IMG/VR virus record: IMGVR_UViG_3300029309_000109
Location: 1 to 38,181 of that record
Origin: a virus
DNA: 38,181 nt
Strand: one strand, 5' to 3'
Position 1 is the stretch's first letter; the number at the start of each line of letters is the position of its first letter. The notes below the pieces were generated by a model that had not been told where the DNA came from, did no database searches, and was given only the letters and a program-made list of their open reading frames with translations. Shown here one piece after another: positions 1 through 38,181 of the stretch. The translations under genes and the position numbers were made by a program.

Positions 1-163
1 CACCTGCCCATCCGTCTAAATCTTTATACACATCTTTTCTAGCTAAACAATTAGCCTTAATTAAACATTTTCTACTACAAAATTTTCTTTTCTTTCCTGT
101 AAGTGGGTTATCACAACTTACTAAACTGCATTGTAGGTATGTAACTTTCTCTTTTTTACACAT
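1..163 (-). CDS. Small Cys-rich zinc-ribbon-like protein, truncated by the window edge
   Basis: An ATG at 163-161 opens a frame that runs off the left edge with at least 54 codons and no stop. The visible part has Cys12, Cys17, Cys29 and Cys33 (C-x4-C-x11-C-x3-C) and a further Cys39. The core reads KRKFCSRKC, which looks like the zinc knuckle of small phage zinc-ribbon or treble-clef proteins. No good Shine-Dalgarno precedes the ATG, only AGG three bases upstream. The frame lies directly downstream, in the transcribed direction, of the structured gap at 164-344, so that RNA may be its leader. I infer metal binding from the cysteine spacing. Function is unknown and the C-terminus is not visible. 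Confidence 0.5.
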   Translation of the reverse strand, partial: MCKKEKVTYLQCSLVSCDNPLTGKKRKFCSRKCLIKANCLARKDVYKDLDGWAG

Positions 164-189
164 ACCTATAGGGTAAAGTAGATTAACGC

Positions 190-199
190 CAAAGTAAAG
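190..199 (-). promoter_or_regulatory. CTTTACTTTG box, left copy
   Basis: On the minus strand this is CTTTACTTTG. The same 10-mer occurs at 5970-5979 and 11296-11305, each time in a non-coding gap just upstream of a minus-strand gene. Here it lies 27 bases upstream of the ATG at 163. A promoter -35-like element (TTTACT) or a regulator site is an inference. No convincing -10 box at standard spacing follows. Confidence 0.35.
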
Positions 200-202
200 C
201 AG

Positions 203-336
203 TAAAACGACGAAATTAGCTTTCTGTTTAATCTAAGCCGTTTTAAGGATTGACTATATCGTTTAAGGCTAAACCCTTAACTACCTCGTCAAAGTGCCTT
301 AGGTAGCGTCTGGTGAGACCGATTTTTCCGATATAG
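203..336 (-). ncRNA. Candidate structured RNA: four-way junction plus adjacent hairpin
   Basis: This non-coding gap between the HTH gene (stop at 345) and the truncated Cys-rich gene (start 163) is rich in perfect inverted repeats. An 8-bp outer stem pairs 254-261 with 329-336 (CTATATCG/CGATATAG). Inside it are three hairpins in a row: 263-268 with 275-280 (6 bp, 6-nt loop), 281-286 with 301-306 (6 bp, 14-nt loop) and 308-311 with 316-319 (4 bp, 4-nt loop). A separate stem pairs 203-209 with 239-245 (7 bp) and encloses 219-222 with 235-238. The shape resembles a cloverleaf but lacks a 7-nt anticodon loop and a T-loop, so it is not a tRNA. It could be a riboswitch or regulatory leader, a small RNA or a processing element. 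I do not recognise a known class. The strand is inferred from the flanking transcription. Confidence 0.45.
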
Positions 337-344
337 CTTAAAAT

Positions 345-689
345 TTAGTATTTCCAGTCCCAACCGCTATGTGGAACTACTGATTGATTATTTCCAATAG
401 TTTTTACTTTTTTAGTTTTTAACCATGCGTTATATTCTGTTACTATTTCTTCCATATCATTATAAGTAGAGTTAAGTTCATTCCATTTATTACGTGCAAC
501 TTGCGTTCCTAAATAATAATCACCGTCACCTAACTTACAGCGTGTTATAATTTGCCATATACGTTGTTTTGTTAAATCGTATTCATCTGCTAATTCAAGT
601 AGAGTAATATCTTGGAATACCCAGTCTTGATATATTTTTGTATATTTTTCTTGACTTTCTGCTTTCTTTTTTGGTGTTATACCTCTCAT
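345..689 (-). CDS. Small helix-turn-helix DNA-binding protein (sigma region 4-like)
   Basis: A 114-aa protein. Residues 28-50 (ITLLELADEYDLTKQRIWQI) read as a helix-turn-helix: a first helix, a short turn, then a recognition helix TKQRIWQIITR like those in sigma-70 region 4 and similar regulators. The N-terminus is basic and the C-terminus aromatic. The start ATG at 689 has a strong ribosome site (AAGGAG, seven bases upstream) lying inside the end of the polymerase gene, so the two are cotranscribed and probably coupled. It is the last gene before the structured RNA gap. An early regulator is a reasonable guess; the target is unknown. Confidence 0.6.
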   Translation of the reverse strand: MRGITPKKKAESQEKYTKIYQDWVFQDITLLELADEYDLTKQRIWQIITRCKLGDGDYYLGTQVARNKWNELNSTYNDMEEIVTEYNAWLKTKKVKTIGNNQSVVPHSGWDWKY

Positions 690-2551
690 AGAGTTATCTC
701 CTTAACTTCGCCCCAAGATTGACCAAGCTCTGCGTCGACTAGTAGAGGAACTGCGATTTTTACACAGTTTTCCATAATCTCTATAACTTTTTTAGCCTGA
801 GCATGATTTTCAATAGATATATCTACCTCGTCATGTATTTGCAAGTGTGGGACTATTCCTTCCTTCCATAAGTCTATCATAGCTAGTTTAGTCATATCAG
901 CCGCAGAGCCTTGTATCAAACGGTTGAGTGCTTTATAAGTAAATGAACGTTTAAGTTCATCGCCGTATTTTGTTATTGCTTCATCTTTTGCTAATGGTGT
1001 TGTCCTTTCGAATTTACTTTCCCATAAATCAAAACGGCATCTACGTCCACCAATAGTTTTTATAAATCCTTTTAAATTTGCTATCCGAGTGCACTGGTCT
1101 TGTAATGCTTTTATAAACGGAACTTTTTCATGGTATTGTTGAAATAATTTCTCTGCTTCAAACTCATCTAGACCTAGTTCTCTAATTAGTTTTTCTTTAC
1201 CCATACCATAGCTTAATCCTAAATTAATCGTTTTAGCTTGTTTACGTGGTATGTTTGCCATATCTGCAACTATCTGGTGAAAGTCTGCATTATTTTCTGT
1301 ATATTGTTGTACAGCTTCTTGTGAACCACGTAGACTCATTTCGTTAGCATAGTGCACCGTAAGTCTAGGCTCTTGTTGTGAGTAATCGAAAGCCCCCCAT
1401 TCACAGCCTTCTTCTGGTATAAATAATGACCGTATTAAATTACCTATTTCAGGGTCACGAGCAGGGACTTGTTGTAGGTTAGGATTACTATAACTAAACC
1501 TACCACTGACCGTGCCACCCCTGTCGTTACGCATAGGGTGAGCTTCTGCATGTATACGACCGTTAAATACATGGTCTCCTATCATTTTATCAATAAACGT
1601 AGTTCTTGCTTTATTTAACTTTCTAGCTCTAACGATTAATTTAGGCAACTCGTGTTCATGTCCCTCTAGCCACTGTCTTTGAAAACTAGGAGTGCCTTTT
1701 TCTGTACGTGGATACCATAAATCATTTTTATCGAATATATTTTGTAATGAAGCGTTAGCCCATAAATTTACATCACTACCATATTTCCTTTTTATTTCTA
1801 CTTGTATAAGTTGTTCTTCTTTAGATAATCGACTACTAACTTCATCTGCTTTATTAGTATCGACTCTTACACCCCTCCATCGCATTTCGATAAGTAGAGG
1901 TATTAAATTAAGTTCCATATATAAAACTTTTTCTAAATCTTGTTCTTTAATTTGTTCTTCTAATTTATGCCATAACTTATAAGTAAGTATGGCGTCTTGT
2001 TCACCGTAAGGTCCAACATATTTTGCTGGTAGCCTATACATTTCGCTTTTAGGATTACAACCATATGCAAGTGCAGCGTCTTGTAATAGTGTTTCATCTT
2101 TAGTTTCATCACACCAATCTTTTCCTAAGTTATCTAACGAGTATGAAAATCTGTTTTCGTCTAGTAGAGGGGCGGCAATGATAGTATCAAGGATTGTACC
2201 TTGTATATCAATGCCTTCCCTTTTTAACCACCCAACATCATACAGAGAATTATGAAAGATTACTTTACGTTGAGTAGCTAAAACATTTTTTAACCACCTT
2301 AATACAACCCCCTCATCTAAATTACCGCCACCTTCATGACGTATAGGAAAATATCCATGCCAATCTTTAGTAGCAATACCTACACCGACAATATGACCAT
2401 TGCCTGTAGCCCAACCTGGACCATTGATAAGTAAGTTAGGGTCATACGTTTCAAGGTCTACAGCTACTGTTTCATCAGGTGCAAACTCAGGAAACACGTC
2501 AGGCACAGACCACGAACTCTCGGGTTTAAATAAAGGGTTTTGCAAAATCAC
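686..2551 (-). CDS. polA: Family A DNA polymerase with 3'-5' exonuclease domain (Leu762 type)
   Basis: A 621-aa replicative polymerase. The N-terminal exonuclease has all three motifs: DLETYD (Asp32, Glu34), HNSLYD (Asp105) and YGEQD (Asp186). The polymerase half has motif A FDYSQQEPR (Asp389), motif B RKQAKTINLGLSYGMG (436-451) and motif C IHDEVD (Asp574). In motif B the residue matching E. coli Phe762 is Leu444. That variant is known from marine phage polymerases and is linked in the literature to altered nucleotide discrimination and replication style. There is no 5' nuclease domain, as usual for phage enzymes. The start is GTG at 2551, overlapping the upstream stop as GTGA. It is part of the leftward replication operon. 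Confidence 0.96.
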   Translation of the reverse strand: MILQNPLFKPESSWSVPDVFPEFAPDETVAVDLETYDPNLLINGPGWATGNGHIVGVGIATKDWHGYFPIRHEGGGNLDEGVVLRWLKNVLATQRKVIFHNSLYDVGWLKREGIDIQGTILDTIIAAPLLDENRFSYSLDNLGKDWCDETKDETLLQDAALAYGCNPKSEMYRLPAKYVGPYGEQDAILTYKLWHKLEEQIKEQDLEKVLYMELNLIPLLIEMRWRGVRVDTNKADEVSSRLSKEEQLIQVEIKRKYGSDVNLWANASLQNIFDKNDLWYPRTEKGTPSFQRQWLEGHEHELPKLIVRARKLNKARTTFIDKMIGDHVFNGRIHAEAHPMRNDRGGTVSGRFSYSNPNLQQVPARDPEIGNLIRSLFIPEEGCEWGAFDYSQQEPRLTVHYANEMSLRGSQEAVQQYTENNADFHQIVADMANIPRKQAKTINLGLSYGMGKEKLIRELGLDEFEAEKLFQQYHEKVPFIKALQDQCTRIANLKGFIKTIGGRRCRFDLWESKFERTTPLAKDEAITKYGDELKRSFTYKALNRLIQGSAADMTKLAMIDLWKEGIVPHLQIHDEVDISIENHAQAKKVIEIMENCVKIAVPLLVDAELGQSWGEVKEITL

Positions 2552-2814
2552 TTTTTCTTTTTAGGTGCTTTTCCGCCAACCCATGCTTCGTTAACGTCGG
2601 GAGTAGATTTATCGTCAGCGACATATCTTCCCTTTTTAGTTCTAGCACGTTGTGGTTTTACTTTATCTCCGAACTTATCTAGCACAACTGTACCTTCTTC
2701 TATTGCAGCATCAATGATTTCTGCTTCTTTTAAAAGTTTTTTCGCATGTGTAACCTCAGCATTCTCTTGCGTAGGTAATCCTAAAAAACCTTTTAATTTA
2801 TTCCAAAAACTCAT
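2548..2814 (-). CDS. Hypothetical basic protein upstream of polymerase
   Basis: An 88-aa protein with an amphipathic N-terminus (MSFWNKLKGFLGLP), a charged middle (KKLLKEAEIIDAAIEEG) and a lysine-rich tail ending KAPKKKK. There is no recognisable domain. Its stop overlaps the GTG start of the polymerase and its ATG overlaps the end of the preceding gene, so it is translationally coupled on both sides. Small accessory proteins next to phage polymerases are common, but nothing in the sequence identifies a role. Confidence 0.6.
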   Translation of the reverse strand: MSFWNKLKGFLGLPTQENAEVTHAKKLLKEAEIIDAAIEEGTVVLDKFGDKVKPQRARTKKGRYVADDKSTPDVNEAWVGGKAPKKKK

Positions 2815-3155
2815 ATTTCCTCCTCTTCAACTTCGTTATAAGTATCTGTAATTTCTTGTGGTTCATCTGTAGTTTGAACAAGTATTTCTTGTTCTACTAG
2901 TAAAAGATATCTACGTAAATCACGTATATCGTCTAGTAGACCTGCTTCGCCACTATATACTTTACCTGCTTCGAAGATATCCCAACCATGTTTTTCAGAT
3001 TGATGTTCTATCCTATCGAACTTACGAGCAAGCATCATAAACGCACCGACACCGCCACGTCTTTTCCAAGAATCGCCGTAAGATTGTTCAGCCCTTTGTA
3101 GAGCTTGTAAATCATTTTGAGCGACTTCTTTCATGAGATTAAAATCTGCACTCAT
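2811..3155 (-). CDS. Nmad1/DUF1599-like protein (possible DNA-modification accessory)
   Basis: A 114-aa protein from the preferred start. The frame is open seven codons further to 3176, but the ATG at 3155 has an ideal ribosome site (AAGGAG, six bases upstream). It contains YGDSWKRRGG, MMLARKFDRIE and DDIRDLRRYLLLVEQE. These resemble the YG-sW / K-dRi / DD-DLrrYl pattern I associate with nucleotide-modification-associated domain 1 (Pfam DUF1599). The family is helical and of unproven function, and it often travels with base-modification genes in phages. Its position directly after the thymidylate synthase homologue fits that. The family call is from memory of motifs and is tentative. Confidence 0.5.
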   Translation of the reverse strand: MSADFNLMKEVAQNDLQALQRAEQSYGDSWKRRGGVGAFMMLARKFDRIEHQSEKHGWDIFEAGKVYSGEAGLLDDIRDLRRYLLLVEQEILVQTTDEPQEITDTYNEVEEEEI

Positions 3156-3156
3156 G

Positions 3157-4191
3157 TTATTCTCCTTTTTCCGCATGGTTATTTCTACGCTCTTCTCGGG
3201 TGCGGAGCCAACTAAGGCAAGCGTTTTTCCAATCTTTTGGAATTATATAATCACAGTGTGCAAATGCTTCTTCATACTTTCCTGATTTATATAAATAATA
3301 AGTAATTGCCATAGGCACTGCAATATCTCTATAACAAGGATTTACCCAATTAGCAGCACCAATAATATCTGCAGGGTGGTAATTAAAAAATCTATCGTGT
3401 TCCCAGTCTAAACAATCATATTCTATAAATAAATTACTATGCTCATAATTTTCTAATGTATCGTATACATTTGTAGTTGACCTGATAGAGTAAGTATCTA
3501 TAGATAAATGTTTTACTTTATCCCATACTTCGTTGAGATAGACATGAAAACTATCACTAACTTGTCTATATACACCAACGGGCACACCAAGTCTATGTGC
3601 GACAAGTTCTTGAAGCACTGACATATGTACCACGTTGGCACCATACGCACCCCATAGCATATCGTTAGACCTATTACAAACAGTCATGTTTAATTTGTTA
3701 TCTCTTATCTTAAAATAAATATTAGTGTTACAAGGTACGTCTTTACTAACCCTAGCCAAATCTTTATTTGCGTCCCACATCTGTAATACTGCACGTCTAT
3801 CGTTTGGATTTTCTTTTAGAAGTTTTACAATCATATTTATTTGGTCTTTATGAAAATACTTTTTCCACCTATGACCATATGCCCCCCATAGAGTTTCGCC
3901 GTCGTCTGAAAAATTAGACATACTTGCAACGTAATATGTTAGTGATTTTAAATCGTTTCTGCCTGCAAGCATCCACATACTTTCTATAAAATGAAAGAAC
4001 GGGTTTGCATCTCTTTCTTCTATAAGACATACTCTTTCCGTTGGTTTTAAATACACAGTAGTAACTGGGTCAACACATTCTAAAGTTTTACCGTTTCTGC
4101 TTTCTTGTTCAATATAATTAATTTTGTCTTGAAATAAATCAATACCTTTTAATAAAGCTGTATTAACATTTCTTGCTGTTATAACTTTCAT
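3157..4191 (-). CDS. Thymidylate synthase / dUMP hydroxymethylase family protein
   Basis: A 344-aa protein of the TS fold. Seen features: FFHFIESMWMLAG near residues 65-77, LWGAYGHRW (101-109), DRRAVLQMWD (131-140), catalytic-site PCN with Cys154, RSND at 174-177, Asn186 in GAYGAN, and SDSFHVYLN (212-220). The conserved Asn, which contacts the uracil in TS, is kept rather than the Asp seen in dCMP hydroxymethylases. The substrate is therefore more likely dUMP. Whether the product is dTMP or 5-hydroxymethyl-dUMP cannot be told from sequence. The ATGA overlap with the pyrophosphorylase-like gene upstream favours a joint role in thymine metabolism or modification. PCN replaces the usual PCH. Confidence 0.88.
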   Translation of the reverse strand: MKVITARNVNTALLKGIDLFQDKINYIEQESRNGKTLECVDPVTTVYLKPTERVCLIEERDANPFFHFIESMWMLAGRNDLKSLTYYVASMSNFSDDGETLWGAYGHRWKKYFHKDQINMIVKLLKENPNDRRAVLQMWDANKDLARVSKDVPCNTNIYFKIRDNKLNMTVCNRSNDMLWGAYGANVVHMSVLQELVAHRLGVPVGVYRQVSDSFHVYLNEVWDKVKHLSIDTYSIRSTTNVYDTLENYEHSNLFIEYDCLDWEHDRFFNYHPADIIGAANWVNPCYRDIAVPMAITYYLYKSGKYEEAFAHCDYIIPKDWKNACLSWLRTREERRNNHAEKGE

Positions 4192-5087
4192 AGTTCCTCC
4201 ACTAATGGTAAATTTTCGTCATAAGTATACATAGACCTTGTTCTTCCCTCGCCTTTATAAATACGAGAATACTTATCAAACTCACATAAACCCCCCTCTA
4301 TTTCTCTCAACTCATAAGGTAAATGATTTCTAAAGGTTATATTTACTGGTAGTTCATGTAATGCTATATCGTATAGAGCTACCATTTCACCACACCAATC
4401 ATGGCTACGCTGACAAAACTCTAATGGTCTACCTGTTAATCTGTTAAGTCCTCGCATAGCTCCTGGACCTGCATTAGCCCATGAATACTTATCATTTGCT
4501 CCTTGTAGTAGATAAGTAAACCTTAAATCTGTTACAACTTCATACGCCATAAACGGTCCCATGTATGGATATTCTCGTAATAAATTCCAACAATACTCTA
4601 AAGAACTTTCATTATTATCTCTACGTTTTACAAGCTTTTCTATCATATAATCTTTACGTTCCCACATATGAGTTATACACTCCGCTACACCTGTAACTTT
4701 ATCCATACCGTTTGGAGACTTTACTATATAAGCTCCTGTAACCCATTTATCTTGTTTAGTTATTTCTTCTATCGCTTTTTTCCTATCCCAATTTTTAAGT
4801 AGGTCGTGTTTTATCAGAGTTCTCCCTGTAGGTATCCAATTAAACCAACGAAAAATAACCGTAGCCATAAGCACGTCAGTATCCTCACGCATAGGCTCTC
4901 GTATATGTTTTTTAAACCAACGAGTTGTTCTATCTTCTTCGCGAAAAACTTGACAGAACTTATACTGCTGAAGTATAGGGTCATCAGTCCAAGGAGGTGG
5001 GAAGTTTTGGACTTCTTTTTGTAGTCTGATATTTTCCCTTTCTACTTGCCAATACAAGTATCTATCAAGTTCCTCTTGAATAAACAT
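4188..5087 (-). CDS. Alpha-glutamyl/putrescinyl thymine pyrophosphorylase-like protein (5-hmdU kinase helical domain family)
   Basis: A 299-aa protein. The N-terminal part has a pattern typical of this family: FWxY-like YLYWQVEREN, PPPWTDDPILQQYKF, FREEDRTTRWF, then ATVIFRWFNWIPTG. The second half has HMWERKDYM, GPFMAYEVVTDLRF and WANAGPGAMRGL. The family was defined by comparative genomics (Iyer, Aravind and colleagues) in phage systems that replace thymine with hypermodified pyrimidines. Members act after a hydroxymethyl-dU phosphorylation step. No P-loop 5-hmdU DNA kinase is visible in this window; it could lie outside. The start ATG at 5087 overlaps the previous stop as TAATG. Confidence 0.72.
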   Translation of the reverse strand: MFIQEELDRYLYWQVERENIRLQKEVQNFPPPWTDDPILQQYKFCQVFREEDRTTRWFKKHIREPMREDTDVLMATVIFRWFNWIPTGRTLIKHDLLKNWDRKKAIEEITKQDKWVTGAYIVKSPNGMDKVTGVAECITHMWERKDYMIEKLVKRRDNNESSLEYCWNLLREYPYMGPFMAYEVVTDLRFTYLLQGANDKYSWANAGPGAMRGLNRLTGRPLEFCQRSHDWCGEMVALYDIALHELPVNITFRNHLPYELREIEGGLCEFDKYSRIYKGEGRTRSMYTYDENLPLVEEL

Positions 5088-5926
5088 TACTTTTTACGCA
5101 GCACCCATGAACAGTTATTCGCATATTCAGGATAGAATGTTGCAGCAACAACTCTTAAGAACTGTCTACCGTATCTATTTTTTAACATATTAAATTGTTC
5201 TGGAGTCCATCCTAAGTTAGGAATTTTCATAGCTTTCTTTAAATTAGGCATTTGTATAAATGTTCCTGTAACAGCTTCTATAGTAAAGTTTCTTTCTAAT
5301 TCATCTTTTAGTTCTTGGAAACCCCACTCATATACGTGGTCTTCAGGTAGTTTATCGTTAGAGCCGTCATGGTTAGGTGTAGACACAAAACCCAAAGCTC
5401 CAGGACGCATCACCCTAGCTACATCGTCAAGCCACGGAGCTATAAACTGTCTGCCCATATGCTCAATAACTTCAGTAGACCAAAAGAAATCTATACTTTC
5501 GTCCTCTAATTTAAATACAGGGTCAACTGTTAAATCTTGGATTACTATTGTTGGATTAAAATTCTGAAACCATGTAGATTCCATAATTTTGCCTCCCGCG
5601 TTTGACCAATAAGGTAATTCCATTTCACAGGCAGGGTCTATATCAGTACCATAAAAAGAAGCTATAACGTCTGTCTTTTTAATAACATACGCTTTATATA
5701 GACTTCTTAAAGCCCAACATTCACCACAACCCACCTCAAAGGTGTTAAGCGGTCTGCCTAATCTTTTCGCCTCATCTATACATAGAGAAGCTATTTTATC
5801 AAAACGACTCATATGAGCTATCTCATCTGGTCGCCAGTTAGCTAATACACCCGCACTAGCTATATCCATTCTTGTGTTTTTACTGTCGTTTTCATTGACA
5901 AGTAATTTTTTTCTAATTGAAGACAT
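5087..5926 (-). CDS. Class I SAM-dependent methyltransferase
   Basis: A 279-aa protein with a Rossmann methyltransferase core. Motif I is FEVGCGE, followed by an acidic strand end YGTDID. Then come DESIDFFWSTEVIEHM (motif IV-like, with the typical EVIEH) and RVMRPGALGFVSTPNH. It resembles Methyltransf_11/23-type small-molecule or sugar-linked enzymes rather than DNA methyltransferases; there is no DPPY/NPPY or PCQ motif. The substrate is unknown. The start at 5926 has a strong ribosome site (AAAGGAGGG). A 57-bp gap upstream holds a likely promoter, so this gene probably begins a sub-operon that continues to the polymerase. Confidence 0.8.
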   Translation of the reverse strand: MSSIRKKLLVNENDSKNTRMDIASAGVLANWRPDEIAHMSRFDKIASLCIDEAKRLGRPLNTFEVGCGECWALRSLYKAYVIKKTDVIASFYGTDIDPACEMELPYWSNAGGKIMESTWFQNFNPTIVIQDLTVDPVFKLEDESIDFFWSTEVIEHMGRQFIAPWLDDVARVMRPGALGFVSTPNHDGSNDKLPEDHVYEWGFQELKDELERNFTIEAVTGTFIQMPNLKKAMKIPNLGWTPEQFNMLKNRYGRQFLRVVAATFYPEYANNCSWVLRKK

Positions 5927-5983
5927 AAGTCCCTCCTTTCTTTTAGTTAATATACTTTACTTTTTATTACAAAGTAAAGAACT
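5927..5983 (-). promoter_or_regulatory. Intergenic promoter with inverted CTTTACTTT repeat
   Basis: This 57-bp gap contains a perfect 9-bp inverted repeat, CTTTACTTT (5955-5963) against AAAGTAAAG (5971-5979). On the minus strand TTTACT is followed after 18 bases by TATATT, a plausible -35/-10 pair, then by the ribosome site of the methyltransferase gene. The right arm is the CAAAGTAAAG box also found at 190 and 11296. The palindrome could instead be an operator or a weak hairpin. The position just upstream of a well-formed start supports a promoter. Confidence 0.45.
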
Positions 5984-7480
5984 TTATATTTGAAAGCACC
6001 GTGTTGATTTAGGCTCTATCAAATATAGGTTTTCTTTTGCTCTAGTCATACCGACATAGAACACCCTATTTTCATCATCAGGATTTTTCTGATAATTCTT
6101 ATAAACTCTTGTAGTTATATCAGTCAGTAACACAACGTTTGTAGCTTCACCGCCTTTTGCTGCGTGTATTGTAGATAATCTGATACGTGGTTCTTTTGTT
6201 ATTTTTTCGCCCCTACGTAACATGGCTCTTATATAACTAATTTCTGCAGGTCTTAGTAGAGTAAAAACATCGTACCACTCACCCATAGGTAAATCTGGAA
6301 ACTGTTCTTTTAACGAAGTTAAGTTAGGTTTTGCAGAAGCTTCTAACAAGTCTAACTTCTTAAAATCTTTTACTTTAATATATTTTAAGATATTAGCACA
6401 TTCTGTTAACGGTAATCGTGCACCTTTTCTTAAACGCTGCCAATTTATAACAGCTCTAACTTTGCTTTCAGGTAGACTTGTTTTACCTTTTACCTCAAAA
6501 AACCAACCCTCGTTTCTACAATACTCATCTACTTCTTCAAGCAAGTAATTTGTTCTTGCTAAGACTAACCAATCCCCGTGTTCCATATTTAACAAAGTTA
6601 TGCTTGGCTCCCACCTCACAAGACCTTGTTCTTTTTTAGGATGCCATACTTTATGAATACGTGAGCTAACTTGGGAGATACAACGTTTAGCATACTCATG
6701 AACACTAGAAGGTATCCTATACGATTGTTCTAATACCATAGCATTAGAACTATTACTGATTAAATAATCTACGTCTGCTCCCGCCCATTTATAAATAGCT
6801 TGGTCATCGTCTCCCGCTACATATATTCGTTTCGCTTTTTCTGCAAGTTTACGAACAACAGCCCATTGAACAGGTGATAAATCTTGTGCCTCATCTACGA
6901 ACATAACGTCTAATTTTGGTATAGTTCCCTCGTGAATAAATTTATGTAACATATCTGTATAGTCAACCAATAACTTATCTTCTTTAAATAATTTTAATCC
7001 TCTTGCATATCTTTCTAATTCAAACCAACCTACAGCTTCGTCTACATCATGCCATTGTTCTTCTAACGATACATAACGCATACGTGCTAAATTTTCTATA
7101 AAAGCTAGTCGGTCGTCGTGCGTCATAGCAAATAAATGCCCGTCTTCTGATTGTGTTCGACCTGTTAGTTTTAAGTTTAATTTTTCATTTAACTCTTGTA
7201 TATCTTGTGAGCCCATGACGTTTTCTCTAGTTAGTCCTAGTTGCCTAAAGGCTAACGAATGAAGTGTTCTAAAGTATGGAAGTTGGGCGTTACTTATTCC
7301 AAACTTTGTTATAGCTCTTTCTTTACCTTCGTTTACAGCTTTTCGAGTAAATGTAAAAAACCCTATATCTGAAGGCTCTGTTCCTGAATCAAGTTCTTTT
7401 TCTATTAAGTCTAGTAAAGTAGTTGTCTTACCTGTTCCTGGTGGTCCCAAAATAACTTGTGTATGGCTAGGTAATGTCAT
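5984..7480 (-). CDS. UvrD/Rep-like superfamily 1 helicase
   Basis: A 498-aa SF1A helicase. The motifs run in order: Walker A GPPGTGKTT (12-20), FTFTRKAV (Ia), FVDEAQDLS (II), AGDDDQAIYKWAGA (III), LEQSYRIP (IV), STIHAAKGGEA (V) and FYVGMTRAKENLYL (VI). All ATPase residues are present. At about 500 aa it is shorter than host UvrD (about 720 aa) and resembles compact phage helicases with reduced accessory domains. A role in phage DNA replication or recombination is likely. The start overlaps the AlkB gene stop as ATGA. Confidence 0.93.
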   Translation of the reverse strand: MTLPSHTQVILGPPGTGKTTTLLDLIEKELDSGTEPSDIGFFTFTRKAVNEGKERAITKFGISNAQLPYFRTLHSLAFRQLGLTRENVMGSQDIQELNEKLNLKLTGRTQSEDGHLFAMTHDDRLAFIENLARMRYVSLEEQWHDVDEAVGWFELERYARGLKLFKEDKLLVDYTDMLHKFIHEGTIPKLDVMFVDEAQDLSPVQWAVVRKLAEKAKRIYVAGDDDQAIYKWAGADVDYLISNSSNAMVLEQSYRIPSSVHEYAKRCISQVSSRIHKVWHPKKEQGLVRWEPSITLLNMEHGDWLVLARTNYLLEEVDEYCRNEGWFFEVKGKTSLPESKVRAVINWQRLRKGARLPLTECANILKYIKVKDFKKLDLLEASAKPNLTSLKEQFPDLPMGEWYDVFTLLRPAEISYIRAMLRRGEKITKEPRIRLSTIHAAKGGEATNVVLLTDITTRVYKNYQKNPDDENRVFYVGMTRAKENLYLIEPKSTRCFQI

Positions 7481-8064
7481 ATACCTGTCCTAAATGTGAG
7501 ATTAATTCTTTCTTCTGCACCAACGATGTCGGGTACAGCGTGAGTAGATTTCATCTGGCTATGCCCATCAAATATTAATACGTCGCCGTGTTCTAATAAA
7601 TATGTATCTTCAGCAACTACAAAGTTTTCTATTTTTGTTTCTATCTCGCTTGTATCTGTTTTCTTTTTTATTTCATTTTGATAATACCGCCAAGTAAATA
7701 CTCTTGGTGCTCCAAACGATATAGAAACAACTAAGTCATCTAGTGTGGGCACGGTGTCGCTGTGGTGGGGGATTCCTTTACCATCAACACCATAATACCC
7801 ACATAGACAAAACGAAAAATCAACTCGTAAATCATATTCACGCAATAACATATATTCAGTTAATGTTTTAATTCTAAAGATACGGTGGTTATCTGTCCAC
7901 AAGCGTCCTTTATATTCTTTACCTGCATAAGCAAAAGTATTTCCATAACCAACTGTTTTTCTACCTAAAACTTTATGACCGTTGAACTCACGTATGGTTG
8001 GCTCATCCCAATCAGTAATAACTGGGTTTTCGTTTTTAAAATATCCTTTTTTAAAATCTATCAT
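7477..8064 (-). CDS. alkB: AlkB-family 2-oxoglutarate/Fe(II) dioxygenase
   Basis: A 195-aa protein with the AlkB iron site HSD (His101, Asp103) and distal His175 in MKSTHAVP. The 2-oxoglutarate-binding RxNxTFR pattern is seen as RINLTFR, with Arg186 and Arg192. SISFGAPRVF and GDVLIFDG are also typical. AlkB removes alkyl groups from N1-methyladenine and N3-methylcytosine in DNA or RNA. In phages it can protect or repair genome bases. It is coupled by four-base overlaps to the primase gene upstream and the helicase downstream. A modified-base role linked to the nearby thymine genes is possible but not shown. Confidence 0.9.
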   Translation of the reverse strand: MIDFKKGYFKNENPVITDWDEPTIREFNGHKVLGRKTVGYGNTFAYAGKEYKGRLWTDNHRIFRIKTLTEYMLLREYDLRVDFSFCLCGYYGVDGKGIPHHSDTVPTLDDLVVSISFGAPRVFTWRYYQNEIKKKTDTSEIETKIENFVVAEDTYLLEHGDVLIFDGHSQMKSTHAVPDIVGAEERINLTFRTGI

Positions 8065-9584
8065 ATTTTTGTATCGTTAAACTCTGGTAAGTCGTGAGGC
8101 TCATTTTGAGTTTCGAATTCGTTAATATACCATACGTTTACGCCTTTGCCTTTTATATTGAAAAAATAAGGCTCTCCGTCAAGCTGTTTTAATTTAGATG
8201 TTAATCTATTTCTTTGATATTCTTTAAAATTATTTCTATGTAGATAATCCATTAAATCTGCTAATCTAAAATATGTTTTACCTTTGTTTGTCCAAGGCTT
8301 ATGTAATAATAATTCATCTCTTTCTCTAGCAGGTCTTTCAGTGCAGAAAGATTCTAATAACTCCATAAAATGCCCCTCAGTAGAACTTTCTTTAGGCACC
8401 TCTACTATCGTAATAACATCGAGTAGCTGTTGTATAATTTGTCTCCAGACGTTATCTTTTACCTTAGGTGGTATTTTATTTAGAGCGTCCATACATTTTC
8501 GTTGAAACCTATTTTGATTTAGTAAGTCATCTGTCTCTAATTCTAACCTACCTCCCTCTACATCTAAAAACCATATCGGAGGGTCACTGTCTTGTTTTGT
8601 AAGATTACTAAATAAAGGTGTGCCACCGTTAGCACCTATGCCATACTTTCTTGTTCTACATAATGGGCTATTACAATGACTAGCTATCGGTTGGTCATTA
8701 CATCTATAAAAATAATCTTTACGTTTTAATTGTTTTATTACTGTTAAAACTTCTTGTGCACCTAATGGTGGTTGCATATATTGTATGTTTATATCCTCTA
8801 TTCTTTTTTCCCAATCATCTGCAAACTTCTTTCGTAAGAACACACCCACATTAAACAACCCTGAATTACGTGTACCTTTAGGAAACCCCTGCACAACTAA
8901 ATGCTGAATACAAGGAGGGGCTTGGTCTAACCATTCGTGGTGTTCATTTAAAGGACTAGCTTCTAAAAGCTCTAATGTTTTTGAATTTATTTGTGTTTCT
9001 TCTATACGTTCAATAAACTCTGTTGGTGTAAGTGCTTGTCCCTCTACACCGTATGCATACCTTGTTGAGTTTTCACCACCGAAATAAGGCATATTTAAGG
9101 TGCTACCTCTGTCCCCTCTATCTAATAATAACTTTGTTTGTTTAGGAAATATCTCCGCTTGACCATACCCTATTGAAGCGGCAATCTGTCTAAGTTTTCT
9201 TTGTAACATAGATGCAGCAACAGCTTCTATCATAAATAAATATATATGTGCACCTCCACTTTTGCTTCTACATATTATTAAAGGTAATTTTTGTTTAGCT
9301 AACTTAATAGCTAATTGTTTTAAATCAAGTTGATATTCATCAACATCTATAGCCCCCCACACACATTCATTATTTTCATTTATAGGGACTATACCTAAAC
9401 TTTGTTGACCTGATAAATGTTTTGACCATAAGTCTATAACATCGTTGTCATCTAAATCTTTAGATATGGTAATATTTTTACCACTGGCTTTGCCGTCTTC
9501 TCTAGTTTCATTTGTAGAAGTAAACGTTCCGTATGCAGAACGCAGTCCTGCATACTTCTTAGCGAACGTTTCAGCTAACGACAT
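8061..9584 (-). CDS. Archaeo-eukaryotic primase (AEP) family DNA primase with PriCT-like region
   Basis: A 507-aa protein. AEP catalytic motifs are visible: WGAIDVDEY with metal ligands Asp80 and Asp82, CRSKSGGAHIYLF with His113, and AEIFPKQ with Glu144. Around residues 235-255, FPKGTRNSGLFNVGVFLRKK matches the PriCT-type linker seen after phage and plasmid AEP domains. A later Cys/His set (CNDQPIASHCNSPLCRTRKYG) probably binds zinc. No helicase domain is fused; separate helicases are encoded at 5984-7480 and 11493-12941. It probably makes primers for the family A polymerase. The ATGA overlap with alkB downstream supports joint expression. Confidence 0.85.
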   Translation of the reverse strand: MSLAETFAKKYAGLRSAYGTFTSTNETREDGKASGKNITISKDLDDNDVIDLWSKHLSGQQSLGIVPINENNECVWGAIDVDEYQLDLKQLAIKLAKQKLPLIICRSKSGGAHIYLFMIEAVAASMLQRKLRQIAASIGYGQAEIFPKQTKLLLDRGDRGSTLNMPYFGGENSTRYAYGVEGQALTPTEFIERIEETQINSKTLELLEASPLNEHHEWLDQAPPCIQHLVVQGFPKGTRNSGLFNVGVFLRKKFADDWEKRIEDINIQYMQPPLGAQEVLTVIKQLKRKDYFYRCNDQPIASHCNSPLCRTRKYGIGANGGTPLFSNLTKQDSDPPIWFLDVEGGRLELETDDLLNQNRFQRKCMDALNKIPPKVKDNVWRQIIQQLLDVITIVEVPKESSTEGHFMELLESFCTERPARERDELLLHKPWTNKGKTYFRLADLMDYLHRNNFKEYQRNRLTSKLKQLDGEPYFFNIKGKGVNVWYINEFETQNEPHDLPEFNDTKI

Positions 9585-9586
9585 AA

Positions 9587-10351
9587 CTACAATGTAACAG
9601 TGTCGTCTAGCTGTTCTTCTTTTACCTCAACCTCACCCGCTCTCGCTGCAGACATAAATGTTTTAGCAATCTGTGCATCTTCTATAGCAGTTTGACCCGC
9701 TTGACTTATGCTAAAACTATTCCATGTGCCTTTATCGTTAGATTGTGTTGTTGTAGTGAGCATGTAATTATACGCAAACATCGGTGCTTCTACATGCTTA
9801 CCTTCGGCGGTTTTTACCCTAGCCATTCTCATCATAGTTAACCATTTACGAGCTACACCTAATTGTGTAGAAGTAAATGCAAGAACTGCTTGTTGAGGCT
9901 CTGGCTCTAACACTAACACATAAAACTGTGCTGTTTCAACTATTTCGTTTCCTTCAGGTGTATAAAATCTCCTAGACTCAGGGTCTTTTTTACATTTATT
10001 AAGAATAGAAATATCGTGGTTAGCGTTGACTAAACCACCACCTTTTTCTCTAGGCACCCATTCTATATATTTTTTAGTATAAGCACATGGAACTATAGTA
10101 ATTCCTTTAACACCATCATAAACACTATTAGTAACAGTGTTATAAAGGTCTCCTGCACTTGCACCTTCTACATAGCTACCACCTGCTTTATTAAGCTGTG
10201 GCGACATGGGTTGTAAAACTCTGATAAAAGGTATTGCAAAATCCTCTACCGTAGTTTCTTCTAGACCAGTCCCTTCTGATAATAATGTATCATCAAAAGC
10301 GACTACGCTTGTTGTAGCTTTTTCAGCTACGTTTTTATCTTCATCAATCAT
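9587..10351 (-). CDS. Conserved phage early protein, candidate ssDNA-binding protein
   Basis: A 254-aa acidic protein. It has a disordered N-terminus, then DFAIPFIRVLQPMSPQ, a middle domain with ITIVPCAYTKKYIEWVPRE, a segment ALAFTSTQLGVARKWLTMM, and an acidic C-terminal tail (EVKEEQLDDTVTL). Acidic C-terminal tails are typical of phage single-strand-binding proteins, and related phage proteins are often annotated that way. I recognise the family only loosely and see no OB-fold signature by eye. The ribosome site AAAGGAG lies seven bases before the ATG. It sits between an early hypothetical gene and the primase. Confidence 0.5.
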   Translation of the reverse strand: MIDEDKNVAEKATTSVVAFDDTLLSEGTGLEETTVEDFAIPFIRVLQPMSPQLNKAGGSYVEGASAGDLYNTVTNSVYDGVKGITIVPCAYTKKYIEWVPREKGGGLVNANHDISILNKCKKDPESRRFYTPEGNEIVETAQFYVLVLEPEPQQAVLAFTSTQLGVARKWLTMMRMARVKTAEGKHVEAPMFAYNYMLTTTTQSNDKGTWNSFSISQAGQTAIEDAQIAKTFMSAARAGEVEVKEEQLDDTVTL

Positions 10352-10354
10352 GTT

Positions 10355-10927
10355 TTACTCCTTTTTGATGATAGCCTTAGTGCCTATATAGACACCGAAA
10401 GGCTCGGTTGGAACATCATTCCCTGTTGTTAATTGCTCTTTTACAAAAGCTTTTAAGGTAGAGGGATGAATACTCTGTTTTACCTCTGGAGATAGACCAC
10501 GAGATTTAAGTGCTAAAACAGTTTCATCTACTATAGCACTCTCACCACGAGCGAACTTTAAAGATACTTCGTTCTTTATAATACCCTCGTGTCCGTTATC
10601 TAATAACCATTGGTATGCCTGTTGCTGATTTGCTTTAGATATATGAGCACTATAGAACTCACTTATAGATATCTTTTCTCCAGAGGATAAAGTTATCTGC
10701 GAGAGTCCTGCTTCTGACATAGCGTCAGGTAGCTCCTGTTCTTGGCATAATCGCAACTCTTCTTTTTTAGCTTTTAAGTGTTCTTCAATACTTGCAACTT
10801 CATCTAATAGATTTAATTGCTTTTCAGCTAAACTAGAAACGGTGTTAAGTTCATTATCGGTAACATTGCTAGTCCATGAATCGGGTTTACTATTACCAAT
10901 AAGTTCTTCATATGTAGGTTTACTCAT
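10355..10927 (-). CDS. Conserved early phage protein, coiled-coil N-terminal half
   Basis: A 190-aa protein. Residues 30-75 are charged and heptad-like (LLDEVASIEEHLKAKKEELRL), suggesting a coiled coil. The remainder has a DNGHEGIIKNEVSLKFARGE segment and THE-type Lys/Ser-rich helices. There are no catalytic motifs. A strong ribosome site (AAAGGAG) precedes the ATG at 10927, and the start overlaps the previous gene's end. It lies in the early operon between a 108-aa protein and the candidate ssDNA-binding protein, so a replication-accessory or host-interaction role is plausible. Function unknown. Confidence 0.6.
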   Translation of the reverse strand: MSKPTYEELIGNSKPDSWTSNVTDNELNTVSSLAEKQLNLLDEVASIEEHLKAKKEELRLCQEQELPDAMSEAGLSQITLSSGEKISISEFYSAHISKANQQQAYQWLLDNGHEGIIKNEVSLKFARGESAIVDETVLALKSRGLSPEVKQSIHPSTLKAFVKEQLTTGNDVPTEPFGVYIGTKAIIKKE

Positions 10928-11246
10928 CTAATTCTCCTTTCTGATGTATGTCTATGTCTACAGGATAATACAAGCCTTCTTGTTTATCCCATTTTAATAT
11001 ACTATATTTACCTCGATTAAAAAATGCAGCTAATGAACACGCCACACCAATAGCGGCAGGGTCCCCTATCAACAATAAGTAATCACCTTCTTTATAATCT
11101 TGTAGAAGTCTTTTCATCCTACGCACCGAAGGTCCAGAGCTTAACATGATTTGTGCATTAGAAGGTAACAAAACTTCAAAATCGCCATACTGTCTAGCAC
11201 CTGCGATATTTCGTCCTGCTACTTCTTGAACAACATATACTGTCAT
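10920..11246 (-). CDS. First gene of the early operon, hypothetical
   Basis: A 108-aa protein with an N-terminal alpha/beta look (VYVVQEVAGRNI, YGDFEVLLPS) and a hydrophobic middle (YLLLIGDPAAIGVACSLAAFF) that could be a buried strand-helix unit rather than a membrane segment. It has no signal peptide. The ATG at 11246 has a very good ribosome site (AAAGGAG), and the divergent promoter region lies immediately upstream. It is therefore probably the first product of the leftward replication transcript. I do not recognise the family with certainty. Confidence 0.6.
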   Translation of the reverse strand: MTVYVVQEVAGRNIAGARQYGDFEVLLPSNAQIMLSSGPSVRRMKRLLQDYKEGDYLLLIGDPAAIGVACSLAAFFNRGKYSILKWDKQEGLYYPVDIDIHQKGELDE

Positions 11247-11492
11247 TTTTTCTCCTTTCTTATTTCTAGGCTTTTAATTTATAATAGAGTTTTACCAAAG
11301 TAAAGTTATTAGTATTATTATTTTTAAAAAAATTTAATTTTATAAAAAATTTTTATAAGAATTACTAATATCTTTAATAGAGTAATAGATTCTTTAATCA
11401 AAAGGTCTACTAAACGGACTATAAGATTATTATTTTGGTCTTTAAACTCTATTAGTTTTACTATATTATTATTACTAGAAATTAGAAAGTAA
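11247..11492. promoter_or_regulatory. Divergent AT-rich promoter region with mirrored elements
   Basis: This 246-bp non-coding gap lies between the leftward replication operon and the rightward helicase. Two arms carry the same elements facing outward. The minus strand from 11302 leftward reads TTTGGT, AAACTCTATTA and CTAGAAATAAGAAAG. The plus strand from 11433 rightward reads TTTGGT, AAACTCTATTA and CTAGAAATTAGAAAG, ending just before each start codon. A third TAATAGAGT copy lies near 11375. The minus arm also has the CTTTACTTTG box (11296-11305). The middle (about 11320-11360) is a near-pure A/T tract, as in phage origins. Divergent promoters are well supported by position; an origin is only a guess. 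Confidence 0.55.
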
Positions 11493-12941
11493 ATGAAAAT
11501 TAATTATAAGTTTAAAACTAAACCATATGAGCATCAACTAAAAGCTCTACAAAAATCGTGGAGAAAACACGAGTATGCTTATTTTATGGAAATGGGAACA
11601 GGTAAATCTAAAGTTCTTATTGATAATATAGCTCTGCTATATGATAAAGGAGCTATTAATTCTGCTATTGTAGTAGCACCTAAAGGCGTGTATAGAAACT
11701 GGTTAGAAAAAGAAATACCAATGCATATGCCAGACCATGTAGAGTATAAAATGGCTATATGGAATCCCGCACCTAACAAAAAACAAAAGAAAGATTTAGT
11801 CGAATTGTTTGAACCATGTTATGAACTTAAAATACTTATTGTAAATGTAGAAGCTTTTAGCACTAAAAAAGGTTTTACTTTTGTAGAAAAATTTATACTT
11901 AGTTCCAATGCACTTATAGCTGTAGATGAATCTACTACCATAAAAAATCCAAAAGCACAAAGAACAAAAAATTTAATTAAGTTAGCAATTAATACAAAAT
12001 ATAGAAGAATACTAACAGGCTTTCCTGTTACAAGGTCGCCCTTAGATTTATATAGTCAATGTGCTTTTTTAAATACACATTTGTTAGGCTACGGCTCTTA
12101 TTATTCTTTTCAAAACAGATATGCACAAGTTATGAATAGGCAATTAGGAACTCATAGTTTTAGACAAGTAGTAGGATATCAAAACTTAGATGAACTTACA
12201 TCGTCATTAGACAACTTTTCTTTTAGAGTATTGAAAAAAGAATGTTTAGATTTACCTGATAAAATTTATACTACTAGGGAAGTAGAACTTACTACTGAAC
12301 AAAAGAAAGTATATAAAGAACTAACTAAATATGCAGTAGCAGAATTAGAATCTAATGAGATAGTTAGCGTTACATCTATTCTTACGCAAATATTAAGATT
12401 ACATCAAGTTGTTTGTGGTTTTGTGAAACACGACCAAGGAGACGAAGTAGAAATAAAAAACAATAGGTTAGATGAATTAATAAATGTTTTACAAGAAGTT
12501 CAAGGTAAAACTATTATATGGGCTAATTATCAATACGATATAAAAAGAATATTAAAAACATTACAAGGTATAACAGGAACAGATAGTGTAGCAACCTATT
12601 ATGGTGAAACACCTGATGAAGAACGACAAGAAATTATACGCAGGTTTCAAAATCCTAATTCACAACTACAATATCTTATTAGTAATACTCAAACAGGCGG
12701 CTATGGTATTACATTAACAGAAGCTAAAAATGTAATTTATTATAGTAATAATTACGACCTAGAAAAACGACTACAATCTGAAGACCGTGCTCATCGTATA
12801 GGACAAACTAATAAAGTAACTTATATTGATTTAGTTGCTAAAGGAACTGTAGATGAAAAAATCGTAAAAGCACTTAGAAATAAACTCGACCTAGCACAAG
12901 AAGTATTAGGCGACGAAAAATGGAAAGATTGGATTAATTAA
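11493..12941 (+). CDS. SNF2-like superfamily 2 helicase
   Basis: A 482-aa SF2 helicase and the only clear plus-strand gene. Motif I is MEMGTGKSK and Ia is VVAPKGVYRNW. Motif II is VDEST, a variant of DEAH. Motif III is ILTGFPVTRSPLDLYSQ. The C-terminal lobe has TIIWANYQYDIKRIL, ISNTQTGGYGITLTEA (V) and SEDRAHRIGQTNKVTYIDL (VI, HRIGQ being the SNF2 hallmark). The family remodels protein-DNA complexes or anneals/unwinds DNA, and phage versions are common in replication modules. It is driven from the divergent promoter region; its ribosome site is weak (AGAAAG). The final TAA shares a TTAA palindrome with the convergent late gene's stop, leaving no room for a terminator. Confidence 0.92.
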   Translation: MKINYKFKTKPYEHQLKALQKSWRKHEYAYFMEMGTGKSKVLIDNIALLYDKGAINSAIVVAPKGVYRNWLEKEIPMHMPDHVEYKMAIWNPAPNKKQKKDLVELFEPCYELKILIVNVEAFSTKKGFTFVEKFILSSNALIAVDESTTIKNPKAQRTKNLIKLAINTKYRRILTGFPVTRSPLDLYSQCAFLNTHLLGYGSYYSFQNRYAQVMNRQLGTHSFRQVVGYQNLDELTSSLDNFSFRVLKKECLDLPDKIYTTREVELTTEQKKVYKELTKYAVAELESNEIVSVTSILTQILRLHQVVCGFVKHDQGDEVEIKNNRLDELINVLQEVQGKTIIWANYQYDIKRILKTLQGITGTDSVATYYGETPDEERQEIIRRFQNPNSQLQYLISNTQTGGYGITLTEAKNVIYYSNNYDLEKRLQSEDRAHRIGQTNKVTYIDLVAKGTVDEKIVKALRNKLDLAQEVLGDEKWKDWIN

Positions 12942-13630
12942 CCGTATCTTTGTTTCATTAACTCGTTTAAAGAACCACCAACAGCCATTTTTTCTATTTG
13001 TTCAATATCGCCACCTAGATTATACTCTGGCATCATTGAACCTCCCCCCGCCATATCTTTAACAGTTTTACCAGTGATTTTTTCAACAACATTTTTATCT
13101 TTTTTAGCAAGAGCTTTAAGACCAGGATTTAGATTATCCATAGATATTTCATTTCCATCAGCGTAACCCATAATATCACCACCGTCTGCGTACATAGGCA
13201 TAGGACCACCTAAGTTCATATTTCTAGGTGCACTACCGCCTATAGCATTCATAATAATTCCTTTTGCTGATTCTAATATTTGTAAAGCAGTTTCTGGATT
13301 ACCTTGTGACCTTTTAACTACTGCATCTGCTAACATTTGTGCATCTTGCCCCGTATCAATAACTTGTTCTTGTTGTAACATTTCAGGTGCTTGGTCTTGC
13401 ATTAATTCACCTGCTTGTCCAGGAAAAGACTCTGGATTAGTTGGACTTCCTATAGGACCACTCTCTATACCCATACCTGCTAACATTTCTCTTGGCACAG
13501 GTGTTTGATTACCTCGCTCTCTAGCTTGTCCAGGATATGATTCAGGGTTGTTGGGTCCTCCTATAGGTCCACTTTCTACACCCATATTTCTTAGCTCATC
13601 TAATTTACTCATTATACCTTTCATAATCAT
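12938..13630 (-). CDS. Late virion-associated protein with duplicated 21-aa motif
   Basis: A 230-aa protein, last gene of the late block. An N-terminal unit beginning MGVESGPIGGPNNPESYPGQ (about residues 16-36) recurs almost exactly as MGIESGPIGSPTNPESFPGQ about 36 residues later. The second half has glycine-rich patches (MYADGGDIMGYADG, MAGGGSMMPEYNLGGD) like those of other proteins in this block. The start ATG at 13630 has AGGAG seven bases upstream. This style of low-complexity Gly/Pro protein in late operons of marine phages is usually structural or ejected. Function not recognised. Confidence 0.6.
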   Translation of the reverse strand: MIMKGIMSKLDELRNMGVESGPIGGPNNPESYPGQARERGNQTPVPREMLAGMGIESGPIGSPTNPESFPGQAGELMQDQAPEMLQQEQVIDTGQDAQMLADAVVKRSQGNPETALQILESAKGIIMNAIGGSAPRNMNLGGPMPMYADGGDIMGYADGNEISMDNLNPGLKALAKKDKNVVEKITGKTVKDMAGGGSMMPEYNLGGDIEQIEKMAVGGSLNELMKQRYG

Positions 13631-13633
13631 AGT

Positions 13634-14554
13634 TTATCTCCTTGGCTTAAAAGCGTTTTGGAATATTCTTGTAGTCATTGTATCACCTTGTTGGCTTTGC
13701 GGCAACCTCATGATTCCTGCATTTAAAGGTCCCCCAAATTTCATACCACCTAACCTTAATCTGTCATCAGGTGGCGGTATTTTAGGTGGTTCATCAGGAG
13801 GAACTTGTGGTGGTTTAATTATTATGGGTCTGTTTATAGGAGCCGTAACAAATCCAGGAGCTTGACCGAATATTCTTGTGCTGACTCCAGGAGAAAGTCG
13901 AATACTTGGAGCACCGCTACTAAAGTCAGTTGGTGGTCTATACATACCTCTAGTAGTAGGTGTAGAAACATCTACAGGAGGAGTCGGTGGTTCATATGGC
14001 GGTGTGTATGGCGGCTCATTTGGCGGTGTAACTGGCGGTGTAAATGGCGGCTCTATTGGTCCATCTCCAGGAGGTCTTGGAGGTCTAAATGGTGGTTCAT
14101 CTATAGGTGGTCTAAATGGTGGTCTAAATGGGGGTTCGTCTATAGGTGGAACAAACGGTGGTCTATCTATGGGCGGAGGTCCATCTATAGGTGGGACAAA
14201 TGGTGGAAAATCATCTATAGGTGGGACAAATGGTGGTTCATCATCAAATATTGGTGGTCTAAATGGAGGTATGTTATCATCAAAAATACCGTCATAGATA
14301 TTATCTATAGGCGGAACGAAAATTTGGTCTTGAAAATCGTCTGGCGGCATACTAGGGGGTTGTATGTTAAAGATGTCTTCAAAAGTATTACCACCAGACA
14401 TAAAATTGTTTTCTATATCGGTAACTTCATTATTAATAAAATCTGCAACATCAGCTTCGTATTGGTCTGTTGCACCCATACGAGATAAATTAGCATCACG
14501 TCTTGCGTTAGCTAATGATAATATTCCGTCTCTGCCTATATCATCGTAAATCAT
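13634..14554 (-). CDS. Proline-rich late protein with PPF-x-PPID repeats
   Basis: A 306-aa protein. An ordinary N-terminal 60 residues is followed by about 130 residues (70-200) dominated by imperfect repeats such as PPFVPPIDE, PPFRPPF and PPYTPPYEPP. A C-terminal region has LRLGGMKFGGPLN and IFQNAFKPRR. The DNA of the repeat zone (about 13980-14320) is itself repetitive. Long proline runs would make translation depend on EF-P. The protein is likely extended and may link or line other virion parts. The start overlaps the upstream stop as TAATG. No known family recognised. Confidence 0.6.
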   Translation of the reverse strand: MIYDDIGRDGILSLANARRDANLSRMGATDQYEADVADFINNEVTDIENNFMSGGNTFEDIFNIQPPSMPPDDFQDQIFVPPIDNIYDGIFDDNIPPFRPPIFDDEPPFVPPIDDFPPFVPPIDGPPPIDRPPFVPPIDEPPFRPPFRPPIDEPPFRPPRPPGDGPIEPPFTPPVTPPNEPPYTPPYEPPTPPVDVSTPTTRGMYRPPTDFSSGAPSIRLSPGVSTRIFGQAPGFVTAPINRPIIIKPPQVPPDEPPKIPPPDDRLRLGGMKFGGPLNAGIMRLPQSQQGDTMTTRIFQNAFKPRR

Positions 14555-17500
14555 TAATAGATACCCCCTGAAATAACTCTATCTATAATTTTATTATCTT
14601 GTATCATAGGAAAATCTACTTCTTCTCTATCTTCTGGAATTTGTAAAGCTCGTTCATATTCGTTATATAATTCATCTTCGCTACCTAAATCTTGATATAT
14701 AACTATACCATAAGAAGACATAATATTAGTAAGTTGGTCATAACTTATTTTACCCTCGTAATATTTTCTATAAGCATCTGCATATTTCTTGTCTAAAACC
14801 ATATAACCTAAATGTGTTCTTGACCTCATACTTTGATTATTTAGGAGAGCGTTCACCCTTCTACCTACAATACTTAAAGGAGCTATCAACATTCTTTGTA
14901 AAAATCTTGCATCTTCTACGTTAGCTCCTTGTTTATACTCATTACCCATAACAGCTCTTTGTACTAGGGGAGTAGGTGCCTGACCTGCCTCTTTTAACAT
15001 CATCTCATTTAATAGTTTCAAATTTTTAACATATTCATCTGCTTCTTTACCTAATAAAGGTTTTATAAAATTATCAAAAGTTAATTGTGGACCGACCATG
15101 TTTTCAGGTCCAAATCCCTTATATAAAAGGTCATCTAATGCAAAAGGGTCGTAAGAATATTGTGCTCCTCTCCTGCCAGTGGGTTTGAGTATTTGTTGTA
15201 ATATATATCTTTTAGTAACATCTGCCATACCCTCTTGTAAAACTGGATTTCTTTTTACTATATCTGAAAAAAACTGTATATCGTTTAATAAAATACCAGA
15301 CTCTTTTTGTGTTCTACCCGCAGATAATATATTTTCTACAATATTAAACATTCTTTCGTCAGGTCTACCTAAATTTGACACACCGAAACGGTTTGTTAAA
15401 AACAATAAATCATCATTCATTCTTTCTAACGGCGTTATAACTTCGTCAATAAATCTTTTAGGTCGAAAAATCGGCACGTCATCGCCATATATAGCTCTTA
15501 AAGTGCCTTTATTTTCTCTAGCAAACTGTCTAAAAGCTGTAGCTCTTTGTAATGAACTTTTAGATGTATCCTCTAAAAGTTCCGCTTCTAAATACCTTGC
15601 TACTCCTAATTGTATTTGTCTTAATTCATCGCCGTTTTCAGCTTTCAATATTCGTAATAAAGGCTCTAATCTAGTATTACTGCTAGCGTTTTTAGAGTTT
15701 GTACTTAAAATATATCTAGCAACATCTTCAGGATTTTTCTTCAAAAGTTCTCTTATGATTTGAGAGTAAGAATCTTTTATAGCCCCTTTTTGTGTTGTCC
15801 ATGCTGTTCTTAAATCTTCACCAAAACCTGATTCTGCTCTTCTACGCATCACTGCTTTCGGTGTAGGGTTAATACCTTCTTTAGTTAATTGTTGTCTAAC
15901 AGCACTATTAATTAACTCGTCTATTTGTCTTTCAAACCCACGCTCTAAATCTCTCGCTAATCTTGAAGCTTTTGGATATTTATCAGCATATCTACTTGCA
16001 AAATCATTTAACGTAACTCTAGCGTCATGTAATTCTCTTAAATTAAAACCTAATTCGTCAGGTCCTGCAAATTTACCTGCTTTATTTTTTGCGGTTAATC
16101 TTCTTAATGTTTCACCGCCATTAGTTCCTAACAATTCATTTAGAACTGCTTTTGCGTCTTTATCACCAAAAGCTTGAAAAAGATTTTCAGATTTTTTACG
16201 TGTTGAATTAATCCATGTTTGTGTGGGTCTTTTTAAATATCCAGCACCAGTTACTAAATCTTGGTATAGTGGATTTGCTAAAGCTTGCTCCATTAAATCA
16301 TTTGCATTAGTCATATATGTATTACGCATTTGATTTAGTCGACTAGTTGTCCTTTGAAACATGGGAGAAGAAGCATTAGGGTCTATTACATCTTTCATTA
16401 AAGCATTACCAGCACTATCTACGGTACCTCCTTGGGGTAAAGCTCCACGTACCTCAGTAATCATATCTTCCATATCTCTTACAATTTTGTCATAATTTTC
16501 TTGTGCCAGTCCACTTAAACCTTTAGATAAATCTGCTGCTGTTACATCTGATGTTGACCCAGCAACTTTAGTAATTAAGTTATTTATAACTTCGTCATTA
16601 CCTAGTTTTATTTGTATAAAAGCTTCACGTAACTTCGGGTCATCAGCGTATTTTAAAAACATAGTTTCTAAATCAGCAGCTTCTATTGTTTGTGTTTGAC
16701 CTGATAATGTTGGGTTGTATTTTTTTAAATCAACTCCCATACGTCTAGCTAATTCTTCAATTTGTCTATTAAGTTCTGCAACACCTTCTACACCATAATT
16801 TATCCCACCCGCAGGTCCACCTATTTCATCTGCTCTAGCTGCTATATACAAATCATCTATTTGTTCGTAAAAAGTATCAGGTACGTCTTTTCCTGTTATC
16901 ATGCCCCAAACTTTTGGTATAACTTGTGCACCTGTGCTAATTAATGCGGTGCCACCAAAACTTAGGGCACCAATCATTCCTGACTCTTTAAAAATATCAT
17001 CAAAATCTCTATCATGTGAGCCTAAAGCCACTCCTAAAGTCATACGTAGAAAATCACCACCTGCAGCACCTGCACCCGATAAAGCAGAAAGTCCTAATAT
17101 TTTTTTACCTTTAGAACGTAAAGTAGGTCCAGACATTCTTAAAGGTCCACCTTTTCTTGTAGCATATATAACTAATCCTGCATCTAATGCTAGTGCGGGG
17201 AATTCTTGTAGCAAAAAATTATACGTATCCTCACTTGTAATAAGTGGACTATTGATTACTTGCCAATCGGCTTCTGGGTTTGGTTTAATAGCTATACCGT
17301 CAGCAGGATTACTAGGATTCATATACATAAATTCAGCCCCTTCCATACCATATTTTTTAGCTAAATGTTCATAATCAGCTGTAGTCATATTACGTGGATT
17401 TAAAGCTCTATCAAAAGCAAAACGTCGACCTGCTTCTAAATCACTGAACTTGTATTCTGCTTGTTTAGTTGCATCAAAACCTAAAGCTGCAAGACGTTGA

Positions 17501-18003
17501 ACTTTTGCTGCAGGAGAAGAATCCCACGAGCCATCAGCCAAACCTACTAAATAAGGCTGTTGTCTCATATCAAGTTCTCTTTGGTCTAATGGGTTATAGG
17601 GTATAAATATACCTTGTTCTTCTTGCTCCCTTATACGAACAGCCTCGTCTGAATTATAAATTCCCATTCTTCTATCATAATCAGGAAAATATTCCGATAT
17701 TTCAAAAGGAATTGGCGGGCGGTCATAAGGTTTTATTCTTTTATTAACATCAACAGCATTAATTAAGTTATTAACACTGTTTAATCCATAAATATTTACT
17801 GCTTCCGCTTTTAACTCTGGACTATAAACTAAAGCTAATGCTTCTAATTCTCTAGGCGATAAAACAGCTCCATAAGTTACGTTTGGGTTTTGAGGTAAAG
17901 TTTTTGCACCTAATTCTTGACCAAGTGCTTCACGTTTTTGGTTATAAAGTTGTTTAGCACTTACCTTTATTCCATTTTCTGTTGTTTGTGTATCGGTAAC
18001 CAT
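14554..18003 (-). CDS. Very large internal virion / DNA-ejection protein candidate (1149 aa)
   Basis: At 1149 aa this is the longest gene in the window. It is mostly charged and helical. There is a moderately hydrophobic Gly/Ala-rich stretch around residues 300-365 (LGLSALSGAGAAGGDFLRMTLGVALG, then GALSFGGTALISTGAQVIP), which could insert in membrane. Size, helical content, a central amphipathic zone and the late position next to other Gly-rich proteins match internal core or ejection proteins of podoviruses (T7 gp15/gp16-like in role). I see no transglycosylase or peptidase motif. It is coupled to both neighbours by TAATG junctions. Confidence 0.55.
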   Translation of the reverse strand: MVTDTQTTENGIKVSAKQLYNQKREALGQELGAKTLPQNPNVTYGAVLSPRELEALALVYSPELKAEAVNIYGLNSVNNLINAVDVNKRIKPYDRPPIPFEISEYFPDYDRRMGIYNSDEAVRIREQEEQGIFIPYNPLDQRELDMRQQPYLVGLADGSWDSSPAAKVQRLAALGFDATKQAEYKFSDLEAGRRFAFDRALNPRNMTTADYEHLAKKYGMEGAEFMYMNPSNPADGIAIKPNPEADWQVINSPLITSEDTYNFLLQEFPALALDAGLVIYATRKGGPLRMSGPTLRSKGKKILGLSALSGAGAAGGDFLRMTLGVALGSHDRDFDDIFKESGMIGALSFGGTALISTGAQVIPKVWGMITGKDVPDTFYEQIDDLYIAARADEIGGPAGGINYGVEGVAELNRQIEELARRMGVDLKKYNPTLSGQTQTIEAADLETMFLKYADDPKLREAFIQIKLGNDEVINNLITKVAGSTSDVTAADLSKGLSGLAQENYDKIVRDMEDMITEVRGALPQGGTVDSAGNALMKDVIDPNASSPMFQRTTSRLNQMRNTYMTNANDLMEQALANPLYQDLVTGAGYLKRPTQTWINSTRKKSENLFQAFGDKDAKAVLNELLGTNGGETLRRLTAKNKAGKFAGPDELGFNLRELHDARVTLNDFASRYADKYPKASRLARDLERGFERQIDELINSAVRQQLTKEGINPTPKAVMRRRAESGFGEDLRTAWTTQKGAIKDSYSQIIRELLKKNPEDVARYILSTNSKNASSNTRLEPLLRILKAENGDELRQIQLGVARYLEAELLEDTSKSSLQRATAFRQFARENKGTLRAIYGDDVPIFRPKRFIDEVITPLERMNDDLLFLTNRFGVSNLGRPDERMFNIVENILSAGRTQKESGILLNDIQFFSDIVKRNPVLQEGMADVTKRYILQQILKPTGRRGAQYSYDPFALDDLLYKGFGPENMVGPQLTFDNFIKPLLGKEADEYVKNLKLLNEMMLKEAGQAPTPLVQRAVMGNEYKQGANVEDARFLQRMLIAPLSIVGRRVNALLNNQSMRSRTHLGYMVLDKKYADAYRKYYEGKISYDQLTNIMSSYGIVIYQDLGSEDELYNEYERALQIPEDREEVDFPMIQDNKIIDRVISGGIY

Positions 18004-19712
18004 TAGTCGTATAAATTAGTTATATTATTTATATCTCTAGTAATCTCATCATCTAAAACGTTTTGGTCAATAATCGCATTTGGATTAGTGGGGATTCCTG
18101 TTTTTCTTGGATAATATTCTTTATTAAAAGGCATATTTTTATATTGGTCGAAAATCTTAATACCTTTGTTATAACTTCTTTCTGTAAACGGAACAAACTC
18201 ATAAGCATTTACATTTGCAAAATCATAATCTTCAGTACCTTCTATTAAGGGTGGTTTATAAAAATCGGTTACTAAAGATAGTCCTGTTTGATTATTTGTT
18301 CGATGAAGATGTCTTATAATATTAGGACCTACACGTCTACGTGTTTCTAATTCAAGACCATTTAGCATTTGGTCAGTAACTCTTAATAAATTATGGTATG
18401 CAACATTAGCGTCTTGTGTTGCACCAAAACCTACGATTTGTAAATGATACGCTAAATCTTTATCAGATAAAGTTCTTCCTGTTTGACCATTCATAGCAGC
18501 TAACATATAAGCCATTTGTAAAAAGTTTGCTTGTTGTGCAACATTTTGGAAAGCTGTTGGTCCTACTTTATCCATAAAAGTTTTCTTATACGAAGGTTGT
18601 GTTTCCATTAAAGTATTAAAAGCTGAATTTAATGCTGCTTCTGCTTCAGGGTCGTCTGGATTAGCTTGATATCTTTCTAAAGCTTTAAATGTAATTTCGG
18701 CGTTTACACCTGTGCCTCTTGTTAAATCTGAACCACCACCATTTTCATCTTTAGAAAAAATAGCGTATATATCATCTTGACCTGCTCCATATTTTTGACC
18801 AAAGAAAGACGCGATTTGTTTAAAGTTAGCTCCCATGCTATTAGCAAAATTTGCAATATCTGCTACAGTAGTTATACCTGATTTAGAAGGGTCTTCTATT
18901 GCCTTGTACAACATTTCAAGTTGAGGTATAGCAATATTTAAAAATTGTGTAGCAGCAATATCTTTGTTTTTTATTTCGTCGTAATCTTTGAAAAACTCTG
19001 TAGATATATTGTCTTTCATTGCACTTCCAGAAACACTATCTGCATCAATATACCTTATCCAATTTTCTCCTGCTAATTGTTCCTCTCCGTCATCGTTAAT
19101 TAAATATGCTTGTCCTGGAGTGTCACCTTTAGTATAGTAAAATCCAGGCTTGATTATAGTTACTCCACGATTTCGTAGTGCGTCTGTATCTAAAAGATTT
19201 AAAAACGTTGCTGTTCCTTGTTCTTCTTTTAAAAATTCTTTAATTAATTGTCCTCTAGCTTTATTTATATTTACATCTCTAGTATCTTCTGCTCCTCTTA
19301 ACGATATAGCTGTTCTAGTGTAATCGGGTGCACCTCTACCCATTTGTGAAGCTGCTATTAAATCAACTACATCCATGCCTCTAAAACCTCCTACATCTTT
19401 TTGTGGACCATAAGCAGCATAGGCAGCACCTAAAGCTTTTTCTTCTTTAGAAAGATTTTCAGGGTCAGCTCCTATACTCTCATAATACTCACTAGGAGTT
19501 AAAGTTTTTTGGTTTCTTTGAAACAGTCCTGCTATACCACGAGGTATAAAAGGCAGTAGTCCAGCAATCTTTTCTTGAGTTGTTGGTTCAGGTGGTCTAC
19601 GCAATGGTGGTCTAGCGGTAGGGAAAGAGGGTCTTGCTTGTGTTATTTGTATAGGTTGTATACCTGCTATTCCTTGTTTACCGCCGAATGTTGGAAATGG
19701 TGTAAATTTCAT
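18003..19712 (-). CDS. Late virion protein, probable internal or tail component (569 aa)
   Basis: A 569-aa protein. The N-terminus is Pro/Arg-rich (RPPLRRPPEPTTQEKIAGLLPFIPRGIAGLF), with a short amphipathic or hydrophobic helix. The rest is globular and charged, with no catalytic motif. Segments such as GYDFANVNAYEFVPF-like aromatic patches are not diagnostic. It lies between a Gly-rich 366-aa protein and the giant 1149-aa protein and is coupled to the latter by TAATG, suggesting they assemble together, perhaps as ejected proteins. Family not recognised. Confidence 0.55.
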   Translation of the reverse strand: MKFTPFPTFGGKQGIAGIQPIQITQARPSFPTARPPLRRPPEPTTQEKIAGLLPFIPRGIAGLFQRNQKTLTPSEYYESIGADPENLSKEEKALGAAYAAYGPQKDVGGFRGMDVVDLIAASQMGRGAPDYTRTAISLRGAEDTRDVNINKARGQLIKEFLKEEQGTATFLNLLDTDALRNRGVTIIKPGFYYTKGDTPGQAYLINDDGEEQLAGENWIRYIDADSVSGSAMKDNISTEFFKDYDEIKNKDIAATQFLNIAIPQLEMLYKAIEDPSKSGITTVADIANFANSMGANFKQIASFFGQKYGAGQDDIYAIFSKDENGGGSDLTRGTGVNAEITFKALERYQANPDDPEAEAALNSAFNTLMETQPSYKKTFMDKVGPTAFQNVAQQANFLQMAYMLAAMNGQTGRTLSDKDLAYHLQIVGFGATQDANVAYHNLLRVTDQMLNGLELETRRRVGPNIIRHLHRTNNQTGLSLVTDFYKPPLIEGTEDYDFANVNAYEFVPFTERSYNKGIKIFDQYKNMPFNKEYYPRKTGIPTNPNAIIDQNVLDDEITRDINNITNLYD

Positions 19713-19723
19713 AAGCTATCTAA

Positions 19724-20824
19724 TCAATAAGTAATATTTCCAGGAAATCCGCCAAATCCTGGTCCAAATCCTGGTCCAAATCCTGGTCCAAATCCTGGAA
19801 ATGGGAAATTTCCTATGCCGCCAGGAGGCATTCCTGTTGGTGGTGGTGTTCCTGTTGGTGGTGGTGTTCCTGTTGGCTGTGGTGTTTGTTGAAAAGGTAA
19901 AGACATATTACCTACGCCTGTAAATGTTGGTGAAAAACTGTTAGGTGTATACGCTGTGCCTGTTGCAGGTGTAGCTCCTGCATAACCGAAACCACCCGCT
20001 AACGGTCCAAGAGAGGCGGTTAACGAACCAAGATTCTGTACTAATTGCATAGGTAAATTATATTGACCTGTAAAGTTTTGGTATGCTAAATCCATTAACG
20101 ATTGACTTCTACCTCTGCCTAAACCACCAAGACCCATAGTTCTGCTTATATCTTGTCCTTGTAATGCGGGAAGGGTTTGTGCTAAATTTTGAAAATTTCT
20201 GCCTAACCCTGCTAATGCACCCGCACCTTGTAAACCCCTACGTTGGGCTTGTTCGAATGCATTTGATGCAAGTTGCGAAGCTTGACCAAAACCACCACTT
20301 CTTATTTTACCGACTGCTTCTGATGCACCTCTACCTACTTGCCTAGCTAATTCATTTTGTGCTATACGACCTCTAGAGCCTCCGAAAGCTCCTTGACTAA
20401 CAGCTCTATCACGTAAGCCTATATCTGATTGTGCAAATCCTCTATTAATATCTTCTAAAGTTTGGTCTACAACCGCATCTTCAAAAGGATTATAAAATTG
20501 GTCAATCATGTTTGGGTCGAACTGTCCCGTGCTACCACGAGTCATAGCACCCGCTTGGTTTAATAAATCTGCAGAAGCACCTAAATAAGGTCTGTAACTA
20601 CCGATAGCACTATCAGATAATTGCATAGCTAATCGTTCTCTAGGGTCGAAATCAGCTACCCTTTGTCCTGTATAAGTAAAAGGTGAGCTATCTTCCCTGC
20701 CTAAATTAGCAAATTGGTCTCTAAAAAATTCTGTCGCAGTAGGGAATAAAGTTTGTGATAATAAATTACCTATATACCCTGCGGGGGCTTGACTGGAATA
20801 TTCTTGTTCTTCTCTACTAGCCAT
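19724..20824 (-). CDS. Late virion protein with collagen/elastin-like C-terminus
   Basis: A 366-aa protein. The middle (about residues 95-190) has FYNPFEDAVVDQTLEDINRG and SQGAFGGSRGRIAQNELARQ, a signature I associate with conserved structural or internal proteins of marine phages. The C-terminus is low-complexity: three PTGTPPP-type units, then GFGPGFGPGFGPGFGG. The DNA there has a 12-bp unit repeated almost four times and an 18-bp unit three times. Its first eight bases overlap the upstream stop. Probably virion-associated; exact role unknown. Confidence 0.6.
   Translation of the reverse strand: MASREEQEYSSQAPAGYIGNLLSQTLFPTATEFFRDQFANLGREDSSPFTYTGQRVADFDPRERLAMQLSDSAIGSYRPYLGASADLLNQAGAMTRGSTGQFDPNMIDQFYNPFEDAVVDQTLEDINRGFAQSDIGLRDRAVSQGAFGGSRGRIAQNELARQVGRGASEAVGKIRSGGFGQASQLASNAFEQAQRRGLQGAGALAGLGRNFQNLAQTLPALQGQDISRTMGLGGLGRGRSQSLMDLAYQNFTGQYNLPMQLVQNLGSLTASLGPLAGGFGYAGATPATGTAYTPNSFSPTFTGVGNMSLPFQQTPQPTGTPPPTGTPPPTGMPPGGIGNFPFPGFGPGFGPGFGPGFGGFPGNITY
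19754..19798 (-). repeat. 12-bp tandem repeat (3.75 copies)
   Basis: The plus-strand unit AAATCCTGGTCC occurs at 19754, 19766 and 19778, plus a nine-base partial at 19790. It encodes the GFGP repeats of the 366-aa late protein. Copies are identical, so slippage could change the repeat number between relatives. An 18-bp unit (CCTGTTGGTGGTGGTGTT) is repeated nearby at 19833-19886. Confidence 0.9.
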
Positions 20825-21611
20825 ACATTCTATTTCCTTTATTATTTATTTTGTTAAGTTTTGATATACCTTTACTATGATTACCGTTACCTAACATGTC
20901 TACTGTAGCTTTAGATAACATAAACTCACCATCACTAGCCATTATAGGTATCAAATCATCTTTGGGTCCTCCTGGACCGTCAAGTTCTCCACCACCTAAC
21001 ATAGGTTTAAACATTTTTCTATCTAGAACGCCACCGCCTTCCATACCTATAGGGTCGAACTGAAGCCGTCTTCTATTAGCATTGCCTGCAGGTAATGTTC
21101 GTGTAGATACTTGACTGCCTGGTCTTTCTTCTCGTCTTTGTAATAAAGCACTAAGTATACCGCTAAACCCACCAGTTAAAGCATTTTGTAAATCAGCTAA
21201 ATCTTCATTACCATATATTTCTGCTAATATTCCTCTCAAACCTTGTGGCATAGTATTTAAAGTATCAAATATACTTGATATACCACCGCCATCATTATAC
21301 TTAGGTACCATACCGCCTCCATACATGCCCATGATACCTTCTGGGTATTGTTGTAACAATTCCATCAACATTTCTTCATCCATATTAGATAAAGAACGAC
21401 CTTCTTGTCCTTGCGATGCTTCTTCAGGTGCTTTAGCTTGGGTACCTAAAATTTCTTGTATTTCTAAAGGAATACCTGAATCTAAAGAAGGTGCAGTACC
21501 AGCCCCAATCACACCTTTTTGTTTTGGTGCTCGTTTACGTGCTATTTCATTAGCAATGACGCTGCCTCCAACGCCAACCAAAGCAGCTATTACAGGTACG
21601 GGTATAGGCAT
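20817..21611 (-). CDS. Late virion-associated Gly-rich protein (phage GPGGPKDD-IP-SDGE motif family)
   Basis: A 264-aa protein. It has an N-terminal hydrophobic helix (VPVIAALVGVGGSVIANEIA), a Met/Gly-rich centre (GMYGGGMVPKYNDGG), and a C-terminal block GELDGPGGPKDDLIPIMASDGEFMLSKATVDMLGNG. This last block is a recurrent motif in structural or internal proteins of marine phages. The ribosome site AAAGGAG precedes the ATG at 21611. It follows the cyclase gene after only 27 bases, so the curli/cyclase cassette is embedded between late genes of one transcript rather than appended at a block end. Confidence 0.6.
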   Translation of the reverse strand: MPIPVPVIAALVGVGGSVIANEIARKRAPKQKGVIGAGTAPSLDSGIPLEIQEILGTQAKAPEEASQGQEGRSLSNMDEEMLMELLQQYPEGIMGMYGGGMVPKYNDGGGISSIFDTLNTMPQGLRGILAEIYGNEDLADLQNALTGGFSGILSALLQRREERPGSQVSTRTLPAGNANRRRLQFDPIGMEGGGVLDRKMFKPMLGGGELDGPGGPKDDLIPIMASDGEFMLSKATVDMLGNGNHSKGISKLNKINNKGNRMYG

Positions 21612-21638
21612 ATTAATCTCCTTTTGACTGATTATATA

Positions 21639-23372
21639 TCAAAAAGTATATATTATTAAAGGTTTTTCTTTACCTTTTACTTTTATAGGTTTTACTGATT
21701 TTAAATGATGACCACAATATTTTTCAGTTTCTTCACCTATTAGTATATTTACACCTGCTTCTTTTGTAGCCGATTCTAGTCTAGCGGCAGTATTTACAGC
21801 GTCTCCGATAGCACTATAATCGAATCGAGTATCGCTACCCATATTACCAATTACAGCTTCTCCTGTATTTACACCAACACCAATAGCTACGCCTATATCA
21901 GCTTTTTCTATATTTTCCTGTATTTCTTTAGCACATTCTACAGCCACCTGTTCATGATGCGGTAAATCTAATGGTGCATTAAATATTGCCATCATTGCAT
22001 CACCAATATATTTATCTACCATACCGTTGTATTTTTTCACTGCATCAGATTGTATTGTTAACGCTTTATTCATAATTTCTGTTACTTGTTCTGGTTCTAG
22101 TTTTTCAGATAATGCAGTAAACCCCCTAACATCAGTGAATAAAAAAGTACATCTTCTTTTTTCTCCACCTAGCTTTAATAAATCAGGGTCTTTTTGTAAG
22201 CGTTTTACTTGTCGTGGGTCTAAATAATGTTCAAACTGTTTTTTAATTTGTAAACGTAATTTATATTGTTCTCTGAATCTAAGGTAAAAAGCTATGCTAC
22301 CTGAGATAAACTGGCTTATTAAAGACCAAGTAACGTCTATTAGAACACCTGTACCTATCGTATACGCCCCGTATAAGCCCGTTAAAGCCATAGTTAATAA
22401 ACCTAAGGTTACGCCCCAAGTTATTCCTAAATAGCTTATAAACGCCCATATTAGTCCCACAGATATTAAAAATATAAATAGTTCTACAGATAAAGCGTAA
22501 TCGGGTATATAAGGGCTATCTTGTATTAATATAGATTCTGCAAGTGCAGCTTGTATTTTATGTGGCTCAACTAACCCAACAGGCGTAGCAATCTGCGGCA
22601 TCACCCCGTTAGCGGTAACACCAACGAATACAAACTTACCATTAACATTCATTTCTTGTAAATCTGTTTCTTCTGTTTTTACCCATGATATCCATTTACG
22701 ACCAAAACTATCTGTTTTTACTGGCGGCAATCCTCTAACCGCTATCTCTTGCACACCGTTATCATTAGTGGTGATTATATAAGTAGGTGTTCCAGTTAAT
22801 GTTTTTAATACTTGCGTTCCGAACGAAGCTGACCAACCATCAGGGTTTTTTAATAATAGAGGGATTCTTCTGACAAGTTGGTCAACCTCTGTAGGTGCTA
22901 TTGCAACACCTTGAACTATATCGTCGTATGTGTAATAGTTTTGTTTTATACCAGAAGAAGGTATTCCTCCAACATCTGGTCCTTTAATAACTGTTCCTGT
23001 AGTTTTAGGAAATATACCGCTACCGTTTTCAAAAGTAGCTAAAACACTTGGAGCATAGGTTAATGCACTACTAAAACGTGCGTCTCCTCCCATTCTATCT
23101 GCTTGTGGGAAACTTATAACCCAACCTACTCCCATAGCACCTGCTCCTAATAAGTTTATTTGTATATCAGCTAGACGTTCTCTAGGTAATGGATAACCTC
23201 CTTCTTTTTCTAAATCTTCTTCAGTAATGTTTAATATTACAAAACTACCGCTAGGTTCTGGTGTTTCAATAAATGCATCAAAAGTTTTAAGTTTTAATAT
23301 TTCTGTCGGTGTGCTTTGAAATATTAAAGGAACAGCTAATAAGGGTAATAATATAAATATAAGTTTTTTCAT
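21639..23372 (-). CDS. CHASE2-domain class III nucleotidyl (adenylate) cyclase
   Basis: A 577-aa membrane enzyme. An N-terminal helix (1-19) is followed by an exported CHASE2 sensor region (about 25-285), three membrane helices (about 294-312, 316-338, 345-364) and a cytoplasmic class III cyclase (about 400-577). Catalytic features are complete. FTDVRGFT gives metal Asp414, and DKYIGDAM gives base-selecting Lys454 and metal Asp458. YSAIGDAVNTAAR gives Ser520 at the second base-selecting position, plus transition-state Asn527 and Arg531. This supports ATP as substrate and cAMP as product. FecR plus CHASE2-cyclase pairs are common in bacteria; here the FecR gene overlaps by ATGA. A phage-encoded copy is unusual. 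Confidence 0.93.
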   Translation of the reverse strand: MKKLIFILLPLLAVPLIFQSTPTEILKLKTFDAFIETPEPSGSFVILNITEEDLEKEGGYPLPRERLADIQINLLGAGAMGVGWVISFPQADRMGGDARFSSALTYAPSVLATFENGSGIFPKTTGTVIKGPDVGGIPSSGIKQNYYTYDDIVQGVAIAPTEVDQLVRRIPLLLKNPDGWSASFGTQVLKTLTGTPTYIITTNDNGVQEIAVRGLPPVKTDSFGRKWISWVKTEETDLQEMNVNGKFVFVGVTANGVMPQIATPVGLVEPHKIQAALAESILIQDSPYIPDYALSVELFIFLISVGLIWAFISYLGITWGVTLGLLTMALTGLYGAYTIGTGVLIDVTWSLISQFISGSIAFYLRFREQYKLRLQIKKQFEHYLDPRQVKRLQKDPDLLKLGGEKRRCTFLFTDVRGFTALSEKLEPEQVTEIMNKALTIQSDAVKKYNGMVDKYIGDAMMAIFNAPLDLPHHEQVAVECAKEIQENIEKADIGVAIGVGVNTGEAVIGNMGSDTRFDYSAIGDAVNTAARLESATKEAGVNILIGEETEKYCGHHLKSVKPIKVKGKEKPLIIYTF

Positions 23373-24484
23373 CCGCTACTTTGTCTTATGGTAATAGTAG
23401 AATCACCACCACCATTTATTTTTATTATATTAGAAACACCGTCTTGTATCAAAATGACTGTATAACCTGCACCAGAATTTAAGTCGACCTGCACTGACTC
23501 ACTGACTTTCCTACGTAAACTTACAGTTTGCCCTGTTACTATTGTTGTTATTTGTGTATCAGAATCTTGTCCTAATAAAGTTCCTGTTATATTTATACCT
23601 GTAGCTAACGCTAACTGGTCTTCCTCATCTTCTATAGCTAAGGCATCAAGAACATTTAATAAATCTTCTAAAAAGTTTACATCTAAATAATTAATATCTA
23701 ATTCTGTAAATTCTAAACTATTATCTTCTAAGAAATCTTCTGCTAAATAATCTATATCTAAATCATTAAAATCTAATAGATTTACTGTTTTAGTGCTTGC
23801 CGTTTCTTCTTGTAAAACATCGTCTTCTTTAGGTGGAGATACTATAAGCATATTATCAATAATATCTAGTGATAAATCTAATACTACAGGTTTACTGGGT
23901 GCGTTTTCAAAAACATCTACAGTTGTGGCTTGATAAGGTTTATTTAATAAAACACTGCCTGTTGCTGTTACTACTTCTATCTCGCCACTAGATAGCCCTA
24001 ATGCGTCAGGTAATAAAATTATTAAACTACGACCTAGTTCATCAACCGTAGCAGTGAAATCAGTGCCTCTAATCGCAATATTTGCAGTAGGGGTGCTAAG
24101 TTTTATATTTTGTTTATCTATACGATTAAGATTTCCCGTGATAAATCTCGCTGTACCTAAAGCAAAGTTAAGGGACATTTTAGACTTACTCGGGTCTGGG
24201 TCATAGATATACTCATCTATGAGGAGTTGAGAATGTTCAGTAAGTTTGACTATCGATTTATCTAAAAAAGTTATAGCCATACGACCATTAGTAGTTATAG
24301 CTTCATCATTGCTTTGTATAGCAAATTGTAGATTAGCGTCGTAAGGTTTATCTCTTACTATTTGAGCAGAGCCGTTTAGTTCAGATATATCTCCGATATC
24401 AACAGCTTGTGCTTGTGCCTTGGTCGTTTTGAATGACACAGACAGTACCACTATTACCGCTAGATAGAATCTTGAGCCAGTCAT
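23369..24484 (-). CDS. Exported FecR-domain protein with C-terminal curlin-like repeat
   Basis: A 371-aa protein. A signal peptide (1-25: Arg5, hydrophobic core, AQA cleavage site) leads to a FecR domain (about 30-190) with the core TPTANIAIRGTDF (131-143). Then comes an acidic repeat zone (236-290; DFNDLDIDYL, TELDINYLDVNFLEDLL), and a C-terminus reading ILIQDGVSN then STITIRQSSG (343-371). That end matches the Q-x-G-x-x-N spacing of curlin repeats. FecR proteins normally sense or relay signals in the periplasm. Here the tail suggests contact with the curlin encoded just upstream. The first 86 bases are overprinted on the curlin gene's end. No clear ribosome site is visible, so translation may be coupled. 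Confidence 0.85.
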   Translation of the reverse strand: MTGSRFYLAVIVVLSVSFKTTKAQAQAVDIGDISELNGSAQIVRDKPYDANLQFAIQSNDEAITTNGRMAITFLDKSIVKLTEHSQLLIDEYIYDPDPSKSKMSLNFALGTARFITGNLNRIDKQNIKLSTPTANIAIRGTDFTATVDELGRSLIILLPDALGLSSGEIEVVTATGSVLLNKPYQATTVDVFENAPSKPVVLDLSLDIIDNMLIVSPPKEDDVLQEETASTKTVNLLDFNDLDIDYLAEDFLEDNSLEFTELDINYLDVNFLEDLLNVLDALAIEDEEDQLALATGINITGTLLGQDSDTQITTIVTGQTVSLRRKVSESVQVDLNSGAGYTVILIQDGVSNIIKINGGGDSTITIRQSSG

Positions 24485-25103
24485 TATCTAATGTGCTTGA
24501 TTGTGTAATATTAAAAGTTCTAGAATTACCTGTTTGGTCTAAATAAAAATAACCTCCCGCGTAACCAGAACCTGTAAAATTCACAGTATTACTATCTCCG
24601 TCTACGTCTACATAAGAAGTGCCGCCGTCATAATTTATATCGAAATCAAAAGTATTGCCATCGCCTTGTATAATCCAATCTAAATCTAATGTTGCAGCTA
24701 ACGCAGTTGTTCCATGGTCTAATGTAAAAGTATTTGTACTACCTGTAACATCTACATTGTAGTTAGAATTATCAATGCCATAAGTATTCGTTGGGTCGCC
24801 TTGTATAGTAAAGGTATTACTATCGCCATCAAATTCAAAAAATCCAGTAATAGAATCTCCTAAGATATCGCCTAAAAATTTGTTTGTATCTCCTAATTGA
24901 TTAATATCGAGAGTTAAAGAAATACCGTCTAAATCTAGAGCGGTCAAAGAGCCTGCAGAAGAATTCAACCCTCCGATTATATTACCCGAACCAAGCTGTT
25001 CTAAATCAATATTAGCTGTTGCACCTGATTGGTCTACATATATTTCGTTATCAGCAGAAAAAACAAATGTTGAAGTTAATAATAAACTAATTAATATTTT
25101 CAT
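24399..25103 (-). CDS. Curlin-like (CsgA/CsgB-type) secreted amyloid subunit
   Basis: A 234-aa protein with a clear signal peptide (1-16, ending FVFS before ADNE). The rest is Gly/Asn/Asp/Thr-rich beta sequence with degenerate curlin units: VDQSGATAN (23-31), LEQLGSGN (34-41), INQLGDTN (67-74), FDGDSNTFTIQGDPTN (91-106), VTGSTNTFTLDHG (119-131), IQGDGNTFDFDI (145-156), VDGDSNTVNF (167-176), LDQTGNSRTFNITQ (188-201) and the terminal unit with VIQNDQG. Consensus curlin is S-x5-Q-x-G-x-x-N-x-x-x-x-Q. Units are longer and more acidic than in E. coli CsgA. Cys222 and Cys234 near the end are not typical of CsgA. The ribosome site GGGAGGT is excellent. The CsgG gene immediately upstream supports the assignment. 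Confidence 0.82.
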   Translation of the reverse strand: MKILISLLLTSTFVFSADNEIYVDQSGATANIDLEQLGSGNIIGGLNSSAGSLTALDLDGISLTLDINQLGDTNKFLGDILGDSITGFFEFDGDSNTFTIQGDPTNTYGIDNSNYNVDVTGSTNTFTLDHGTTALAATLDLDWIIQGDGNTFDFDINYDGGTSYVDVDGDSNTVNFTGSGYAGGYFYLDQTGNSRTFNITQSSTLDNDWLKILSSGNSGTVCVIQNDQGTSTSC

Positions 25104-25908
25104 CGATTACCTCCCAGAAACCTTTATCATACCCTATTTTGACGATTTGCAAAACAGCCTCTTCAATAGCTCTTTGAAGAGCCAATGTAGCAGGTTCATT
25201 TTCAGCATCTCCCGTTTCAATTTCGACTAGTTCTGTGCCTGCTTCTATAAACCTAAATACATCTTGCGATTGTCCATAACTATATAATTGTTTACTTACT
25301 AAAACATCTATTAAAACTTCTCCTGTTGCTACAGATACCATACGTAAAGCTACTGTAATATTATCTACTCGATACTGTTTACTTGTCCCTATTCCTAAAT
25401 ATCTAGCCCCTATACCTCCGCTTTTAATATTTGTATCAAAACCTATAACAGCTCCCTCCATTAAAACACCTGCAAAAAGTAAGGGCATAATAGGTTTAGG
25501 TCCATCAGTTTTTTCGTTTTGTTCTCTAGCAGAACGTATAAGTTGTCTTTCCTTAGTAAGATTGTCTAAACCTACTCTTTCAGCAACTCTAAAAAATTTT
25601 CCGTCAGCTGTGTGTTTTAAACTTCTAATAAGTAGGTGGCTTGGTGCTTGTGTAAGTGCTGTAGAAAACAATGCAAACTCACTATTACTTTTACGTTGAC
25701 CTGTTTGGTCTGTAAAACTATTAGGGTATACGGCAACAACGATAGGTGCTTTAGGTTGTGCTACGTTTAATAAATCTTTAGATTGAATTTGTAAAATAGT
25801 CGGTAAAGTTTTACCTTGTTGTAATGTAGTATCTACAGGAGCTAAACTGCAACTAGAAAGAAAAATCGCCAACAGGCAACTGTATCTCTGTAATATTTCC
25901 ATCAGCAT
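25087..25908 (-). CDS. csgG: CsgG-like outer-membrane curli secretion pore lipoprotein
   Basis: A 273-aa protein matching CsgG along nearly its whole length. The lipobox LSSC puts the lipidated cysteine at Cys20. Then come APIVVAVYPNSFTDQTGQRK, FSTALTQAPSHLLIRSL, RVGLDNLTKERQLIRSA, EGAVIGFDTNIKSGGIGARYLGIG, a VALRMVSVATGEVL strand and VFRFIE near the end. CsgG forms a nonameric barrel that exports curlin. In ungapped alignment the constriction loop (74-83) keeps Phe81 (Phe56 in E. coli), but Tyr51 and Asn55 become Ser and Leu, so gating may differ. Two ATGs (25908 or 25902) are possible. Either way the signal sequence overlaps the csgF-like gene's end by at least 50 bases. Confidence 0.93.
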   Translation of the reverse strand: MLMEILQRYSCLLAIFLSSCSLAPVDTTLQQGKTLPTILQIQSKDLLNVAQPKAPIVVAVYPNSFTDQTGQRKSNSEFALFSTALTQAPSHLLIRSLKHTADGKFFRVAERVGLDNLTKERQLIRSAREQNEKTDGPKPIMPLLFAGVLMEGAVIGFDTNIKSGGIGARYLGIGTSKQYRVDNITVALRMVSVATGEVLIDVLVSKQLYSYGQSQDVFRFIEAGTELVEIETGDAENEPATLALQRAIEEAVLQIVKIGYDKGFWEVIDENIN

Positions 25909-26341
25909 CAGTTATCTTGAGAGTTATGATTCCATTTTCAATACTATATTCTATAGTGTTTCCCTCTAGGGTCAAAGTCCCTTCTGTGCTAGGTGTTTCA
26001 CCAAATAAATTTTCTACTAATTGTCTTGACAGTTGAGCATAGATACGTGATTCAAGATTCCTTATAAATCTAGCTAATGTAGTATTTTCTTTATCTCTTT
26101 CTATTTGTTCCTGTATAGCTTTTATTTCTTCTTTAATACTCATCTTACGATTAAACTCTTGGTTTTCAATAGTTAAATAATGTGATGAAGTATTAATACC
26201 GTTAAAAGAAGGGTTTTTAAATTTATGAACTATTTGGTCAGCCCATAAAGAATTAGTTAAGAGTGCAAGAAAAAAGAAAATACAGAAAAATCCTGCAATT
26301 CTATATATCCAAATATTTTCGTTAGTCTTTTCTTTGGTCAT
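25853..26341 (-). CDS. csgF: CsgF-like curli assembly protein
   Basis: A 162-aa exported protein. The signal segment (about 10-34, IYRIAGFFCIFFFLALL, cleavage after LWA) is followed by DQIVHKFKNPSFNGIN. This matches the CsgF N-terminal helix (F-x-N-P-x-F-x-G) that inserts into the CsgG channel. A charged helical middle (66-112) leads to a C-terminal half ending NGIITLKITDADGNITEIQLPVG, the same pattern as the end of E. coli CsgF. Gene order csgF-csgG with a 56-base overlap (50 if CsgG starts at its second ATG) supports a paired pore complex. The start overlaps the holin-like gene's end by 20 bases. Confidence 0.85.
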   Translation of the reverse strand: MTKEKTNENIWIYRIAGFFCIFFFLALLTNSLWADQIVHKFKNPSFNGINTSSHYLTIENQEFNRKMSIKEEIKAIQEQIERDKENTTLARFIRNLESRIYAQLSRQLVENLFGETPSTEGTLTLEGNTIEYSIENGIITLKITDADGNITEIQLPVGDFSF

Positions 26342-26672
26342 GTCTTTTTGCTTTAGCTATTTTACTACTGTCTATCAAGTTTGGCACTCCAAGTATAGTC
26401 TTAATTAAAGTATCTTGTCTAATTATTTCATTATCTAAACTACGTATTCTATCTATTAAAGCTACTAAAATACCATGTTGTGTATCTAATTTAGTGCCTA
26501 ATCTTTCCTCGATAGCGTTTATTTGACCTGCTACTTTTTCGTCAACAACATCTAATTTTTGTTCCATGCCATCAACAATACGTATAACTAATTTATATAT
26601 AAACCAACCAAGACCTATGGCTGCTGCTATGGGAAACCCAACTTCTTGTATAAGTGTTACAGCTTGTTCCAT
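26322..26672 (-). CDS. Single-helix membrane protein, holin-like candidate
   Basis: A 116-aa protein. One membrane helix lies near the N-terminus (about 11-31, VGFPIAAAIGLGWFIYKLVI), followed by a long charged coiled-coil region (35-90) and a basic tail (KIAKAKRHDQRKD). One-helix proteins with a cytoplasmic coil, encoded close to an endolysin, often act as holins, but membrane scaffolding is also possible. The frame is open one codon further upstream with TTG, but the ATG at 26672 follows GGGGTGAT and overlaps the nuclease stop as TGATG, so it is the better start. It directly precedes the CsgF/CsgG genes. Confidence 0.5.
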   Translation of the reverse strand: MEQAVTLIQEVGFPIAAAIGLGWFIYKLVIRIVDGMEQKLDVVDEKVAGQINAIEERLGTKLDTQHGILVALIDRIRSLDNEIIRQDTLIKTILGVPNLIDSSKIAKAKRHDQRKD

Positions 26673-27052
26673 CAATAATCACCCCAAACCTTAGTTTTCT
26701 TCCCACCGTCGTATACTACAGCATGACCTTCTTTAATTAAAACATCGCATATATCTCTACCGTCTTCTGTATATGGTATGCCTAGAATACGACCATATTT
26801 ACCTTTACCTAAAGATTTGACCTGTATTTTACCAATACATAATTCTTTCAACCTTGCTTTAGCAGCAAGACCTAAAACCTTTTCTGCTTTGTCTCTAGTC
26901 CTACTTTCTGGTGTATCTATGCCTGCAAGTCTGACACGCTGTTTATGTAGCTTAACATCAAACCCTAAATCTAAGGTACAGTCAAAAGTATCGCCGTCGA
27001 CTATACGTTCTAATGTTGCATTATATACAAATGATTCTGGTGCTTTAGCCAT
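26672..27052 (-). CDS. Thermonuclease (SNase)-like nuclease
   Basis: A 126-aa protein of the staphylococcal nuclease fold. Visible motifs: RIVDGDTFDCTL (calcium-binding Asp), RVRLAGIDTPES (catalytic Arg, then Asp, Thr, Glu) and GKYGRILG (second catalytic Arg), then a C-terminal LIKEGHAVVYDGG. All key residues are present. There is no signal peptide, so it probably acts inside the infected cell or in the virion, perhaps degrading host DNA or RNA. It follows the basic protein cluster (TAAATG junction) and precedes the holin-like gene. Confidence 0.9.
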   Translation of the reverse strand: MAKAPESFVYNATLERIVDGDTFDCTLDLGFDVKLHKQRVRLAGIDTPESRTRDKAEKVLGLAAKARLKELCIGKIQVKSLGKGKYGRILGIPYTEDGRDICDVLIKEGHAVVYDGGKKTKVWGDY

Positions 27053-27340
27053 TTAACACTTCCATCTTCTTCTAGCTTGTCTTAATCTTGAGTTAGGGTT
27101 TTTTGCAGCTTTAGGAAATTTTTTCATCTGACCTGCAGAACGTGCACAAAAAGATTTACGTCTTTTTGCTGCTTTACTACCTTTTTTAACTTTACCTGTT
27201 ACTGCTGTTTTTAATTTACTTCCAGGATTCATACGTCTGTACGCTTTAACTCCTGCTGCAGTCATACCCGCACCTTTTTTAGTAGGTCTAAAATTCTTTT
27301 TATTTCTTTTAGGCATTTTAGCTTTTTTTCTTTTTGGCAC
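27053..27340 (-). CDS. Small basic phage protein (GVKAYRRMNPGSKLKTAVT family)
   Basis: About 95 aa, very rich in Lys/Arg. It has GVKAYRRMNPGSKLKTAVT, KGSKAAKRRKSFCARSAGQM and NSRLRQARRRWKC, a combination found in a conserved family of small phage proteins (I believe Pfam DUF6321). The frame is open to a TTG at 27361. The GTG at 27340 lies right after a perfect AAAGGAGG and is preferred; an ATG at 27316 is a further option without a ribosome site. It ends the basic cluster, with TAAATG before the nuclease. Confidence 0.75.
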   Translation of the reverse strand: MPKRKKAKMPKRNKKNFRPTKKGAGMTAAGVKAYRRMNPGSKLKTAVTGKVKKGSKAAKRRKSFCARSAGQMKKFPKAAKNPNSRLRQARRRWKC

Positions 27341-27623
27341 GTGTCCTCCTTTTTTTAACAAACGTTTTTACGTTAGTTGGTTTACCTCCAGGATTTCCTG
27401 CAGCTCTTTTTCTTTTTACTGCACTCCTACGCTGTGCTGGTGTCATACTTTTAGCTTTGCTTCGTGGAACACATTTAGGATATCCACGTTTACTTTTACC
27501 TTTAGCAGATTTTCTACCACATTTTTGAAACTTACCTTTTTTCTTAGGTGCACCTATATCTACCCAATCACCTTTTGGACCTTTACCGAACCAAGCAGTT
27601 AAACCGCCACTAGGTTTTGCCAC
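27318..27623 (-). CDS. Small basic phage protein (WFG-KGDWVDIG, CGRK-YPKC family)
   Basis: A 101-aa highly basic protein. It begins with SGGLTAWFGKGPKGDWVDIGAP, then CGRK...GYPKC (possible metal site), then SAVKRKRAAGNPGGKPTNVKTF and a poly-basic end. The arrangement is recurrent in phage and some viral proteins of unknown function (possibly DUF5872; not certain). The start is GTG at 27623 inside the previous gene's last codons (GTGGCAAAACC then TAG), a 14-base overlap. DNA binding or packaging is plausible from charge only. Confidence 0.72.
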   Translation of the reverse strand: MAKPSGGLTAWFGKGPKGDWVDIGAPKKKGKFQKCGRKSAKGKSKRGYPKCVPRSKAKSMTPAQRRSAVKRKRAAGNPGGKPTNVKTFVKKRRTRAKKKKS

Positions 27624-27918
27624 GTTTCTTTCTCATTCTACGTATTGCCTCTTTACCTTTTTTTGCTATAGCTGCTTGTTGTGTTTTACCTGCAACTTTA
27701 GCTCTTTGTTCCATTACAGTTAAGATTTGAATTTTCCTAGCAAATGGTTTTTTAATTTTTTTAACTTTTGCCACAGTTTTCCTAGCATCTGCTGGAGTTT
27801 TGTAAGCAATCCTAACAGTATCTTTTGGATTTTCATCTGTATATAATCTCCTCCCACTACCTTTGGGTTTTTTACCAGTACCTTTTTTAGGGTCTTTTTT
27901 ACGTTTAACTTTTGCCAC
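27610..27918 (-). CDS. Small basic phage protein (RLYTDENPKDTVRIAYKT family)
   Basis: A 102-aa basic protein. It contains GRRLYTDENPKDTVRIAYKTPADARKTVAKVKK and TVMEQRAKVAGKT, the hallmarks of a small conserved phage family (probably DUF5824). The start is GTG at 27918, again within the previous gene's last codons (GTGGCAAAAGT then TAA). Function unknown. It is likely cytoplasmic or virion-packed. Confidence 0.75.
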   Translation of the reverse strand: MAKVKRKKDPKKGTGKKPKGSGRRLYTDENPKDTVRIAYKTPADARKTVAKVKKIKKPFARKIQILTVMEQRAKVAGKTQQAAIAKKGKEAIRRMRKKRGKT

Positions 27919-28069
27919 GTCTTTTAGTCCCTTTTCTAGCTTTTCTTATCTGAGAAGCAGTAGGTGCTCCTTTTGCACCTTTTTTACGCATACGTTCACC
28001 AGAACCAGCTTTAATTCTTTTACGTTTAGCGTGGATATTAGCCCACAATCCTTTACGTTTTTTAGCCAT
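27905..28069 (-). CDS. 54-aa basic phage protein (LWANIHAKRKRIKAGSGERMRK)
   Basis: A short gene read directly from the sequence: MAKKRKGLWANIHAKRKRI, then KAGSGERMRKKGAKGAPT, ending GKS and TAA. The central NIHAKRKRIKAGSGERMRK is a strongly conserved phage signature (I believe DUF6496). The start ATG at 28069 overlaps the upstream stop as TAATG, and the end overlaps the next gene by 14 bases, so it is firmly embedded in the operon. Charge suggests nucleic-acid binding. Confidence 0.8.
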   Translation of the reverse strand: MAKKRKGLWANIHAKRKRIKAGSGERMRKKGAKGAPTASQIRKARKGTKRRGKS

Positions 28070-28266
28070 TATGCTTTTTTAGTTCTATATCCTCCGCCAC
28101 GTTTTTTATAAGTCCTAACTAACCATCCATTTGCATAAGCACTTGGATAAACTTTAAACTTACGTTTTGCTTCGGCTTTGACTCTTGCGTATAACGAAGG
28201 ATTTGTTGGGACTGCTTTAGATTTAGAAGTTTTCTTTTTAGAAGACTTCTTTTTAGCTTTTGGCAT
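28069..28266 (-). CDS. 65-aa basic phage protein (LYARVKAEAKRKFKVYPSAYANGWL)
   Basis: A 65-aa protein. A Lys/Ser-rich leader is followed by LYARVKAEAKRKFKVYPSAYANGWLVRTYKKRGGGY, a widely conserved small phage module of unknown function. The ribosome site AAGGAG sits in the short gap before the ATG at 28266. It is the third gene of the basic cluster and is linked by TAATG to the next one. Confidence 0.8.
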   Translation of the reverse strand: MPKAKKKSSKKKTSKSKAVPTNPSLYARVKAEAKRKFKVYPSAYANGWLVRTYKKRGGGYRTKKA

Positions 28267-28275
28267 CTTCTCTCC

Positions 28276-28488
28276 TTATTTACCGACTTTTTTCTGTGTT
28301 TCTTTATGAGCCTGTGTAAAAGATTTACCTTTTTTCATCATATTTTTCATCATGGTCATATGTTTTTTAGTGTGGTGCACCCCATGTTTTTTCATGGTTT
28401 GTTGCTGTCTAGGTGTTAGACCTGCCATACTTACGCCTTTGACTGTGATGCTTTTTATGGCTTTTTTAAGTTTAGATTTCTTCTTCAT
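28276..28488 (-). CDS. 70-aa basic phage protein (LTPRQQQTMKKHGVHHTKKHM)
   Basis: A 70-aa protein rich in Lys, Met and His. The core LTPRQQQTMKKHGVHHTKKHM plus KKGKSFTQAHKETQKKVGK is a recurrent phage protein of unknown function. A helical, nucleic-acid-binding peptide is plausible. The ATG at 28488 overlaps the stop of the 27-aa gene as ATGA. Confidence 0.78.
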   Translation of the reverse strand: MKKKSKLKKAIKSITVKGVSMAGLTPRQQQTMKKHGVHHTKKHMTMMKNMMKKGKSFTQAHKETQKKVGK

Positions 28489-28568
28489 TTCTTTTTACCT
28501 TTTTTCATCATTTTCTTTTTACCTTTTTTAGGTTTTGATTTTTTCATTTTTCCGTAATGAGTTGGCAT
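28485..28568 (-). CDS. 27-aa lysine-rich micro-protein
   Basis: A very short gene read directly from sequence: MPTHYGKMKKSKPKKGKKK, then a K/M tail ending in TGA. Evidence that it is real: an excellent ribosome site (AAAGGAG, seven bases before the ATG at 28568), an ATGA overlap with the next gene, and the usual operon spacing. More than half the residues are Lys. It begins the basic cluster immediately after the lysozyme gene. Confidence 0.65.
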   Translation of the reverse strand: MPTHYGKMKKSKPKKGKKKMMKKGKKK

Positions 28569-28570
28569 AG

Positions 28571-29014
28571 TTATTCTCCTTTTAATACTCTATCTCTTAA
28601 TCTTATCGCACGGGGTCCTACTTGTGTAGCCCAACGACTATCCATCATTTCAACTGCAGCAGTTTCCCAATCATGTTCTTCTAACGCAGCTAAAAACTTT
28701 TTAAACTTTAATAATCGGGTAATACCTAAATTAAAACACATATTTGCTAATACTCTTTGTATATCTTCAGGTAAATGTATCCACCATTTTAAATTTCTAT
28801 CTAATTCAGTAGTAACTATATTCATATCTTTTTCAAAACATTCTTTTATTCTATCTTCAGAAACAGGGGTATCTACGTCTTGACCATGTTCAGGGTCTGA
28901 TTCTAATATTAAATGACCTATACCAAACGTAGGGTATCCAAGGTGGTCTAAATAAATTTTATCTATACAGCCTTCATCAAAAATTAATTCTTGTCTTAAT
29001 TTATCTATATTCAT
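28571..29014 (-). CDS. T4-type lysozyme (GH24 endolysin)
   Basis: 147 aa from the preferred start. It begins MNIDKLRQELIFDEGC and continues KIYLDHLGYPTFGIGHLI. The T4 catalytic triad is clear: Glu in DEG, Asp in YLD, Thr in PTFGIGH. Downstream, LANMCFNLG, FKKFLAALEEHDWETAAVEMMDS and GPRAIRLRDRVL are typical. The frame is open to 29131, but the ATG at 29014 overlaps the upstream stop (ATGA) and gives the normal family N-terminus. It lacks a signal peptide, so it needs a holin or another route to the periplasm. It cleaves peptidoglycan glycan strands. Confidence 0.92.
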   Translation of the reverse strand: MNIDKLRQELIFDEGCIDKIYLDHLGYPTFGIGHLILESDPEHGQDVDTPVSEDRIKECFEKDMNIVTTELDRNLKWWIHLPEDIQRVLANMCFNLGITRLLKFKKFLAALEEHDWETAAVEMMDSRWATQVGPRAIRLRDRVLKGE

Positions 29015-29337
29015 AATATCTTTACTGTCGTAGACCCTCCAGTTGAAACGGTTATTTTTCCTAGAGATGTCGTCCCTTGTAATCCTTTTTCTTCTCCAAC
29101 GTATAAATCTATCCATTCGTTTCCATTCCATAACTGTAACTGATTTGTGCTTAAATTAAAAATTATAGTCCCTTCAACAAATTTGTTCAAATTTCTTTGT
29201 GTTTCATTTACTAATAATGTAGCGTCAATATCTATTGAGTTTAAAGATAATTCTAAAACTCTTACTAACCTATTAAAAAGTGCAGGGTCAACAGGTCCTG
29301 TCGCTTCAGGTAATTTGGTTTGTAGTAATTTAGACAT
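29011..29337 (-). CDS. Small tail-associated protein, hypothetical
   Basis: A 108-aa protein. The N-terminal half looks helical (DPALFNRLVRVLELSLNSID); the C-terminal half has FNLSTNQLQLWNGNEWIDLY, a short beta motif common in phage tail or fibre accessory proteins, then a Gly/Thr-rich end. It is coupled upstream to the 629-aa tail protein (TAATG) and downstream to the lysozyme (ATGA). A structural role is inferred from context. Confidence 0.6.
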   Translation of the reverse strand: MSKLLQTKLPEATGPVDPALFNRLVRVLELSLNSIDIDATLLVNETQRNLNKFVEGTIIFNLSTNQLQLWNGNEWIDLYVGEEKGLQGTTSLGKITVSTGGSTTVKIL

Positions 29338-31226
29338 TATCGTCTGCCGTCTGGTTTAACATCTAAACGTGTAGCTCCTAGCCTAAAACTCATACCTATA
29401 TCATTAGTATCGTTGTCATTAGACTGAACTCTTAAAACTACTTGTCTAGCTCTAAGGCGTGTATCGATTTTAGTTGTAGTAGAAAAACAAGAAGCTGTAA
29501 CGACTGTGTTTAAATTATCTCCTGGAAAATCTCTTTTCTTTAAAACAAAATCTAGTTTTTGTCCTGAACTACCTTTTGCAGCGTCTCCAATAAAATTTAC
29601 ATCTGGAATTATTCTACTTATTGCAGAAAAAACCTCACCTGCAGGCTCTATATCAAAATCACTAGATTCTATAAAAACATTTTGCATAGCAGAACCATCA
29701 TCATCATTTCCTACTTCGTGGTTAAATAAACAGCTTGTATTAGTTGATATTTCATGTGTAGCTATGGGCTTATCAAAAACGCCCTCGTCTAGCCAAGCAT
29801 TTCTAGAAAGTTGTCCTATAGACCATACATTTTCGTTATAATTATAAGATACATACCTATCTATATCTGTCGAGTTAGAAGAACAATAAAACCAACCTAC
29901 CTCATTAAAGGCTTTATTTATAAAAGCAAATATTTGAAAACTTTGTGTTACATTAATATCGCTAAAAACATAATCTTTTACAGAACAAGGAAGATTTTGA
30001 ACCTGACCCGTATAAGCGTAAAAACCTTTTTTATCCATCCAAAAAACACCTTTAGGTGAATTTATAGCGGCATTAGGACCAACCATGCCGACACCTTCGT
30101 TTACTAAATTTAATCCAAAAGTAAAAGGCTGACCTATAAACTGTAAACTATATAAAGCAGTATCTGTCCATATTAAAGTTTCTTGTCTTGCTCTAATCCC
30201 ACCAATGATTGCAGAGCCTGCTGATACTCTTAAAGAGCCTGCTGTGTTTGTAGCTAAAGGCTCCCATTGAGTAACATCTTCTTGGTCACTAAAGGCTATT
30301 AACATAGGGTCTTGTGTGCCGCTTCGACTTTCACCCTCTATAGGGTCTGCACCTAAACAAATAACATGTCTATCTATATCGCTAACTAAAACTTGTGAAG
30401 CAACAGTAGGAGCTAAATTAGAATTAGCTAAATCCGATAAAGCGACTCCTCTCGTTGAAGTACCACTGCTCGCGTCCCAATAATAAATACCGCCGTTTCT
30501 TACATTAAAAACTAAATCCTCACCAAAATTATCATGTGAATAAAGTCTTAATTGGTTTGTAACTGATAAAGTAGACGCCGAGCCAAAAGTTCCTTCTCCC
30601 CATGAGTCTAACCCCCAACCAGAAGAAGGCACAAAAACATCTAAACCCACATTGATTTGATACGCTCCGTCTACGGCAGAACCACCATTACCACTATCTG
30701 AAGCATTAGCAGTTACTGTAGAGCCAGATGTATCTTTTGCCTCTATAGTATAGGTGTTTGAATTTGGTATAGTCGCTATTTGATATTCTTGATTTAATAC
30801 AGCAGCAGTAATATTACCACCTAAACTTACTGCTTCGCTAAATGTTACAAAATCGTTTTGAACAGCACCATGACTACTGTCTGTAACGGTTATAGTTGAA
30901 CTACCGTTAGTTGCTGCGAATGTAATACTGTTAGTAGAAGATTTTCTAATAGGGGTTATGTCATAGTAATTATCCCCTTCTAAAACATAATACTTTTGAG
31001 TCGCACCTATACCGACATATTTGATACCATTTAAAGCAGTCCACCCTATAAGAGCCCTAGCTTTTGATATAAAAGTGTTACTAGTTCTTTTTACCCAACC
31101 GCCTATCTTTTCAGGTAAACCTTTACGAAAACGAACTAAATTACCGTCAAACCAACCGCCTTCATTAGTATACGCAGTTGTGTCTTTGTTTATTCCAGGT
31201 TTGAATATAAACTTTTGAAGAGGCAC
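29337..31226 (-). CDS. Large tail / DNA-stabilisation-type protein (629 aa)
   Basis: A 629-aa beta-rich protein. It opens with FKPGINKDTTAYTNEGGWFDGNLVRFRKGLPEKIGGW, which I associate with a conserved tail or P22 gp10-like packaged-DNA stabilisation family in marine podoviruses. Later it has repeated blade-like segments (ISFSDQEDVTQWEPL-like IAFSDQEDVTQWEP, WTDTALYSLQF, VFWMDKKGFYAYTG). An Ig-like insertion may lie around residues 100-190 (TITVTDSSHGAVQNDFVTF). Start GTG at 31226 with GGGAG upstream. It is likely part of the tail hub or nozzle. Confidence 0.68.
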   Translation of the reverse strand: MPLQKFIFKPGINKDTTAYTNEGGWFDGNLVRFRKGLPEKIGGWVKRTSNTFISKARALIGWTALNGIKYVGIGATQKYYVLEGDNYYDITPIRKSSTNSITFAATNGSSTITVTDSSHGAVQNDFVTFSEAVSLGGNITAAVLNQEYQIATIPNSNTYTIEAKDTSGSTVTANASDSGNGGSAVDGAYQINVGLDVFVPSSGWGLDSWGEGTFGSASTLSVTNQLRLYSHDNFGEDLVFNVRNGGIYYWDASSGTSTRGVALSDLANSNLAPTVASQVLVSDIDRHVICLGADPIEGESRSGTQDPMLIAFSDQEDVTQWEPLATNTAGSLRVSAGSAIIGGIRARQETLIWTDTALYSLQFIGQPFTFGLNLVNEGVGMVGPNAAINSPKGVFWMDKKGFYAYTGQVQNLPCSVKDYVFSDINVTQSFQIFAFINKAFNEVGWFYCSSNSTDIDRYVSYNYNENVWSIGQLSRNAWLDEGVFDKPIATHEISTNTSCLFNHEVGNDDDGSAMQNVFIESSDFDIEPAGEVFSAISRIIPDVNFIGDAAKGSSGQKLDFVLKKRDFPGDNLNTVVTASCFSTTTKIDTRLRARQVVLRVQSNDNDTNDIGMSFRLGATRLDVKPDGRR

Positions 31227-31238
31227 GTTTTTCTCCCA

Positions 31239-31463
31239 TTATTTTTCTTTACTCATAACTTCTTCATCTTTGTCTTTAGTCGAAGCTACGAATTCGTTTG
31301 TAAAAAAATGTAATGCTGCATCAACTTGTGATATATCAAACAGCATATTTTCTTTTTTACCCCTCAAATTAGTTATTTGTTTTGCTAAATATTTTTGCTT
31401 GTCTGTCATTTCAGACTCTAATATTTCTTTATCCCCAACTGTAGCTTTATTTTCTTCAGTCAT
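31239..31463 (-). CDS. Small charged protein, hypothetical
   Basis: A 74-aa charged, helical protein (LAKQITNLRGKKENMLFDISQVDAALHFF). It lies between a fibre-region gene and the 629-aa tail protein. No strong ribosome site precedes its ATG at 31463. It could be an assembly chaperone, since such short coiled helical proteins often neighbour tail genes, but this is only context. Confidence 0.5.
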   Translation of the reverse strand: MTEENKATVGDKEILESEMTDKQKYLAKQITNLRGKKENMLFDISQVDAALHFFTNEFVASTKDKDEEVMSKEK

Positions 31464-31468
31464 ACTGA

Positions 31469-31750
31469 TTAACTATTAGATGATATATATGATTTACCTG
31501 TAGTAATAGCATTTGTACAATCAGTTTTTTTACTACTTGATGAGCCTTTAACATTAGGCGTATCGTCATCACTATCAACAGGTGCATATTCTAAAATAGT
31601 TTCTAAATGGTCTACATTTCTTTGTACCATTTCGTTTATTTCAGATTGTGCCATGCCTTCAACAAACCAAGTTCCAGCTTTTACACCATTAATTAAATTA
31701 ACGCTATCCATAGCGTGGGTTAAACATTCTGTTACTGTTTGTGCTGCCAT
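31469..31750 (-). CDS. Small hypothetical protein downstream of the tail fibre
   Basis: A 93-aa protein with a helical N-terminal two-thirds (VTECLTHAMDSVNLINGVKAG, EINEMVQRNVDHLETIL) and a Ser/Lys-rich tail (KGSSSSKKTDC). An excellent ribosome site, AAGGAG, is seven bases before the ATG at 31750. Gene order suggests a fibre chaperone or minor structural role; not recognised. Confidence 0.58.
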   Translation of the reverse strand: MAAQTVTECLTHAMDSVNLINGVKAGTWFVEGMAQSEINEMVQRNVDHLETILEYAPVDSDDDTPNVKGSSSSKKTDCTNAITTGKSYISSNS

Positions 31751-31751
31751 A

Positions 31752-34349
31752 TTATTCTCCTTCTTTTAATTTAGCTTTTAATTCTTCTACTTGCGTAGAA
31801 AGTTCTTGTACTGCTTTAATCAATGGAAATACAAACATACTTTCACTAATCATTTGCATACCATCTTTTTCTTCAGACCAACCAGAAAACTCATCAATAC
31901 CAAGATTATCAAGAACTGATTTAACTTCTTGTGCAACTAAACCATGTTGTAAATCTTCTGTATTTCTTTCTGAATGTTCACATCTAAGTTCTTCTGGCAC
32001 ATCTGCTTGTTTTTTCCAATTATATGTAACTGTTCTTAATTCATTTATGAAACCTAAACCTAAACTATTGTCCTTTATATTTTCTTTGAGTCTTTCATCT
32101 GAACTGTGTGTCCATGTAGCATTAGAACCCCATGTATTAGTAATAAATGTACTACCATTACCAATTTTAATTGTATTGCCTGCTGTAGCATTTAAAGATG
32201 TACCAAATGTAAATCTATTACCAGCATCGCCAGTATCAACATCATTACTAAATCCTACAGATACATTACTACCACCTGTTGTTAATGAATCATAATTATT
32301 ATGTCCAATCAAAGTATTGTTAGCACCAGTTGTAACATTCATTCCTGCTCTATAACCCATAGCTACATTATTGCCTGATGTAGTTAAATCTTCTAAACAC
32401 TCAAAACCAATAGCAATATTTGAATCACCAGTAGTAGCTTGAAGCATAGCTCTAGCACCGATTGCTACATTACCACCACCAGATGTTGTTAATCCAGTCA
32501 TAGCATTTGTGCCGATAGCAGTATTAGAACCACTTGTTGTACAAGCATCAAGTGCATTTACGCCTATAGCTACATTAGAACCACCTGTGGTATTATCATT
32601 TAAAGCGTTAAGTCCTACAGCTACATTAGAAGTGCCACTTGTATTAGCTCTTAAACTATGTTTACCTATTGCTACATTTTCAGAAGCAGTATTGTTTTCT
32701 AATGCTTCAACACCTATAGCAACATTACCTGATGCTGATGTAGTGTCTAGTAAAGCTGCTCTACCTATAGCAACATTATCACTACCAGTTGTTAGTTTAC
32801 CTGCTGCTTCATAACCAATAGCAGTATTATTAGAGCCTGTTGTTACTGCATCCGCACATTCTGCACCTACTGCTGTGTTTTGTGCCCCTGTGGTGTTTAC
32901 TGCTAATGCTTTAAAACCTAATCCAGTATTATTACTAGCTGTTGTGTTTGCTGCTAAAGCTGAATTACCAACTGCTGAATTGTTTGAACCCGTTGAATTT
33001 GCGTTTAAGGCAGCATAACCAATAGCAGTATTAAGTTGTCCTGTAGTATTTTGTTGAAAAGAAACACTACCTACTGATGTGTTTTGAGTTCCAGTAGTAG
33101 TTGAAGTCATAGATGCAAAGCCAACTGCTGTGTTGTGGTCTGCTGTGGTATTTGCATCTAAAGCTTGTGCACCTATGCCTGTATTTCCACCTCCAGTAGT
33201 ATTTGTCTCTAAAGCTCCCCCACCCACAGCAACATTACTGTTACCTGTGGTGTTTGATTTTAATGCTTCGTGTCCTACTGCTGTGTTTGGCGTACCTGAA
33301 GTGTTTAAATCAAGAGCATGAAAACCAACTGCTGTATTTTCTGATGCTGTGGTATTTGCAGATAAAGCTCCTTTTCCAACTGCTGTATTTTCTGTTCCAG
33401 TTGTATTTAATGTAAGAGCAACAAGACCGACAGCAGTATTGTTATCTGCTGTAGTATTAGCTTCTAATGCTTTTTGTCCTACTGCTACATTTTGTTGTCC
33501 AGTTGTATTAGCTGACAATGAATCATGTCCTACAGCAACATTATTTAAACCTGTGGTATTCGCATCTAGTGAACCTGCACCAACAGCTACATTTTGTTGA
33601 CCTGTAGTGTTTGATACTAATGCTAAATAACCAACTGCTGTGTTTCTACCTGCTGTGGTGTTAGCATTTAAAGCACCATGTCCTAATGCTGTATTAAAAA
33701 AACCTGTTGTATTTGATTCTAATACTTGTGAACCTACACCTGTATTATTTGTACCGCTTGTTAATGCAGCAAAAACACTATCGCCTAAACCTGTATTGTT
33801 TGATGCACTTGATAAAGTACCTGTACTTGCATTTTGACTAATTAAGATACTATCAACAAAGTTTGTTGTATCAGCTAGAATACCAGCATTATTTACAGTT
33901 CCACCAACAGTTAAATCTACGACATTTAAACTAGCAAATGCATCTACTATAGCTGCTCCTGAACCTGCTCCATCAGAGTAAACTGCTTTTACATCACCAG
34001 CAGGTATGGTTACATTAGCACCACTACCTTGCGATATGATTATATTTTGTGAACCGCTTGTGCCGTTTTCTATAAACCAAAGTTTAGATACTGTGTTTGG
34101 TCCAATAGTAATAGTACAAGCACTATCAAGCGTACCTGTATATTTTAAATAAATAGAACGACCAGGGTCTGTAGAACCGTCCGCTATTGTTGTAGTATGT
34201 GTGTCAGCATTTGTGGTGATTGCTTCTGTACCAAAGCTAAATGCTTCAGCTATTAATTCTAAATTAGTATTAGTACTTGTTCCCCAAGTTCCTGATTCGT
34301 CACCCGTAGCTATTTCTTTTAATCTTAAATCATTTACATATGTAGCCAT
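31752..34349 (-). CDS. Tail fibre with 17-aa beta-roll repeats and C-terminal S74 autochaperone
   Basis: An 865-aa protein. The N-terminal 180 residues probably attach to the virion. Residues about 184-710 hold about 31 copies of a 17-residue unit of the form NNTAVG-x3-AL-x2-NTTG. The C-terminal 117 residues start SSDERLKENIKD, the hallmark of the peptidase S74 intramolecular chaperone, with GLVAQEVKSVL and a final coiled coil (LIKAVQELSTQVEELKAKL). S74 domains drive trimer formation and cut themselves off, typically at the Ser within the SSDERLKE start. Receptor binding or host adhesion is the likely role. The ribosome site GGAGG precedes the start. Confidence 0.93.
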   Translation of the reverse strand: MATYVNDLRLKEIATGDESGTWGTSTNTNLELIAEAFSFGTEAITTNADTHTTTIADGSTDPGRSIYLKYTGTLDSACTITIGPNTVSKLWFIENGTSGSQNIIISQGSGANVTIPAGDVKAVYSDGAGSGAAIVDAFASLNVVDLTVGGTVNNAGILADTTNFVDSILISQNASTGTLSSASNNTGLGDSVFAALTSGTNNTGVGSQVLESNTTGFFNTALGHGALNANTTAGRNTAVGYLALVSNTTGQQNVAVGAGSLDANTTGLNNVAVGHDSLSANTTGQQNVAVGQKALEANTTADNNTAVGLVALTLNTTGTENTAVGKGALSANTTASENTAVGFHALDLNTSGTPNTAVGHEALKSNTTGNSNVAVGGGALETNTTGGGNTGIGAQALDANTTADHNTAVGFASMTSTTTGTQNTSVGSVSFQQNTTGQLNTAIGYAALNANSTGSNNSAVGNSALAANTTASNNTGLGFKALAVNTTGAQNTAVGAECADAVTTGSNNTAIGYEAAGKLTTGSDNVAIGRAALLDTTSASGNVAIGVEALENNTASENVAIGKHSLRANTSGTSNVAVGLNALNDNTTGGSNVAIGVNALDACTTSGSNTAIGTNAMTGLTTSGGGNVAIGARAMLQATTGDSNIAIGFECLEDLTTSGNNVAMGYRAGMNVTTGANNTLIGHNNYDSLTTGGSNVSVGFSNDVDTGDAGNRFTFGTSLNATAGNTIKIGNGSTFITNTWGSNATWTHSSDERLKENIKDNSLGLGFINELRTVTYNWKKQADVPEELRCEHSERNTEDLQHGLVAQEVKSVLDNLGIDEFSGWSEEKDGMQMISESMFVFPLIKAVQELSTQVEELKAKLKEGE
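32217..33800 (-). repeat. About 31 diverged copies of a 51-bp (17-aa) repeat in the fibre gene
   Basis: Successive units NTAVG-x3-AL-x3-TTG are in phase every 51 bp, with one 16-aa and one 18-aa unit. Copies differ in sequence, so this is an old expansion, but homologous recombination between units could still vary fibre length. Confidence 0.85.
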
Positions 34350-34394
34350 ATTGTCCTCCGACTATTTTGATTGTACACTATATTTAATAAAATT
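34350..34394 (-). promoter_or_regulatory. Short AT-rich gap before the fibre gene
   Basis: This 45-bp gap has a TACAAT hexamer and AT-rich flanks on the minus strand just before the GGAGG ribosome site of the fibre gene. A weak late promoter is possible, but no -35 element at standard spacing is visible. Confidence 0.2.
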
Positions 34395-35228
34395 TTAAGC
34401 AACTTCTTTCCAATTTGGTGTTTGAGTATCTGATACATTAGTATAGCTTGGTGTTTGGCTTGATGTCACCTCTGAATAACTTGCAGTTTGAGAATCATCT
34501 ACTAGTCCCCATACATTTACTATATTAGCTACACCTGTTGCACTGACTCCTGTAAGTATTATTACAGCTTTTGATACTATTGTTTCGTTCCCTAGTGCAG
34601 TAGTTCCCTCGTTACCTGTAACGCCTATATTATTATCTGAACTAATTTCAGTTGAACCTAATGCGGACGTTGCTACATTTCCTGTTACAGAAATATTAGC
34701 ACCTGCTGTAACTGATTCATCTCCTAATGTTCCTGCCGAGGCAGAACCAGAGACACCTGTTACAGCTGCACCTGCAGTTATAGCATTACCTAATGCAGAT
34801 GTACCGACATTTCCTGATGCAGAAACATCTGCTCCTGCAGATACAGTTTCATCACCTAAAGCGGAAGTACCTACATTACCTGAAATAGAAACATCAGCTG
34901 TGGCTATAATAGTTTCGTCACCAAGTGCAGAAGTTGCACTTAAACCAGTAACACTAGTTAAGGCTTTTGCGACAACAGTTTCGTTGCCTAAAGCGGAAGT
35001 TCCTGCATTACCTGTTACAGCTGTAGTCGAAGAAGCTACTACAGTTATAGAGCCTAACCCAGAAGTTCCTGCTAGACCTGATTGCGAAACGTTAGCATCA
35101 CAAATTATTGTTTCGGAGCCTAATCCTGTAGTGCCAACATTTCCTGTTACACTGACAGTTACATTAAGTACGGCAGGCTGACCCCAAGGACCAGTGCCCC
35201 ACGTAGAACGACCCCAACCGACCGACAT
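34395..35228 (-). CDS. Repeat-rich virion appendage protein
   Basis: A 277-aa protein. The start is MSVGWGRSTWGTGPWGQ. It then has about nine imperfect units of some 22 residues such as SGNVGTSALGDETVSAGADV, and a C-terminal WGLVDDSQTASYSEV with repeated SQTPSYTNV / TQTPNWKEV. Beta-strand repeats and the Trp-rich start are typical of marine phage structural proteins near the fibre. The ribosome site is weak, so it is probably coupled to the gene upstream, whose stop lies five bases away. Confidence 0.7.
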   Translation of the reverse strand: MSVGWGRSTWGTGPWGQPAVLNVTVSVTGNVGTTGLGSETIICDANVSQSGLAGTSGLGSITVVASSTTAVTGNAGTSALGNETVVAKALTSVTGLSATSALGDETIIATADVSISGNVGTSALGDETVSAGADVSASGNVGTSALGNAITAGAAVTGVSGSASAGTLGDESVTAGANISVTGNVATSALGSTEISSDNNIGVTGNEGTTALGNETIVSKAVIILTGVSATGVANIVNVWGLVDDSQTASYSEVTSSQTPSYTNVSDTQTPNWKEVA

Positions 35229-35232
35229 TTAT

Positions 35233-35664
35233 TTAAGCTATTCTTATAATAGCGTTTGATGCATCTGCTGTAGGAAATTGAATTGTAAAATCTCCGTTAG
35301 TCGAAGTTTTATCGCCACCAAAAGCTAAAATACAAACAGCAGGGTCCCCAGACGCACTGTCGTTAAATATCATTGCTCCATTAGCAGTTATAGTAGCAGA
35401 ACTAAAAGTTAAATCTGCAAAATCAGTTAAAGCAGTTGTTCCTGACGTTGAAGGGTCAACTCTTGTTAAAGTTCCTCCTTTTGCCGTGTAACCTGTTCCA
35501 CTTACTTCGTTTGAAGTTGTATATGCTGTGGTTGATGCATCTAAAGAAGCACTACTTGTATATAACGCTAATTGAAAAGTGCTACCACCACTATTTTTAA
35601 AATTATGAACACCTTCTAATAGTTCTTGTTTAAAAGATGTGCACATTGCTTGGGTTATTGCCAT
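35233..35664 (-). CDS. Structural protein, probable tail or head decoration
   Basis: A 143-aa protein beginning MAITQAMCTSFKQELLEGVHNF, with a beta-rich Thr/Ser/Gly body and GAMIFNDSASGDPAVCILAFGG. I associate this start with a conserved family of small phage structural proteins. The start overlaps the upstream stop as TAATG. No enzymatic motifs. Confidence 0.65.
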   Translation of the reverse strand: MAITQAMCTSFKQELLEGVHNFKNSGGSTFQLALYTSSASLDASTTAYTTSNEVSGTGYTAKGGTLTRVDPSTSGTTALTDFADLTFSSATITANGAMIFNDSASGDPAVCILAFGGDKTSTNGDFTIQFPTADASNAIIRIA

Positions 35665-35954
35665 TACAGCCTCCTTATTATATCAGCCATATCCTTATGA
35701 CCTTGTTTTTCTAATAAACCTGCTACTGTTGACCTATCGCTAGCAATAGCTTGTTTCATGTATAACAAAACGACTTGTGCCATATTATCTTTGAACGCTT
35801 GTGCCTGTGCTTTAACCATAGGGTCTGCGTTGTCGCTAATACTGATAAGTCTTTCCATTATTCTTTCTGTCCAATATTCTGGACTTAAACCTTTATTTTT
35901 TGTTGTTTGAATATTTACATCCCCTATAGTGGGAACTACTTCTACACTAAACAT
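35664..35954 (-). CDS. Conserved small phage protein, hypothetical
   Basis: 96 aa from the preferred ATG at 35954, which has AGGAG six bases upstream; an ATG five codons earlier (35969) lacks a ribosome site. The body, GLSPEYWTERIMERLISISD, MVKAQAQAFKDNMAQVVLLYMKQAI and LEKQGHKDMADIIRRL, is a helical module found in many marine phages between adaptor and decoration genes. Function unknown. Confidence 0.65.
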   Translation of the reverse strand: MFSVEVVPTIGDVNIQTTKNKGLSPEYWTERIMERLISISDNADPMVKAQAQAFKDNMAQVVLLYMKQAIASDRSTVAGLLEKQGHKDMADIIRRL

Positions 35955-36612
35955 TTGGTGCTCCTGCATTAAGTTTTACTTGGTCGTTTCTAGCTTCATC
36001 TCTTAAATTTTTAAACTCTCCTAAAAGTTTTAGAGTAGCTAAAGCTTCTTGATACCTAGCTTCGTAAAGCCCTATCGTATTAGGGTCTTGTTTTAAAAAA
36101 TAAGCACCCTCTACTAAAGAGCCATATAACATTGCATTAGGTGCATTTTCTGATAACCAACTTTGACCACTGTCTCCTAAGGTTGTAAGAGAATTAGGTC
36201 TAAAGTAATAATGCAACTCAACACTATAATTACTATCAGGTGTTGGTGCTACTATAAAACTATCTTCATCAAACTGTGCATAGTAAAGGGGTTTGCCTGT
36301 TGTTGCTTGTTGTGGTGTGTAATCTCTTATATAAGATACTTGTTTTAATAATAAATAAGAATAATTATTACTTCCGTCTATAACAGCTAAACTGAAAGAT
36401 GATAGATAATCATCAGGAGTTGACAAATAAGTATTGTTTGATGTCAAAGTTCCTGTTACATTTTTACGAAAAACAGGTAATTGAACACTCTTTAAAATAC
36501 GTTCTTCCGTTGTTTTAATAAAGTTATCTAAATTATTAACAAAAGTTGTTTCTGAACTATCTAAATAGTCCTGTATTGCCGTTTTTAAAGTACTATATGT
36601 AAATCCTGCCAT
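35947..36612 (-). CDS. Head-tail adaptor-like protein
   Basis: A 221-aa protein. It has a helical start (LKTAIQDYLDSSETTFVNNLDNFIKTTEERILKSV), then a beta domain (YLSTPDDYLSSFSLAVIDGSN, YYAQFDEDSFIVAPTPDSNYSVELHYYFRP), then a helical end (GLYEARYQEALATLKLLGEF). This helix-beta-helix layout, with TPDDYL and APTP motifs, matches the phage adaptor / tail tubular A-like family. It probably joins portal and tail. Confidence 0.72.
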   Translation of the reverse strand: MAGFTYSTLKTAIQDYLDSSETTFVNNLDNFIKTTEERILKSVQLPVFRKNVTGTLTSNNTYLSTPDDYLSSFSLAVIDGSNNYSYLLLKQVSYIRDYTPQQATTGKPLYYAQFDEDSFIVAPTPDSNYSVELHYYFRPNSLTTLGDSGQSWLSENAPNAMLYGSLVEGAYFLKQDPNTIGLYEARYQEALATLKLLGEFKNLRDEARNDQVKLNAGAPNV

Positions 36613-36953
36613 TATGTTATACTCACTGTTACACTGCCTAAGTTTGTGACAGCTCTTGTGCCTTCTAGTTTACTACCTATAGGGTCACTTTGAAAAGTCA
36701 TTCCCGCTGCAGCTTGGTTTGTTGTTTTAATCAAACCTAGTTGTGTTTGTGGTAATCTAACTTCTGGTCTAGGTTGATGTAAAGCCTCAGAATCTACGGA
36801 TACAGAAGGTGGGTTTAGTTGAGGATGTTTTGTTTCAAAACACTCATGACATACTTTATTACCGCTCCACTCTTGTCTAGCTGTAGTATATCTATATCTA
36901 AAACCACAAGTATCACAGATAAAATATGCGTATTTACCTGAAGCGTATGACAT
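36612..36953 (-). CDS. Zinc-ribbon phage structural-region protein
   Basis: A 113-aa protein with CDTCG near residues 13-17 and CHEC at about 35-38, a four-Cys zinc ribbon. It is followed by a disordered Pro-rich middle and a C-terminal GSVTVSIT. It lies between two adaptor-type genes with TAATG coupling. Probably a small virion or assembly component; the ribbon suggests structure rather than catalysis. Confidence 0.62.
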   Translation of the reverse strand: MSYASGKYAYFICDTCGFRYRYTTARQEWSGNKVCHECFETKHPQLNPPSVSVDSEALHQPRPEVRLPQTQLGLIKTTNQAAAGMTFQSDPIGSKLEGTRAVTNLGSVTVSIT

Positions 36954-37624
36954 TATATGTATTGCCTTTTAGGCACTATTCTAAGAGGCGACCTATCTTC
37001 GTCATATTTAAGAGCGTTCAATAAATCTTGTTCATACTGTTGTTTTATTATTGGTATTTTTTGTGTATTCTTTTTTAAACATAGATAGTAGGCTAACCCT
37101 GATGTTAGACAAGGTAAAAACCTATTAGGAACATCCATGTCTTGGTCTGAAGCGTCTATATCTTCTATCGTTCTCCACACATAGTAAACCAGTTTGTCAG
37201 TTGAGTTCTCGGGTGTTGGATAAAGATGTAAAATAGGTGTTGTTTTTCTTTCTAACCAATATTGTGTAGGTCTTGCTTTTGTCGCTTTATTAGGTATACC
37301 GACATATTCATTTCTATCTATTCTACTTACACTCAAATCAGTTACTATATCATTAACAGTTTTAGACACATATGCGTCTAGAATATCAATATCAAAACTG
37401 TTTAATGTATATTCATTGGTTCCTTCTACTAAAGAAAGTTCTACTTTTGTAACTTCCCACATCTGTATGCCTCTGTTATTCCAATCAGCAAACATAATAT
37501 TAAGAGAACGTCTAGCAGTTACTGCATCATAAGACGTACGAGCTTCCAAACCTGCAAGTTCGTACGCCTCTTCGATTGCGTTAGCTACATTAACTGAAAA
37601 AGCTCTTGTGCCTGACGTTGCCAT
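36953..37624 (-). CDS. P22 gp4-like tail accessory / head-tail stabilisation protein
   Basis: A 223-aa protein. The segments AIEEAYELAGLEARTSYDAVTARRSLNIMFADWNNRGIQMWEV and LPCLTSGLAYYLCLKKNTQKIPIIKQQYEQDLLNAL resemble the P22 gp4-type tail accessory factor family in helix content and motif order. It is followed by the zinc-ribbon protein and the adaptor-like protein, as expected for a connector module. Portal and terminase would lie further right, beyond the window. Confidence 0.65.
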   Translation of the reverse strand: MATSGTRAFSVNVANAIEEAYELAGLEARTSYDAVTARRSLNIMFADWNNRGIQMWEVTKVELSLVEGTNEYTLNSFDIDILDAYVSKTVNDIVTDLSVSRIDRNEYVGIPNKATKARPTQYWLERKTTPILHLYPTPENSTDKLVYYVWRTIEDIDASDQDMDVPNRFLPCLTSGLAYYLCLKKNTQKIPIIKQQYEQDLLNALKYDEDRSPLRIVPKRQYI

Positions 37625-37625
37625 A

Positions 37626-37952
37626 TTAGGTGTAATAGGCTACGAAAAAATCACAATTAGCTAATACAACATGAGCACCCGTTCCAAACTTTACACCATC
37701 ATTTGGTATGTAATGGTCGAAACTTTCATTAGCTGCTGAGCCAAATTTAAAATGTATTAATAGTTTAGTGTCTGTAGCACTTGTTCCATCATATATTTTA
37801 ATCTCACCATCAGCTGCACTAGATTGTGCTTGTATTGATTGTATTCTAACAGGTCCTAGATTAGTTGCAGTGCCTGCATCATCACCTATAAACCCTTGTA
37901 ATTGTCCAGTCGAAGTTAATGCCTTAGACGCCTTTACATCTGATGAACTCAT
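37626..37952 (-). CDS. Small virion protein, hypothetical
   Basis: A 108-aa beta-rich protein (VRIQSIQAQSSAADGEIKIYDGTSATDTKLLIHFKFG). The ribosome site AGGAG is six bases before the ATG at 37952. It is followed by the connector protein gene. Small beta proteins in this position are often capsid decoration or minor head proteins. Confidence 0.58.
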   Translation of the reverse strand: MSSSDVKASKALTSTGQLQGFIGDDAGTATNLGPVRIQSIQAQSSAADGEIKIYDGTSATDTKLLIHFKFGSAANESFDHYIPNDGVKFGTGAHVVLANCDFFVAYYT

Positions 37953-37964
37953 ACTATACTCCTA

Positions 37965-38181
37965 TTATGCGTCAGCGAATGGAGTAACCACAGTACCAGA
38001 AGCAAGGTTAATACCTTCTACTGCGTATTTGGCTGCACCAATAGCGGTTACTTTAATAATAGTACCAACTATACCACCTTTTGTAGAACCGTTTAACGTG
38101 ATAACGTCATTACTAGCACCTGAAAAGAATGTTTTACCTGCTGCATCACTTTTACCCATATATAATCCACCAACGAACTTA
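37965..38181 (-). CDS. C-terminal part of a virion protein cut by the window edge, or a 64-aa gene
   Basis: The frame is open to the edge (upstream codons read KFVGGLY) and ends at 37965. Visible sequence: GKTFFSGASNDVITLNGSTKGGIVGTIIKVTAIG then KYAVEGINLASGTVVTP. This beta-rich pattern is typical of the end of a phage structural protein. An ATG at 38159 preceded by GGTGGA could instead start a 64-aa gene. I favour truncation of a longer gene but cannot exclude the short version. Confidence 0.45.
   Translation of the reverse strand, partial: KFVGGLYMGKSDAAGKTFFSGASNDVITLNGSTKGGIVGTIIKVTAIGAAKYAVEGINLASGTVVTPFADA

Follow-up and report, generated by a model that had tools for sequence, protein, structure and literature searches.

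A curli-type gene module with FecR and CHASE2 cyclase genes in an HTVC023P-type pelagiphage

The closest described system to the locus considered here is a phage gene module that has been known since 2022, when Wittmers et al. listed it in the order 'HK', CsgF, CsgG, CsgA/B, FecR and adenylate cyclase, some members having another CsgA/B between the last two (PMC9599517). Nine HTVC023P-type podophages were reported to carry it, and HMM searches extended it to pelagimyophages; expression of its genes at sea is also reported, and neither CsgC nor CsgD has been reported for the viral modules (PMC9599517). The Pelagibacter phage HTVC008M (gp014-gp019) and the Methylophilales phage Melnitz (gp99-gp104) carry CsgF, CsgG, curlin-like, FecR and cyclase homologues that are ~32-47% identical and in the same order. 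The window, by which we mean the whole 38,181-nucleotide stretch of IMG/VR record IMGVR_UViG_3300029309_000109 that was analysed, adds a further member. A preliminary description of this DNA had taken the cassette to be new, which does not hold because Wittmers et al. 2022 (PMC9599517) had already described it in the same order.

Gene order, recurrence and phage origin

The module occupies 21639-26341 on the minus strand and consists of five overlapping genes, for CsgF, CsgG, the curlin-like subunit, the exported FecR protein and the CHASE2 class III cyclase. With their upstream neighbours, they are as follows.

26672-27052, minus strand: SNase-type nuclease, upstream neighbour (Pfam SNase, E 2.5e-14)
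26322-26675, minus strand: small membrane protein, 117 aa (family alignment, hydropathy)
25853-26341, minus strand: CsgF, 162 aa, exported CsgG cap (Pfam PF10614, E 7.3e-18)
25087-25908, minus strand: CsgG outer-membrane secretion pore, lipoprotein, 273 aa (Pfam PF03783, E 4.2e-48)
24399-25103, minus strand: curlin-like secreted subunit, 234 aa (family profile, repeats, AlphaFold model)
23369-24484, minus strand: exported FecR-domain protein, 371 aa (Pfam FecR, E 4e-10)
21639-23372, minus strand: CHASE2 plus class III adenylate cyclase, 577 aa, inner-membrane (Pfam CHASE2, 3e-22; Guanylate_cyc, 2e-20)

The preliminary description placed five consecutive, tightly coupled genes in a phage late region. 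All five open reading frames are present there on the minus strand, with overlaps of 4 to 86 bases (CsgF/CsgG 56, CsgG/curlin 17, curlin/FecR 86, FecR/cyclase 4), and the small membrane protein gene overlaps csgF by 20 b. Because the genes overlap, the module looks like a single transcription unit. The proposed identities are borne out by Pfam matches for CsgF, CsgG, FecR, CHASE2 and Guanylate_cyc and by a family profile for the subunit, and a phage cassette with its own curlin-like subunit plus FecR and cyclase is likewise supported. Flanking window genes are of phage type (DNA polymerase, primase, tail spike, virion proteins, lysozyme and ejection protein). The SNase gene adjoins the module in most podophage-type loci and not in myophages, and is probably context outside the module.

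By sequence, the window is an HTVC023P-type pelagiphage (best DNA polymerase matches: 023Pt_psg01, 53%; HTVC023P, 49%), and its host is probably a SAR11 bacterium. Judged by overall synteny with both phages, the module lies between a virion-protein gene and a helicase; no clean empty site was found against either, the genes at 12938-21611 being too diverged. Whether the five-gene order recurs, a question raised in the preliminary description, is answered by a survey of viral loci: all 125 that have sufficient flanking DNA carry CsgF-CsgG-curlin-FecR in this order (65 podophage-type, 25 myophage-type and 35 other viral), and the cyclase is present in 123 and absent from two. The five-gene order is kept in all 65 podophage-type loci with enough flank, many of which share an upstream SNase gene and downstream 264-aa and ejection-type genes. 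Recurrence includes contigs outside known pelagiphages, among them T4-like viral contigs; because a terminase scan (PF03237) matched just 1 of 28 outlying records, these were called viral by neighbouring T4-like genes, which cover part of the outlying contigs only. Median dN/dS is 0.04-0.10 for every module gene, which points to strong purifying selection on all of them. In the CsgG tree, phage sequences form a specific clade, with the podophages set apart as a clade of their own.

Host contamination or chimeric assembly is exceedingly improbable. CsgG and curli genes are typical bacterial genes, and a related five-gene set lies on a Hyphomonas chromosome, but the junctions recur across tens of metagenome contigs, GC is uniform, CsgG belongs to the phage-specific clade and the cultured phages HTVC008M and Melnitz carry the same module. 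Chance and contamination are excluded because the order recurs in every podophage-type locus, flanks are shared and dN/dS is low (the preliminary description had also argued against contamination, on other grounds), and the recurrence of the module itself refutes a chimera. Nor is recurrence confined to bacterial chromosomes: among the 80 nearest bacterial CsgG loci, none has FecR and cyclase save a divergent version in Hyphomonas and one misbinned phage contig. The latter sits in a Pelagibacter MAG.

Secretion pore and curlin-like subunit

The solved structure of E. coli CsgG is a match to the CsgG profile (E 1e-101), and a lipobox (LSSC) is present in the sequence. Window CsgG is 44% identical to its HTVC008M counterpart and 41% identical to that of E. 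coli; CsgF is 41% identical to CsgF of HTVC008M and Melnitz and is homologous to E. coli CsgF. No PF10627 match for CsgE occurs in the record, which is a fragment, and the window has no second curlin gene. The periplasmic factor CsgE is helpful in E. coli and not strictly required there.

The QxGxxN repeats of the 234-aa subunit are degenerate; no N22-type spacer precedes the first of them, and a Cys pair lies at the C-terminus. Taken alone, the subunit matches Curlin_rpt at E 0.039, below the Pfam cut-off; in its family, 22 of 27 homologues match (best E 9e-10), and the family profile matches the solved curlin 8c50 (E 1e-7) and recovers exactly csgA and csgB in E. coli. Profile and repeat evidence thus assigns the subunit to the curlin family, and the curlin-type repeats on which the preliminary description had staked its reading are present. 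The AlphaFold model is all-beta (pLDDT 82, pTM 0.79); a PDB fold search with it gave no significant match.

Buchholz et al. 2022 (PMC9004378) proposed that the CsgG/CsgF pore opens the envelope at a set time, in the manner of a secretin or pinholin, and so aids lysis; signalling genes would time it and the curlin would be secondary. We consider this rather unlikely, although the module lies in the late region, a phage lysozyme gene is ~2 kb upstream (28571-29131) and the small membrane protein is encoded beside csgF. The curlin and FecR genes are never lost (125/125) and are constrained as much as the pore, and the HTVC008M endolysins lie at ~141-143 kb whereas its module is at 7.5-13.8 kb. 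Holins work in the inner membrane, whereas CsgG forms a pore in the outer one. The remaining phages of the collection, moreover, yielded no match to the small membrane protein.

FecR tail, small membrane protein and cyclase

The FecR protein begins with a signal peptide and has no later transmembrane segment by hydropathy, no second Pfam domain and no anti-sigma part. Compared with FecR/PupR anti-sigma regulators, it shares the periplasmic FecR domain and lacks the transmembrane helix and cytoplasmic anti-sigma region. Residues 341-371 form a C-terminal curlin-like repeat (tail YTVILIQDGVSNIIKINGGGDSTITIRQSSG) that scores 21.5 bits with a bacterial curlin-repeat matrix (0/1000 shuffles); confidence in this tail is low in the predicted model. 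The preliminary description made curlin-type repeats in FecR a point to check, and this one repeat was found. The C-terminal motif [ILVFM]x[ILVFM]xQ, given in shorter form as [IV]x[IV]xQ, was noticed on inspecting an alignment; counted afterwards in a larger set, it ends 198 of 199 viral FecR proteins, a count that is not independent because the set contains the alignment sequences, against independent controls of 22/1578 background ORFs (1.4%) and 0/8 bacterial FecR proteins. The full QxGxxN repeat is restricted to the window's clade, with the flanking hydrophobic/Q pattern alone elsewhere. Most myophage curlins share the FecR-type ending. E. coli CsgB ends in AIRVTQR, and the last CsgB repeat has been linked to CsgF binding (PMC10192328).

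Because its tail is curlin-like, with the full QxGxxN repeat in the window copy, FecR probably contacts the fibre or the pore. The sequence suggests a protein built to touch the fibre machinery, which the earlier work consulted on the module does not state, and the tail is a candidate substitute for the nucleator CsgB. A bolder and tentative proposal is that FecR is a phage-special fibre-coupled sensor, whose tail docks on or threads into the fibre or the CsgG/CsgF gate, with the CHASE2 cyclase converting secretion, or contact at the infected-cell surface, into cAMP. If so, the phage would sense its own fibre or neighbouring cells, in a host mostly without known cAMP receptors.

In the reading of Zaragoza-Solas 2020 and Wittmers 2022, the pore is a channel that stands open in the outer membrane and lets nutrients or cofactors in during infection; FecR would be an iron-related regulator. 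The missing CsgE gate, the FecR domain and the resemblance of the FecR model to the PupR siderophore (cell-surface) signalling domain (6ovk, E 1.9e-4) are in its favour. It is nevertheless improbable: such a channel does not need the secreted repeat subunit that is always present, this FecR lacks an anti-sigma part and a transmembrane segment and has a curlin-type tail, and neither a sigma factor nor a TonB receptor nor any other FecR partner was seen among the annotated window genes.

The small membrane protein has one N-terminal transmembrane segment by hydropathy and a C-terminal coiled coil. Its gene adjoins csgF in all 65 podophage-type and all 25 myophage-type loci; of the 35 other viral loci, 16 have it close to the module. 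By position and copy number, this is apparently the gene called 'HK' in Wittmers et al. 2022. A histidine kinase identity is rejected: at ~100 aa the protein is too short, and neither the window copy nor eight homologues has a kinase domain (Pfam HisKA, HATPase). Its PDB profile matches, including a histidine kinase/Gcn4 fusion near the C-terminal end, are coiled-coil noise.

The cyclase matches PDB adenylate cyclases (E to 4e-31). Its active site is conserved, with two metal Asp, a substrate Lys and Asn/Arg transition-state residues (D414, K454, D458, N527 and R531; S520 replaces Asp/Thr), and D414, K454, D458 and R531 are kept in essentially all of about 173 homologues. Such a linked cyclase with an intact active site agrees with a suggestion of Wittmers 2022 that FecR, histidine kinase and cyclase control transcription of the module via cAMP/CRP-type regulators, like enterobacterial csgD control. 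That circuit is very unlikely, however, given the putative kinase described above, the look of one transcription unit and the scarcity of cNMP-binding domains in the host group. The cNMP_binding domain occurs in only 5/118 SAR11-family genomes, and because it is so rare, the cAMP branch has no obvious receptor in the host.

Proposed function and comparison with known systems

We favour, with moderate confidence, a phage-borne type VIII secretion (curli-type) module in which FecR-touched fibres and cyclase signalling modify the infected-cell surface. The sequences themselves show which parts are present, that their order does not vary, that the cyclase active site is kept and selection is purifying, and that the phages share a CsgG lineage. 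The likeness of the FecR model to a periplasmic signalling domain and the expression at sea reported in PMC9599517 also speak for it. Late in infection, CsgG would form an outer-membrane pore capped by CsgF, through which Sec-exported curlin-like subunits would cross and assemble on the infected cell. Periplasmic FecR may touch the fibre or the CsgG/CsgF gate via its C-terminal repeat, by analogy with the last CsgB repeat, which is thought to act likewise, and CHASE2 of the inner-membrane cyclase may read FecR or envelope state and raise cAMP. The phage would most probably gain from a changed surface of the infected cell, through superinfection exclusion or neighbour aggregation. Superinfection block, clumping and timed envelope opening were all proposed earlier (PMC9599517, PMC7029224, PMC9004378). 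Counting against our explanation are the unmatched CsgE, the sub-threshold window curlin and the missing PDB match to its predicted fold, the restriction of the full FecR repeat to the window's clade, the low model confidence in the FecR tail and the rare cAMP receptor domains. Phage Melnitz carries the same module, and no clumping was seen with it (PMC9004378).

Phages of the most abundant ocean bacteria bear a fibre-secretion module that their hosts lack, held under strong selection in several phage lineages. The C-terminal signature shared by FecR and curlin, the lack of a kinase domain in the presumed 'HK' and the scarce host cAMP receptors narrow the question to FecR-fibre contact and a cAMP rise on infection.

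Against E. coli csgBAC/csgDEFG, the window has homologous CsgG and CsgF, and CsgA and CsgB are found by the viral curlin profile; compared with bacterial curli, CsgE and the N22-type spacer are unmatched, and FecR and a CHASE2 cyclase are added. The chromosome of Hyphomonas sp. TMED17 repeats the order CsgF-CsgG-curlin-FecR-cyclase (FecR E 2e-61), with ordinary chromosomal flanks, no small membrane protein and a FecR without the Q-ending tail; its CsgG falls with the viral sequences in the tree, at the end of a long branch, and a search of 385 Alphaproteobacteria and of 249 genomes from its order gave no other FecR match as strong. In HTVC008M and Melnitz, two copies of the small membrane protein precede the module, a second curlin-repeat gene absent from the window lies between FecR and cyclase, and the FecR tails keep the Q-ending pattern and not QxGxxN. 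Relative to the Wittmers module, in which 'HK' stands first, the window has a single-transmembrane coiled-coil protein at that place, and podophage CsgG forms a separate clade here, whereas Wittmers et al. placed podophage genes within the myophage branch. With that module the window shares its genes, their order and the phage type.

Gene content and phage setting

Five overlapping genes, all on the minus strand, lie where the preliminary description placed them. Successive overlaps from CsgF to the cyclase are 56, 17, 86 and 4 bases. Features discussed here are:

3157-5087: thymidylate synthase adjoining a 5-hmdU DNA kinase-type (HMUDK_hel) protein
21639-23372, minus strand: CHASE2 cyclase; Pfam CHASE2 and Guanylate_cyc well above cut-off
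23369-24484, minus strand: FecR; Pfam well above cut-off
24399-25103, minus strand: curlin-like protein; sub-threshold in Pfam alone, curlin at family level
25087-25908, minus strand: CsgG; Pfam well above cut-off
25853-26341, minus strand: CsgF; Pfam well above cut-off
26322-26675, minus strand: small transmembrane (TM) protein
27053-27623: a pair of small, very basic proteins, one of them DUF6321

The window is a viral contig of 38,181 bases in which the module occupies a phage late region. Genes for lysozyme, small basic proteins and SNase lie upstream and a DNA-ejection-type protein is encoded downstream; with these flanks and uniform GC across the module, the phage setting claimed for the cassette stands. 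The window's DNA polymerase is closest to those of phage 023Pt_psg01 (53%) and then Pelagibacter phage HTVC023P (49%), and the order of structural genes and helicase is common to the window and these phages, so the window is an HTVC023P-type phage; SAR11 is its most likely host. The two basic proteins are 65-82% identical to those of HTVC023P and 023Pt_psg01, most of the late region being far less conserved, and they could possibly condense DNA. Thymidylate synthase and HMUDK_hel form a DNA base hypermodification pair, as has been described in clades V, VIII and IX of the HTVC023P-type phages. Every module gene is under purifying selection, with median dN/dS per gene from 0.044 (curlin) to 0.095 (cyclase).

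Recurrence among viruses and bacterial relatives

Profiles built from the window's module proteins were searched over viral contigs, and the five-gene order, whose recurrence had been left for such searches to establish, was found across contig types. Podophage-type and myophage-type contigs share the order CsgF-CsgG-curlin-FecR(-curlin)-cyclase, as do additional viral contigs; once contig ends are controlled for, CsgF, curlin and FecR occur at 125/125 viral loci and the cyclase at 123/125. Some of these additional contigs carry T4-like genes near the module (gp32-type single-stranded-DNA-binding protein or primase-helicase, UvsX homologues), identified by matching to phage annotations; for others, viral nature is taken from the IMG/VR label. 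The same module is on viral contigs L273-L322, which reach 337 kb and have CsgG 45-54% identical to that of the Methylophilales phage Melnitz; the small TM protein is missing from about half of them, and some have T4-like replication genes. The module therefore extends past known pelagiphages. A 1.5-kb record titled Salmonella phage S.Kent 1-2-1 (OR851715, L162) contains an unannotated CsgG of enterobacterial type, ~40% identical to the window's, and this DNA probably comes from the host rather than the phage.

Among the 80 nearest CsgG loci in bacteria, only two combine FecR with the cyclase. One, L324, belongs to a Pelagibacter MAG: this 14.6-kb contig has a full curli module, and since genes for a terminase small subunit and a polynucleotide kinase are on it too, it is interpreted as a phage contig binned into a SAR11 assembly. 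Such misbinning would make SAR11 seem CsgG-positive; CsgG is absent from 7 other genomes of the same genus. The second is a Hyphomonas chromosome (L323), where the locus lies amid ordinary genes, those for TonB receptors and acetyl-CoA hydrolase among them. FecR profile searches covered 385 Alphaproteobacteria, where the next-best match had E 8e-33, and 249 genomes of the Hyphomonas order; neither set gave a match comparable to the Hyphomonas FecR. In the CsgG tree, a 100/99 branch parts all viral sequences plus Hyphomonas from 26 other bacterial CsgG; podophages and the Pelagibacter-MAG contig form one clade, and Hyphomonas sits on a long branch with unsure placement.

Curlin-like subunit, FecR tail and small TM protein

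As a family, the curlin-like protein is identified from sequence as a curlin: 22 of 27 homologues match Pfam Curlin_rpt, the family profile recovers 8c50, a curlin of solved structure, and when run on bacterial loci it singles out precisely csgA and csgB of E. coli. Podophage curlins have a conserved Cys-containing C-terminal extension (..CVIQNDQGTSTSC) where myophage curlins end in IxQSD; conceivably it forms a disulphide or a covalent link.

Viral FecR proteins comprise a signal peptide, FecR domain, acidic linker and C-terminal segment ending in [IV]x[IV]xQ plus 0-4 residues. The window's FecR signal peptide is encoded entirely within the 86-base overlap with the curlin gene 3' end (24399-24484); the corresponding overlap in Melnitz spans 23 bases, and Pelagibacter phage HTVC008M has none. 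The FecR domain, as modelled, is similar to PupR's periplasmic signalling domain (6ovk, E 1.9e-4). The ending occurs in 198 of 199 distinct viral FecR, in 22 of 1578 background ORFs and in none of 8 complete bacterial FecR proteins; Hyphomonas FecR also lacks it. Myophage-group curlins share it in 124 of 132 cases (slightly relaxed pattern). The window's tail, YTVILIQDGVSNIIKINGGGDSTITIRQSSG, is a full QxGxxN curlin repeat that scores 21.5 bits with a matrix built from 789 bacterial repeats, a score reached by 0/1000 shuffles; beyond the window's clade the repeat has degenerated, and its score is low or nil. E. coli CsgB terminates in AIRVTQR, and its degenerate last repeat has been linked to CsgF binding (PMC10192328). 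The C-terminal signature, the window's repeat and the CsgB parallel suggest that FecR may contact the fibre or the CsgF/CsgG gate, which the consulted text of earlier papers does not state.

The small TM protein (117 aa in the window, ~100 aa in homologues) combines a single TM segment with a coiled coil, and its gene precedes csgF in one or two copies. It adjoins csgF at 65/65 podophage-type and 25/25 myophage-type loci; at other viral loci it is in the neighbourhood in 16/35, sometimes in a different orientation. Every phage of the collection that has it also bears the module, and it is a module partner. It appears to be the gene named HK by Wittmers et al., matched by position and copy number rather than sequence. 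Pfam found no kinase domain in the window's copy or in 8 homologues, and the protein counts as neither a demonstrated kinase nor a demonstrated holin.

Proposed mechanism and comparison with known phage modules

Cyclase residues D414 and D458 (metal-binding), K454 (substrate lysine) and R531 (transition-state) are kept in practically all of 173 homologues, and N527 in most. Such conservation makes adenylate cyclase activity very probable. CsgG and CsgF would form a pore through which curlin-like subunits may be secreted to form a fibre, FecR would be a periplasmic sensor contacting fibre or gate, and the CHASE2 cyclase would be the transducer, presumably through cAMP. Only 5/118 SAR11-family genomes (which may be incomplete) have a cNMP_binding domain, making a CRP-type receptor unlikely in the host. 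The benefit would most plausibly be superinfection exclusion or aggregation. For Melnitz, a lysis-timing pore was proposed and no clumping was observed (Buchholz et al. 2022, PMC9004378); lysis timing is less well supported here than exclusion or aggregation, as is uptake. The same paper gives csgA/csgB as absent in Melnitz, yet in its record (MZ577097, L161) two proteins are annotated as curlin-associated repeat proteins.

What merits follow-up is the FecR tail and the absence of a kinase domain from the small TM protein. The preliminary description had taken the cassette as undescribed, a claim that falls because of earlier reports and because module homologues in HTVC008M and Melnitz are arranged in the window's order. 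Zaragoza-Solas et al. 2020 (PMC7029224) were the first to report CsgF/CsgG in phages, together with the idea of "sibling capture". Wittmers et al. 2022 (PMC9599517) described the T8SS module from nine HTVC023P-type podophages and from pelagimyophages, in the same order: "HK", CsgF, CsgG, CsgA/B, FecR, sometimes a second CsgA/B, and adenylate cyclase. The module is real, well conserved and already published, and the window adds one more phage to a group that was already known.
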